Below are positions 1 through 64,000 of a stretch of DNA of 64,000 nt, in pieces; position 1 is the first letter of the stretch, and the number at the start of each line of letters is the position of its first letter. Source of the DNA: Sinonovacula constricta (Eukaryota > Mollusca > Bivalvia > Cardiida > Solecurtidae). The notes under the pieces are model-generated. The model saw only the letters and a program-made list of their open reading frames with translations, did not search any database and was not told where the DNA came from. The stretch is from NCBI GenBank assembly GCA_007844125.1, contig CM017558.1, positions 57,913,147 through 57,977,146 of the forward strand. The letters are read 5' to 3'. Position numbers and translations under genes: made by a program.

Positions 1-277
1 TAAATTCGAAATTTGCTACACAGCGCATGCTAAATACCGCTATCTAATTACATCTTAGCTTTTATATATATCACATGAAAATGTTCACATTTTCCGCATA
101 TACAATTTATATGTTACAAATCGCGGGGCGAAAATCACGATTACATTTCACATTTCCAGAATCTTACTTACATGTTACTAATCTAGAGGCGCAAATCTTT
201 CTTGTAATATGTACACCGCATAACACCAGTTCAAATTTAGGACGCAAGGGGGCGCTTCTAACACGGAAATGTCCATC

Positions 278-286
278 TATAAATAG
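278..286 (+). promoter_or_regulatory. Candidate TATA box conserved in both duplicate copies
   Basis: TATAAATAG preceded by a GC-richer stretch (gacgcaagggggcgcttc), unusual in this AT-rich background. The motif and its flanks are kept at 57804-57812 in the other duplicate, where much surrounding sequence has diverged. A core promoter is a reasonable inference, but no transcript start or downstream gene can be assigned. Confidence 0.35.
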
Positions 287-1001
287 AATGTATCGCTTTA
301 ACTTGTCCGCGTTTGTGTGTACTTTCAAGTTGTGAGTTTCTTACCGACAGAATCCTACACATGTATTAATCTTTAAATGGCCATGCTGTCTAAAGTGCTG
401 TACACTTTAAGGGATAACTGCTGATCATGATATGACTACGTAGATATAGGCCTTTGTTTGTGATTATAGAAGATTAAGTGATAATTCAGTGTTAGTGGCA
501 CATTAAGAAAAATGCATTAGTTACCTGTACTGTAGACGTGCACAAATAAAAATTGGTCCATATTTACACGTCTCTACCTTTTCCTCAAACTGTATGAATC
601 GGTTCAAATGTTGTTCGTATATTTTTTTACTTTTTATCTCTCAGGTCTGACATGCATAGACAAACTAAAATTGCGAGTCTTTAGTGATTAATCAGGTCTT
701 CTACCAAATGCAAACACAGCCTAATGTGTTTGGTCTGCATAAAAGATTTTCATTTATCGGGTAAGGTGACCTGAAATAGCAAAAGTCAAGGTTATAACAC
801 TGAATATAAACATAGCTAATAACTCAACTACAAATGTAGTTTTTCTTTTATATAAATAATAAAAATATCGTTGTAACGGTTTTCTTTTTCATGAATGTTT
901 ACATGATATTGTTTTCAAGTTAGCAATATAATTAAAGATATTCAATTAAAATTAACAATAAATTTCTTACCTGATAAAGCAAATAGAAAGAATCATGTAT
1001 A

Positions 1002-1909
1002 CAGTAAAACCTCTCGAAGCGGCACCTCTAAGCAGCGGCTACCTCTAAGCAGCGGCAGTTAAATTTCCCCCCAGTAGTTTTAAACGCATTTTAACCTCTA
1101 AGCAGCAACTCCTCTGCGAAGCGGTAAGCGGCCGTGCAATTCTCTTCCCTGAGGCTAGTTTAACCTCTGCGTAGCAACTATTTTTAGAACAGTCTGTCGC
1201 GTACACCAGAAATGTCACGCGGTCGGCTAATCACTGCTTGTACCCTGTTGAGAAGGTGTTAATTGGACTCAAGTTACAGTTGGACGGGAAACCAGCTGCA
1301 TGCTACAAACATGCCGTTGTAGATCTAGGGTATTGCAGGAACGTTTGAAAGTAGTGTCAACTATTGATGATGTTAACAGTAGGTTTGTTTTCTTTAATTG
1401 ATCGGAAGATAAAAAGATATCACTGTATTGATTGCTTACTTAAGAGATGGTTTCGTTAGTACTAACTGCAAACTGTCATTGTTTTAGGATGTCTGGCTAT
1501 AGATTTAACAACTAAATGATGCAAGACAACTAAAAAATGCTGAACTTACATATACAGTATGAGTGTACACGTACATACGTTTACAAGTTTTTTCTATGTT
1601 CAACAGCTTGCGTTTTCATCATGTACATACATTTTTATGTTGTTGTTTTTTGTGTTATACAACTTGTTTTTTCATCATCAATAAATTATTTAAAAAATCA
1701 TCTTCTGTTTTCTGTTATAACAATATATTGCATTTTAATTACCAAAGCAAAATTAACTAAAACATATACTTAGAAATAGCTAATATCAGTACAAATCTAT
1801 TAAAAAACACGTTTTTTCTCGTCTTATTGAAACCTCTGAGCAGCAACACCTCTCAGTAGCAACACTTTTTCGTGCCTCCGCCAGATGTTGCTGTGGAGAG
1901 GTTTTACTG
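1002..1909. mobile_element. Non-autonomous pogo/Tc1-mariner-like TIR element, 908 bp
   Basis: Begins CAGTAAAACCTCTC and ends with its exact reverse complement GAGAGGTTTTACTG, flanked by TA on both sides, the target duplication expected of the IS630-Tc1-mariner superfamily. Subterminal copies of an 'acctctaagcagcaac'-like motif recur several times at the left end (about 1009-1180) and twice at the right end (about 1832-1860), typical of transposase-binding subterminal repeats. No transposase frame is visible. The second duplicate (near 60320) lacks the element, so insertion followed the duplication, although local indels blur the empty site. Confidence 0.85.
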
Positions 1910-2375
1910 TATTTTTGAAAATCTAAATAAATATTCTTTAATAATCTAAAGTGTTACCAGTGTAGATTCAAATAAAGGGTACATGGCTCCAGAAATGGAA
2001 AATCATTGTCTAAGGTAGTGAAATGCTGAGTCTGGTTCTACCCAGGAAAATGAACAAGGAAAGGTAGAGTATATAGGAATTAAGACCATGGCCATTTAAA
2101 GATTGAATTTGATTATTAAATATTAGCTTAATCCTAAAACTTCATTGCACTAGCTAAGGGAGAGAACATTCTTTTCTATCGAGCTCATTCTAAAACAATC
2201 TATGAAACATGTACATAACTTGATCAAACTATCTTATAGTTGCAATCTCGATTGTTACTTTATCCTGACTACTTATATTCCTCTCTCTTTTTGCATCATG
2301 AACGATTTTAAAAATTAAAAACACACGGTGTTATGCTTATCGTGTAGGTGTAGATGAAAAGAAAAAAGCTTATAC

Positions 2376-2499
2376 CTATCTTTTTATCGAGGATAGATCC
2401 TTGCTGAGCCAGTTTAACAGCATGCACATTGGCCCACCTCATATCGTAGCCTAGCATATCACAGTACACAACCCGACACAGGTAGTCCCGCATTAGTGG
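2376..2499 (-). CDS. AP4E1: AP-4 complex epsilon subunit-like exon (adaptin trunk)
   Basis: Minus-strand exon of 124 bp. It starts after a clean acceptor (ctgttccag, 2508-2500) and ends at a GTATAA donor. It encodes PLMRDYLCRVVYCDMLGYD followed by HAVKLAQQGSILDKKIG. This matches the N-terminal trunk of AP-4 epsilon as I recall it: a cysteine-rich 'RLIYCEMLGYD' helix, then 'IHAIKLAQQGNLLEKRVG', ending at the same residue where the next helix (YLAVSLFLHE) would begin. AP-4 is a trans-Golgi adaptor complex that sorts cargo such as ATG9A. The next exon is not visible in the first 2.3 kb, so the gene either continues left of the window or this is a fragment. Family assignment rests on recall, not a search. 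Confidence 0.75.
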
Positions 2500-3516
2500 C
2501 TGGAACAGTTCAGTGAAAAGTTAGATTTAGTCTCAGGAAGGAAATGGTTCTATGGATAAGTGAACAGTAAACATATCTGCTTATATCAGGCAAACTATGT
2601 AGATCTAGATCAGATCTTAAGTAACAAAAGCAGACCAATGAAAAGTCAGAACATCTCTTAGCAATGTAAGGGAGAATAGTTGCTCATCTTCCTTAGGCAA
2701 ATTGTTCAGATCCTTACCATCCAGATGGCTGCTGTTAATTCAAGATCTATAGGAAGAATAAACTGACTAATGCAGTTATAAAGCAGCTTCTTCTGTGAAC
2801 AGCATGTCATAAACCTGATACCACACCAATTATCCTGAAACCTAGCTGACCAGTCATGGTATGACCCATATTTTTGCCTGCCCTTATTTTTACTTGAACA
2901 TGATCAAGATAGCCCTCTCTTTCAAGGCATTTTTTGTCACTTGGGGCCTTCTAGACTGTTACATGACCTACAGTTGACAAAATAATAATGAATAAAAATA
3001 GCTGTGTTATTATGTGTCTTAAAATTTAATTTTCAAACTTTAACAATCTCCTTGTATCAACTTGTATCATTGATTTAACAGATATCATAAACCAATTTTT
3101 CATGGAACAAAAAATCACCATGGAAACATTTGGCTGGCACAGATTTTCCTTTAGTGCCATGATCTCCTCTCATTACAGTTCGGTTCATCTCTTGTGAGAA
3201 GCAAAAATATAATTTGAATATATTAATACAACAGTATGTTAACTAAGTACAGGGGATGTGTTTGTCAGTTCTTATTAATAGGTTGCAACAATACAATAAT
3301 GGTCATAATGATGATGCGGTAAAATGTGTTATTACTGGAGGACAATTTGGGTGATTTCCTGAATAGAAACACAGGTCCACTGTGTGTCAGCTGAAAGCTC
3401 TCTCAGCATAACTTTTATAGGTTTGTTAAAATTTATGAAAAATAGTCTTAAAAATAAGAACTGACAGTGACACTTGTCCAGTAATGAAATGCAACACTTA
3501 CATGTTGGCGCATCCT

Positions 3517-3656
3517 TCAGATTTTACCACCGAAGATTTCAAAGCCCCATGAGACTGAGGAGCTTTGTTTTGTACTGCCACTACCAGTCCCACCTCCAAT
3601 CAATCTTCGAAACAATCCGTCTCCAAGAAGACGAAGTGGTGATGATATTCCCTCTT
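3517..3656 (-). CDS. Possible upstream exon of the AP4E1-like gene
   Basis: Minus-strand open stretch about 1.1 kb upstream of the AP4E1-like exon. It reads SSPLRLLGDGLFRRLIGGG then TKQSSSVSWGFEIFGG. The duplicate at 61970-62105 stays similar (SPPRLLGDGLIRSLVGCGTG), and conservation in frame between copies is the main support. Position and the 'RLG..L.RGI'-like pattern would fit the N-terminal extension of AP-4 epsilon, but similarity is too weak to assert. Splice sites are not certain. Confidence 0.35.
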
Positions 3657-5335
3657 TCTTAAAACTTTTATTTCTTCTGTGTGTATATATTGTCATTATA
3701 ATATTTCCTGGAAAATAGGTGCAAGATTGTAATGACTGTATTGTTACCTGTTTACAAGGGTAAATGATGACACACAAAATCACATTCTTGACGGACTAAT
3801 ATGTCTATCAAGAATATTAAACAAAAGACAACAGTGACCCAATAAGCTACCCTAAGAGTCTGAAAGACATGATATGATTTAGTTGAAAGAATATGACGTT
3901 CTAGATGTGCAAGAAAAATAAAAAAGAAAATACTGTATCACATTGACATTAGCTAAAACATACTATAGTTTAGAGTAAACTTAAAATAGATGTTGCTCTA
4001 TAAATGTTTTTAAGAAACACCTAAAATGTACAGAACTCGCAAAGTCAGATTGTTATTGAAAAGTTTCATTGGGAAATTAACTGAAGTATATCGAATAAAA
4101 ACCAAAATGTTTTTCATGTCATTTTGTCCTTCGATGTGTTTGATATCCTCGGACTTTATCATCACGTATTCGAAGCACCTCAGAAGGTCTAAATTGTATA
4201 GGTTACACGAATTAAATTAATTTGTTCTTTACTATTTAAATTTCACAAATTTGGTACCAAACTTGTTCTTAATTGGGAACGCCAAAATTATATATTATGT
4301 TAAAGTCAAAATGTTTATTGACATAAGCCACATTTTGGCCATCGCCAAGTTAAAATGGATACATTACAAAAGATGCATTGCAAAAGATAGCGGTGCTACA
4401 ATAAAACAAAAAGATAAACATTGTAATCAACATACACGGATTAACAGAAAAGTATGAATTTCCTTAAGAAAAATCAACAGCACATAGCTTTACTTTAAGG
4501 TCTCGATCAAAGTAAGGTAAATAATTAATGGTTCTATTTTATGGGAATGGTAAGCATGCAACTCACCGGTGTTCACCGGAAGCATATGGTCAAAACACTC
4601 AGACCTAGCTTATTCGTAAAAACAGAAACAGAAGGATGACATCTAAACGACAGTTTTAACGAAGAAACTTAGCTATGTGGATACTTAAAAACAAACAAGT
4701 AAGGGCCTCTACGAAGATAAGTTACGTGTCGCGAAGACGGTTATCCTCCCATGAATACATACACCGTAATTTTACAAAGTAAACCCGCACATGTTTAATG
4801 AAATGTTCACTTCTGGTCTAAATGTATCAGACCATTATAAATAGTTCCCACATCAGTGAAGGCTCCTTGTCCTGGCAACCATGTTTGATGGTAACATCAA
4901 GGGATTTCCAAATAAATTGTCTAGAAGCGTAAAATTTTATTTTCTAGTAATTTCTTCATTTGTGTTCCAAATTATGGTTCAAATGGTCCAATAAAAACTC
5001 TATACCATTAGAAAGCTCATGAAATTAATATTGATAAATGCACAAAGAATTAATGCACGGAAATAAATAAAATAATGGGCTCATCTTTAAACAAAATGAA
5101 CTGTTTATCTTTTTTTATATAGTATTTACCTTTTAAACTATCAAAATATAGTTTTGATATTTAAAATACATCATGAAAGCTCTTTAATTTAATATTAAAT
5201 TCAGTACAGAAGACTGCAAAATAAAAACACGGTAGTGATTTTAAAACAGCACATATTTCCAGATTTCGGCCTGCATTAGTTTGTGCCTTCCAAGATGACT
5301 GCCCAAAACTGTCTTATCAGTGATTGTGATGCGGA

Positions 5336-5870
5336 CTGTTATTATTAAAGAGGAATTCGATGTAAGTAAAGTCTCACCCCATCAATTATTATATCACAGA
5401 AGTTGCCTTTACCAACACAACAGTAGTTTGCCTGTCCATTGCCTTTCTTTTTCGATGTATTGCTCATGACGTCAGTCTATTTGCATTTCGCTTCAAGGAA
5501 CCGAGTAATGTGGAGTTCAGATTTCGCTGAGTTTACTACCCGGATGTAACAGGAGAAGGTGACTCGTGTTTATTTCTCCCTCCTCCTATTTTTTTCCGAG
5601 AGGGAGAAGAGCAGTGGTGTGATTTCTTGTATTTCTGGTGCTAGTAACTAAACGTTGATTGGTTACAATATAAATATAAACACAATAACTTGAATCATTT
5701 TGAATTTACTTTGTAATACAATACAAAAATAACATTAAAAACAATCCTTATTACAATTTATAAAGAAATACAAACGCAGAATATTATAAATACATATAAC
5801 ATATGAAACAAAAATTAGACTAAATCTTCAGTGATTCCAAATCTACGAGATGCGCGATGGGGGTATTTGC
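5336..5870. promoter_or_regulatory. CRE-containing segment, partly repeated inverted at the window end
   Basis: Contains a perfect TGACGTCA (CRE/ATF-type) palindrome at about 5468. About 78 bp from there (through 'gagtttactacccgg') recur in reverse complement at 63940-64000. The segment lies upstream of the minus-strand AP4E1-like exons and just before a plus-strand promoter-like block, so it could be part of a divergent promoter. That role is inferred from motif and position only. The rest is AT-rich with no coding signal. Confidence 0.3.
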
Positions 5871-6140
5871 TAAGAAGTCAGAGTGGATTTCCCGCGTGAT
5901 TATTTAAAAGTAAGTTGTCAAGTGGTTTTGGAAGTTTAAAAATAGCCTTTTCTGACGGGAGGATCGAATTGGAAACACCTGTTTGCAGTGACGAGCGGTG
6001 ATGTACCCTTGACTGTTCAATAAGATCGTTGGCATCAATAAACAGCAGTCTGCCAGGACTTTTCAGGTACCAAAGACATATTTGGCTTTTTGAAGAAAAA
6101 GATTTGACAAATTGTCGAGTACCACCTTTAATGCATTCGA
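5871..6140 (+). promoter_or_regulatory. Promoter/first-exon-like block, copy 1
   Basis: About 270 bp align to 34305-34575 at roughly 75%. Shared landmarks are a TATA-like TATTTAAAAGTAAG, the run 'gtggtttt.gaagttta.aaatag', 'tgactgttca', and a short open stretch ending CTTTTCAG followed by GTACCA here and GTGCCA in the other copy, which would be a normal splice donor. In the other copy that stretch begins ATGAGCAGC; here the same position reads ATAAACAGC, so the candidate start codon is lost. It could also be part of an unrecognised dispersed repeat. Confidence 0.35.
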
Positions 6141-6630
6141 CCAGGTTTATCTGCCTTTTAGTGATTTTAAAATACTTATATTTAAATATTTTAACGCATA
6201 AGACCAGGCTTGTTTGGTTTATTATGATTTAAAATACTGATATTAAAATCATTTTAATGCACTGGGTCAGGTTTGTCTGCTTTTTATTGATTTTACATAC
6301 TGATATTTAAGAAATGTTAATGACTTAGACCATGTTTGTCTGCTTCTTCGTCTTTTTTTTTTAAATACAGGTATTAAAGTTTCTTTATGCATTTTGCCAG
6401 GTGTGTCTGCTTTTAGTATTTTTATATTAAAATACTTTTATTTAAGTAATAAAGTATGTTAATGCATTAGGCCAGGCTTGTGGAATTTTTAGTGTTTTTA
6501 AATATTGATATTAAAGTGGTATAATGGATATGGCCAGGTTTGCCTGCTTTTTAGTGTTTGTAATATACTTGTATGATCGTATTGATGCATATGGCCAGGT
6601 TTGTCTACTTTTTGGTGTTTTTAATATTAA
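6135..6630 (+). repeat. Tandem repeat, about 65-bp period, about 8 copies
   Basis: Eight diverged copies of a unit containing 'gccaggtttgtctgctttttagtg' split by AT-rich spacer with 'aatactgatattaaag' and 'aatgcat'. The 'ccagg' anchors recur near 6141, 6206, 6268, 6331, 6398, 6472, 6533 and 6594. A short stretch of the same repeat, two to three units, lies at 63485-63615 in the same orientation. Confidence 0.85.
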
Positions 6631-6639
6631 AACAGTAAA

Positions 6640-9230
6640 AGCTGTTTATTGTTAATTACAAGCTTTTTCTACATTTTAGTATATGTCCACAATGGGCAAG
6701 AAGTTGTAAATATGTCAAGTGTTTATGTCAGTCATAAAGTAAACCTGATTGACTAGTGATGCTATAATTTATATAGATATGAAGTGTGGATTGGCTAGTT
6801 CTGTTTATAATTATTACAAGGCACTATTGATTTTGCAACATATCTTAAATTTTGAAAAATAAGGCACAGCGGACAAAGGTATTCACATGCCAGTCAAATG
6901 TAAAAGTAACAACAAAACTGTGACTATATAAAATATTATAACATAAAAATAAGATAAGATAATATATGACAAGTAACTTTGTGCTACTTGGGCGCTTTAA
7001 TGAAATCATATATGTTTTGTATGTTTTATTTGAACCTTTTTAAGCTTTAACTCTACTTGTATGTAGAATTGTAAATTGTACAAATCAGTATTAGTTACAA
7101 TTTTTTGACACTTTCTCTGCATGTGATCATGAATTGATTAAAGCAAATCATTTTTTGACAGACAATGACAATGCTTTATCTAATGACTTTAGCTTTCCAT
7201 CCGTTTAAGGACTTGTCTACATTGACTACATTGTCTGTAGTCTGATGTTAAGATTTATATTTGATACAAAAAACAAGGAAAGAAAAGTTAAAATCATGTT
7301 TTAAAAGCCCTTTTCTTCGTACAATTGTTTAGACAAAAACAATAGGATCACCTCTACAGCCCAAATAGACAAAAGCAAAAAGGTTAAATTAAAAAAAAAA
7401 ACAACGCCAAAAACATTTCTGATGCGAAATTTAGATGCATACCAAACGATACCAATATTTACTTTCAAACAGTGATCAAATTATTATCTGGACAATGCAA
7501 AGGAGCGTCAACTGATTAGAAGGCTAAAAAGTCTGTAGTGAATAAAGCCATAAACAAGAACCGTAAAAAGTGTATTTAACAATACAAAAAATACATTTTC
7601 TGGACAGAGTACACAAAACAGCCATTTGAAGCCCAGAAAAAAATTAATGCAAAAGTTCAAGTATTGTGGTTCTATGCCTAATGTACATACACTTAATTTT
7701 GACCCAGCCTGTTAAAAAAAGACAAGATGGCACGGTTCTTCTTAACAGTCGTTTTAAGAAGAGAAAAGCAGATAAGAATGCTATGTCTGTAAAATGCTTT
7801 AAATATTTAACCACTTAGATCTATGTTTACTCCTACAATACTTATTTCTATCTTTACAACCATTAAAAGACAAACTTCATAAAGAACATTAAAACGACTT
7901 AAAATAGTTTTCTTAAAGAAAACACAAACACACAAGAGACAATAGCATAACATGCCATAAAGAAAACATAACCATAACTAAGCACAACATGATATATTTA
8001 TGATTATCAAACAAGCATACAAAACGATACTTCATACAATTTATTTCTTTCTTAACATAAAAGTTTTAATCATTTTCTAAAAGATGTACATTAAGGCACG
8101 CAAAAGTATACAAGCAATGCAAGAAATTTAACTTTCTATTAAATGAAAGAGCAGATACAACCTTCCAGGGATGTTTCATGAAGTTAAACTTTGTAATATA
8201 AAATATCAATAAGGTAAAATAATAATATTTTAATAATGCACTCAAAAGCAGAAAAAACTATCCATGGCTTTTAAAACTCTATACAACTCTATACAACCAG
8301 GATGCTATGAACTAACGGAATAGTAAACTATCTTGTACTTAAAATCAACTAAAGAGCAGAGTCAACATGTGAGACAGATTTTTAGACTTAAAACTTTGGT
8401 AATCGCATCAACTTAGTCATTTACAGCCATGTAACAATGAACCGTTTCCACCCATAACACTATATATTTACTATAAGACAGCATTCATCCCTCGAAAATT
8501 TTAGCAGAGCGTGTGCTTCTGAAATTCAGTTTTCTCATCACAAGCGACACCGCCCAAAATCCCTAGTGTGCCATTCCTCTCCAATCGCGTAGGGCAGATT
8601 TAGAACTGCGATGCTGAGAAGATAAGAATGACCTATGCCATTACATAACCTGGTTCAGAGCAGCAGAAAGCAGTGAGACCCCGCGCGGGATATCGTACAA
8701 ATCTCGACCTTGTAGATAATACACAGTCCGTGGAGTAATCGTTCTAATAGCAGATCGTTCCCCATTTCGACCCTTTCCTCTAGTCAATGAATGATATTCG
8801 TACAATGTTTATTTATAATTCTGTATTTCTCGTATATCTGATTTACACAGTATAATTTATTCCAGTTTGAAAACTGACAGCAATATTAATGTTAACATTT
8901 GAAGTATGTCTGGACACAATTGACATGTCTAGGCTGCTTTGACATACATATTTGTTCTCTACATGCACTACCTATTCCCAGGCATGAATAACTGACCCCG
9001 AGTAGGTCACGCAGGGTCAATCGTGTTGCTTCCAAAATCCAACTTTCTCATTAATCTAATAAATCAAGGGAGTGATCTGACGAGGCAACTTGAGATCTTC
9101 GTATATACTCGTGTGCCTTGTTATTTATTTCATTTGATGTATACGGTGTTTTCATTGTTTTTAATGATTATATTACGTTGATTGGCTCGGCAATCAAACG
9201 TTTCTATCTTTCGTTAACACACGTTCAATG
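6640..9230. other. Intergenic, AT-rich; one repeat fragment; GC-richer island 8470-9110
   Basis: No coding region recognised. About 6836-6912 is a fragment of the dispersed R repeat (see 12905-13320), recognisable by 'gcaacatat' and 'attcacatgccagtcaaatgtaaaagtaa'. About 8470-9110 is richer in GC than its surroundings and has no similarity to other parts of the window; it includes 'gaccccgcgcgggat' and 'agggcagatttagaactgcg'. It may be regulatory or a non-coding exon, but nothing identifies it. Confidence 0.4.
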
Positions 9231-9706
9231 CCACCGGATTAATATAAACTATTAAGAGACAACTCAAAACTTTCAAGCAGATTTTTACACCAAATTGTTA
9301 ATAAAACAAAAGAAAAATCCCAAAGGTCGGTTTCCACGCCGATGAGGCGGGAAATATCTTGCAGCCTACTTCTAACTCTTTTCACCTTTCTTTTGAAGAA
9401 AGTGGGCAAACAGTAGAAGCACTTTGTCATGGCCTTATTTATCGTCTCTGTGAAAGAGCTATCGTGCAGGACGAAAGATTTCTCAACAGTGACTTACTTT
9501 TCACATAACATGCAGAATTGGTTATCTGTCAGATTTTTTAGCGATGCAAGCTGGCAGGTTTTGGCATTTCATCATACTCACTTCTCAACAGGAAGCGTAT
9601 TCTGACTCATTCCATGTCTGGGTCCATGTCATGTTTTCTGTTTGGCACTGTCCGCCGTCTAAAGCTTCCTTTGCTAGATAACTGGACAAGCATTGGCGCT
9701 CTGAAC

Positions 9707-9907
9707 TCATTCTTCACTTTCCTCATGACTTCTTGTCCCATAGCTCTTTACCTCTTTTGACCATCTGTCTCTATGCTTTAAGACCTTGGCGTCAGAAGTT
9801 AATGCTGTGAGGTGTATCGGAGCTCCAGAGGCGGACTTAAATGTCGAAGTCCACACTGAGTTCAATTTAATTACGTATGCTGGGTATCTAGCACACAATA
9901 TCAACAA
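9707..9907 (-). pseudogene. Unrecognised minus-strand coding remnant
   Basis: Reads ALTSDAKVLKHRDRWSKEV then KSYGTRSHEESEE. The composition is protein-like rather than random AT-rich translation, and it lies on the same strand as the LINE remnant at 10493-10770. It may belong to the same decayed element, but I could not match it to a domain. Confidence 0.25.
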
Positions 9908-10492
9908 TAGTCAACAGTGTTTCCTGTTTAGCGTTGGAAATCCAACTAACAGGTAAATACAATGTTTAATATTAAAAACCCTCTTACTCCTAACATCTAA
10001 ATCTCTTTCTTTTCCAATTGGCATCCCGCGGAATTATATTCTGTCTGAATTATATTCTGTCGCCAGCTCAACCGATCGTGAAGCAATCAGCCAATTGCAG
10101 TTCACGGTATGCTTATCATTTAGACTGTCAATTAACTCTTAATATTCCGATATTGACCGACTTAAGATAATTAATATAGCTCTCATCTTTACAACATTCA
10201 TCAGTATAACATGACCCCAATTTACTTAAGGACATGGTGATACTTATCCAAAATATTTTTAAATATCTAGATATCTAACCGTCTGATTGCGGTACTGATA
10301 ATTCGTTATAAAAACAAAGCTGTTAATCCTTAAGCAAACTATGTTTTAATTGTATCAAAATTATATTTATCAGCAGTGTGAAAATGACAGTTCTAAATTT
10401 ACAAACTGCAACTCATGACAACGTATCATAATAAAGATGCAAAAAACCTGCAAGCATGGAACATAGATTAACAATATTAAGTTAACCAATAT

Positions 10493-10770
10493 TTATAACT
10501 TAAGTATACACCCTAGTTTATTTAAATTCATATGTATTATATAGTTATCATAATTTTTCGGCACATCATTAGTAGCACCCACAATGTTCTGGTGTTCTAA
10601 TCTACATTGAGCTGCATCCACGGCCAGGCTCACAGACCACTTTCTGCCTGCTTCCGGAATTCTGGAACATTCTCCTAGCATCGTGTCCATTTGGGAGTCA
10701 GAGTATGTACTTCTCAGGAATTCTTCTGTCCCTTTCTTTGTACTCTTCAAATGACCAGATCTTTCCTTAC
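10493..10770 (-). mobile_element. LINE remnant (reverse-transcriptase linker region)
   Basis: Minus-strand frame containing LKSTKKGTEEFLRSTYSDSQ, LGECSRIPEAGRKWS and AQCRLEHQNIVGATN. Patterns of the type 'K..LE.YLR.TYSDP.R...LGEC' followed by 'RKW....AV..A...LRHQDIVG.TN' occur in a non-LTR retrotransposon family common in invertebrates. No catalytic motif is present. This is a different family from the larger LINE at 16.26-21.13 kb. Recognition is from memory of family patterns. Confidence 0.5.
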
Positions 10771-12140
10771 TTTGTAGTCAAAAGGTAAACCAGAAGGGGT
10801 AACAAAAGAATTATGCTCGTATTCTTTCTTAAGGTTTATTCGTTGACGCAGTCGATTAGCGCTTAATATAAGCTGTGTGAGTTGCTGTCGCTGTCAGTAG
10901 AGTCAGTCATTACCTGAAAATTATCATTTCCTTGGTAGGTTACTGGTCTGATATTCACCTGCAGACTATATTTCATCCTCGCCTAATGGGCCCTTAGTCC
11001 GTTGATACTTTTGCAGTTTTTCCCGCAATATCATGTTTTTTCCTATGTGTTAGACTTCCCAGGCATTGTCCTTTATGCAGTTCCAGTCGATACCATTAAT
11101 CCATTATGTTGAGCTCTTCATCCTCCTCCTCCTCCTTCCCCGTTGGAGAGCTCTGTGGGTATGCCCTTTCAGTTATAGTACAAACACATCCGGATCTCGG
11201 TGTGTGCTTAGGCCTTCCTACTTCGTATTGTAATGTAATTTGACCATATTAATTAGTTTTCAATTATATAATAATAACATGGATAATTGTGTAGTTAAAG
11301 AAAATAATTACAGTGATTAAAATACATTGAATAATACTAGGATTTATAAAGAGTAAACTATTGCGCCGTTTACTTAGAGTAGGGCAAGAATGACATAAAT
11401 AATAATAGCCAATACAATACACTATGCATAGTGTGCACCGGGAAATGGCAATAAAGATGCACGATTTTACCCTTGATTGAGGCATACGTCAAAATATAGA
11501 TGGGAATTGTAGGACGGTAATTGGGTCGTAGCGATGAGTTGAATTGATGCGTAGTTATTATAGAGCATAAAACTAGGAGTGCAAAGCGAGAAGAAGAAAA
11601 GAGTGAGACAAGCTAGGGAGAGTATGGAGAGCGAACATAAACAAGCTAGAGAGAGGTACTCATGCTACACTGTCGTCAGATTGTTGAATGTAATTTTCAC
11701 TAATTAAACTGTAATAGCGGGATAATGTTTCGTTTTAATATGGTGACCGATACGTCAGAGTGCCTGCATATCTTTGTAGACAGTTAAGTTCTAAGTTAGA
11801 AATAACCAAATACAATCTTATGACTAAAATTGTTTTAGCGATGCTTTAAATATATACTTATACTCTACACAATAAGGTGCAGTAATGTCTTGCTAAATCT
11901 AGCATCTTTTAATTCTTGAAAACCTTATCACACGTGTACATGTACATTTTATTTTAAATATAAACTGCGTTTACCTTGTGCAAATTAAACGTAAAGGCAA
12001 AAATCGATCATTTGACCTTGAATACGGAGACTGGCCACCATAAACTGCCTAAATAGACAGTGAATGGATAAAACATGTTAAGTGACTGCAATGTAAAATC
12101 CTTGTTTTATTGTTAGAAAACACAGGATAATAAAAACAAA

Positions 12141-12185
12141 GTTTTGGTATAGTGGAGAGAGTGATTTACGGTTCGAATCCCCACA
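12141..12185 (+). other. tRNA-like remnant (SINE or old tRNA-derived repeat)
   Basis: A degenerate A-box-like 'ggtatagtggagagagtg' is followed closely by a clean B box, GGTTCGAATCCCC. The duplicate at 52621-52666 keeps the same B box. The box spacing is too short for a working tRNA, and no acceptor stem can be folded. An opposing tRNA-like stretch lies about 280 bp downstream on the other strand (12462-12545). Confidence 0.4.
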
Positions 12186-12904
12186 TTTTATTTTATTTTT
12201 AATGTATTAGAATTATTGACATTATTAATAATAACTTCTATACACTTTTCTTTACAGTAGTTTGATGTCAGTACCATACAACTAAGTCTTCGAAAACTTG
12301 TATGATTATAAGCAAAACTTTTAAACATGTGTTGGTCCTTAAAAAAACTTAAAACGGAATACGCGTGTAAAGAATAAAAGTGTAAACAAGACAATAACTA
12401 ATGAGACATTTTAACATATGTTCTTAGTTGTATGTTGAAGAATAAAAGTTTTATAAATTACTTATTACTGAATTCGAATAGCTGACGTTTAGAATTGTTT
12501 CTTTAAGTTTTGGTAACTTTATCCGCTAGACTAAAATACTGACCTAAATGCGACGGTAGTACTATAATATGACACATTATCAGTATAATTTACCTGCCTC
12601 ACCTGTATTTGTAAAATGCACATAATCACGAACGCTCTAATTATCAGACGGGTACTGTTCGATTTTCATTTCATATAATTTAATGGTTAATGTTGTGCAC
12701 AGATCTTGGCGTAGAAATTACATAACTCAATATGATTTTCTCTCTCACTCTCTCTATGTATCTCTCTTTCTGTCTTTCTCTCTCTCTGTCATGCATAAGC
12801 CCATACACACAATCTTTAGCTCCTAATTTTTATTTATGCGACTCTCATATGTTTCTCAATACGTTGATATTTTAATGCAACGTTGTGTTCACATATTCTG
12901 TATC

Positions 12905-13320
12905 AATAAGGAAATATGAGCATTATATCATATACCAAAAGTTGAAACGAGAAAGGTATTTACATGCAAGCCAAGTGTGAAAGTAAGAACAAATGTGTGA
13001 TATGTCATTAAAAAAGAACAAACCACGTTTGAATGGTCAGTCAGAAAAAGGGACCGAATGCACTGCTTAAACCGGTTTAACAAAGCTCTAACCTCGCACG
13101 TCCTGAAGGATTTTTAGATGCAAACAATGAAAAGAAACCCGATCTATTTGATTAAAAGATGTCAAAGCGCTGACGTTTTCTTATATATGTTATGACGTCG
13201 TTAACAGAAAGTAATAATGTCATTGAAAAATTACCTCCGCATAGTATTTAAAAGTGAGAAAAAGGCAATACTTCTATAAGAAGAACTTAACAAAATTGTT
13301 GAATGTAAATTAAATGTGAT
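12905..13320 (+). repeat. Dispersed repeat R, plus copy
   Basis: One of at least eight copies of an R repeat, up to about 620 bp. Recurring landmarks in order are 'gagcattgcaacatatacc', 'cattcacatgcaagcc', 'cggtcagtcggaaaaaggga', 'gcttaaaccggtttaa', 'gcgctgacgttttc', a CRE-like 'tgacgtca', and 'tctattagaagaac'. No terminal inverted repeats or coding frame were seen. The duplicate of this same insertion is at 53385-53800. Confidence 0.85.
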
Positions 13321-13354
13321 TGGGTTTGGCCGCCATCTTGCGGGGTCTACTTTT

Positions 13355-13945
13355 CTCTTATGACATCCGATGCCAATTTCTGGAAGAAAAAGACCCTAAG
13401 GGTTTTGGTTCCTCAATTCCATCTTCATATGAACAGGATGCTACAACCATGTACTATTTTCATGATTTTCTTGATTCAAAGTTGATTTCACTTGTAGTCA
13501 ACCATTTTTGTGCGGTTCTTATGATCGAAATGATACCCATTTATTTTCTAAACACTATGTGGACATTGATTTTTGGTGGTGTCACTGCTTTCGTCGTAGC
13601 TTGTCAAGGTAGACGTCGGCGCTTGGACACTTTGTGTTTAAAAGGGTTTGTTCTCTTTTCGTCGCTTGCGTTTGGGGGCCCGTCGAGGGGTGCGAGGTAA
13701 GAGCTCTGTAAAACCGGTTTAAGCACCCCCGTCAGCTCATATTGCCGACTGACCGTTCGAAGGCGGTAAATGTTGGGTTTGCATTTTTTTTGTTTAATTG
13801 TTTAACTCATCACAAATTTGTTCTTGCTTTTAACTTGGTTTGCATGCAAAAATTTCTTTGTCCTGTGTCTTTTCGGAGTTTGGTAGATAGTGCATTGCTC
13901 ATAGGACTTTTCATATGTTCTTATTGATATCTTTCTGCGAACGTT
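13355..13945 (-). repeat. Dispersed repeat R, inverted copy next to a direct copy
   Basis: Reverse complement shows the R landmarks in order: 'gatgagtta', 'ttaccgccttcgaacggtca', 'ggtgcttaaaccggttttac', then 'gcgccgacgtct' and 'cttagggtctttttc'. Its plus-strand open frames (13320-13700 and 13742-13927) are therefore antisense to a repeat and not genes. The copy begins where blocks A and B part company, so its insertion may mark the first event in the 8.5-kb expansion of block A. It has many C and G bases where other copies carry T and A. Confidence 0.8.
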
Positions 13946-13949
13946 GTAA

Positions 13950-16250
13950 GGCGAGATTAAGTATCACTCATGTCCTCCGGTTATCTCAATGATATATTAT
14001 CATATCAACTTAACTTAAGTGATATGTGGATTCAAAATGTGGAAAAACAACAGTAAAACAAATCGGAACACAGAGATATTACAGTGTATAGTATGAGCTA
14101 TTTTGTGTAAGTATAATTTATTTGTTCACACTTTCACATTAGATCCATTTAAATTGTATTGGAAAACTGAAGTTGTTTTAAATTAAGTAAGTTGGCATTA
14201 TTTGGTTAGGGCTATCGTGGAATCAGACAGCATCATTTCTTAGTGATTCTAACATGTAATGCATTTTTTTTCACCAAGCTTAACATAAAACCATATATAT
14301 TTAGAAATATTAGATCTACTCAGAACAATTAGTCTGCGGTTGCTAAAATTATATTATTCAAAATGCATTATGGTGCTGACGACACAAAGGTAGCGACAAG
14401 TAGACCAACTGCACGAAGAATGCACCGAACGTTGCACAACATGAGACAGTTTTGTGCCATAATTAAAAAAAGTAGTTCTACTCTTGTCATGAACAGCAAA
14501 ACTAAATCAAATATTTTGTTATATGTTAAGTAATGTTATGACTAATCTAGAAAATGACCGAAAGAAACTTGTTGATCATCTGGCAAACAAATGTCAGTGA
14601 TCAAACTGCAAATTCTACTTTCAGTTTGGTGACGTAAATGGTGTTCTTACTCGAAGTAGATTAACACATAATAGATTATAAGTAAAACGAACAAATGTCC
14701 ATAACGCATATTGTCAGAAAGTCGCGGTGAAATTGAAAAGTATAAATTATGAAAAAATAATGAAAATTGATTGTGTTTGAAACCTGGACCGTTATCGTGG
14801 CCTTGTCACTGTCTAGTTGAAAAACCCGAGAATGTTCTAAATGTCCATTTACTGTAAACGTTGTCAGGGGAGATAATGGTACACTAATTTCTTTCCGTTT
14901 ATCTACCCTTGATGACCTGTCTAATGAACCGAAATATAAAAGACATTTGTCTTCAATATTATCAAGAAAATAAGGCAAAACTCAATTGACTTTAAACAGG
15001 GTAGTATGTTTAATAAGAATTAGCCATATGATGGATGTATTATCAATACCATTAAGAAGTTTGTATTTTCACTTTCGATTTCTATGTGCTTAATTTGCAT
15101 CAAAATACTCTCGTACGTCAGCAGTTGTTTCAAGAGTCAATGTGATATGGGTTGAAGGTGATGAAGTAAGAGGGCGTTATTTGGACATACAGTCATGAAA
15201 TCAGATGACAATATGGAGCCTGAGTAAGTGTAATTTCTTACTAAAACATATTTTGCATCAAAGTACGAGCTACAAACTAAAATAGTTTTAGTCATGTTAA
15301 GTCATTTCATCCAATATACATTATGGTGTTGACTTCACAAAGATGTCAAACAAATAGACCCACGACATGAACAATACACCGAAAGTTCAACAATATGGAA
15401 ATGTTGTAGGGAAATAACTTAAAACACTATATGTCTGCTTTGATAAAAAACACTACTACTAACTGATAATTCTTATAATTTGTATATTATGCTATTGCTA
15501 ACTGTGTAATATGATCAATCACACCATCACACTGCTCGATTACAAGAGAAAATGCCTGTCCCCTGTTCAACCTTGAGTATGAAGATGGTTTTAACAAGAG
15601 ATTTTGTCTGGCGAAGTGTAAAAGTCTCATTTTCTCTAAAATGGAATTTTATTTCTTCTGATTGTAAATTGATTCTAAACATAAGATAATGTGTGGTTAC
15701 ATGTATGATATGGTAAAATAATTCATTCTGCGTACAGTAGTAATTATAGCGGGACATGGTAATGGAATAGTCTTTAGAACTTAGATCTTAGCATATAATG
15801 TTGTTATTTCTTACTGAGCATTACAAAGCCTAAACAGCTAAAGGCACTAAAAAGATATACCTTAGCCTTCTATTTCACTGATAAATATCAAGTGACTGTT
15901 ATGTACTTCATTTGATAATGAGCTAGATAGGTAAATAGGACAACGAGTGTGTCGCTGTCTAAACATCTCACCGTATAAAAGCCCCTTTGAGATAACTTAT
16001 CGTTGGGACGACTTCATACTGTCGGTTTATGTCGACAAATGCCGGCTGACATCTCAAACCGAGGTACCACCTTATTTATTACCGAATACACAACATGGCG
16101 TGAGCCATTGTGCCGTTTTAATGGACCCCGCATGCGGGCCTAACTGGCAGAAAGAATCCAAGAAAACTTTCCAGAGAAAAAGCTGGCTCTGTCAAAGTTT
16201 CAGATCGCTAAACTGTCACGATAACAAATTACAAACGACAAAACTATAAT
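13950..16250. other. AT-rich region with a local duplication, no gene seen
   Basis: A stretch near 14200-14440 resembles 15130-15410: both contain 'acattatggtg.tgac..cacaaag' and '.caccgaa.gtt.caacaa'. The open frames near 14676-14978 (minus), 15527-15757 (minus) and 15947-16249 (plus) have partly protein-like composition, but I recognise no domain and no splice context supports them. Confidence 0.4.
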
Positions 16251-16257
16251 GAAGTAA

Positions 16258-16420
16258 AGAACAGAACAGAACAAATTTATTGGCATAAAATATTAATAAT
16301 ATTTGTAGCCATACAATGTCAGATAGTGGTGAAAATAACAGTATCATAGGAGAACAAATACGCGAGTTTTTAAACTATTTAAAACATGTTAGGATTTTAC
16401 ATTTCAGCCTTTTCTATATT
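16258..16420 (-). mobile_element. LINE 3' end with TTCTG-type tail
   Basis: Read on the minus strand it ends '...ttttatgccaataaatttg' followed by three TTCTG units. An AATAAA signal just before a short pentanucleotide tail is characteristic of 3' ends of CR1/L2/Jockey-like LINEs in molluscs. It lies on the strand and side expected for the 3' end of the LINE at 17.0-21.13 kb, with about 0.6 kb of unassigned sequence between, so it is either that element's tail or a nearby related fragment. Confidence 0.6.
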
Positions 16421-16999
16421 GAATAAATTTTACGTTTATGTTTTATGCAGTGTGCTCGATAGTGTTTAATAAAAATATTAGTGAAATGTTTTCGTAAATC
16501 AAGTCAATTTCGATCAGTCAGACGATCTCTCCCCACCAAGTTTTGTGTAAAGCGTCCAGCCAATAATGATTTCCCATTATCCGGAAGCATGCTGTTAAAT
16601 GAAATTGTTTGTTTACAACAGGAAGATTTACTACTGTTTTAATTTAGGATAGTTTTATTATACCAGATTTAAAAAAACAAACAAGCGTGGGATTCATTTA
16701 AATAGAGAAGATACTACCTCACTGTATCTTTTATCATTCGGTAATCTTCAAAGTTTAGTCTGGAGGCCAACTCGATGCTGATTTTGGATTTACGGAAACT
16801 ATTTATAGTTCACAGAGGATATCAAAATACGGATTTCTCCTCACGATTGCGAGTAATGGGTATGGTACCTGTTGTTTTGTTGATATAAATGAATCATTAA
16901 AACGGTCCCATCCCCTTTTAATCAGCCAAATTTTTGCTGCAACAGGATATCCTCAAGAAGATGCATGCAATTTTACGTGTATGTCTATCAACTTAAGGT

Positions 17000-18900
17000 A
17001 TCCCTTTTGTCTAAATATAAGCGTTATTTATAATTATGTTTGAACACTTTGTCTTTGGCATGCATATGTCTGCTATTGTATTGTTTATTTCCCCAAACTT
17101 AGTATTACTTCCTTATTTTCATTTGTCATGTGGTACATAAAATTATTATTTGTTGCCCATCGGCACTAATAGGGTCTCAAATACTTTTTTTCTTATTGTT
17201 TTATATTTTGAGCATACTAAAACTGATAACAATCTTCTATCATTTTCATATTGCATGTTTCACATAATCGTTGTTGCCTTTCTGTATTTGCATATCTGCC
17301 TGTTTCTATATTTTGATTTTGTGCATAAAGTCTAATTTTTTTGTAATCGCCATTTGTAGTTTAATTCAAGGTATCTTTCCATATTTTGTTTAAGAAGTGC
17401 ATATGTTGATAAGCTATTTGTATTGTTTATTCGTGAGCCCACTAAACTATCAAATAGCTTACACTTTTCTTTAAAGCACAGTGCAACCTGATTTATTGTT
17501 ATGAACAATTTTTCAAGTGCATATAAAGCCTGTTGAGCTATCATAGTTTGCGTTTTTGTCCATAGTCCATTTTTATAGAATTGTGTGCCAAGATATTCGA
17601 ATAAACTGACTGTCTCAAGTTGTGAGTAACCCAGATGTGTATTACATGTTGTTTTTTCTCCTTTCAAAGACCATGACTTTGGTTTTGTTTGCATTTATTG
17701 CCCGTCCCCATTTATCGCAATATCTTTGCACACCGTCAGTCAAAGACATTAAGGTTGATTCCATATGTGCAAAAAGCACTGCATTTTCTGCAAACAGCAG
17801 CATAAAGATCTTCATTTCATTGGTTGTAAAAAGGCCATTCAGGTTTATATTTATATTGTTTATAATGTCGTTAGTGAAGAGCAGGTACAATAAACTGGAG
17901 CTATGGTCTCATTGTTTTAAACCAATATTTGAAATTAATAAGTCAGACAGATTCCCGTTTAAACGAACACATTGCTTCACATTTCTATAAATAGATTTGA
18001 ATGCTTGTATAAAATGTGTCCTTTCACTTTGAGTTTGCAATTTCTCCCATAAATATGTGCGATTTGTTTTATCATAGCATTTTTCATAATCTATAAATAG
18101 TGTTGATAATTTCTGTTGAATACATAGTGTTTTTGCAATTATAAAATGAAATGTAAATAGACAGTCAGTTTGTAGACCCTCCCTTTTGGAAACCAAAATT
18201 TTAATGATATTTCCCTTAATCTACGTCCATTTTGTAAGTCTGTTTGTTAACACGTGTGAGTATATTTTGGCAATTATATTAATAAATGTCGCCCCTCTGT
18301 AATTATTTGCCCTAATGTCATCACCAACTTAGGATATCGGTTTTATTATTCCCTCGCCCCATGCATATGGATATTCTTCACTCCTAAACACACTGTTATA
18401 TCGTAGTAGCAAGAATAGTGAGATCAGGTCAAATGTCCCTTTGTATATTTTTGCTATTATTCCATTGGGTTCACTGCTTGTACTATTCTTTTGTGAAAAT
18501 ACTGAAAATCATAATTCTTCCATAGTTGTGTCCTAATTAAGAAAGTCATCATGTGTATTACTTTGTGTTAAATCTGTTATATTTGTTTTTGTTATGTTTA
18601 TTCCACATAGTTCCTTAAAGTGTTAATATAGGTCTTCCTGGTTTATTGCATCCATATTTAGCTTTTGTTCTTGGTATTGACTCGTGATATAGATCTAGCC
18701 ATATCTTCTTACTATTGCTTTTGTTTTTGTTTGTATTTTAGTTTAGCATTTCTTTTGCACTTGTTAAAATTTGATTTTGCTTCTAGTAGATTTGCTTTGT
18801 TCACTGTGTTTTGGTCTTTATATATATATAATATTTATAATTATATCGTCTTTTTAAATATTATCCATAAGCTATAGAGGTCTTGGTTAAACCAGTCCTG
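17000..18900 (-). pseudogene. LINE ORF2, reverse transcriptase and C-terminus, decayed
   Basis: Minus-strand fragments in order are a palm-like stretch 'LSTLFIDYEKCYDKTNRTYL' (about 18060-18110), 'LICNGLKQ'-type sequence at the end of the next block, the polymerase active-site region reading LLFAENAVLFAH (about 17770), then INANKTKVMVFERR and FEYLGTQFYKNG (about 17590-17700). The catalytic FADD box reads FAEN, so the enzyme is dead. Near 17440 the frame jumps from KLFDSLVGS to LSTYALLKQNMERYLELNYK, so the usual segment between these parts is deleted. Cys-containing remnants (ICKY..., LVCSKYKTIRKK) continue in broken frames to about 17000. Known family: CR1/Jockey-supergroup-type LINE; clade not resolved. 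Confidence 0.88.
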
Positions 18901-18999
18901 CTTGTTTGTGTATGTAATTGTGTTTTTTTACCAAATATGTCTCTTGCTGCACTTTGCATTACTTTGGTAAATTCATTCGTAATTTCTGATATTTTATTT

Positions 19000-19985
19000 T
19001 TTCATTCAGCAATGATTATGAGACTTTGTTATTACTTAACCTTGTTATGAATTCATTAAGTTTGGACATGTCCCATTTTATGCGTAAATCGTCTTCGGTA
19101 TTTTCTTTATTACTGAGTTCAATATTATTATTATTCCTTTTTAATGTTAAAAATAGGCTGCAGTGATCGGAAAATTCATTTATATCATTTATCTTGAAAC
19201 AAATATTTTAAGATCTTGTTCATTTAGCAAAAAATAGTCTACTGTGCTTGAACCATTTTGTGAATTCAATGTATATTCTCATATTTTCATTTTATGTCAT
19301 GTCATAATTTATACGTCTATTACGAACACATACATCTGAATTTTTACACAAATCTATCAGTCTCTACCCTTTTGAGACATGCATTGATCAATATTTGTTC
19401 CGTTGATGTTTGGTAATCTCTTTCACTGTCTATATCATCTCTTTGATGTAAAATGCAGTTATCCAATTTAATTATGCCATTTTGTTTTCCTGTTGTGGCA
19501 TTCATATCACCGAGGATCACAATTTTACCAAATCATTTATATTTTTCTATGTCCATTTCAATTCGGTTGAAGAAATCAAACTGTACTTGGTTATCTGCTT
19601 GTTTTGTACATCCACTTGGTAAAACTTATAATATGTATTACAAGCATAAACCTCATGGATGAATTCAAATACATCTGTTATGCTTTTAATCCATATTATA
19701 CCGGTTTGGTTTCTTTCTATCACACTTATTTTTCTTTTCAATCTGTATTGTGGTATAGAGACAATACTCCGCTATACCGTCCTTTGCTAGATTGTTTTAG
19801 CTTATTGCCAAACATATGTTCATTTTGATATCCCTTTATTTCTAGGTTGATGTGGTTAATTGTTTGTTTCCATATTTCCTTTAGTAAAACTAAATCATAC
19901 CTATTTATTATATCAATGAAGTCAGGGTCATGGATTTTCCAGCCGAGACCATTGGTGTTCCAAGATAGTAGATTTAGTTCTTCTT
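19000..19985 (-). pseudogene. LINE ORF2, apurinic-type endonuclease domain, decayed
   Basis: Minus strand. The N-terminus reads LNLLSWNTNGLGWKIHDPDF and VLLKEIW, matching the 'N.NGL..K' and 'LSETW' motifs of APE-type endonucleases. GDMNATTGKQNG (about 19490) corresponds to the GDFNA..G motif and NEFSDHCSLFL (about 19165) to the SDH motif. Stops and frame breaks interrupt it, so it is not functional. It sits between ORF1 and the reverse transcriptase in normal LINE order. Confidence 0.9.
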
Positions 19986-19999
19986 GACCCCCTATCTAT

Positions 20000-21127
20000 G
20001 TTCAGTTGACATGCATGACGGTGTATCTATTACTTTTCTATCGCTGTAGATCTTATTCGTCTTCCCATTTACAAACATCTTTACACCGGTTGTACTAACC
20101 TTATTTCCTTTGCTTTTCTGCTCTTTGGTTGTATAGTAGATTGCCTTTCTTGCTTCTCGCTCGAGCTGTGGTCTTTGTATATTGATGCCACATTGCTTGA
20201 GTCGATGCTTTGCTTCTTGTTCATATGACTGTTGTAGAACCATTTCACGCTCTTCGTAGTGATGAAATGTAGCTACACTGACATGTGACATTTTTATATA
20301 TCGGATTGTGGTCTATGTACTCTATCAAAACGCATGCTCTGGCAATCTAAGCTTAGTTTGTCTGTTATAAGGTCCTTTACTACTGCACAGCAATCGTCAA
20401 CATTAATCGTGCCTCTGTATCTGGTATTTTATCAGTGATTTCCATTTTATGTGGATCAATTGTATTTTTAATTTGGTTGATGTCTTTATATTAGTTTTCT
20501 AATGGTTTTATAGTTGTTTTTGCATCTGAGATCTCCAACCTGTTTCTCAAACTCCTGGCAAATGAACTCACAAGACCCAGCAGCATCGGAACCTTTCCCA
20601 CAAGCCTCAAAAGCCTTCCCTCCATCAGTGGCAGTTAAACATTTATGACAACGACGTTCTTTTCTTCATTTCCAGATGATAATTTCAATTGTTCTACCTC
20701 ATCTATCAAAGTTACTGCCCATTCGGGTATTGACGTCTTTTGCTGCGCCAGAATTGCTTGTGGGTAGCTCAGCTGCTCATAACAATAACTGCAATTATAA
20801 TATAACTGGGGATATGACGGAGGGTAATGACTGGATGGCGATGGTATGCCGATCCCTGTACTGTTTAATGTGCTATTTAATGTTGCATTTAGGAGTTTAT
20901 TTTGGCGTGCACGGTGTACACGATGCGTACTGGTTTGCGTCTGCACAAGGTAAACCTTACAAAATGTGTCCCTAAATAGCGTGACTACTGTTAGTTGTCA
21001 ATACCTGGGACACACTTGGTTGGTTTTCCGTCTAGTCATCAGCGGTTTGTCCGAGAAGATATTACATTTCTCTTTGTTTTCTTGTTTTTTTCTTATCCTT
21101 ATCTGTTTTAGTTTTGGCAGACATGTC
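20000..21127 (-). pseudogene. LINE ORF1-like remnant
   Basis: Upstream of the endonuclease on the minus strand. An apparent start gives MSAKTKTDKDKKKTRKQREM then a stop. A later block has NATLNSTLNSTGIGIPSPSS, a proline/tyrosine-rich stretch and DEVEQLKLSS. The last block (20291-19992) contains EREMVLQQSYEQEAKHRLKQ and a TTGVKMFVNGKTNKIYSD tail resembling the end of nucleic-acid-binding ORF1 proteins. Several stops break it. Assigned from order and composition. Confidence 0.65.
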
Positions 21128-21859
21128 TGATAATTATAACCATGCATCACTATATCGCAAAAACGAAAAATTCAATGCCTTAAAAATACCTGAAAAGTCC
21201 AATTTGAACCTCTCCACATTCATGTCCACCACTACCCAATCACGTGACTCAAGTAGACATATAACAATACAGTTCACAACGTTTTTATATTTCTGATGTA
21301 GTGTAGATCTTTCCTTTTTATGCCATTGCCATGACTTTAGCGATGTCAACTGTTTAGTAAAGTTAATATGAAAAAAGTGGTTTTAAATGGTTTTCTTACG
21401 ATTTTGATACATTGACAGGCCCGGCAAATATCTTGCCTTTAAAGAAGATACCCAATTTCACGAAAACGCAATAAAGGACAGTCAAAACAAGCAAATAATA
21501 TCAGGCCAACATAAGAATATTATGTGGTTTAATTAATTTTGAAGACACTAAATAGCAATTATATGCCTCAAATTTATCTACCATCAATTTACGACATGAT
21601 GCAAAACATTGTGGGCTATAACATGTATCGTAAAAATGTATGATAAAAGCTACACTGGTACAATTAAATACATTTAACAAAAACAAATCCTAGTGAACAT
21701 ATTGGTGTCATGTTATTTGCTATTTATAATAAACAAAATTGTGAAATTTTGCTTTTTAATGAATTAGAAACATTTGGAAGCAGTTGATTGTTTACACTTT
21801 TAACCTATTTGCATAAAAAAAAACAACAACAAACAAACAAACTAATAAATAAACATGTC

Positions 21860-22560
21860 GGCTTTTACAGGGACGTATCGACCTCAAAAATATCAAGTTT
21901 CATTTCCGGCCTGAGATGGAGGTATGTTATTAACATTTTTACTAATGTAACGATCGGGTTCCTAGTAAGGATTTTTATATTTGTTCTCAAACACACACTG
22001 ATTAATTTATTAGATGATCTATAAGATGAAAATAATATAATTTTAAATTTATTCTGCATACAGCGAGCTGCCTTAAATGATTATACACTTGAACAACCTG
22101 ACTTGTCTTGCTTGTCAAGGGTTGTTAAAAGCATATCTTAAATATTTAGTATCACATTGAAACAATAGTAGAAGCATTACACGAGACAAAAATGGATTTG
22201 TTTTAGTTTGTTCACATAGGTCTATTGATAAGGGGAATATCCCACTTGATTGATAACTAAAACTATTATCTTTGTTTATTAGCATGACTATAGATAATAC
22301 CAGTTGATAGAAGTTAAGGTGATTAGGAGTCAATTGACAACGTAAGGACAAAATTTTTTCAAGGTGAGGATAGATATTTTTCAAATTTTCTCAATACAAT
22401 CATCGATACAATGTTTTTTGTCCAATGGCACTGCAGAAAGAAAACTGCAAACTTTATAGCAACATTATATGTTATTTAACACTCAATTGTCAGGTTACAG
22501 CTCTTTATAGAATTAACACAACATTATATCAACTCTATAAAATATTTAAAAAAAACTTAT
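21860..22560 (+). repeat. Duplicated block A, second segment (matches 53820-54420)
   Basis: Continues the block A/B homology: '.gtat.gacctc..aa.a.tcaagttt', 'ttgcttgtcaagggt' and 'tctattgata' are shared in order with 53820-54420. In block B this segment directly follows the sequence matching 13350. A further piece of the same homology is 26960-28000 versus 54480-55560. Confidence 0.85.
21871..21921 (+). CDS. Exon-like segment upstream of the MIEAP-like gene
   Basis: 51 bp between an acceptor (gcttttacag) and a GTATGT donor. In the frame open in both duplicates it reads GRIDLKNIKFHFRPEME here and WRIDLLTVKFPLWPGTE at 53837-53887. Length, both splice sites and the RIDL..[IV]KF pattern are conserved, which suggests a real exon of an ancestral gene. 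Its phase does not fit directly onto the next coding exon at 22892, so it may be part of a 5' UTR or of an unresolved upstream exon set. No domain recognised. Confidence 0.4.
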
Positions 22561-22891
22561 CTGACCGAAGCGATAATCAGCGATAGATAACTTCCAAAAT
22601 GGTGATATATATAATCCAAAATCCGAACACACTTTAAATAAGGCAATGGAATAATCAAACACTGTTGAATTTAAAACATGAGGTTTTGTAATAATTATTG
22701 GTACTTTTGGTCTTTAGGGTCTATTGAAATATGATAAATCGGCTACTTTATATTAATTAAGAATAGTCCAGAACATTACAGTAAAATCAACAAATATATT
22801 TTTTTCAAATCTAATAAAAGATCTAATAGAAATATCACCAGCCATTCTACAAGACAATGTGACGGAGATAGTTGTATGCCTGCTGTAAACA

Positions 22892-22937
22892 ATGTGTCAT
22901 ACCGGCGATAAAAAAATCATCAAGGAAAGCAACTCTG
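22892..22937 (+). CDS. SPATA18-like: MIEAP-like gene, candidate first coding exon
   Basis: ATG with A at -3 and an in-frame TAA two codons upstream, encoding MCHTGDKKIIKESNS. The GTAATA donor leaves phase 1, which is exactly what the next exon needs (G+GT). The intron would be only 114 bp. A different donor further on (GTATTA) would give the wrong phase. The overlapping hydrophobic frame in another phase is probably an AT-rich artefact. Confidence 0.45.
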
Positions 22938-25900
22938 GTAATATTGACAGCAGGTATTATTCTCTCAGTCGTAAACTTACTAATTATAATAAGGAATATC
23001 ATAATTCAAAGTGTTATAAACTTTACAGTTGGAATCCTCTTAGAAAAACAGGTAAACAGCCATCTGCTCAAGAGATGAAGGATAATCTGATCGGACTGGA
23101 AAACCAAGATCTAAAGAAACAGTTTACGGACTTGGAAAAAAGGTACGGTGTTCTAAATGAATTACTTTGCTCAAATTCAGTTAGAAATTTATAATTATAA
23201 GTCAATACAGTTAACCACTTGATACAGAATAATGAGAACTACACTGAAGATATTGAACACACGAAAAACAAAGAATATATATCTAGAAAAAAACATGTCA
23301 TATAATGCGTGTTGTTTCTTAGGATTGCAAAGCTTTAGCAAGGGCTCGACACAGTAAAGACAGAAAAGACTTCAGCCAAAAAGAGGTATGTGCAAAGAAA
23401 ATCTTGAAAATACATACAGAACCCCGGACCACTGATGTTAAGGTAACTGTAAATAAATCAGAACACTAGTTTTAGAGATATGTGCTTATAATTGCTGAAA
23501 TGAAATATTTACGTAACGTTCACCTGCCTTAGACCTATTTAACACAAATTCACACACAATTGTTAGCATTCACATTTACTTGCATTAGGAATAACTACGG
23601 GGCATTCTGTAAACCAACACAATGTAAAACACTGTGCTTCAAACGTATTTATCAAACATTAGTGTAAATTATCAAGATAACTAGTCTAAGAGATATGTGG
23701 CTGCCTTTAAATTTGATATTTATGCACCTTCCTCCTGTCTTAAATAAGGCACACAGAAAAGACATATGCAAATCAAAGGTATGTGCTAAGCACGAACAAT
23801 AAGATTGTAGAAAGTAGCTCTTCCAAGGTTAGCCCATATAAATAGATAATATAAATTAATTAAATGCACCGCGCTGAGTGCGGTGTCCCTTATGGAATAT
23901 ATTTGAGTGGGGAGAATAAATGCAACGGGCAATAACAGGAATTCGAAGCTGTTTTGATTAATTGGATAAATTTGTCTAGATACTTATGAATGCAAATAAA
24001 CGAAATCAACTTTACTTTACAAAAAACAAATTCTGTATACCCACTGCGCAATCTCACGTTAAGGGCAGTGAAGTCAGCCCAACTTGTCTGAATTCATAGA
24101 ATGCATGATAAGAGAGCTCGAGATTTTGATTTTGTTAATTGTATTAAGAACATATGTATAAAATGAATTACGGTTTTTGTACCACTTTTATACCTTTGGG
24201 CAATCCAATAATGTCAAGGTAATACTTCTGAAAATGCCTTCCGCAACTTAGGAAACTTTACGCCTCATGGTAACAATTAACATGTAATCAACGGATTTTT
24301 GTCATTTAAGTCCTCAACATCATTATATACCCATGTACAAATCTAAATAGTTAGCAAATATAACTACCATAGGGTTATCACTGGGTAAATCACCATATTC
24401 GGTACATCTTAGTCACAACAGTAAGGTTAAAGAATACATCTCGCACTTTAAAACCCCTATAAATAGGCGGTTTTTTTTCTTTTTAATCTTCTTACAACTA
24501 TTGTACTATTATTTGAAATCGCACCAATTTGTTGATATACAATTTGTTTAAAAAGATTTAAAAAAAGAAACTACAGGAAGAGCAGACCAAGAGTTCAGCT
24601 GCAAAACACAATGCATTTGGATACTTATTATGGTTTCATATATGTATATTTAACTTCTTACATCATACTAACACAGTTGCGTCCATATCGGCGACGTCCA
24701 CATCGGGGACGATCCCAAGCATATGTCTGGATAAAACCACTGGCAGACCGCATGTCAGCTTGCAAACCTGCCCTAAAAGATTTCGGCCCGACCGTGACGA
24801 ACCTAAGGAGGAATTACAAGATGTCAACTCTAACTGCTCGGCCGTGATATCCCATTGATTTTATTTTGTACTTGTAATGGATAGAATAGAAAAGAAAAAC
24901 AATTACGATTACCACATATTATAAATTATCACTAGATAAAGGTAAACTACAGAAGAACAACGATATTACTAGGTAGAACTTAACAGTAGAACAATTTTAA
25001 GCGGACATACTTTTATTTAGCAATTTAAACTCAAGTACACTGATAATATTTGTGTTCATCCTATTTATGTCTCATACGATAATTGAGATTTTCTGCTTTT
25101 AAATTTCTATCTGACGATTAACCGGACGTCTTTTACAATAAGGTAACGTGGGCTTAAGTCGTGAGAGCCTGGCAGAGACAAATGTTATTTAACGTAACGA
25201 CAATGTAAGAAAGTAAATCTTGCTGTTTCAAGCGCAATCTCTCTGCTTTTTTGTATGCTTTTAGAACACATTAATATGGACAATAGCTGCACCATGTACA
25301 AACACAACTCACAAAAAGGTGGACTGCCGTCATTCATACTGCATTCAGATTGCTTGTTCTTAGGCGATGGAAATAATGGAAGTACGAAAACATAAATACC
25401 CCTCCCAAAAGTATTACCACATGGCTTCAATAAACCAGGAATGAAATTCGTAAAAAGCATGATTTGGTATTGCTATAATTTATAAAATGCTATGAAATCT
25501 ATATCTTAAAAATAATGATATAAAAGAACGGACAAAGAATACAGCAACAGAGCAGATATATGTTTATGAAACAGTTTCGGTCGTCCGTAAATGGTTGGCA
25601 AATTTACCATGATTTTAAGATTCACTGGCAGTTAAATTTCTAGCAGTTGAACGATTATGACTTATTTGCCAGCAACATAGGCACGAACAAAAATTATTCA
25701 CATTCTAACACGGTCATCCGATTGATGTCCGCACTACTAAACCATGCGTATGGAATCATAGCCGCATACATTGCAAACACAGGCTGTTCCATCAATCAAA
25801 CTTTCAGGTACATAACATCGACTTAAGCTTATAGCGTTCAATATGTCAACACAAGCAAGAAAACGAAACAAGCCTGTTCCGAATCTTTTGTCAGTTTTCG

Positions 25901-28900
25901 TTATTCGGCAATGTCAGACTTTTAAAAGTATGTATCTTCCATTAGTAAAAAGAAGAGATCAAATGTGTTTAGCTACTAAGCTTATGTCCACACGATTTCC
26001 CACTTCATTTTACTTATAGTACATATGTTAAAATTCTTATCTTGATGACAGATAGTAAAGTCAAAATGAACATTTGACCGAACAATTGGTTTTAAGGTCA
26101 AACCTTAGAAACCCCACCCCAAAAACAACAACAACCAAAATAACAAAACAACACCTAGGCTTTTACAGATTTCTATATTTCTTATAAGAAAAACTTTATC
26201 ACCTCATATGTTGCAAGAGCAGCAAGTATTCTTCACTGTGACGTCACCTATATCATTGTTGAAATATGGCTTATTATACCATGCTTGTTTTTCAATAACA
26301 GTTGAAGAATATTTAAGTCGTGTTGTATTTTGATTATGCAGTAGTAATATCTAATTAACAAATTGTATGAATAAATAGTAAAATATTTCAATATTAAAAC
26401 TGACGAGGTATGTGCGCTGCGCTTGTTGTTTGATTATTACTTTCAAGACTTATCATGCTAACTGAAGATATGCACTGATGATTACAAATAAGGTTGTAGC
26501 TTCTTAAGTTTCAATTCCATATTAGTAGAATGCTGCTTATATGTGATTGACATTAATATCTAAATTCACTTTCTGTATTTCGTTTCGCTGGATCTTTCAA
26601 AATGGGCAGATGCAAGACTATTTAATTTATTCTGACTCAAGAAAACACAGTCTCAACCATTTTCCTTCAAATGAAAGTTGCCTATGACGAAATTGTAATT
26701 CAGAAAATTCAATTATAATTGTGTTTTAAGGTCGCATTTGGCATAATCGGCACAAACGAACTACCTGTTTCAAAGAGAACAGGGAAAGGCATACTCTTGA
26801 AGGACGTACAAAACCATCTGACTATACTTATTGCAGGACAACTGCTATTCCTCTTACTGATATTTACTTATATGGCATTGGAAGAATTTCACTTTGACTC
26901 ACTTTTTATCCATTTACATGAGACGAATGGTAATACACTTTAAATATTACAAGGAACTTTGTTTCAGATAATAATATGACTATTACTAAACAACACTTAA
27001 CTCATTTAATGTATATGCCTTCAAATGGCGCGGAAAAGTATCTAAACCAGCTCAAAATTTATTTGGATTTTAAGTATAATTTTCTGTTTGGCGAATGTAT
27101 ACCTCGAGAAGTGTCCTTACTGTTTGTTGTGTTTGTTTTGAAAAATTTAACAAGGACGTTTTTGTATCAACTAAATATGATTATTAGTTTAAAATACTTC
27201 TGTCCTTTCCGCTTTAGATAACATCCATTTCTTTACGACAAATATGAAGATTGCCAATATTAACTATTTTGTCAGGAATGCCGACCTGGAAGGGCGCCTT
27301 GAGGCCGAGTTACAAGAAAAGAATGAACTTTCATTGAGGTATGTGTATATTTAACTTAACACAGTTTTTGGCTTGCATACCAGTTCAAACGATGTAACCC
27401 AAGTAAGGCATAAATTTAACACTGTAACCTTTATAAGTATAGGTAACAAAATGCAAGCAATTTTATTTTACAAGCAATTCGCACACTGTAAGTATATATA
27501 CCATCAAATACTACCCCAAGTACTAGTTGTTACTGTATATATGCAGAGAATAAATTGACCCGAAACAAGAAACATGAAAATAAAACTCAAACACATTTTC
27601 ACAAATTCACTAAATGTATGATAAGTAAAGACAATAGACTATGCCCATTTCAAAACAAAACAGGCGCCTGGAAGCCGAGTTACAAGAGAAAAATTACCTT
27701 TCAATGAGGCATGTGTAATTTAACTTAACGCAGGTTTTGGCTTATTTATCACTTCAAACGAGTTACCTTTAAAAGTATAGGTTACAAAATGCAAGCAATT
27801 TTATTTTACAAGCAATGCGCACACTGTGAGAATATAAACAAACAAATAACAACTCTTTAGTAATAGTTCTTACTGAATATTAGCAGAGAATACAATAACC
27901 AAAAATCAACCTTGAAAATAAAATTCAAATTAAATTCAGTAAAAATGTACGATGAGTAAAGACTATAGATTATGCCCATTTAAAACAACAATACTAAACA
28001 TGCAAAACGACAGATTCGTCTTATTCATTTAATATCGGTCCATAGGCAATGTTATATAAGAGCTGTCAAATACATCGATGACTGTTACAATAAACCAAAC
28101 CTTAGCTGTGGTTGTGATGGCATTTTCATCGCAAAACTTGATTTATATGTTCATTAAGTAAAATCGTTATGTTACTTTTCGATAGCCTACTACTTAGGCC
28201 TACTTACGTCGATGTATCTCTCTTATTTAATATTTGTATTATTTAATGAACACGCATGTCAGGTCCTATCAATAGTTCAATTGACTTTTAAGGGATATGA
28301 CACGAATAAATAAGTGACGAGTCATTTGACAAAAGTAGCAACCCCAACAGTTACCACCTTCGGTCAGTCGGAAAAAGAGAATGACTGGGCGTGCTTAAAC
28401 CGTTTTACATCGCCCTAATCTAAACTCGCTCTCCTTGTGTGTGTGGGGGGAGGGGGTGTTCTCACATGAATCTAATGAAAAACAAACCGGATCTATTTAA
28501 ATAAAAAATGTCAATGCACTGACGTTTTCTTTGATTTCTCATGACGAAAGTAGTGAAGACATTGTTAAATAGACCAGACCTGGTAGCGCAATCGGTAGAG
28601 CGTCGGCTCCAGGTACGGGAGGCCCCAGGTTCGATCCCGGGCCGCGACATACCAAAGTCGTTAAACATGGTAGTAGTATAGCTCCCTTGCTAACGCCCAA
28701 GCAAATATAAGGGTAGTTCCACGACTGGTTGGCCTGGTGTCAGGATATTGTGACTGGGTGTGGTATCATGCCAGGTGTTCACGGCATGCTATACACAGTG
28801 AAGGCAGCACTATATCTGCTTCAAGTGGTCACCGTCTCCAGATAACTGAAATACTGTTGGTGGGACGATAAACCCAATAAACAAACATTGTTAAATATTG

Positions 28901-31900
28901 TCCACATAGTATTTAGAAGAGGGAGAAGTACTTTTTCTCTTAAAATAATTACACAATTGTTGATTGTAAATAAAACTTATTATTTTAATCGAGACACAAA
29001 TGACCAGAGAAGTGTAAATGGTTGTAGCATCCGGTTCATGTAAAATGGAATTGAATAAACAAACTCCAATGTCCATCAACGGACATACACGTAGCAGTCC
29101 TTAGAAGATGAATTAAATGACAACATAGATTACATGCACCGGAAGCTTCTTTTTTACAACCACCACACTGTAAAATTAAAATTGTTGTAATCATAAAAAA
29201 ATATATATCAAAGTGCTATATGCATTGCAACATATACCAACATTTGAAAAGACACAAGACAAAAGGCATCCACATGCAAGCCGAATATAAAAGTAGGAAC
29301 AAATTAGTGATGAGTCATTTATCAAAAAGAGCAAACGCAACAGTTACCGCCTTTGAACAGTCAGTTAGCAAAATGGACCGACTGTGGTGCTTAAACCAGT
29401 TTTAAAGAGCTCTAACCTGGCACTACCTGAAGGGTTTCTCAAATCAAGCAATGAAAAGAAAACCGATCTATTTGAATAAAAGAAATGTCCAACGCTGACG
29501 TTTTATTTGAAAACTTATGAAGAAAGTTTTGACGTCACTGAAAACTAATGTAGAAAAAATACACGTAACAGACTTTACAGGATGAATTAAATGACAACAA
29601 AGATTGCATGCACGAGAAGACTTTTACGACCACCACACTGCAGAAGTAACATTATTGTAATCATGAATAAGACTATATGACAAAGTCCTACGAGCATTGC
29701 ATTGCAACATATGCCAAAAATTGAAAGGACTCAGAACAAAGGGCATTCACATGCAAGCCAAATGTAAAAGAAAGAACAAGTCAGTGATGAGTTATTTAAC
29801 AACAAAAGCAAACCCAACATTTACCGCCTTGGAACGCTCAGTCGGGAAAAGGGACTGACTGGATGCTTAAACCGGTTTTACAGAGTTCTAACCTCACACT
29901 TTTTTAAGTATTTCTCAAATGCAATAAAAATAAAACCAAACAATATGAAGAAAGATGTCCAAGCGCTGACGTTTTCTTTGATAATTTATTGCGAAAGTAG
30001 TGACGTCATTGAAAAGTAATGTCCACATAGCATTCAGACTAGATGAAAGTATTATTTCTATTAGAAGAACTACACAAAGTTAACGATTATAAATGAAATT
30101 ATTTTTTAATAAGGAAAGAGTGACCATAGAAGTGTAAATTGTTGTGGCATTATGTTTATGTGAAAATGGAATTGAGGAAACAGTTCAATGTCCGTCAAAG
30201 GGAGTACGCGTAACAGTCCTTTTAGAATGAATTAATTGACAATATAGATTACATGCACAAGGCGATTGTTTACTACCGCAACACTGCAGAAGTAATTCTT
30301 GCAATCATGAATAAGAATAATGTCCATCGAAGGAAAAACACAGTTCTTGTGTCGTTGTTTTTAATTTTCGATAACCCACTGCCTATGTCGTTTTAAATCG
30401 TTGGATCAACCCAGTTTAATATTTATTTATTTACTGAACACACATATCAGGTCCTTTTCATTCTTCAAAAGTAGTTTAAGAGATATGGCCAAACGAAATT
30501 TGTATTTTAATTTTCGATAAACCACTGCTTAGGTCGTTTGGAATCTTTTTATCATCCTCATGTAATATTTTCATTATTCAATGAACCCACATGTCAGGTC
30601 GTATTCATATTTCAAAAGTAGATTAAGAGATATGGCAAATCGAAATATGTTATACATTATTGATAGACGGATAATTATTTCCTATATTTGATTAGGTTAA
30701 GCGCTATCATTGCAAGTCGTATTAAGGACGGAAACACAACTATCGTAGACTTGAGTGATGAAAACAGACCGACAAAGCTTGCGGAGTATTTCTCTGAGCT
30801 GTATGATAACGAATGGACCGACTGCTTTGATGAACTGGAAAAGCAGGCAATAGAAGAATCTGAAAGCATACGTATTCTTCTTAAGATTTTGACGGTATGT
30901 TTAAATGTTACCTCACCAGATGACTAAATATTTTTGAATAATGGCAAACATTTATTTTTTACACTACCAGAAGAGTCGATCAATAGATAAGCAAGATTAT
31001 TTATCGACCCTTTATACTTTTTGCTCAAACATTTTAGAAGTTGGATTTTTGTTTTTAAAAATAATCAAAGTAACATAATGTATTAGAAACTAGTAAAAAC
31101 AGGAGTTTAAATATATGTGTTATGTAGCATTGCATTGCAAAGTCGTTTGTTCTTCTTGCAAATGGTTTAAATTCATTTTTTTTCTACGGGCCTAGTCTTC
31201 AAATACTTTGTCAATGGGATTTTATTCTTACGATTTTACTCTAACAAAGGATTCTAACTGGTCATTAATGAGGCAATTATATTTTTCCAGGATATCTTCA
31301 ACGCATGTCTTCAGTGGTCGACGAAAGACTACTTTTTATTAGTTCAGAGGGCAATCGATAGGACATATATTGTGAGTTCTACTATTGTGCTTATTGTTTG
31401 AGACATGCAATTTTAAGCAATACTATATGTATTGACCATTAAAGCATATGAACAGCTATGTTTAATGATTTAATGGAATTTATTATTAATATTCGGTTAA
31501 TACTAGTTGATAACATTTTAGCTTGAAACAGACCCTTTCATTTCAGCGTCATTCTACGCCCCTCCCCCCCCCCCCCCCCCCCAACACGTGTATATATTAC
31601 CAGTTAAATCCAGTAATAATAAGAATAGAATATTATGAGAAGATTCTTTAAAGAATTACCACAAATATATAATTTGAACTACCACTAGTCTTAAGACGTT
31701 TCATTTTATTTTTTCTTTCAAGTTTTAAATATTTTGGTAGGCTTAAAAGTGTTAAAAATACAGATCTAAGTCATATTTTCTTTCTGTTTCATCTTACATG
31801 TAAACTTTATTTGTTATGCTTACAGTCCGATAAAATTGCAGTAGAAAGCAATAAGAGTATAGTTTTATAGTAATAAATTTTGTTGAGTAGGAAAACATTT

Positions 31901-34900
31901 ATTCTGTGGATTTTCTAGTTGTAACATGTGAGAATTTTTCGTAAATTTTTCAAACAGGGCCAAGCTGAGAACGTCACAATCGAGAGACCAAACATTAACG
32001 GATCAAACACACACCCAAAAGGCAACGAAGAGACACCACAAAAAAATGATACTACAGAGGCTACCATAGAGTCTAGGGACAATGCCCAAGATGAAGTACC
32101 ATCTGTCTCGGAGGGTGGACCTTATAATAAACAACAAAATTCAAAGGCAGACTCAGATGAAAAGACACCAAAAACAATTGATCATACACATTCTACCATA
32201 GAGTCAAGGGAAAATGCCTTAGTTAAAATACCATCTATCTCGGAAGATGGATCTTCTGATGACCGACGAGAACCAAAGACAGACGCAGAAAGCAATGAAG
32301 GGACACCACAAAAAACCGATCATACAAAGGCTGCCAAAGAGTCAGGAGAAAATGGTAATGGTGATGCAGAACCTACGAAGGAGGATGAGGATGTATTAAA
32401 AACTACTAATCCAGCAGTTAATGCAGAAGAGTCAAGAGAAAAGGACCAAAGTGACGAGCCGTTTCACGATAACATGAAAAACGGATCATCGTCTGAAGAC
32501 CAGGATGGATCCAGGAAAGCGGCCGAGCAAGGTCTCAGGGTATGTTTTTAGCATATAAATTATGTTTGATGGCTTTCATATCGCAGATCAGTATTCTTTG
32601 CTAACTGTAAAAAAATTCTACTTTCACTTTGCACGTCGTCATTCGTTGAAAATCGTTGATCCTTATTCGCATAACTTATGCAAAAATGCCCGTATGTTAA
32701 TATAAACAACTGCAATTGTAGTCTGGTTCCCAGCTTCTACCTGTGACAGAGCTTTTCGAGCCAAACAATGTCGCGCCAATTAAAATTGGTACCAATACTC
32801 GTAACATACACACACACCGTTTTGTTTATGTTCTACGGTAGGGACAACAGGTGTCATTTAACTAGACCAGCCCAAAAGATATCCTGCTGTACCTAGTGGA
32901 CTACTTACTCAAAGAAAAATGTGCAGCACATGTCAATCAGAGGAATGGTTTATAAACATAAACATATAAATTGCATTTAGATTTAGAGATCCAGTAACAT
33001 TTATGTATAAATTTTAAAACTATTGATTTTGCTTTTATTACTTTGTTTATCATAATATTCGCATAATAGATGCAGTATAATATACCGTTGACTAACCAAT
33101 CATCTGGTAACAAATATGAAAATCAAGTACGGGGGCGGATCCAGGATTATTCAGAGGAGTCCTAGAGGTGTTATCCTTGTTAGATGTGTCTGGAAGGCCT
33201 GCTCCCGTACAACATTTTTAAGTGTAGCAGCTAAATAGAACCCTTGCATTTTAGAGGCTGCTAAAATGTTTCCGTAGTCAATACTGTTTATATTCTCCTC
33301 GTCAAAGATCATATATAATCATATTATTTGATGGGATAAGGGTAGACGTCAAATTGAGAGCTATAGGTAGAGGGTTTGTTTCCACAATAAATGTATTGGC
33401 ATCTAGAAGGCAAATAGTGCCACTTTCTGCAATTCATATGATTAACACATCAATGCTCTTTTCACAAATAGTTAATTGTCAGTTTTATTTTATGCATAAA
33501 TTCTCGTCTTATCTGTATATGTTATTTCTTTACCTATCCATCCGAAATTGCATAAGCTAAAACCTGTCTATAAACACTGGTTTTGCTGTAGTTTACATGC
33601 ACTTCTAACTATTTCAGTCTAGTATGCCGATTGCCGTTGTAGAATTTAAACATAAGTCAGGTTCATCAATACGCAGAAAAAAGTCTGGCTGCTTTCCTAA
33701 AGAGACATATAACCACATTAGACTGAAAATGTACCATTAGTAGTAACAAAATTCATGCATACAAAACGTATTTTATGGCTGCCCTTGTGTAAGGTTTTGC
33801 TTGAATATTATCTATAAATTTATCGATTATATCCCTAAACCTAAAATAACAAGCCTGCTTAGGCATAGTGCACACTGTCATTACAAGTAATGCATGATGA
33901 TCAGTACATTATTTTGTTCTTGATAATGCTAGGCAATAATTACTAGGGCAATGATGAAAACTTTATCCTTAATAGATTCTTTCATCAACTTAAAAAAATC
34001 AATAAATTAATAAAAATTGTATTGTACTGAAAATATTGCGGCTCCACACAAACGCTCAATTGATTGTTTAACATTTAATGAGAAACAAAAAAGTGCACTT
34101 TTTCAGTTTGCCTATATGAACAACACGTATTGATATCTATCCACTTCTCTGGAGAAATTGTTCATATTTTATGCATAAACCCATACTTAAGTCGTTATAA
34201 AGATTTTAAACACAGACTTTATTGTTAGACTGTACTAATCGCAAAAATACTCAAACTTTCCAACTCTTAAAAAACTCGATAGTGGTCCCTGCTAAAATAT
34301 ATATCGACGTCAGAGCGGATTACCCGGATGAGTATTTAAAAGTAAGTGGTCACGTGGTTTTCGAAGTTTATAAATAGTTATCTCTGCATCGTGGCTCGGA
34401 TATGAAACACGTGTTTGCATTGCCGAGTGCGGATTAATCCATGACTGTTCACACAGACCGTTGGCAACAATGAGCAGCATTTTGCAACACCTTTTCAGGT
34501 GCCAATGACTTATTTGGTTATTTGAGAAAAAATGACCAGACTGTCGGATGCCACATTTAAGGCATTCTTTTTCTAATGATCATTTATAAAAGAAACATTC
34601 TATTAGCATGGAATTATTATGAGGTAGTGTGTTCTTTTGGTAGAGACATTATTTCTTTATATATATCTCTCAAGAAAAATAGAACTTTAAATTAGAAAAC
34701 ATTTGATGAACAGTCTACAAACCCATCATGACAGATTTGATTGGAATAAGAAAGACCTCAACAAACCTGTAGGGAATATAATAAGGTGCAGGATTGATTT
34801 AGACCAATATGAAAATTTATTGGTAAGTCCAAAGATAGTAATGAGCATTACATAGCTACACAGTTCTTCAGTGTAATGGTAATGTTCCTTCTCATTGCTG

Positions 34901-37900
34901 GATACAACACTCACATGTTTTTCCACATTCCCTTCAACTTGTAAAATAATTTTTCAATCTAAGTACATTCTTAGCTGGCAAATAACGACATATCGTAATA
35001 TTTGCAAGTTTTAAGTCTTATATGGTTTTAGACCTACAACCTAAAGAGTACAGTTACAAGTTACTCCTCTTACTCTTTGGGTCTGGACTGTGTGGCTGAA
35101 AGTCTATTTAGAGCAAGAACCAGATCTTTAATAGGTTGATGTATCTCAAATAACCACAATGTGTTGCTGGTAAATTGCTTTGGTTCATCGCACTTGTTCA
35201 TAGTCACTAGGACTAGAAGTTTTTCTAAGGTCTCATATTTAACATAGAATGTTGTCGTTTGGTGAGACAAAGTTTTTACTATGAATAGAACCAGGTATTT
35301 TCTATCAAGTAACATAACTGGTTTGTATCCTATCAGACGCTACAAAGGTGCAAGTGGAAATATTATATACCTGCATTACTTAAAATGTATGAACATAAAA
35401 TACATCAATATATCATAACATAAACTAAAACATTTTCTAAATAATCGCAAGAAAAATATTTACCCCTGGTAATATTTTGCCTGAATATCTTTTATGTCTT
35501 TATACCTTACACAATATTTTTAGATTTTCTTATTAAGTATTATTTACTGTTGTAAAAAGAGTTAAAACATTTTATTTTTCAAGTATTATAAAAGTTAAAA
35601 ATGATTACTTCTTGAAATAAATAAAATGTAAATGAACACATGCTATAGCCCAAGTTCAATGAAAAATAATAATTTAAAATAACATTGGCTAACCTGATTT
35701 TTTTTCTGGAATGGCCACCGCCAACAGTTCAGTGTACGATATGCTTTATTTGATATTGCAAGTGTCTGTTACATTCCTCATCACCCAGTGGCTCATGACT
35801 GCAATCATATAACCCATTATGAATAGGGATGATCCACGTTCTTTCATGTTATTAAGAATACCTGTTTATGAGAAACATCATTTCTGTAAATAGAAGTATT
35901 GTTTAATTATGCCTAATTAGTTATAGGTGTTAATATGACAAATATATAGTCTTGAAATCTTGACTGGCAGTAGTAGTAGAAGTAGTAGTAGTAGTAGAAG
36001 TAGTAGTAGCAGCAGCAACATTGGTAGGGTAGATTCATATTCTTCATCATCATAATCCTCTTCTGTCTTGATGATGTTTATGTTTAACAACAAGTTATAA
36101 AATATGCATACATGCATGGATATGGATTTTATAAAGATTAATTAGTAAAATATTAACGGTTAATTTACATGTGCTAGGGCGGTTAAACACCATTTTACTG
36201 CCTTGTTTGTTCATGTGCATTTCAGTAACTGTCAAGTAAAAACTAGTAAAATCTAGCCCACTGTTGTTGACGAATTCAGCTTGCTACTACACAAGGATTG
36301 GAACTTTAATAAAAAATGAAGGAAAATGGAAAATAAAATAGTGTTGAATCAAGGCTTTAACCAGAAAATCCTGGTTTGTCAGCCTTGCTGTCTGTATATA
36401 CCAGTGATCATATAAACCTATGTAATATGTGTACGTGTTGTCTTGACTCACACTATATAAATAGATTAACAAAACATACAAATATATAACTGTAAAGTTC
36501 TGTCAAAGTAAATACTTAATATTATGGAAATAATAAAACGAATGCATATTCAAACATTTCCTAAAATGAAAGGGTTGTTTTTTTCTCTTTTTGTTGTACT
36601 ATCACATTGACATTAAGGTTGAGTTTCTGGAAGTCCAAATAATTTAATTTAACAATATATTTCCATCAACTAACTAATTTACATTTGTATATAGAATAGT
36701 ATATAGAATATTCTTATATATGCTGTTGACAATAAGCTTTGTTGTGTATGTGTTTATTTTCCATGAAAAAAAACAGGACGCGCCAGTGGCCCAGCAGTGG
36801 CCGAATTGTTTCTCCTTAGCCCCTCACTACATCAGTTCTACTGCCGGTTGGATGAGAATTTCATTGTGGGGCGGTTTTCCAGCTAACCGGCAGTACTTCA
36901 GTGGTTCTACCTTAATATTAGTCAGGGTTTTTCGTCCACCAAAATTAGCTGAACGTCGCCAATATGACCATAACTGTGTTTGTGCTTGAAACGAAAAACA
37001 AACAAGCATGTTCTAACCAATTCACTACTTCAGAAAACACATATGCCCCCTTAGCATAGTTGGTCATTTTAAACAAAGAAATTAGGAACCAGGAGTTATG
37101 TTACTTGTCAGGATCATGACCTGTATAGTGTTAAGTAAGTGTGCAAACTTTCATGCCACTGCTCTTTGTAGAAACAAAAAAATATCAAACTTGCCGACAC
37201 AGGTTAACCAAAATCGGTAAGTACAAAAAGCGGAGATAAACCAAGAAATAAGATACCCAGAGGTATGTAACTTGTCAGGTGCATGACCTGTGCACTTTTA
37301 AGTAAGAGTGTACACTTTCATGCCACGACACTGCTCTTTGTATAAATGGAGAAATACCCAACTTGCCGAAACAGGTTAACCATAATCTCTAAGTACAAAA
37401 GGGGAGATAACCGAAGAAATAAGGATAACCAGAGTTATGAAACTTGTCAAGATCATGATTTTGTACTGTTTAGTAAGTGTGTAAACTTTCATGCCACTGC
37501 TCTTTGTAGAAACAGATATATCCAACTTGAAGAAACGGGTTAACTATTTCCCTAGGAACAAAAAAGATGAGATTGATCAAGAAATTAGGTAGCAAGAGTT
37601 ATGTTACTTGTCAGGATCATGGCCTGTGCACTGTTAAGTAAGTGTGCAAGCTTTCATGCCACTGCTCTTTGTAGAAACAGAGAAATATCAAACGTCATGC
37701 CACTGCTGTTTGTAAAAATTGGCAAATATCCAACTTGCCGAAACCGGTTTACCATTTCTCTAAGTACAAAAAGTGGAGAATACCCAAGAAATCAGGTAAG
37801 CAGAGTTATGAAACTTGTCTGGGTCATGACATGTGCACTGTTTAGCACGTGTGCAAACTTTCATAACAATGCTGTCTGTAGAAACCTCAGAAATATTCAA

Positions 37901-40900
37901 CTTGCCGAAAAAGGTTGATCGGACGGACGGACTAACGGACGGACAGTTCAATTACTAGATGCCGGGGGCATAAAACCTAGAACTTTAACCAGATTTAAAG
38001 ATGCAATCCATCAATGGGTTCCGGAGCTCTGATTTCCGGTGTTTAAATCCAGGCACAAAATATCAAAGTCACTAAAAGTGGTAGAGGTATGGTTACCTGA
38101 CTAACCCTCAATCATATATGAGTCCTTCCATGACTAGTTGGCCTGGAGTTACTATATTATACTGGGTGTGCTATCAAGATATGGCGTTCATTTCATGCAT
38201 TTCTCAATGAAACTATATGTCTGAAGTCTGGGATAACTGATCTTCAAATTTTGATGGCACTATTGAGACATGTCCCGTGCTGAAAACTGGATACGAGCCG
38301 TGTTAAGGAAAATGTCTGAATATAACCAACCTACTTAAATTTGAAATAGGTGTTGTATCGGTCGAATATTAACCCATCTAAATGCCATTGTGTGTCATTT
38401 CTTTTCAGAGCTCTACATTAAGGGACCCTTTAGTCGATGATGGCATTATTTTTACGATTCCTGTACTTTTAAACGGTCGGCACTCCAAAATTAACACATT
38501 TTGTTGAGTAGCAATGTGTTTGTTTCGAAGTACTTTCTATTTTGAAGGCAGTACTTTGTTATCAGATTTTATTATCATCTGTGCCATCTTGCGAAAACTT
38601 GTACAGAGAATAACAACACTCAACTGAGACAGTGACACCCACAAACAATAAAACTGTACTACAAGAAGAACTTACGGTGCAAGCATAAATTATATAATGT
38701 TTTGTTTCATCGCACCGACACAAGTATGCTCATATTGGCGACGTCCAGACAATTATTGATGACAGAAGACCCCCAGACTCAAGCCTGTGACAAGTCTGTG
38801 TAAAACCAGCGTTACACCCTCGTTAACTGAAAAACACTTTTCACATGACAGTTCTCGTCCCGACTGGGTCTCGAACCAACGCGGTGACGAGATTAGGAGT
38901 TACAAGTCGACAATTCTAAACGCTCGGCCACTGGCGCCTACTTATATTATCTACTAGTAGTTGATTGTGATACGTTTGAACAACAGATTCTAACTAAATC
39001 GATAAAATATGCTGATGCATTGAAACTTGACATATTTGGGTAAGTTTTCGTAAAAGTGCACAATGGTTAGTTTATTTTTTTTTTTTATAACAGTTAATCA
39101 TAAAACTACTTTCGTCATCTGTTAGAAGAAAGTCAATCGTATAAAGAGTTATGAAATAAACGAACGTATTTGTATCCCTATTATAAATGTTTACTCATGT
39201 AAACATGATATTATGTAAAAGTATTTAAGGTTTGTGCCCTTTATTGCATTGCAATACACGATGCTGTGATCAGGTGCTATGCAATTTGACACTCAGGCTT
39301 ACGACCGTCAACAGGGTGACGATACAACATCGTATAGGGATATTAGGGAGAAGACATCTTCTACTAAATGCAGTCAAGACTTATCTCCTGCAAAACGATG
39401 ACAAAGCAAACAGTCATGAAGTGTATATTCTTCACATCGTTTTGACATTTTTGTGTAAAGAAATCACAGCAAAGTGCAATACATCGTTGTACAATCTTTG
39501 CGATAAGTGTTTTGTCAATTAAACAAACTTACATTCAGTGTATACTTTTTCTGCTGTTTAACCTCAGGTGTTATTTTATGGCAATGATCCATGTACCTTT
39601 TGCGAACAAGGGTGCACGGTACTTTCGTATTGGATCATGTAGGGATTGGTTGTAATTTATTTAAACAGATCCAGGATGAGACACATGCTGATGACAGGTC
39701 AAGCATCACTGAATTGGCAGAGTCCGTTCAAGAGTCAGAGAATAAATGTCAAGTTAAAGCACTATCTGCTACGGGGGATGGGCTTTCTAGAAAAGACCAC
39801 GAATCCAATGCAGAGGCAAGCGTTTATGTCGAAGGCTCAGAATCCACAGAGGCAGGGCAAAATGGCCAAAGCGAGGAACAATCTAGCACGGAGGTTGGAG
39901 TAAGACATCAAAAATATAAATATGCTAAATGATTTTCATATCGTAGATCAGTAATATTGCCGGCTGTAGACTTTCCTGTCTTAATAAAATTATCGCCACT
40001 TAATGGCTTCTTTAAATCATAAAATCGCCCATTGCTTGTATTTGTAAAACGAGATTTAAAACACCGATTTTCTCACACGATTGTCGCCATGACTTTAAAC
40101 ATATTTCAAATATGTCGAAAGATTGTTTTTACAGACAGGAAATTATAATACCCATTGTGAAAGAGCAAATAATATCCAGTCATTAATGTAGCTCTGGATA
40201 ACAGGTTTAATCAACATAGGTATAACGAACATAATAATTGCTAATATGACCTTTCGACCAGGTAAATATTGTATACCGTGAACAAAGGGAAAATCCTGCT
40301 TATGAACAAAAGTGATTTTCTGCAATAGTTTGACGACTGTACTACAAGAAGAACTTACGGTGCAAGCATAAATTATATTATGTTTTGTTTCATCGCACCG
40401 ACACAAGTATGCTCATATTGGCGACGTCCAGACAATTATTGATGACAGAAGACCCCCAGACTCAAGCCTGTGACAAGTCTGTGTAAAACCAGCGTTACAC
40501 CCTCGTTAACTGAAAAACACTCTTCATATGACAGTTCTTGTCCGGACTGGGTCTCGAACCAACGCGGTGACGGGATGAGGAGTTACAAGTCGGCAACTCT
40601 AAACGCTCGGCCACTGGCGCCTACTTATATGATCTACTAGTAGTTGATTGTAATACGTTTGAACAACAGATTCTAACTAAATCGATAAAATATGCTGATG
40701 CATTGAAACTCGACATATATGGTTAATTTTTCGTAAAAGTGCACAATGGTTAGTTTATTAATTTTTTCATAACAGTTAATCATAAAACTACTTTCGTCAT
40801 CTGTTAGAAGAAAGTCAATCGTATAAAGAGTTATGAAATTAACGAACGTATTTGTATCCCTATTATAAATGTTTACTCATGTAAACGTGATATTATGTAA

Positions 40901-43900
40901 AAGTATTTTAGGTGTGTGCCCTTTATTGCATTGCAATACACGATGCTGTGATCAGGTGCTATGCAATTTGACACTCAGGCTTACGACCGTCAACAGGGTG
41001 ACGATACAACATCGTATAGTGATATTAGGGAGGAGACATCTTCTACTAAATGCAGTCAAGACTTATCTCCTAAAAACGATGACAAAGCAAACAGTCATGA
41101 AGTGTATATTCTTCACATCGTTTTTACATCTTTGTGTAAAGAAATCACAGCAAAGTGCAATACATCGTTGTACAATCTTTGCGATTAGTGTTTTGTCAAT
41201 TAAACAAACTTACATTCAGTGTATACTTTTTCTGCTGTTTAACCTCAGGTGTTATTTTATGGCAATGATCCATGTACCTTTTGCGAACAAGGGTGCACGG
41301 TACTTTCGTATTGGATCATGTAGGGATTGGTTGTAATTTATTTAAACAGATCCAGGATGAGACACATGCTGATGACAGGTCAAGCATCACTGAATTGGCA
41401 GAGTCCGTTCAAGAGTCAGAGAATAAATGTCAAGTTAAAGCACTATCTGCTACGGGGGATGGGCTTTCTAGAAAAGACCACGAATCCAATGCAGAGGCAA
41501 GCGTTTATGTCGAAGGCTCAGAATCCACAGAGGCAGGGCAAAATGGCCAAAGCGAGGAACAATCTAGCACGGAGGTTGGAGTAAGACATCAAAAATATAA
41601 ATATGCTAAATGATTTTCATATCGTAGATCAGTAATATTGCCGGCTGTAGACTTTCCTGTCTTAATAAAATTATCGCCACTTAATGGCTTCTTTAAATCA
41701 TAAAATCGCCCATTGCTTGTATTTGTAAAACGAGATTTAAAACACCGATTTTCTCACACGATTGTCGCCATGACTTTAAACATATTTCAAATATGTCGAA
41801 AGATTGTTTTTACAGACAGGAAATTATAATACCCATTGTGAAAGAGCAAATAATATCCAGTCATTAATGTAGCTCTGGATAACAGGTTTAATCAACATAG
41901 GTATAACGAACATAATAATTGCTAATATGACCTTTCGACCAGGTAAATATTGTATACCGTGAACAAAGGGAAAATCCTGCTTATGAACAAAAGTGATTTT
42001 CTGCAATAGTTTGACGACTGTACTACAAGAAGAACTTACGGTGCAAGCATAAATTATATTATGTTTTGTTTCATCGCACCGACACAAGTATGCTCATATT
42101 GGCGACGTCCAGACAATTATTGATGACAGAAGACCCCCAGACTCAAGCCTGTGACAAGTCTGTGTAAAACCAGCGTTACACCCTCGTTAACTGAAAAACA
42201 CTCTTCATATGACAGTTCTTGTCCGGACTGGGTCTCGAACCAACGCGGTGACGGGATGAGGAGTTACAAGTCGGCAACTCTAAACGCTCGGCCACTGGCG
42301 CCTACTTATATGATCTACTAGTAGTTGATTGTAATACGTTTGAACAACAGATTCTAACTAAATCGATAAAATATGCTGATGCATTGAAACTCGACATATA
42401 TGGTTAATTTTTCGTAAAAGTGCACAATGGTTAGTTTATTAATTTTTTCATAACAGTTAATCATAAAACTACTTTCGTCATCTGTTAGAAGAAAGTCAAT
42501 CGTATAAAGAGTTATGAAATTAACGAACGTATTTGTATCCCTATTATAAATGTTTACTCATGTAAACGTGATATTATGTAAAAGTATTTTAGGTGTGTGC
42601 CCTTTATTGCATTGCAATACACGATGCTGTGATCAGGTGCTATGCAATTTGACACTCAGGCTTACGACCGTCAACAGGGTGACGATACAACATCGTATAG
42701 TGATATTAGGGAGGAGACATCTTCTACTAAATGCAGTCAAGACTTATCTCCTAAAAACGATGACAAAGCAAACAGTCATGAAGTGTATATTCTTCACATC
42801 GTTTTTACATCTTTGTGTAAAGAAATCACAGCAAAGTGCAATACATCGTTGTACAATCTTTGCGATTAGTGTTTTGTCAATTAAACAAACTTACATTCAG
42901 TGTATACTTTTTCTGCTGTTTAACCTCAGGTGTTATTTTATGGCAATGATCCATGTACCTTTTGCGAACAAGGGTGCACGGTACTTTCGTATTGGATCAT
43001 GTAGGGACTGGTTGTAATTTATTTAAACAGATCCAGGATGAGACACATACTGATAAGAAGCCAAGAATCACTGAAGAGGCGGAGTCCGTTCAAGAGTCAG
43101 AGAATAAATGTGAAGTTGAAGCACCATCTGCTACGGGAGATGGGCCTTCTAAGAACGAACACGAATCCAATGCAGAGGCAAGCGTATATGTCGATGGTCA
43201 ACAATCCACAGAGGCGGGGCAAAATGGCCAAGGCGAGGAACAATCTAGCACGGAGGTTGGAGTTAGACTTCAAAAATATAAATATGCTAAATGATTTTCA
43301 TGTCGAAGATCAGTAATATTGCCGGCTGTAGACTTTCCTGTCTTAATACAATTATCGCCACTTAATCGCTTCTTAAAATCATAAAATCGACTATTGCTTG
43401 TAGTTGTAAAATGAGATTTAAAACACTGATTTTCTCACACGATTGTCGCCATGACTTTAAACATATTTCAAATATGTCGAAAGATTGTTTTTACAGACAG
43501 GAAATTATAATACCCATTGTGAAAGAGCAAATAATATCCAGTCATTAATGTAGCTCTGGATAACAGGTTTAATCAACATAGGTATAACGAACATAATAAT
43601 TGCTAATATGACCTTTCGACCAGGTAAATATTGTATACCGTGAACAAAAGGAAAATCCTGCTTATGAACAAAAGTGATTTTCTACAATAGTTTGACGACT
43701 GTACTACAAGAAGAACTTACGGTGCAAGCATAAATTATATTATGTTTTGTTTCATCGCACCGACACAAGTATGCTCATATTGGTGACGTCCAGACAATTA
43801 TTGATGACAGAAGACCCCCAGACTCAAGCCTGTGACAAGTCTGTGTAAAACCAGCGTTACACCCTCGTTAACTGAAAAACACTCTTCATATGACAGTCCT

Positions 43901-46900
43901 TGTCCGGACTGGGTCTCGAACCAACGCGGTGACGGGATGAGGAGTTACAAGTCGGCAACTCTAAACGCTCGGCCACTGGCGCCTACTTATATTATCTACT
44001 AGTAGTTGATTGTAATACGTTTGAACAACAGATTCTAACTAAATCGATAAAATATGCTGATGCATTGAAACTTGACATATTTGGGTAATTCTTCGTAAAA
44101 GTGCACAATGGTTAGTTTATTATTTTTTTCATAACAGTTAATCATAAAACTACTTTCGTCATCTGTTAGAAGAAAGTCAATCGTATAAAGAGTTATGAAA
44201 TTAACGAACGTATTTGTATTCCTATTATAAATGTTTACTCATGTAAACGTGATATAATGTAAAAGTATTTTAGGTTTGTGCCCTTTATTGCATTGCAATA
44301 CACGATGCTGTGATCGGGTGCTATGCAATTTGACACTCAGGCTTACGACCGTCAACAGGGTGACGATACAACATCGTATAGTGATATTAGGGAGGAGACA
44401 TCTTCTACTAAATGCAGTCAAGACTTATCTCCTAAAAACGATGACAAAGCAAACAGTCATGAAGTGTATATTCTTCACATCGTTTTTACATCTTTGTGTA
44501 AAGAAATCACAGCAAAGTGCAATACATCGTTTTACAATCTTTGCGATTAGTGTTTTGTCAAATAAACAAACTCACATTCAGTGTATACTTTTTCTGCTGT
44601 TTAACCTCAGGTGTCATTTTATGGCAATGATCCATGTACCTTTTGCGAACAAGGGTGCACGGTACTTTCGTATTGGATCATGTAGGGACTGGTTGTAATT
44701 TATTTAAACAGATCCAGGATGAGACACATACTGATAAGAAGCCAAGAATCACTGAAGAGGCGGAGTCCGTTCAAGAGTCAGAGAATAAATGTGAAGTTGA
44801 AGCACCATCTGCTAAGGGAGATGGGCCTTCTAAGAAAGAACCCGAATCCAATGCAGAGGCAAGCGAATATGTCGATGGTCAACAATCCACAGAGGCGGGG
44901 CAAAATGGCCAAGGCGAGGAACAATCTAGCACGGAGGTTGGAGTTAGACTTCAAAAATATAAATATGCTAAATGATTTTCATATCGTAGATCAGTAATAT
45001 TGCCGGCTGTAGTTTTTCCTGTCTTAAAAACAATTATCGCCACTTAATCGCTTCTTAAAATCATAAAATCGACTATTGCTTGTAGTTGTAAAATGAGATT
45101 TATTAACACTGATTTTCTCACACGATTGTCGCCATGACTTTAAACATATTTCAAATATGTCGAAAGATTGTTTTTACAGACAGGAAATTATAATACCCAT
45201 TGTGAAAGAGCAAATAATATCCAGTCATTAATGTAGCTCTGGATAACAGGTTTAATCAACATAGGTATAACGAACATAATAATTGCTAATATGACCTTTC
45301 GACCAGGTAAATATTGTATACCGTGAACAAAAGGAAAATCCTGCTTATGAACAAAAGTGATTTTCTGCAATAGTTTGACGACTGTACTACAAGAAGAACT
45401 TACGGTGCAAGCATAAATTATATTATGTTTTGTTTCATCGCACCGACACAAGTATGCTCATATTGGCGACGTCCAGACAATTATTGATGACAGAAGACCC
45501 CCAGACTCAAGCCTGTGACAAGTCTGTGCAAAACCAGCGTTACACCCTCGTTAACTGAAAAACACTCTTAATATGAAAGTTCTTGTCCGGACTGGGTCTC
45601 GAACCAACGCGGTGACGGGATGAGGAGTTACAAGTCGGCAACTCTAAACGCTCGGCCACTGTCGCCTACTTATATTATCTACTAGTAGTTGATTGTAATA
45701 CGTTTGAACAAAAGATTCTAACTAAATCGATAAAATATGCTGATGCATTGAAACTCGACATATTTGGTTAATTTTTCGTAAAAGTGCACAATGGTTAGTT
45801 TATTAATTTTTTCATAACAGTTAATCATAAAACTACTTTCGTCATCTGTTAGAAGAAAGTCAATCGTATAAAGAGTTATGAAATAAACGAACGTATTTGT
45901 ATCCCTATTATAAATGTTTACTCATGTAAACATGATATAATGTAAAAGTATTTTAGGTTTGTGCCCTTTATTGCATTGCAATACACGATGCTGTGATCAG
46001 GTGCTATGCAATTTGACACTCAGGTTTACGACCGTCAACAGGGTGACGATACAACATCGTATAGTGATATTAGGGAGGAGACATCTTCTACTAAATGCAG
46101 TCAAGACTTATCTCCTAAAAACGATGGCAAAGCAAACAGTCATGCAGTGTATATTCTTCACATCGTTTTGACATTTTTGTGTAAAGAAATCACAGCAAAG
46201 TGGAATACATCGTTGTACAATCTTTGCGATTAGTGTTTTGTCAATTAAACAAACTTACATTCAGTGTATACTTTTTCTGCTGTTTTACCTCAGGTGTTAT
46301 TTTATGGCAATGATCCATGTACCTTTTGCGAACAAGGGTGCACGGTACTTTCGTATTGGATCATGTAGGGACTGGTTGTAATTTATTTAAACAGATCCAG
46401 GATGAGACACATGCTGATGAGAGGCCAAGCATCACTGAAGAGTTGAAGTCCGTTCAAGAGTCAGAGAATAAATGTCAAGTTGAAGCACTATCTGCTACGG
46501 GGAATGGGTCTTCTAAGAAAGAACACGAATCCAATGCAGAGGCAAGCGTATATGTCGATGGTCAACAATCCACAGAGGCGGGGCAAAATGGCCAAGACGA
46601 AGAACAATCTAGCACGAAGGTTGGAGTTAGACTTCAAAAATATAAATATGATAAATGATTTTCATATCGTAGATCAGCAATATTGCCGGCTGTAGTTTTT
46701 CCTGTCTTAATACAAATATCGCCACTTAATCGCTTCTTAAAATCATAAAATCGACTATTGCTTGTAGTTGTAAAATGAGATTTAAAACACTGATTTTCTC
46801 ACACGATTGTCGCCATGACTTTAAACATATTTCAAATATGTCGAAAGATTGTTTTTACAGACAGGAAATTATAATACCCATTGTGAAAGAGCAAATAATA

Positions 46901-49900
46901 TCCAGTCATTAATGTAGCTCTGGATAACAGGTTTAATCAACATAGGTATAACGAACATAATAATTGCTAATATGACCTTTCGACCAGGTAAATATTGTAT
47001 ACCGTGAACAAAGGGAAAATCCTGCTTATGAACAAAAGTGATTTTCTGCAATAGTTTGACGACTGTACTACAAGAAGAACTTACGGTGCAAGCATAAATT
47101 ATATTATGTTTTGTTTCATCGCACCGACACAAGTATGCTTATATTGGCGACGTCCAGACAATTATTGATGACAGAAGACCCCCAGACTCAAGCCTGTGAC
47201 AAGTCTGTGTAAAACCAGCGTTACACCCTCGTTAACTGAAAAACACTCTTCATATGACAGTTCTTGTCCGGACTGGGTCTCGAACCAACGCGGTGACGGG
47301 ATGAGGAGTTACAAGTCGGCAACTCTAAACGCTCGGCCACTGGCGCCTACTTATATTATCTACTAGTAGTTGATTGTAATACGTTTGAACAACAGATTCT
47401 AACTAAATCGATAAAATATGCTGATGCATTGAAACTTGACATATTTGGGTAATTTTTCGTAAAAGTGCACAATGGTTAGTTTATTATTTTTTTCATAACA
47501 GTTAATCATAAAACTACTTTCGTCATCTGTTAGAAGAAAGTCAATCGTATAAAGAGTTATGAAATTAACGAACGTATTTGTATTCCTATTATAAATGTTT
47601 ACTCATGTAAACGTGATATAATGTAAAAGTATTTTAGGTTTGTGCCCTTTATTGCATTGCAATACACGATGCTGTGATCGGGTGCTATGCAATTTGACAC
47701 TCAGGCTTACGACCGTCAACAGGGTGACGATACAACATCGTATAGTGATATTAGGGAGGAGACATCTTCTACTAAATGCAGTCAAGACTTATCTCCTAAA
47801 AACGATGACAAAGCAAACAGTCATGAAGTGTATATTCTTCACATCGTTTTTACATCTTTGTGTAAAGAAATCACAGCAAAGTGCAATACATCGTTTTACA
47901 ATCTTTGCGATTAGTGTTTTGTCAATTAAACAAACTTACATTCAGTGTATACTTTTTCTGCTGTTTAACCTCAGGTGTCATTTTATGGCAATGATCCATG
48001 TACCTTTTGCGAACAAGGGTGCACGGTACTTTCGTATTGGATCATGTAGGGACTGGTTGTAATTTATTTAAACAGATCCAGGATGAGACACATACTGATA
48101 AGAAGCCAAGAATCACTGAAGAGGCGGAGTCCGTTCAAGAGTCAGAGAATAAATGTGAAGTTGAAGCACCATCTGCTAAGGGAGATGGGCCTTCTAAGAA
48201 AGAACCCGAATCCAATGCAGAGGCAAGCGAATATGTCGATGGTCAACAATCCACAGAGGCGGGGCAAAATGGCCAAGGCGAGGAACAATCTAGCACGGAG
48301 GTTGGAGTTAGACTTCAAAAATATAAATATGCTAAATGGTTTTCATATCGTAGATCAGTAATATTGCCGGCTGTAGTTTTTCCTGTCTTAAAAACAATTA
48401 TCGCCACTTAATCGCTTCTTAAAATCATAAAATCGACTATTGCTTGTAGTTGTAAAATGAGATTTATTAACACTGATTTTCTCACACGATTGTCGCCATG
48501 ACTTTAAACATATTTCAAATATGTCGAAAGATTGTTTTTACAGACAGGAAATTATAATACCCATTGTAAAAGAGCAAATAATATCCAGTCATTAATGTAG
48601 CTCTGGATAACAGGTTTAATCAACATAGGTATAACGAACATAATAATTGCTAATATGACCTTTCGACCAGGTAAATATTGTATACCGTGAACAAAAGGAA
48701 AATCCTGCTTATGAACAAAAGTGATTTTCTGCAATAGTTTGACGACTGTACTACAAGAAGAACTTACGGTGCAAGCATAAATTATATTATGTTTTGTTTC
48801 ATCGCACCGACACAAGTATGCTCATATTGGTGACGTCCAGACAATTATTGATGACAGAAGACCCCCAGACTCAAGCCTGTGACAAGTCTGTGTAAAACCA
48901 GCGTTACACCCTCGTTAACTGAAAAACACTCTTCATATGAAAGTTCTTGTCCGGACTGGGTCTCGAACCAACGCGGTGACGGGATGAGGAGTTACAAGTC
49001 GGCAACTCTAAACGCTCGGCCACTGGCGCCTACTTATATGATCTACTAGTAGTTGATTGTAATACGTTTGAACAACAGATTCTAACTAAATCGATAAAAT
49101 ATGCTGATGCATTGAAACTCGACATATTAAGGTAATTTTTCGTACAAAGTGCACAGTAGTTAATTTATTGATTTTTTCATGACAATTAATCATGTGTTAT
49201 TTTAAGGCAATGATCTGTGTACCTTTTGCGAACAGGGGTGCACGGAAGCACCCTTAACCAATGAATGTGAGACGAGAGATTAAACTGAGGACCAGGGAAA
49301 GTCTAGACAAAAGACCAAAGAAAATGTGAGGCATTAAAGCAAAATCAAATGTAAACGATATTTAAGTGTAATAGTTTTTTATTCTAAATTAAATAATTGG
49401 AATACACATACTTACAGGCTTTGATATCAAAGAAGTTTAGCGCAATTACATTTCAGCAATTTGTTATTGCAACATGAATAAGAATATATGTGAGCATTGC
49501 AACATATACCAAACCATGAAAAAGCTCAAGAGAAAGTAATATACATATAAGCCAAATGTAAAAGTAAGAACAAATCTGTGATGAGTCATTTAGCAAAAAT
49601 AGCAAACCCAACAGTTACCGACTTAAATGGTCAGTCGGCAAAAAGGACCGACTGGGGTGCTTAAACCGGGTTTAAAGAGCTCTATAATCGCGCTGATGTT
49701 TTTCAAATTCAAGCAAGGAAAAGAATACCAATCTTTTAGAATTAAAAAGGTCACAGAGCTGACATCCTTTTTGATATATTATGGCGAAAGTAGTACATCG
49801 TTGAAAAATAATGTTGACATAGTATTAACACGAAAGAGATGTATTATTTCTATTAGAAGAACAACATAAAACTGTTGACTGTAAGTGAAATTAACATTTT

Positions 49901-50880
49901 GACTCAAGAAAAACAATGACTAGAGAAGTGTAACTGATTGTAGTGTTTCCAGAATATTTTGAAGATTGAAACTAAACTGTAGTTATACAGCTACGCCAAA
50001 GGATGAATTACATTTTAACAGGCAAATTTAAATCTTTTATACTTTTTGTTACAATTTGTTTCATATGCAAAGTTTATTTGTTGACCTAGATAGAACGACT
50101 TAAATTAGTTTTAACCTTTGTCATGTTCGTGTATATTTCAAGGACAAAGAAAAATTACCGCCAAGAGAAAAAGAAGAAGTTGAGTTGCCAAACGACCTAC
50201 TGCAACCCATAAAGGCAATAAAGAAGAGAAGAGCGTTGAAAGTTTTGCCAACCATACACGAGGTATTGAACATTTTTCTCATTTTTTAACAATAACATGA
50301 AAACACTTATTCTCTAAACTTGGTTGTTCGACGATCGATCAGACAAAACAGAATAGTTCTTTAATGAAACGAGGAGCGCAATTTGGGGAGAAAAGTTTGA
50401 GTGACTGAAATAAAGTAAAATTATACGAAATCGATTTAATATTACAGGCTATGGTAAGGCATGCCACGATTATAATCGATATGAATACTTCTCATATAGT
50501 AATCCATTGTAGTTGGTGGGTTTTGTATTGAGTTGAAAACTACATAATATGGGTAGACCCATAGACTAAAAGACAAGTATTAATCTCCTTTCCAGTTTGT
50601 CCGAAGGAAGATACCAACACTGGTCCAGGCTCGATTTGCGTCTACCTACTTCCAGACGTATATTCAGAAGTGCATAGAGTTTAGCTGGTTGGCCGTAGTT
50701 CAGGATCCTCCATTGGTCCTGCTTACTGATGGTGGTACCAAGTTTGATCGCAAACTTTTTAAGGAGTACATGAGGCGGGGTCAGTTTGTAGAGTTCGTTG
50801 TCTGGCCTGCCCTCCTCGTCGAGGAGGGAGGAGCTATTTTGTCTAAGGGCGTGGCACAGGGCATTAATAAGCCCCCGTAA
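22892..50880 (+). CDS. SPATA18-like: MIEAP-like (mitochondria-eating protein) gene, multi-exon with amplified internal exons
   Basis: Whole-gene span; exons are listed separately. The chain 22892-22937, 23052-23142, 27276-27338, 30696-30894, 31291-31371, 31958-32539, array exons A and B, 50143-50262 and 50596-50880 has GT-AG sites, and phases join without a break. The predicted order is a short N-terminus, a coiled coil, the first part of the MIEAP C-terminal domain, an acidic disordered tract, the array-encoded tract, a basic linker, and the conserved end of the MIEAP domain. MIEAP (SPATA18) in vertebrates is induced by p53 and takes part in mitochondrial quality control; bivalves carry expanded families whose roles are not established. 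The long acidic tract is not something I know from vertebrate MIEAP. If all exons are used the protein is about 1,140 residues. Start and array-exon usage need transcript support. Confidence 0.8.
23052..23142 (+). CDS. SPATA18-like: MIEAP-like gene, coiled-coil exon 1
   Basis: 91 bp, open in only one phase: KQPSAQEMKDNLIGLENQD then LKKQFTDLEKR, a heptad-like charged helix. Acceptor 'aaaacag', donor GTACGG. The end phase (2) matches the start phase of 27276-27338. Two further exon-like pieces follow in the intron (23323-23385 and near 23750), both with AG before and GTATGTGC after. Confidence 0.65.
23323..23385 (+). other. Exon-like segment in MIEAP-like intron, phase-incompatible
   Basis: 63 bp between 'tttcttag' and 'gtatgtgc'. 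Open as DCKALARARHSKDRKDFSQK E in phase 0, but the phase needed to follow the preceding exon meets a TAG after four codons. A shortened partial repeat of its tail with the same donor lies near 23750-23776. Probably a decayed or alternative coiled-coil exon. Confidence 0.3.
24660..24850 (-). mobile_element. Diverged tRNA-derived SINE (same family as array SINE)
   Basis: Minus strand: A-box-like 'ggccgagcagttagag', then 'ggttcgtcacggtcg', and a 3' part reading 'ggacgtcgccgatatggac', which corresponds to 'ggacgtcgccaatatgagc' in the SINE copies at 38.7-49.0 kb. The plus-strand open frame here (24611-24847) is antisense to it and not a gene. Confidence 0.65.
24860..26950. other. MIEAP-like intron, no convincing feature
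   Basis: AT-rich. A stretch at 26731-26930 could be read as an exon with a hydrophobic segment (LTILIAGQLLFLLLIFTYM) between 'tgttttaag' and 'gtaatac', but the composition is what AT-rich sequence often gives and it has no duplicate to test against. The minus-strand frame at 25185-25460 has no recognisable domain. Confidence 0.4.
27276..27338 (+). CDS. SPATA18-like: MIEAP-like gene, coiled-coil exon 2
   Basis: 63 bp, phase 2 at both ends, acceptor 'ttttgtcag', donor GTATGTG. Encodes NADLEGRLEAELQEKNELSL, a strong coiled-coil sequence. A related segment follows 325 bp downstream (27664-27708) and a broken duplicate is at 55132-55195. Its last two bases plus the first G of 30696-30894 restore an arginine codon. 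Confidence 0.75.
27664..27708 (+). CDS. Possible duplicated coiled-coil exon with a GC donor
   Basis: 45 bp, phase 2 at both ends, encoding RLEAELQEKNYLSM after 'caaaacag'. It matches most of the preceding exon, and the flanking intron is duplicated too. Its donor reads GAG/GCATGTG instead of GAG/GTATGTG. GC donors are a real minority class, so it may be used as a 15-residue extension, or the change may have silenced it. Confidence 0.4.
28165..28320 (+). repeat. Repeat unit also present twice at 30350-30650
   Basis: Contains 'ttcgata.cc.act.c.taggtcg', 'tttaatatt', 'atgaac.c.catgtcaggtc' and 'aagggatatg' in order. The same order appears in two adjacent ~150-bp copies at 30350-30500 and 30500-30650. 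The copies flank the R-repeat array, which suggests that the R array and this unit were duplicated together or that the array expanded inside it. Confidence 0.7.
28325..30315 (+). repeat. Tandem array of three dispersed-repeat R copies
   Basis: Unit 1 is 28325-29215 (interrupted by a SINE), unit 2 is 29216-29690 (internally deleted) and unit 3 is 29691-30315. Each runs from the 'gcaacatatacc' or 'gtcagtcgg' part to 'accaccacactg' and 'gtaatcat.aa.aa'. These are the longest copies of R and define its full extent. No coding frame. Confidence 0.85.
28572..28884 (+). mobile_element. tRNA-derived SINE, full length, 313 bp
   Basis: Flanked by a perfect 13-bp target duplication, acattgttaaata (28559-28571 and 28885-28897). 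The head has the pol III A box TGGTAGCGCAATCGG and B box GGTTCGATCCC in a tRNA-like fold. The 3' end is 'gataaacccaataaacaaa'. It is inserted in an R repeat. A near-identical copy is at 54752-55060 and a degenerate one at about 38000-38330. Confidence 0.95.
30350..30650 (+). repeat. Tandem duplication, two ~150-bp copies
   Basis: Both copies contain 'ttaattttcgata..ccactgc', 'aggtcgttt', 'catgtcaggtc' or 'catatcaggtc', and 'aagagatatgg'. They end about 45 bp before the acceptor of the next MIEAP-like exon. Confidence 0.8.
30696..30894 (+). CDS. SPATA18-like: MIEAP-like gene, start of MIEAP C-terminal domain
   Basis: 199 bp, acceptor 'tatttgattag', donor GTATGT, phase 2 in and 0 out. Encodes LSAIIASRIKDGNTTIVDLS then RPTKLAEYFSELYDNEWTD and a further helix ending RILLKILT. 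The 'RPTKLAE.FSELYDNEWTD' block is the signature I associate with the opening of the MIEAP C-terminal domain (PF16026-type) in molluscan proteins. Matches are from memory; an HMM search would settle it. Confidence 0.88.
31291..31371 (+). CDS. SPATA18-like: MIEAP-like gene, short domain exon
   Basis: 81 bp, phase 0 at both ends, acceptor 'atttttccag', excellent donor GTGAGT. Encodes DIFNACLQWSTKDYFLLVQR followed by AIDRTYI, continuing the helical MIEAP domain after the SELYDNEWTD exon. Confidence 0.75.
31564..31582 (+). repeat. Homopolymer C tract, 19 bp
   Basis: A run of 19 C in a MIEAP-like intron, striking in AT-rich DNA. Length may be affected by sequencing error. Confidence 0.9.
31958..32539 (+). 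CDS. SPATA18-like: MIEAP-like gene, large acidic disordered exon with internal repeats
   Basis: 582 bp, phase 0 at both ends, acceptor 'tttcaaacag', donor GTATGT. The 194 residues are rich in Glu, Asp, Ser, Asn, Lys and Thr with almost no aromatics, so likely disordered. At least three ~43-residue repeats are visible, each with an '[E]TPQKTDHTKA.[I]ESRENA' part and a 'VPS[VI]SE.G' part: around residues 17-55, 60-100 and 104-140. A fourth part (ESGENGNGDAEP, EESREKDQSDEP) is more diverged. The motif E-S-[RE]-[DE]-N....[PL]-S-.-[ST]-.-[DG]-G recurs in exon B of the 1.68-kb array, so the array probably grew from this kind of module. Confidence 0.8.
32540..34300. other. MIEAP-like intron, no recognised feature
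   Basis: AT-rich, with one GC-richer stretch 'gggggcggatccaggatt' at about 33130, a motif often seen at mollusc transposon fragments, and 'ggaaggcctgctcccgt' downstream. No coding or RNA gene seen. Confidence 0.4.
34305..34575 (+). promoter_or_regulatory. Promoter/first-exon-like block, copy 2 (intact ATG)
   Basis: Partner of 5871-6140. A CRE-like 'cgacgtcagagcgg' is followed by TATTTAAAAGTAAG and a short open stretch ATGAGCAGCATTTTGCAACA continuing to CTTTTCAG/GTGCCA. With its ATG intact it could start a short exon MSSILQHLF. It lies in the intron between the acidic exon and the array, so it could act as an internal promoter for a short isoform beginning before the array. This is inference; it may instead be a dispersed repeat. 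Confidence 0.35.
34800..34940 (-). CDS. Unrecognised minus-strand exon-like segment
   Basis: After 'ttattttacaag' the minus strand reads EGNVEKHVSVVSSNEKEHYH then YTEELCSY before a GTAATG donor. The composition is protein-like. With the next entry it might be part of a nested gene or an old retrocopy on the opposite strand. No domain recognised. Confidence 0.25.
35075..35320 (-). CDS. Unrecognised minus-strand exon-like segment
   Basis: Minus strand: YETLEKLLVLVTMNKCDEPK, then QFTSNTLWLFEIHQPIKDLV and LALNRLSATQSRPKE, ending at a good GTAAGA donor, with a possible acceptor 'cttgatag' upstream. It reads as a folded-protein exon of about 80 residues rather than a chance frame. I do not recognise the family. 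Together with 34800-34940 it suggests a second gene or gene fragment antisense inside the MIEAP-like intron. Confidence 0.35.
35340..36770. other. AT-rich intron with an (AGT)n microsatellite
   Basis: An imperfect trinucleotide AGT/AGA/AGC tract lies at about 35968-36019 and explains the poly-leucine frame on the minus strand. Nothing else recognised. Confidence 0.6.
36778..37004 (+). mobile_element. tRNA-derived SINE, same 3' family as the array SINE
   Basis: Begins 'gcgccagtggcccagcagtg' (compare 'gcgccagtggccgagcg' of the array SINE) and ends '..tgaacgtcgccaatatgacc' followed by 'gaaacgaaaaacaaaca'. Middle sequence differs, including 'aaccggcagtacttcagtgg', so it is a related subfamily. 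Open frames here on both strands are not genes. Confidence 0.7.
37047..37975 (+). mobile_element. Pearl-like composite element with ~170-bp tandem core
   Basis: Short inverted ends (tatgccccc near 37048 and gggggcata near 37970) enclose about five diverged copies of a ~170-bp unit ('ttatg..acttgtcagg.tcatgac', 'tgtgcaaactttcatgccac', 'ctctttgtagaaaca', 'caacttgccgaaacaggtt'), starting near 37080, 37245, 37417, 37590 and 37795. It ends in a (GGAC)n-like tail 'gatcggacggacggact'. A tandem core plus a tetranucleotide tract near the 3' end is the layout of bivalve pearl/CvE-type elements, thought to be Helitron-derived. Open frames here are not genes. Confidence 0.7.
38000..38330 (+). mobile_element. 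Degenerate copy of the 313-bp SINE family
   Basis: Matches the SINE at 28572-28884 through 'atatcaaagtc..taaa..tggtag', 'ccatgactagttggcctgg', 'actgggtgtg.tatca' and 'ggataactga', with many substitutions and a damaged tRNA head. An older insertion. Confidence 0.65.
38699..38941 (-). mobile_element. Array SINE, unit 1 (tRNA-derived, ~243 bp)
   Basis: Minus strand begins 'ggcgccagtggccgagcg' (A box) with B box GGTTCGAGACC about 60 bp on, and ends 'cggtgcgatgaaacaaaac'. It is bounded by TTATATAAT/TTATATTAT, a 9-bp target duplication. The same insertion with the same duplication is in every unit, so it predates the amplification. The other copies are 40382-40624, 42063-42305, 43744-43986, 45427-45669, 47108-47350 and 48791-49033. 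Confidence 0.88.
39297..39420 (+). pseudogene. Array exon A, unit 1 (frameshifted)
   Basis: Matches exon A of the other units but is 124 bp instead of 123. 'tctcctgcaaaacgatga' replaces 'tctcctaaaaacgatgac', a net +1 that brings an in-frame stop. Because array exons are phase 0 at both ends, skipping it would not harm the rest of the frame. Confidence 0.45.
39669..39893 (+). CDS. SPATA18-like: Array exon B, unit 1 (acidic repeat)
   Basis: 225 bp, phase 0 at both ends, between 'aatttatttaaacag' and GAG/GTTGGA (an alternative donor six bases on reads GTAAGA in units 1 and 2 and also keeps phase). Encodes IQDETHADDRSSITELAESV, then QESENKCQVKALSATGDGLS and an Asn/Glu/Ser/Gly-rich tail ending EEQSSTE. 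The 'ESENK....[AL]S..GDG.S' core resembles the repeats of exon 31958-32539, the best evidence that the array is coding. Likely disordered. Confidence 0.7.
40382..40624 (-). mobile_element. Array SINE, unit 2
   Basis: Same insertion as at 38699, carried by the array unit. One target duplication reads TTATATGAT after a point change. Confidence 0.88.
40979..41101 (+). CDS. SPATA18-like: Array exon A, unit 2 (candidate)
   Basis: 123 bp, phase 0 at both ends, between 'ttgacactcag' and GTGTAT. Encodes AYDRQQGDDTTSYSDIREET then SSTKCSQDLSPKNDDKANSH E: polar and acidic like exon B. The splice sites are only fair, and the acceptor lacks a strong pyrimidine tract, so it may not be used. Reading frame is kept in units 2-6. 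Confidence 0.45.
41350..41574 (+). CDS. SPATA18-like: Array exon B, unit 2
   Basis: Protein identical to unit 1. Differs from unit 3 at 26 of 225 bases; 17 codons change the amino acid and 5 are silent. The 248 bases of intron directly upstream differ from unit 3 at one position only. Confidence 0.7.
42063..42305 (-). mobile_element. Array SINE, unit 3
   Basis: Same insertion carried by the third unit; virtually identical to unit 2. Confidence 0.88.
42660..42782 (+). CDS. SPATA18-like: Array exon A, unit 3 (candidate)
   Basis: Protein identical to unit 2 exon A; same sites and phase. Confidence 0.45.
43031..43255 (+). CDS. SPATA18-like: Array exon B, unit 3
   Basis: Second sequence type: IQDETHTDKKPRITEEAESV, with EVEAPSATGDGPSKNEHESN and a DGQQSTE tail. 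Same length and splice sites as unit 2. The donor context has GTTAGA at the alternative site. Confidence 0.7.
43744..43986 (-). mobile_element. Array SINE, unit 4
   Basis: Same insertion carried by the fourth unit; 'ttggtgacgtcc' replaces 'ttggcgacgtcc', a change shared with the seventh copy. Confidence 0.88.
44341..44463 (+). CDS. SPATA18-like: Array exon A, unit 4 (candidate)
   Basis: Protein identical to units 2 and 3; same sites and phase. Confidence 0.45.
44712..44936 (+). CDS. SPATA18-like: Array exon B, unit 4
   Basis: Like unit 3 with ATGDG to AKGDG, NEH to KEP and SVY to SEY. Identical in protein to unit 6. Confidence 0.7.
45427..45669 (-). mobile_element. Array SINE, unit 5
   Basis: Same insertion carried by the fifth unit; its first base block reads 'cactgtcgcc' instead of 'cactggcgcc'. 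Confidence 0.88.
46024..46146 (+). CDS. SPATA18-like: Array exon A, unit 5 (candidate)
   Basis: Starts VYDRQQ instead of AYDRQQ and ends KNDGKANSHA. The last base before the donor changes to give GCA/GTGTAT. Frame intact. Confidence 0.45.
46395..46619 (+). CDS. SPATA18-like: Array exon B, unit 5
   Basis: Third sequence type, mixed between types: HADERPSITEELKSVQ as in units 1/2, then KKEHESNAEASVYVDGQQ as in unit 3, ending DEEQSSTK. The mosaic suggests exchange between types. Confidence 0.7.
47108..47350 (-). mobile_element. Array SINE, unit 6
   Basis: Same insertion carried by the sixth unit. Confidence 0.88.
47705..47827 (+). CDS. SPATA18-like: Array exon A, unit 6 (candidate)
   Basis: Protein identical to unit 4 exon A; same sites and phase. 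Confidence 0.45.
48076..48300 (+). CDS. SPATA18-like: Array exon B, unit 6
   Basis: Protein identical to unit 4, two units away. Downstream the non-coding TGA is changed to TGG, which lengthens the open frame, but this lies beyond the donor and has no expected effect if spliced. Confidence 0.7.
48791..49033 (-). mobile_element. Array SINE, partial unit 7
   Basis: Same insertion carried by the terminal incomplete unit, which lacks exons A and B. Confidence 0.88.
49241..50140 (+). repeat. Intron with dispersed repeat R copy (about 49473-50010)
   Basis: The R landmarks 'gagcattgcaacatatacc', 'ggtcagtcggcaaaaaggac', 'ggtgcttaaaccgggttta' and 'tctattagaagaac' appear in order. The open frame at 49627-49869 is part of this repeat and not a gene. 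The remaining intron is plain AT-rich sequence. Confidence 0.8.
50143..50262 (+). CDS. SPATA18-like: MIEAP-like gene, charged linker exon
   Basis: 120 bp, phase 0 at both ends, acceptor 'tatttcaag', donor GTATTG. Encodes DKEKLPPREKEEVELPNDLL followed by QPIKAIKKRRALKVLPTIHE: a charged stretch turning strongly basic (KKRRALK). It joins the acidic tract to the final domain exon. KKRR could be a nuclear localisation or phospholipid-binding patch; not tested. Confidence 0.75.
50596..50880 (+). CDS. SPATA18-like: MIEAP-like gene, last exon, conserved C-terminus
   Basis: Acceptor 'tctcctttccag', stop TAA at 50878-50880. Encodes 94 residues: FVRRKIPTLVQARFASTYFQ, YIQKCIEFSWLAVVQDPPLV, KFDRKLFKEYMRRGQ, VEFVVWPALLVEEGG, AILSKGVAQG. 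The pattern 'Y[IV]..C.E..WL..[VI]QDPP', then 'FD...[FY]K.Y...G', then 'VVWPAL..[EH].G.[IL]L.KGVA' is the C-terminal signature of MIEAP, including vertebrate SPATA18 ('LEPP', 'HVWPAL', 'MKGEAV' positions). Length and ending are normal for the family. This is the firmest gene call in the window. Confidence 0.92.
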   Translation, partial: FVRRKIPTLVQARFASTYFQTYIQKCIEFSWLAVVQDPPLVLLTDGGTKFDRKLFKEYMRRGQFVEFVVWPALLVEEGGAILSKGVAQGINKPP

Positions 50881-51712
50881 AAGATACACTATACTTTGGT
50901 AGATTGATAACATAACAGATACGTTTTTTTATCTCCTCTGGTTGTTTGTCGGAAACAAGTTTACTTGTGCTATTGTATTGTACGACGCTTTTAATTGTAG
51001 AGAGGCTTAGACATAAACTTATTTATCGTCTTTTAAATTCAGGTTTAATCAGATATGCAAAGAATGCCGGATTTCAGTGCATCAGAAGCCTTCATCAAAG
51101 AAGTTTTTATGAGAATTGCATCGATGGTTCTGCATCAGAATTGCTGTAGGACAGAGGTGGCACTTAACACAAAACATCTTTATCAATCTAGATAATTATT
51201 GGCTGATTGCGGTGCTCATAATTCTTAATGAACCAAAGCTGCTTAATATTTGGCAAAATATGCCTAAGTAATATCACATATATAAATCAACAATGTAAAA
51301 ATGGCATCCGTATATTTATGAAATGTAATACATGACAACCTGTCAAATTCATAAATCAACTATTCATACAGGGACATGTACTTTATCTTTTAACATAGTT
51401 AAATAGGACTATGTTTACCAACTTGAATAAGTAAAAATCCTGTTATATGTAAAAAATATTGTTATCTTTCAACATAACACTAGGTTCTGAAAAGTCTGTA
51501 GATGTCTTGATCTTTTAAACTGATTTTAACGTATTTAACAGCAAGAAGATTTTACAACGTCATATTAGAGTATAAAAATATAAAAATATGTAAATATTCA
51601 TTTAAAATGATGGCGATATTTTAACCAGAGTCGGTTTTTTATTTAAAAAAACGTAAAAAGTTCACTTAAAGTGTCTTGTATGATAAAATAGTAAACGATT
51701 TGTTTATAAGAC

Positions 51713-51780
51713 ACAGACACGCACACACGCATGCACGCACACATGCACGGACGCACGCACACATATACGCATGTAACTTA
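51713..51780 (+). repeat. Imperfect (CA/CG) alternating tract
   Basis: Alternating purine-pyrimidine run of 'cacgcacacacgcatg' type repeated with small changes; a possible Z-DNA-forming microsatellite. Confidence 0.8.
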
Positions 51781-52620
51781 TACTACTTATTTTTAGTTAT
51801 GTAATTGCACTTGTATTTGGTTTTGGATGTTTTTCGCATTTTGTGCAAATTCGTGATTGTGATGTAAGGTGTATACTTTTACATCTTGTATTTGGGAAGA
51901 AGTGTCCATATGTCATATATATCCATAAGCAGATACGTATACATGTTAAGCTAAAAACATGACAGTTGAATCGACAGGAACTGGAGTGTAATATTAGGTA
52001 CTACATCTTACTAATACTAAAATATTCTGGATATTTGTTAAGTATGTATATATATATATATCAAGCACGTGAAGTCTGTATCACACTTTAATAATTGTAT
52101 AAATCATTAATTGTTTGTTATTTATGTTGCCACGTAAGTCCCTCAATTATATTTTGATCAGATTTGTTTCAGCAATATTGTAATGTATTGATTCGTTTGA
52201 TATCAATAATATTTGTAAATGATATACAAACTTGCACCAAACAAATATTGTCAGTTAAACAAATCACTTACGTTATACTTACCTCAAGTGAAATAGTACG
52301 AATACATCCGGATCTCGGTATGAGCGTAGGCCTTCCTACATCTTTTTTTGAAGACAATTAGGTTGTAAGTTAGAAATTACACAACCTAATAACTAAACTT
52401 GGTTTAGCGATGCTTCAAATTATACTTATACTCTACAATACGGTTCAGTAATGTCTTTCTAAACCTGGCTTCTATTAATTATGCTTATGAAACCAAACTT
52501 AAAAGTAAAAACAAACTCGATCATTTGGCCGTTAATAAACACTGAAGTGGTAAAACATGTACGGTGACTTAATACAAAAACCTGGTTTTATTGTAAAAAA
52601 ACACAGAATAACTAAATAGA

Positions 52621-52666
52621 AGTTTTAGTCTAGTGGTGAGAGTGAGTAACGGTTCGAATCCCCTCC
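52621..52666 (+). other. tRNA-like remnant, block B copy
   Basis: 'tagtctagtggtgagagtg' plus B box GGTTCGAATCCCC. Duplicate of 12141-12185, slightly closer to a tRNA consensus. An opposing B box (tgttcgaaccc on the minus strand) follows at about 52950. Confidence 0.4.
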
Positions 52667-53384
52667 TATTTAAGAATTAATTACATTAATAATAATAATG
52701 CCTAAAGTACCTTTTTACAGTACTATGATGTCGATATTATACAACTGTGTGGCAGGGCAGTTTTCAAAATCTTGATTGATTTTAAGTATAACTTTTAAAC
52801 AATGTGTTTGCAATTGTTTTGAAAAAAAACACTTAAAACTAAATACGCGAATAACAAACAATAAAACTGTAAACAAAACAACACCTTATAAGACATGTTA
52901 ACGTTTGTTTTGTAGAGAATACAAATTATAAAAAACATAACTTATTACTGGGTTCGAACATCTGCCGTTTAGAATTGATTATTAAGTCTTGGTAACTTTA
53001 TCCATTTGACCAAGATACTGACTTAAATGCGATTTTTTAAAATGAAGTACAATAACATGACATATGATCAGTATAGTTTACCTTCCTCACCTGTATCTAT
53101 GAGATGCATTTCACCATGAACTCTCAAACTATCGCACAGTCACTGTACACTTTTTATTTTATTTAATTTAGTTATAATTGCTGTGCATAGATGTTGGCAA
53201 AGAAATAACATAGCTCAACATGAATCTTACTCTATTATCTTTATCTCTCTCACACACACAAACGCTTACACATTCTCTTACTTTCTTTCTCTTCCACTCT
53301 GATATAGTTCGTCATTTCTATTCAATTTATTGTCATATTTTCGCAATTCAGCATTGTGTCTACATATTCTGTATCAATAAGGAC

Positions 53385-53800
53385 GTATGATAGAATCTTA
53401 TGAGCATTGTAACATATACCAAAAATTAAAAAGGCAAACAAAAATGTATTCACATGCAAGCCAAATGTTAAAAAGAATAAATCTGTGATTAGTCATAAAA
53501 CAAAAAGAGCAAACCCAGCAGGTACCGCCTTGCAACGATCAGTCAGAAAAAGTGACCGACTGGGGTACTTAAATCAGTTTAACACAGCTTTTAACCTCGC
53601 ACTTCTTGAAGTTTTCTCAAATGCAAGGATCAAAAAGAAAACCGATCTTTTTGAATAAATAGTGTCAAAGCGCTGACGTTATGACGATAAAGGAATGGTG
53701 TTTTTGAAAAATAACGTCGCGCATAGTGTAAGAAAGTGAGAAAAAAATATAACTTCTATAAGAAGAACTTAATAAAACTGCTGAAAGTAAGGGAAAAGTG
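53385..53800 (+). repeat. Dispersed repeat R, block B copy
   Basis: Orthologous to the insertion at 12905-13320, with the same landmarks and flanks. Confidence 0.85.
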
Positions 53801-53836
53801 ATTGGATTCGTCTGCCATCTTGCGGCGTCTATACAG

Positions 53837-53887
53837 TGGCGTATTGACCTCCTAACAGTCAAGTTTCCTTTGTGGCCTGGGACAGAG
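53837..53887 (+). pseudogene. Block B copy of the 51-bp exon-like segment
   Basis: Same length as 21871-21921, acceptor 'tctatacag', donor GTATGT. Open in phase 0 (WRIDLLTVKFPLWPGTE). Intact by itself but isolated from any downstream coding exon. Confidence 0.35.
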
Positions 53888-54751
53888 GTATGTTGTCAAT
53901 ACTTTTACTAATGTTACGATCGGGTAACTAGTAAGGCTTTTTATATTTGTTCTTAAATACACTCTGATTGATTTATAAGACGATCTACTAGATAAAAATA
54001 TATATTTAAATGGCTTCTGCATGCAACGGGCAGTCTTAAATGATGACACACCTGAACCACTTGACGTGTCTTGCTTGTCAAGGGTCTTTTACATCGGTCT
54101 ATTGATATTGAAATATCACACTTGATAACTAATAATATTTTCTTATGACAAAAAGGTAGATAATACCAGCTGCTATATTTTGTGATTATGAATCAATTGA
54201 CAACTTTAAAACAGAATACTTTCAAGGTAAGACTAGCCTTTTTAGTGACAATGTGTTATTTTAAATGGCACAGCAGAAAGAAAATAGGAAGCTAGATAGT
54301 AATAATATATGTTATTCAACAAACAATGTCAAGGTACGACTCGGTAAACATTATAACACAACATTATATAAATTCTCTAAAATATGACAAAAACCGACTG
54401 CCAAATTTGCATTTACTTGAACTTACTCAGATATTTGTCAATTATTTACGGTTATACGTGTTTTATTAAGAGTGAAACCTGATGTATTTTAAAAATAAAA
54501 ATAATAGATATAAATACGTCATTATAATTATATTACTTCAAATGACGTGGAATAAATATCTCAAAAAAATAAAAATAAAAAAATACCAGCTCAAAATTAA
54601 ACGGGATCTTAAGTGTAAGTTTCCATTCGGTGAAAATATGTCTTCTTTGCACTCCTTATTCTTTGTTGTTTTTATTTTGAATAAGTTAATAAAGACTTTC
54701 TTGTATAAACAATATGGAATAATTAGCTTGCATATATTGGCATATATATTG

Positions 54752-55060
54752 GACCTGGTAGCGCAATCGGTAGAGCGTCGGCTCCAGGTACGGGAGGCCC
54801 TGGGTTCGATCCCGGGCCGCGACATACTAAAGTCGTTAAAAATGGTAGTGGTATAGCTCTCTTGCTAACGCTCAAGCAAATATAAGGGTAGTTCCACGAC
54901 TGGTTGGCCCGGTATCAGGATAATGTGACTGGGTGTGGTATCATGCCAGGTGTTCACGGCATGCTATACACAGTAAAGGCAGCACTATATCTGCTTCAAG
55001 TGGACACCGTCTCCAGATAACTGAAATACTGTTGGTGGGACGATAAACCCAATAAACAAA
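54752..55060 (+). mobile_element. tRNA-derived SINE, young full-length copy, 309 bp
   Basis: Same family as 28572-28884 and about 97% identical by eye. Target duplication ATATATTG on both sides (54744-54751 and 55061-55068). Block A at about 27200 lacks it, giving an empty-site comparison: this SINE inserted after blocks A and B separated. Confidence 0.93.
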
Positions 55061-55131
55061 ATATATTGCTGGCTTTACATTCCTTACTTTACGCCAAAGA
55101 CGAAGATTGACATAATTTACCCATTTGTCTG

Positions 55132-55195
55132 GGATGCCGACCTAGAAAGGCGACTAGAGGCCGAGTTACAAGAACAGAATGACCTTTTCAGCGAG
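55132..55195 (+). pseudogene. Broken copy of MIEAP-like coiled-coil exon 2
   Basis: Matches 27276-27338 (DADLERRLEAELQEQND-like). The acceptor changed from gtcag to gtctg, the donor from GAG/GTATGTG to GAG/TTATGTG, and one base is inserted. Three independent lesions make it non-functional. Confidence 0.8.
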
Positions 55196-55797
55196 TTATG
55201 TGTATATTTTATTTGATCAGTTAATCGAGGTTAAGCAGGTAAGTCATGGATCCTTTTTAAAATAAAGACTGCAACTTTTTAAAAACAATTCGTACATTGT
55301 AAGAATATAAACCAACAAATAACTACTCTAAATACTAGTTGTTAGTGAATATATGCAGATAATACATTGATAAAAACTACAACCATGAAAATAAAACTCA
55401 AATAAACTTTCACAAATTCACTAAAATGTACGATGAGTAAAGATCATAGACTTAGCCCATTTCAAAAATTGTTTACTAAAACATGCCAACACGACAGTCT
55501 CGTCTTGTTCGTTAAATATCAGTCTATAGAATATGCTAATACGAGTTACCAAATAAATTTCTCCTTAGTTTAACGTACGTACAAAATAGGTTAACCATAT
55601 GAATATACATGTACATATTTCATAACTGCTATTTCACTTACTACTGATTATGTTAGAAGAACTTAACTTGAAATAACAACCCAGATGTTGCTGTATTTAA
55701 GGTCCATCAGATAACACAAACAAACCCTTTCACATACAGAAGACAATAATAAAACATGCTTGTATATTCAGTAGGTTTTTTTAATGTTTTTGAGAAG

Positions 55798-55798
<1 letters not shown>

Positions 55799-55874
<76 letters not shown>
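55799..55874 (+). repeat. (CA)38 microsatellite
   Basis: Uninterrupted 76-bp CA run. Confidence 0.98.
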
Positions 55875-55875
<1 letters not shown>

Positions 55876-56199
55876 CCTTTGTAATTGAACTACAAATAAG
55901 CATGTCCCTACATTAAGACCCAGTATAGAACAGATATCCGCCAATACAACAAAATCCGACCGGCTTTTTCCTAACCATCAACTTGCTAGGCATGTATGTA
56001 TCTGTCTTGAGCAAATAATGTAGATCAAGATCAGCTAGCTTCCGGCTGGAAGTTGTCTGATCAGAATTTGCACTACTTGCTGCCGTGTCTCCGGCAACAA
56101 GGCTTTTGATGATGTTGTTATGTTTTTAGACAATACCTAAGAATTTAGTGTGTGTTAATAATAAATGTAACAGACTAAGAGAATATATATTTTTATAAT

Positions 56200-57000
56200 A
56201 TGGTTTCCAAAGTCAACCAGAAATACGTATAATATGTATAACAGATTAAACAAAGAATCATGTAAATCTTTGAAAATCGAAATTAGAACCCTTAAACAAT
56301 TTTACAGTTAGATTCAAATTAAATGTGCATGACTCAAGAAAAGGAGAACCATAGTCTCAGGTAGTGAGTAGTTGGATGTATGTTATCCAGGTAAAGAAAC
56401 AGAAAAAAGTATAGTCAAAGGGAAGGACGTTTAAGGAACCAATCTGATTAGAAAATATTGTGTTTATCTAAAAACTAAAATACACAAGCTCTTGCGAGAA
56501 AATCTTAGCGTGTGTTTCATGGAGACATTTATTCTAAATAAAACCATCTCCTTCTTAGGTCTAACTATCTAATTGCTTAAACGTACTGTAAATGTATCCT
56601 GACTATTCTTTTTTCTCTTACTTTCTGCATCATTAAGGTATTTTAATTATATCCTAATATATCACAGAATACAACCCGACCCAGGTAGACCTGCATTAGT
56701 GGCTGGAACAATCAAATGATAAGTAACTAAGGCAGACCAATGAAAAGTCAGAACATTTTTTAGCAATGTAAAGGGGCATAGCTGCAAATAGTATAGATCC
56801 TTACCATCCACCTCCAGATGACAGCTGTGTGTTAAAAATTTAATGAAAGTATAAGGTCGATTGCTCTGTGACTGTTTCTTGGGTTTATCAACCCACCAAA
56901 AATTTTCTTCCAGTTGTAGATGATACTTATGTGAAGCAGTTATATACATTCTTTTGTGAACAACATGCTATACAAACGGTGTTAATAAAATATCCCATTT
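56200..57000. repeat. Third, degenerate copy of the AP4E1-like duplication
   Basis: Resembles 1915-2830 and 60320-61210 in order ('gattcaaat', 'aatg...actc..gaaaaggagaa', 'cattagtggctggaac', 'aagcagaccaatgaaaagtc'). Within it, 56650-56702 is a shortened AP4E1-like exon on the minus strand (MQVYLGRVVFCDILGYN, then stop) with the acceptor kept but the second half lost. Confidence 0.75.
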
Positions 57001-57803
57001 AAGTGAGACAACTTACAGTTAGCACCTACAACGGGACTAAAATGCTGAACAAAGAATATGTTTTACAAACAACTCGACAGTAAATGCAACTATGTACTAG
57101 GAATCTCGTACTCAAGTTTAATATATGAACGGCTGTTCTGTCCTATACATTTCCAAAGGAGGATCAGTTTGAAGCAAGATGAGCAGGCGATTACGTTTTA
57201 TTATAGCTAGTTAATGACGTCATAAGGTAATATGTTAGGTAACGAGCTCCTAAAATAATATGTAGGGCAAGGATTATATATGGAATAAACGTGTTACTGC
57301 ATTTCAGCAGGCAAAGACGGGAATTTGTTGCGCGATATTTTCATCTAAGAAAGCAACCGTATAGCCCAAGTTTTACCAGTGCAGATTTCTGATAAAAATA
57401 ATGTTGCAGGCAATATTAAGTATTTATTTAAGGGGATATCCGCCAATATTCTAATCACTATTTCCTACTTTCTATACACGGATATGTCACTTCAAATGAC
57501 AATTTGTAAATTGCAACACCGCGCATGCTAAATACCGCTATCTAATTACGTCCTAACTTTTATGTATCTCATGAAAATATTCAAATTTCAACATTACATT
57601 TGAACAAATTCACATTTCCTGCATATACAATTTACAAGTTACAAATCGAGAGGCGAAAATCACGAATACATTTTTACATTTCAAGCATCTTATTTGCAAG
57701 TTACTAATCAAGAGGCGCAAATCTCTCATGGAAAATGTACACTGCGTAACACCAGTTAAACATTAGGACGCAAGGGGGCGCTTCTAACACGGGAATATCC
57801 ATC

Positions 57804-57812
57804 TATAAATAG
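57804..57812 (+). promoter_or_regulatory. Candidate TATA box, copy 2
   Basis: TATAAATAG with the same GC-richer upstream stretch as at 278-286. Confidence 0.35.
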
Positions 57813-57917
57813 AATGTACCACTTGAACTGGTCCGCGTTCGTGTGTACTTTCAAGTTGTGAGTTTCTTGCCGACATAATCAGACACATCCATTGTTTATT
57901 TTTGCTATACAATTTTA

Positions 57918-58007
57918 GGGAAATTATTCTGTAATTAACTGGTGATCATGATATGACTAAGTACGTAGGTATATCATGATCACCAGTTAAGTACAGAATA
58001 ATATCCC
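57918..58007. repeat. Long near-perfect hairpin, 37-bp arms
   Basis: Left arm 57918-57954 and right arm 57971-58007 match as reverse complements at 35 of 37 bases around a 16-base loop. The corresponding place in copy 1 (about 410-460) has a single arm only, so the inversion arose in copy 2, probably by template switching. Confidence 0.95.
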
Positions 58008-58321
58008 TAAAAGTGTGTGATTACAGAAGATCAAATGACAAGTCAGTGTTTGTAGCACATTAAGAAAAATGCGTGATACATGTATTTATAATTATTCGTG
58101 ACATGTACTGTAGGTACATATTTACACGTCTCTACTTTTTCCTCAAGCTGTATGAATCGGTTCAAATGTTGGTCGTATATTAATCTCTCAGGTCTGACAG
58201 TCCCTAACCCGCCACACACACCCCACCCGCACTCCCTTTATACTTCTATGCTCCCACCCTCTTTCATTAAAATGCATATATCCTGATTTAACCGAAGTGA
58301 TCCGTTACCGGTACACAGTAT

Positions 58322-58390
58322 TGCCTTCGAACCAAAGATCTCCTCCGTAATCAGGTGCTCTAGCACCGGGACTACCTGGGCAGAGAGCTT
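58322..58390 (-). mobile_element. Second tRNA-like unit downstream in the same SINE
   Basis: Minus strand: 'taaaagctctctgcccaggt', 'gtgctagagcacc' and a B-box-like TGGTTCGAAGGC. It lies about 130 bp downstream of the first head in the same orientation, so either two SINEs are nested or the element is a dimer. Confidence 0.5.
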
Positions 58391-58520
58391 TTAACCTTCC
58401 CTATCTTTAGCCAGGAACGATCCGGACATAGTTATCAGTATTTAGCCTGTTCCTGCTCCACATGGTTCTTTGAAGAATCCCCCTTCTGACGCCACTAAAT
58501 AGCTGAAAAATCCCATTACC

Positions 58521-58594
58521 GAGGGCGGGGTTCGAACCCAAGACCTCTTGCTCTTGAGGAAGTTGCTCTATGAAATGAGCTACATGGGCACCTG
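58521..58594 (-). mobile_element. tRNA-derived SINE head
   Basis: Minus strand: A box 'tagctcatttcatagagca' and perfect B box GGGTTCGAACCCC, about 74 bp in tRNA-like layout. It runs on into 'ggtaatgggatttttcagct', so it is a SINE head and not a tRNA gene. Note no CCA or anticodon context. Confidence 0.7.
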
Positions 58595-60130
58595 ACTCTA
58601 GGGAAAGCATATTCACGTACCCCTGTTGATGTAGTAAAATTCCAATGCATTGTCAACAAACCCGAATGCGAATGAGTCCGATACGTATATTAAATTGGAT
58701 TAAAAGCAGTTTTAAGAACACAAAGCCTTAAATGGTAAAATTACTTGCAGAATTTTAATATATACATTAATCACGACTTTTGGCAAAAGATAACGCGTTT
58801 AATTTGACGTCAAATAACGGTTATGATTACGTTCTGTTTTTAAATTATGATATTTCGTATTTTAGCTTGAGTGAGGTCAATATTTATGTGGTACCGCCGT
58901 AAATGTTGTCAATTCTTAACTTGTACATTAGTAATTTGTGACTTGAGAATTGTGACTTTGAGATTAGTAACTTGTAAATTGTAAGGGAACATACAACTTT
59001 AAAAATTGTGACATGGGATTTGAAATTTCCAGATTGTATACGAGAAATTTGAACGAGCGTGTTTTTGCAAACAAATAGCAAATTTAAGCATATGCAGTGT
59101 TGCAATTTGCAAAGTAGAAATTGAATATTGCGGATATACCCTTCGATAGGTATTCGTAGATTTTTCGGTAAGGTCTGATTTCTAGAATCCAGAATGACAA
59201 AGTTGATACTGTAGCTCGCAGAGAAACAGTAATATTCAGCATCCAAGAAGAAAAAAGTATCAGATAGTCTTGATCCCATCATATCACACACACCCGCCCA
59301 CCCAATTGTTTTATGTTGTTGTTGTTTTATATGTCATTTTATAATCGTGTCTACTGTTCTCTTGGTGTTATCATTAAAGATATTTTGTTCGTATATGCTG
59401 AGCAGTTTCAAGTCAATATTTTAATTATTACCGAATTTTCTTTTAAAACTTCGTTATGACTCTTTTTGCATCCTAGCTGTCATGGGTTATTAACATTTAT
59501 GGGTTATTAACATTTAAGGATACTGGATCCGGGTAGGAAGGGGTAGCCATGAAGAGAGGTGGTGCATCTGCCTTAATTGGCAGATTTATAACCCACTGGA
59601 ATATCCAATAAGCCTAGTTCGTACTATAAATTAGATCTAGCTGGGGTTTGACAGATTCACGTGACAAGTGACACTACGTACATATATTTATATGCGACGA
59701 ACTTAATTCCATATGTCCTTATTTCGAAGTCAAAAAGTGACTTCTGTATAAAACTAAAAGCTTTGACGCATTGCTTGGCAGTGAAGTCGAAATGACTGCA
59801 GAAAATTGATTGATAGTTTATTTCTCAGGCATTCGGTTGTAATAACCTGTTTTCGTATAAAAAGATTTTAAGTCAATAGTAATACATTATATTGGAGCTT
59901 TATATGTAAAATCTGAATAAAAGCTGACGCTTAAAAAAAATGACTCACAAATGTAATTTTAAAACATGCATAGAAAAACTAAAATTGCGCGTCTTTAGTG
60001 TTTAATCAAGTTTTCTACCAAATGCAAACACAGCCCAATGTGTTTCGTCTGCATAAAAGATTTTCATTTATCGGGCCAGATGACCTGAAATAGCAAACAC
60101 ATTGAAGAAAACAAAGCCAATAACTCAAAC

Positions 60131-60133
<3 letters not shown>

Positions 60134-60225
<92 letters not shown>
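60134..60225 (+). repeat. (TA)46 microsatellite
   Basis: Uninterrupted 92-bp TA run absent from copy 1. It generates the Ile-Tyr repeat frames on both strands. Confidence 0.98.
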
Positions 60226-60229
<4 letters not shown>

Positions 60230-60778
60230 TAATTTATATATAAATACAAAAATATGCATCGTTACCGTTTTATTTTCATGTATGTTTACATGATTTTGTT
60301 TTTAAGTTTAATGTAAATTTTTGACAATCTATATAAATATCCTTGAATAATCTAAAGTGTTACCAGTGTAGATTTAAATAAAGGGTACATGATTCCAGAA
60401 ATGGAAAATCATTGTCTAAGGTAGTGAAATGCGGAGTCTGGTTCTAACCAAGAAAATGAACAAGGAAAATAACAGCTAATAGGAATTAAGACAACGTGAC
60501 ACTTTAAAGACTGAATCTGATTATTAAATATTAGCTTAATCTTAAGACTTTAATACACTAGCTTTCTATTGCGTTATTTTTAAGGATTAATACTAAAACA
60601 ATTTATGAAACATGTACATAACTTGATCAAACTATCTGATTGTTTCAATCTTAATTGTAACTGTGTCTCGACTACCTATTTTTCTCTTTATTTTTGCTTC
60701 ATAAAAGATTTTTAAAATTTGGTACACATGATGTTATGCATATCATGTAGGTTTAGATGAAAAGAAAATAGCTTATAC

Positions 60779-60902
60779 CTATCTTTTTATCGAGGTTAGA
60801 TCCTTGCTGAGCCAGTTTAACAGCATGGATATTGGCACACCTCATGTCGTAGCCTAGCATATCACAGTACACAACCCGACACAGGTAGTCCCGCATTAGT
60901 GA
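60779..60902 (-). pseudogene. AP4E1: AP4E1-like exon, copy 2, acceptor lost
   Basis: Frame open as MRDYLCRVVYCDMLGYDM, RCANIHAVKLAQQGSNLDKK, with three amino-acid changes from copy 1. Donor GTATAA kept. The acceptor AG has become AA ('ttccaatcac' instead of 'ttccagccac'), so normal splicing is not expected. Confidence 0.75.
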
Positions 60903-61969
60903 TTGGAACAGTCCAATGATAAATTGTATTTAGTCTTAGGAAGGACATGGTTCTATAAATAAGTGAACATTAAAAATATCTGCTTATATCAGGCAAACAG
61001 TGTAGATCTAGATCAGATCTATAAGTAACAAAAGCAGACCAATGAAAAGACAGGACATCACTTAGCAATGTAAGGGAGAATAGTTGCTCATCTTCCCTAG
61101 GGAAATTGTTCAGATCTTAACCATCCAGATGGCTGCTGTTAATTCAAGATCTATAGAAAGAATAAGCTGACTAATGCAGTTATAAAGCAGCTTCTTCTGT
61201 GAACAGCATGCCATAAACATGATACCACACCAATTATTCTGAAACCTAGCTGACCAGTCGTGATATGACCCATATTTTGCTTGCCTCTACTTTTACTAGA
61301 ACATGATCAAGATAGCCCTTTCTTTCATGGCATTTTTGTCACTTGGGGCCTTCTAGACTGTTACATGACCTACAGTTGACAAAATAATAATGAATATAAA
61401 ATATTTGTGTTATAACGTGTCTTAAAATTTAATTTTCATACTTTAACAATCTCATTGTATCAACTTGTATCATTTTTTATAACAGATATCATCAAACAAC
61501 TTAACATGAAAAAATAAAACACCATTGATACATTACTGAAATTACAGTTTGGTTCGTCTCTTGTATGAAACAAAAATATCATATGAGTCTTTTATTACAA
61601 CGGTATGTTAACTCATCACAGGGGATGTGTTTGTCAGTTTTTATAAATAGGTTGCAACAATTCAATAATGGTCATAATGGTGATGCTGTAAAATGTATTA
61701 TTGCGGGAGGACAATTTGGCTGATTTCCTGAATAGAAAAACAGATTCACTGTAGTTCAGCTGAAAGCTCTCTCAGCATAAAAGTTTTCACAATCTAAGAC
61801 TCTAAAGGCAACATGGTGAGTCACTGAGAAGTTAAAGGTACAATACTCTGACATTACTCTTAAAGGTTTGTTGTTAATATTTATAAAAATAGTCTTAAAA
61901 ATAAGAACTGACAGTGACAATTGTACAGTAATGAAATGCAACAATAACATGTTGGCCCATCCGTCAGTT

Positions 61970-62105
61970 GATTTTATTACAAAAGATTTCAAAGCTCTTG
62001 AGACTGGGGAGCTTTGTGTTGTACTGCTTCTACCAGTTCCACATCCAACCAAGCTTCGAATCAATCCGTCTCCAAGAAGACGAGGTGGTGATGATATTCT
62101 GTCTA
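61970..62105 (-). pseudogene. Duplicate of the candidate upstream AP4E1-like exon
   Basis: Partner of 3517-3656: SPPRLLGDGLIRSLVGCGTG, then RSSTTQSSPVSRALKSFV. Frame conserved between copies over about 35 residues with scattered substitutions. Confidence 0.35.
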
Positions 62106-62975
62106 CCTTAAGAATTTGAAAGAGAAAATATGATTAAGTTGGAAGAGTATAAAGTTCTAGATGTGCCAAAAAAAAAGAAGAAAAAATATCACTTTGACAG
62201 CAGCTAAAATATATTATAGTTTAGAGTAAATATAAGAGTAAATTTCATAAATTTGGCACCAAACCTGTTTTTCTTTTGGGAACCCCAAAACTATATATTA
62301 TGAGAAGAAGCAATGAAATATCTAACAATAGGGCCTCTACTAAGATAGGTTATGTATCATGAAGACGGTTATCCTCCCCTAAATACATACACCGTAACTT
62401 TACAAAGTAAACCCGCACATGTTTAATGAAATGATCACTTTCGGTCTAAATGATACAATCCATTATATATAGTTCCCACTTCAGTGAAGATCCCTTATTC
62501 TGGCAGCCATGTTTGATGGTAACTTCGAGGGATTTTCAGATAAATTGTCTAGCAGCGTAACTTTTTTTTCTTGTAATTTCTTCATTTGTGGTCCAAAATA
62601 TCGTATAAATGGTCCAATTAAAAGGTCTATACCATTGGATAGCTCCTGAAATTCATATTGTTTAATACAATATTTTTAACATTATAAATGCACAAAGAAT
62701 TAATGTACAGAAATAAATGAAATTATTGGCTCATCTTTAAACAAAATGAACGGTGTATCTTTTTTATAGTATTTACCTTTTAAAGTATCAAAATATAGTT
62801 TTGATATTTAAAATACGTATGAAAGCTCCTTAATTTAATTTTAAATTCAGTAATAGACTGACAAATAAAAACACAGTAGTAAGTTTAATACAGCACACAT
62901 TTCCAGATTTCGGCCTGCATTAGTTTGTGCTTTCCAAGATGGCTGCCTTAAACTGCCTTCTCAGTGCATATGACA

Positions 62976-64000
62976 TGCATATGGATACTATCTATTGAGC
63001 ATAGGAGTGCAGTTATTTTGCATTTTCATAATTCTACAATGTTTCAGCTTTGTTGTGCATCATATTGCATGAGATTATCTTAATAATAGTAAATACAGCT
63101 ACAAAATAAAATTGTCTACCGTAATATAAAAAAAACAACTTTGGACATGTATGCTACCGTCACTATAAAAGTGCGTTTTTACTAGAATGCAGAATTTTCA
63201 TTGTACTAAAAACGCATACAAATCGCGTACGGCTGGCTTGTTCCTTATTGCTGGATAGCTTACAACTTTTCATATCTTATTTTGAAGGTATTATATAGCT
63301 TACATATTGGATTTAACCTGACCTCTGTTGAAAATTGTGTTACATATATTGTTTGATGTTTTTTGTGGTTTTTTAATCACTTTTTACATAAATTGTCGAC
63401 CAACACGGCTTATACAGCTGAATGTCATTCCTACATGTAGTATTTTTAGTCGGCTCTTTGGAACATTGTAGTTGTATATTGACAGTTGGTCTGCTTTTAG
63501 TACATTTTAAAACATAAATTTTAAATTCGATTATATCATATGACCAGTTATGTCTGTGTAGTATATTTTAAAATATAAATATTTAAGTCTATTTATCAGT
63601 ATGACTTTGTTTGCTTTTTAAAATTATAGTTTTGTCAGTCTTTTTATTTATCTGGCAAAATTTTAATAAATTAAGTCGTTTATTGTATACAATTTGGATA
63701 GTTTGAATTTTAGGTGTATTCAATGTATTAAAACGGCAAAAATCGACTAATCTTTGAGACCGGGATTGTTTGCGATGACTGGACAACTCGCGCTTAACCA
63801 ACTCGCGCCAGGTAAAATCGCCCAATATTGGACAATTCGTCTCATATAAACACTATAGCCCTTTCCATAAACATGATTTATCTGCCCTTACATTTTGCTT
63901 TTCAACTGAGATTTAACTTGCGGAAAACGCGCACCTGCTAGTTCCGGGTAGTAAACTCTGAACGCCCACATTAATCGGTTCATAAAATAGACTGACGTCA
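62976..64000. other. Rearranged flank: short 65-bp repeats and inverted CRE segment
   Basis: 63485-63615 has two to three units of the 65-bp repeat of 6135-6630 in direct orientation. 63940-64000 is the reverse complement of about 5468-5545, ending exactly at TGACGTCA. No coding region seen. The layout indicates an inversion relative to the left end of the window. Confidence 0.65.

Follow-up and report, generated by a model that had tools for sequence, protein, structure and literature searches.

What does a tandem array do inside a gene, and how could it have come to lie there? We analyzed 64,000 nucleotides of Sinonovacula constricta DNA (the window) in which such an array separates two parts of a single domain. 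We asked which gene hosts the array, whether its units would add to the protein, and how it compares with neighbouring copies of the gene.

The host gene and the tandem array

The host of the array is a MIEAP-domain gene (Pfam PF16026). It belongs to a large family and is one of six adjacent copies on a single chromosome. Its predicted exons are:

22892..23142, + strand: exon N1, putative first coding exon with a putative start codon, ending in phase 2 (open reading frame and GT donor)
27276..27338, + strand: coiled-coil exon, 63 nt or 21 residues, phase 2 at both ends (splice sites and translation)
30696..30894, + strand: exon M1, N-terminal part of the MIEAP domain (PF16026 positions 1-50; tblastn from bivalve MIEAP proteins)
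31291..31371, + strand: exon M2, the MIEAP helix immediately before the loop, phase 0 (splice sites; joined domain match)
31958..32539, + strand: exon D1, acidic loop exon of 194 residues with internal 132-bp repeats, phase 0/0
50143..50262, + strand: exon L, where the MIEAP domain resumes after the loop, phase 0/0
50596..50880, + strand: exon C, C-terminal MIEAP part and TAA stop (PF16026 positions 119-193, E 1.9e-12)

The halves of the domain flank the array. Profile positions 1-50 lie at 30.7 kb (19.3 bits, alone below the cut-off of 27) and positions 119-193 at 50.6 kb (48.1 bits). Joined without the insert, the halves matched PF16026 over positions 1-193 of 195 with an E value of 3.9e-18 (66.6 bits versus a curated cut-off of 27); with D1 left in, the domain scored 61.6 bits. 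Every intron between M1 and C is phase 0. The motifs SELYDNEW, WPAL, and SKGVAQ, which contain many invariant or near-invariant columns among 40 relatives, were found in M1 and C. Between two landmark motifs the insert-free domain spans 182 residues, and the median of the relatives is 181 (103 domains in 98 of 120 listed relatives, the window's own domain excluded). The named relatives among the 120 matches listed are bivalve proteins and one Endozoicomonas protein.

Among the paralogs, pN/pS was 0.67 for M1 (six paralogs, one with a stop), 0.60 for M2, 0.29 for L (six paralogs), and 0.31 for C. The DNA of N1 matches all five neighbouring paralogs at 80-96% identity, the match to Pp3 being partial. 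A further candidate, exon N2 (23323-23385), was considered and rejected because, on visual inspection, its frame does not follow on from that of N1. The symmetric coiled-coil exon is a second copy-variable exon, with 4-9 copies in each of the five neighbours and a range of 1 to 9 copies overall. The expansion of MIEAP genes in bivalves is described as very large, one orthogroup averaging 53 genes per bivalve species (PMC8382680). Our literature search found no functional test of the expanded MIEAP-like family in bivalves.

Between D1 and L lie the array and its elements:

38655..48746, + strand: tandem array of six full units of 1681 or 1683 bp
48747..49245 (end approximate), + strand: partial seventh unit with an internal deletion, without exon B
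42054..42311, - strand: dispersed SINE-like element with a tRNA-derived look by eye (unit 3 copy; every full unit carries one)
39669..39899, + strand: exon B copy 1, 77 residues, phase 0/0
41350..41580, + strand: exon B copy 2, identical to copy 1
43031..43261, + strand: exon B copy 3, weak donor GTTAGA
44712..44942, + strand: exon B copy 4, weak donor GTTAGA
46395..46625, + strand: exon B copy 5, weak donor GTTAGA
48076..48306, + strand: exon B copy 6, identical to copy 4, weak donor GTTAGA

The units start at 38655, 40338, 42019, 43700, 45383, 47064, and 48747, and the six full ones measure 1683, 1681, 1681, 1683, 1681, and 1683 bp. Pairwise identity among these units is 95.5-99.5%. Repeats this long dismiss chance as the cause of the array. 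Assembly error is unlikely because even the most similar pair of units differs at 8 positions. The array is real. Each module consists of one 231-nt exon B and ~1.45 kb of intron, and in all six units exon B is stop-free and phase 0 at both ends. The SINE-like stretch (unit positions about 36-293) matches places on several other contigs, and related pieces are also found at 36780-36996 and 24808-24843. ARAGORN (tRNA) and Rfam scans detected zero RNA genes in the window.

The array, the phases of the predicted exons, and the restoration of the domain can thus be read directly from the sequence. They bear out the preliminary description, which had placed six full units between two parts of a MIEAP gene, described exon B as frame-neutral, and proposed an HMM search on the joined exons. 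It had also raised a possible exon A, and this did not hold: units 4 and 6 have lost its acceptor AG, the unit 1 copy is frameshifted and carries stops, and the frame calls for an acceptor in phase 1 where the donor is in phase 0.

A predicted acidic loop within the MIEAP domain

D1 and the B copies together would encode a loop of up to 656 residues with 157 D+E and 59 K+R, a net charge of -98, and predicted disorder. In the predicted model of P0004, the insertion point falls in a low-confidence linker (residues 276-291). The model of P0034 agrees in part: a low-confidence stretch follows the corresponding helix, and by eye the next helix is absent. The same place inside the domain is used by relatives with long acidic or repetitive loops. 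P0124 (Ruditapes) carries there an acidic loop of 434 residues with an internal duplication (score 239 versus a maximum of 100 in 100 shuffles), and P0121 (Mercenaria) has by eye short repeats in its loop; in P0113 (Dreissena) the MIEAP domain measures 311 residues. With D1 and three B copies as query, no relative was found at E <= 0.001 among 7995 candidates scored. Among solved structures, the domain alone as query gave none by sequence at E <= 1; a profile of the family returned 9 matches at E values of up to 10 (best 0.021), and the top three listed map to the coil region.

Where does exon B come from? As judged from the DNA, it descends from the upstream acidic exon D1. Four of the five neighbours have a stretch of ~370 bp in the intron downstream of D1 that aligns with the intron downstream of B at 71-72% identity (E values 7e-42 to 8e-48); D1 is intact in two of these four. 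D1 homologues in two neighbours measure 239 and 242 residues. When D1 and B were compared as proteins, no shuffle out of 500 scored as high as the real sequences of units 3 and 4, and 39/500 (unit 1) and 54/500 (unit 5) did so. Since the protein-level shuffles were mixed among units, the descent rests on the DNA and intron comparison. In the neighbours the module begins only ~53 bp upstream of exon B.

Intact copies of exon B number six in the window gene versus 1, 1, 1, 0, and 0 in the five neighbours; among these, Pp1 has a truncated B, and in Pp3 none was found. The loop exons found in the neighbours vary from none to D1 with a single B, and four of the five have an open MIEAP domain. A genome search with B, all 15 candidates of which were scored, did not list a second array; the search missed two second-cluster copies and is not a full census. 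The two copies appear in a search with the whole unit, in which 39 of 1205 candidates were scored; the window's own array was absent from its list, and the counts do not draw on it. These counts show that the copy number of the predicted exon B varies between paralogs of one genome, and that its amplification, as far as it can be read from the assembly, is specific to the window gene. The preliminary description had proposed an acidic, disordered, copy-number-variable tract. The composition and the predicted disorder of the loop agree with it, and variability stands between the paralogs of this one genome.

Taken together, these results suggest a coiled-coil and MIEAP gene with an acidic loop, in which the exon B module was multiplied to six after the split from the neighbours (probability roughly 0.7). 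The protein would consist of a coiled coil followed by the MIEAP domain, and the long disordered loop would interrupt that domain at a natural linker. The loop would be encoded by separate phase-0 exons, D1 and its descendant B. The B module probably reached six copies through unequal exchange and conversion, and a gained module should lengthen the protein by 77 residues and a lost one shorten it as much, with the frame intact. The protein is predicted to measure 988 residues with every modelled exon included and 526 with the array skipped. All six B exons may be spliced in; the loop may serve as a charged spacer of adjustable length around the domain, and its length may matter to the animal.

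Constraint on exon B and alternative readings

Exon B could also be coding and its amplification neutral: an unconstrained disordered loop would tolerate modules, and repeat recombination would have carried them to six with no benefit. We regard this as a serious possibility, somewhat short of even odds. Within the cluster, pN/pS is 1.01 for B and 0.90-1.08 for D1, and values so near 1 indicate that the amino-acid sequence of the loop is hardly constrained. Between clusters, dN/dS of B is 0.80. The range of states among the neighbours, with four of five domains open, and the single array listed in the genome search also fit neutrality. However, the frame has been retained. Across 158 or more changes, none of the 11 distinct B copies has acquired an in-frame stop (P about 0.0006 if substitutions were random), whereas the next reading frame has stops in 6 of the 11. 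This set leaves out units 2 and 6 (identical to units 1 and 4), the copy at 39818226 (identical to 41176711), the copy at 39972442 with a 1-nt insertion, the truncated Pp1 copy, and a stop-bearing relic, C4:58056567. The acceptor AG is missing in one of the 11. In cluster 1, the seven B copies show no indels in 231 exon columns versus 11 events in 504 homologous flanking columns. Taken by itself, cluster 1 offers weak evidence (P 0.056 for the lack of stops), and five of its seven copies are open in a second frame as well. We conclude from these comparisons that the frame of the predicted exon is kept while its sequence drifts. The net charge of B is also held (-11 to -14 versus -9.2 +/- 2.8 in random mutants, a weak excess), and long acidic loops recur in further bivalve species; both speak against neutrality.

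Are the B exons used at all? If they were cryptic or decaying, the mRNA would join D1 to L and the array would be intronic satellite-like DNA. Skipping the array in this way likewise keeps the frame. The donors of B score low: those of units 1-2 reach 0.53 and those of units 3-6 -3.5, the latter units having an alternative frame-keeping donor at -0.62 (0.25 in unit 5). By the same matrix, the coiled-coil, M1, M2, and D1 donors score 2.6-4.6, and that of exon L is weak too (-0.66). The truncation in Pp1 and the lack of a detected B in Pp3 point the same way. On the contrary, the GT donor, AG acceptor, and frame are intact in all six copies and in the three full-length neighbours, and the frame is open in four of five distinct copies of the second cluster, one of the four without an acceptor AG. 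We consider it rather unlikely that the exons are cryptic.

A bolder proposal for the bivalve MIEAP-like proteins combines two frame-neutral exon modules, a 21-residue three-heptad coil and the 77-residue acidic loop, which would come and go one copy at a time, set the stalk and loop length of each gene, and differ in number between individuals, with a GrpE-like co-chaperone fold that expanded alongside the expanded bivalve HSP70 family. We give this combined proposal little credence. A GrpE-like fold would show a long helix, then a helical bundle, then a C-terminal beta wing. In hhalign, MIEAP versus GrpE reached a probability under 1% in both of two comparisons, the GrpE profile being narrow (5 sequences).

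Diversifying selection on the array would explain why exon B is far more variable between units than the remainder (37/231 variable columns versus 74/1455, Fisher P 3e-8). However, the intron is nearly as variable over the 168 bp that follow the exon (22/168), the pattern is largely one block that sets units 1-2 against the others, and pN is about equal to pS between these groups. The variability of B fits a converted or recombined block, and selection of this kind is very improbable. Among units 3, 4, and 6 the changes are all nonsynonymous (4 versus 0), too few to judge. Least probable of all is an assembly artefact: the same contig does contain two places 1.36 Mb apart, in inverted orientation, with 500/500 bases identical, so that some duplicated assembly is possible in this genome, but the units differ pairwise at 8 to 76 positions in a two-unit block structure, and fixed differences separate them from the single-copy neighbours.

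Comparison with known systems

The best-known arrays in which the copy number of whole exons determines protein length encode folded modules, for example the LPA kringles. In LPA KIV-2 of human apolipoprotein(a), copy number of tandem exon-intron units sets the length of the protein (PMC7613587). The array described here is likewise made of tandem units of a frame-neutral exon and its intron within one gene, the exons in our case being predicted from sequence. The KIV-2 units are about 5,550 bp and contain two exons for a folded kringle, whereas the units here are 1.68 kb, with one exon for disordered acidic sequence in a domain loop. KIV-2 is proven polymorphic and expressed, whereas the present array is known from the sequence of a single assembly. 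The human segmental-duplication genes morpheus/NPIP are also similar in that family paralogs differ in the number of coding tandem repeats; their repeats, however, are 57-87 bp and lie within one exon (PMC2812944), whereas here whole exons and introns are repeated.

The protein itself resembles vertebrate Mieap/SPATA18, for which a coiled coil, disordered regions, and a MIEAP-family C-terminal half are described (PMC10845071). Mieap is reported to form condensates, and its predicted disorder is placed around the coiled coils (92-311) and at the C-terminus (499-538) (PMC10845071); here, a large disordered segment would split the MIEAP domain. A putative role of the window gene in mitochondrial quality control, as the preliminary description had it, is drawn from vertebrate Mieap, whereas the window gene belongs to the huge bivalve expansion. 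Compared as proteins, the bivalve MIEAP-like P0124, P0121, and P0113 share the domain and the loop position with the window gene.

The array is thus a variant of the intragenic exon-module array known from LPA KIV-2, and the same device here would lengthen a disordered loop inside a domain. One genome holds neighbouring genes with six modules, with one, and with none, which allows the consequences of loop length to be studied inside a single family.

Predicted exons and repeat units

Exons of the window gene, which carries a MIEAP domain (Pfam PF16026), were called from splice signals and reading frames, and the gene model is inferred from the sequence.

Predicted exons and array units (window positions)
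22892-23142, exon N1
27276-27338, coiled-coil exon
30696-30894, exon M1
31291-31371, exon M2
31958-32539, exon D1 (acidic loop exon)
between D1 and L, six B exons
50143-50262, exon L
50596-50880, exon C, with TAA at its end
38655, 40338, 42019, 43700, 45383, 47064, 48747, starts of array units (self-comparison)

Self-comparison of the window revealed a strong 1681-1683 bp period from 38.65 to 49.2 kb. The six full units placed within this gene by the preliminary description were recovered, together with a partial seventh that ends at ~49245. Full units are 95.5-99.5% identical pairwise, and each contains a dispersed SINE-like element with matches on several other contigs. The closest partner of a unit shifts along its length and, at two-unit spacing, a 4,018-bp stretch is repeated (3,960/4,018 identical). 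This pattern is consistent with blocks of one and two units having been duplicated, with exchange afterwards. Separate from the array, 172- and 207-bp tandem repeats lie at 37070-37885 in the intron before it; they also occur, arranged differently, in four of the five neighbouring paralogs (Pm2, Pm1, Pp1, Pp2 and Pp3). A dispersed repeat pair lies at 1940-3411 and about 60.3-61.8 kb, ~58.4 kb apart.

Exon B measures 231 nt in all six units and the predicted M1-to-C introns are all phase 0, making B frame-neutral as proposed. The same had been suggested for a possible second exon of the unit, exon A. Exon A is rejected: units 4 and 6 have lost its acceptor AG, and unit 1 carries a frameshift.

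An acidic insert in the MIEAP domain

One separate exon matched PF16026 positions 1-50 (19.3 bits, below cut-off) and another positions 119-193 (48.1 bits). The profile search on joined exons suggested in the preliminary description gave, with D1 and B removed, a match to positions 1-193 of 195 at 66.6 bits. Between two landmark motifs, the insert-free domain spans 182 residues; the median is 181 for 103 domains with the same motifs, from 98 of the 120 relatives listed. Five of the 103 reach at least 300 residues (longest, 364). The insert amounts to 194 + 6 x 77 = 656 residues, of which 157 are acidic and 59 basic, and a charge-hydropathy line puts it among disordered sequences; the acidic, disordered tract described earlier is thus upheld, its disorder as a prediction.

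In the AlphaFold model of the related protein P0004, residues 276-291 at the insertion position form a linker of low confidence that joins helices. In the model of another, P0034, confidence is low at 187-204, past the corresponding helix, and agreement with a linker placement is only partial, because by eye this protein lacks the next helix, which in the others comes after the loop. In both models the elements of the MIEAP domain appear to be ordered as in GrpE (a long helix, then a bundle and a beta part), and GrpE was the domain's top, non-significant match. Bivalves also have a large HSP70 expansion (PMC8382680).

Copy number, origin and coding status of exon B

MIEAP exons gave 82 matches in the genome (1.22 Gb, 177 contigs), in which the window lies at C4:57913147-57977146. 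Exon M1, itself counted, occurs in 16 close copies (92-100% identity over nearly the whole query), which form two C4 clusters: one of six (57.8-58.1 Mb) and one of ten (39.8-41.2 Mb). We compared the window gene's five first-cluster neighbours over 40 kb each. The window gene has six intact B exons and Pm2, Pm1 and Pp2 have one each; B is truncated in Pp1 and was not found in the 40 kb of Pp3. The earlier claim of a copy-number-variable tract therefore stands as variation between paralogs of one genome. A genome search with exon B (15/15 candidates scored) returned these nine copies, the truncated piece, a decayed copy at 58056601 and four distant copies in the second cluster, where another search shows two further, mirrored copies. 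Because the six units share states unlike those of the three neighbours (e.g. an exon start reading ATCCAG rather than AGCCAG), we conclude that the amplification is specific to the window gene.

In Pm1 a stop interrupts the reading frame of the MIEAP domain (exon M1, G000:C4:57893745), and this paralog may be a pseudogene. Parts of the second cluster appear mirror-imaged (G000:C4:39.82-40.00 Mb versus 40.95-41.18 Mb, ~1 Mb apart), with one 500-base piece identical in both; this could be a recent palindromic duplication or duplicated assembly.

Where does B come from? In four of the five neighbours, ~370 bp of the intron after D1 aligns with the intron after B at 71-72% identity (E 7e-42 to 8e-48), D1 itself being intact in two of those four. 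D1 and B in the window are linked by two collinear short matches (E 0.002 each), and second-cluster B copies continue into a tail resembling the end of D1 (by eye). Taken together, these similarities indicate that B is an old D1 duplicate, shortened later and then multiplied in the window gene.

First-cluster pN/pS values are 1.01 (B) and 0.90-1.08 (D1), versus 0.67 for M1, 0.60 for M2, 0.29 for L and 0.31 for C: the sequence of the loop is drifting and that of the domain conserved. Seven distinct first-cluster B copies with at least 61 changes contain no stop (P 0.056) and no indel in 231 columns, versus 11 events in 504 homologous flanking columns. With four second-cluster copies added (11 in total), at least 158 changes have left the frame stop-free (P about 0.0006); as a control, stops interrupt 6/11 copies in the next frame and 11/11 in the third. 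dN/dS of B between clusters is 0.80. The B reading frame is thus kept. Evidence to the contrary comes from a second-cluster copy with a 1-nt insertion and a relic at 58056567 with stops (both left out of the 11), and from another second-cluster copy, kept in the count, that lacks the acceptor AG. B donors are poor in units 3-6, so partial inclusion in mRNA is quite possible.

Between units, 37/231 columns vary in exon B versus 74/1455 elsewhere. Selection on the exon is disfavoured as the cause, since the excess runs 168 bp into the intron (22/168) before ending abruptly (3/272 beyond) and 18 of the 37 exon sites, about half, split units 1-2 from the others. We read the excess as a recombined block.

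The coiled-coil exon (63 nt, phase 2, 21 residues) also varies in number: one intact copy in the window gene, nine in Pm2, five in Pm1, seven in Pp1, six in Pp2 and four in Pp3 (40 kb each). Copies have AG and GT at their ends and no stop, except for AA, AT or CG in place of AG in three. Because partial M1 pieces are interspersed in Pm1, Pp1 and Pp3, some copies may belong to broken duplicates rather than one gene. Subject to this caveat, the window gene combines the fewest coil exons with the longest loop of the six. Of the nine in Pm2 (G000:C4:57827403-57836394), five consecutive exons are spaced at ~990 bp and form a second exon array in the gene family.

Relatives and possible role of the loop

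A protein search with 7996 scored candidates yielded 164 matches at E <= 0.001; the named ones among the 120 listed are bivalve proteins and one Endozoicomonas protein. One bivalve Mieap orthogroup has 807 genes, on average 53 per bivalve species versus 0.6 in other species (PMC8382680). A second search (8 matches, 214 candidates) found Ruditapes P0124, with a 434-residue acidic loop in the same place that is internally duplicated (score 239 versus a shuffle maximum of 93, n = 100, or 100 with matched steps). The loop of Mercenaria P0121 has short tandem repeats (by eye). Relatives of D1 plus three B copies were absent among 7995 scored candidates. The bacterial protein, P0003 of Endozoicomonas sp. 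Mp262 (854 residues; contig of 5,155,130 bp), ranks third in the match listing and has three MIEAP-like domain copies (by eye), which suggests that the gene came from an animal host by transfer; no relatives turned up when genome contigs were scanned.

We propose that members of the family differ by entire frame-neutral exons, whose number would change through recombination between the repeated introns, in increments of 21 (stalk) or 77 (loop) residues. The loop would probably be an acidic spacer that holds partners at a distance or tunes self-association, a fair guess because vertebrate Mieap, which contains disordered regions, forms condensates (PMC10845071). That the amplification is neutral is almost as likely as this spacer role. 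In the open-access literature (subscription papers lying outside the scope), we found no paper on such an array, or loop, in MIEAP genes. Exon-module arrays as such are already known, from LPA KIV-2 (PMC7613587) and from internal repeats in segmental duplications (PMC2812944).
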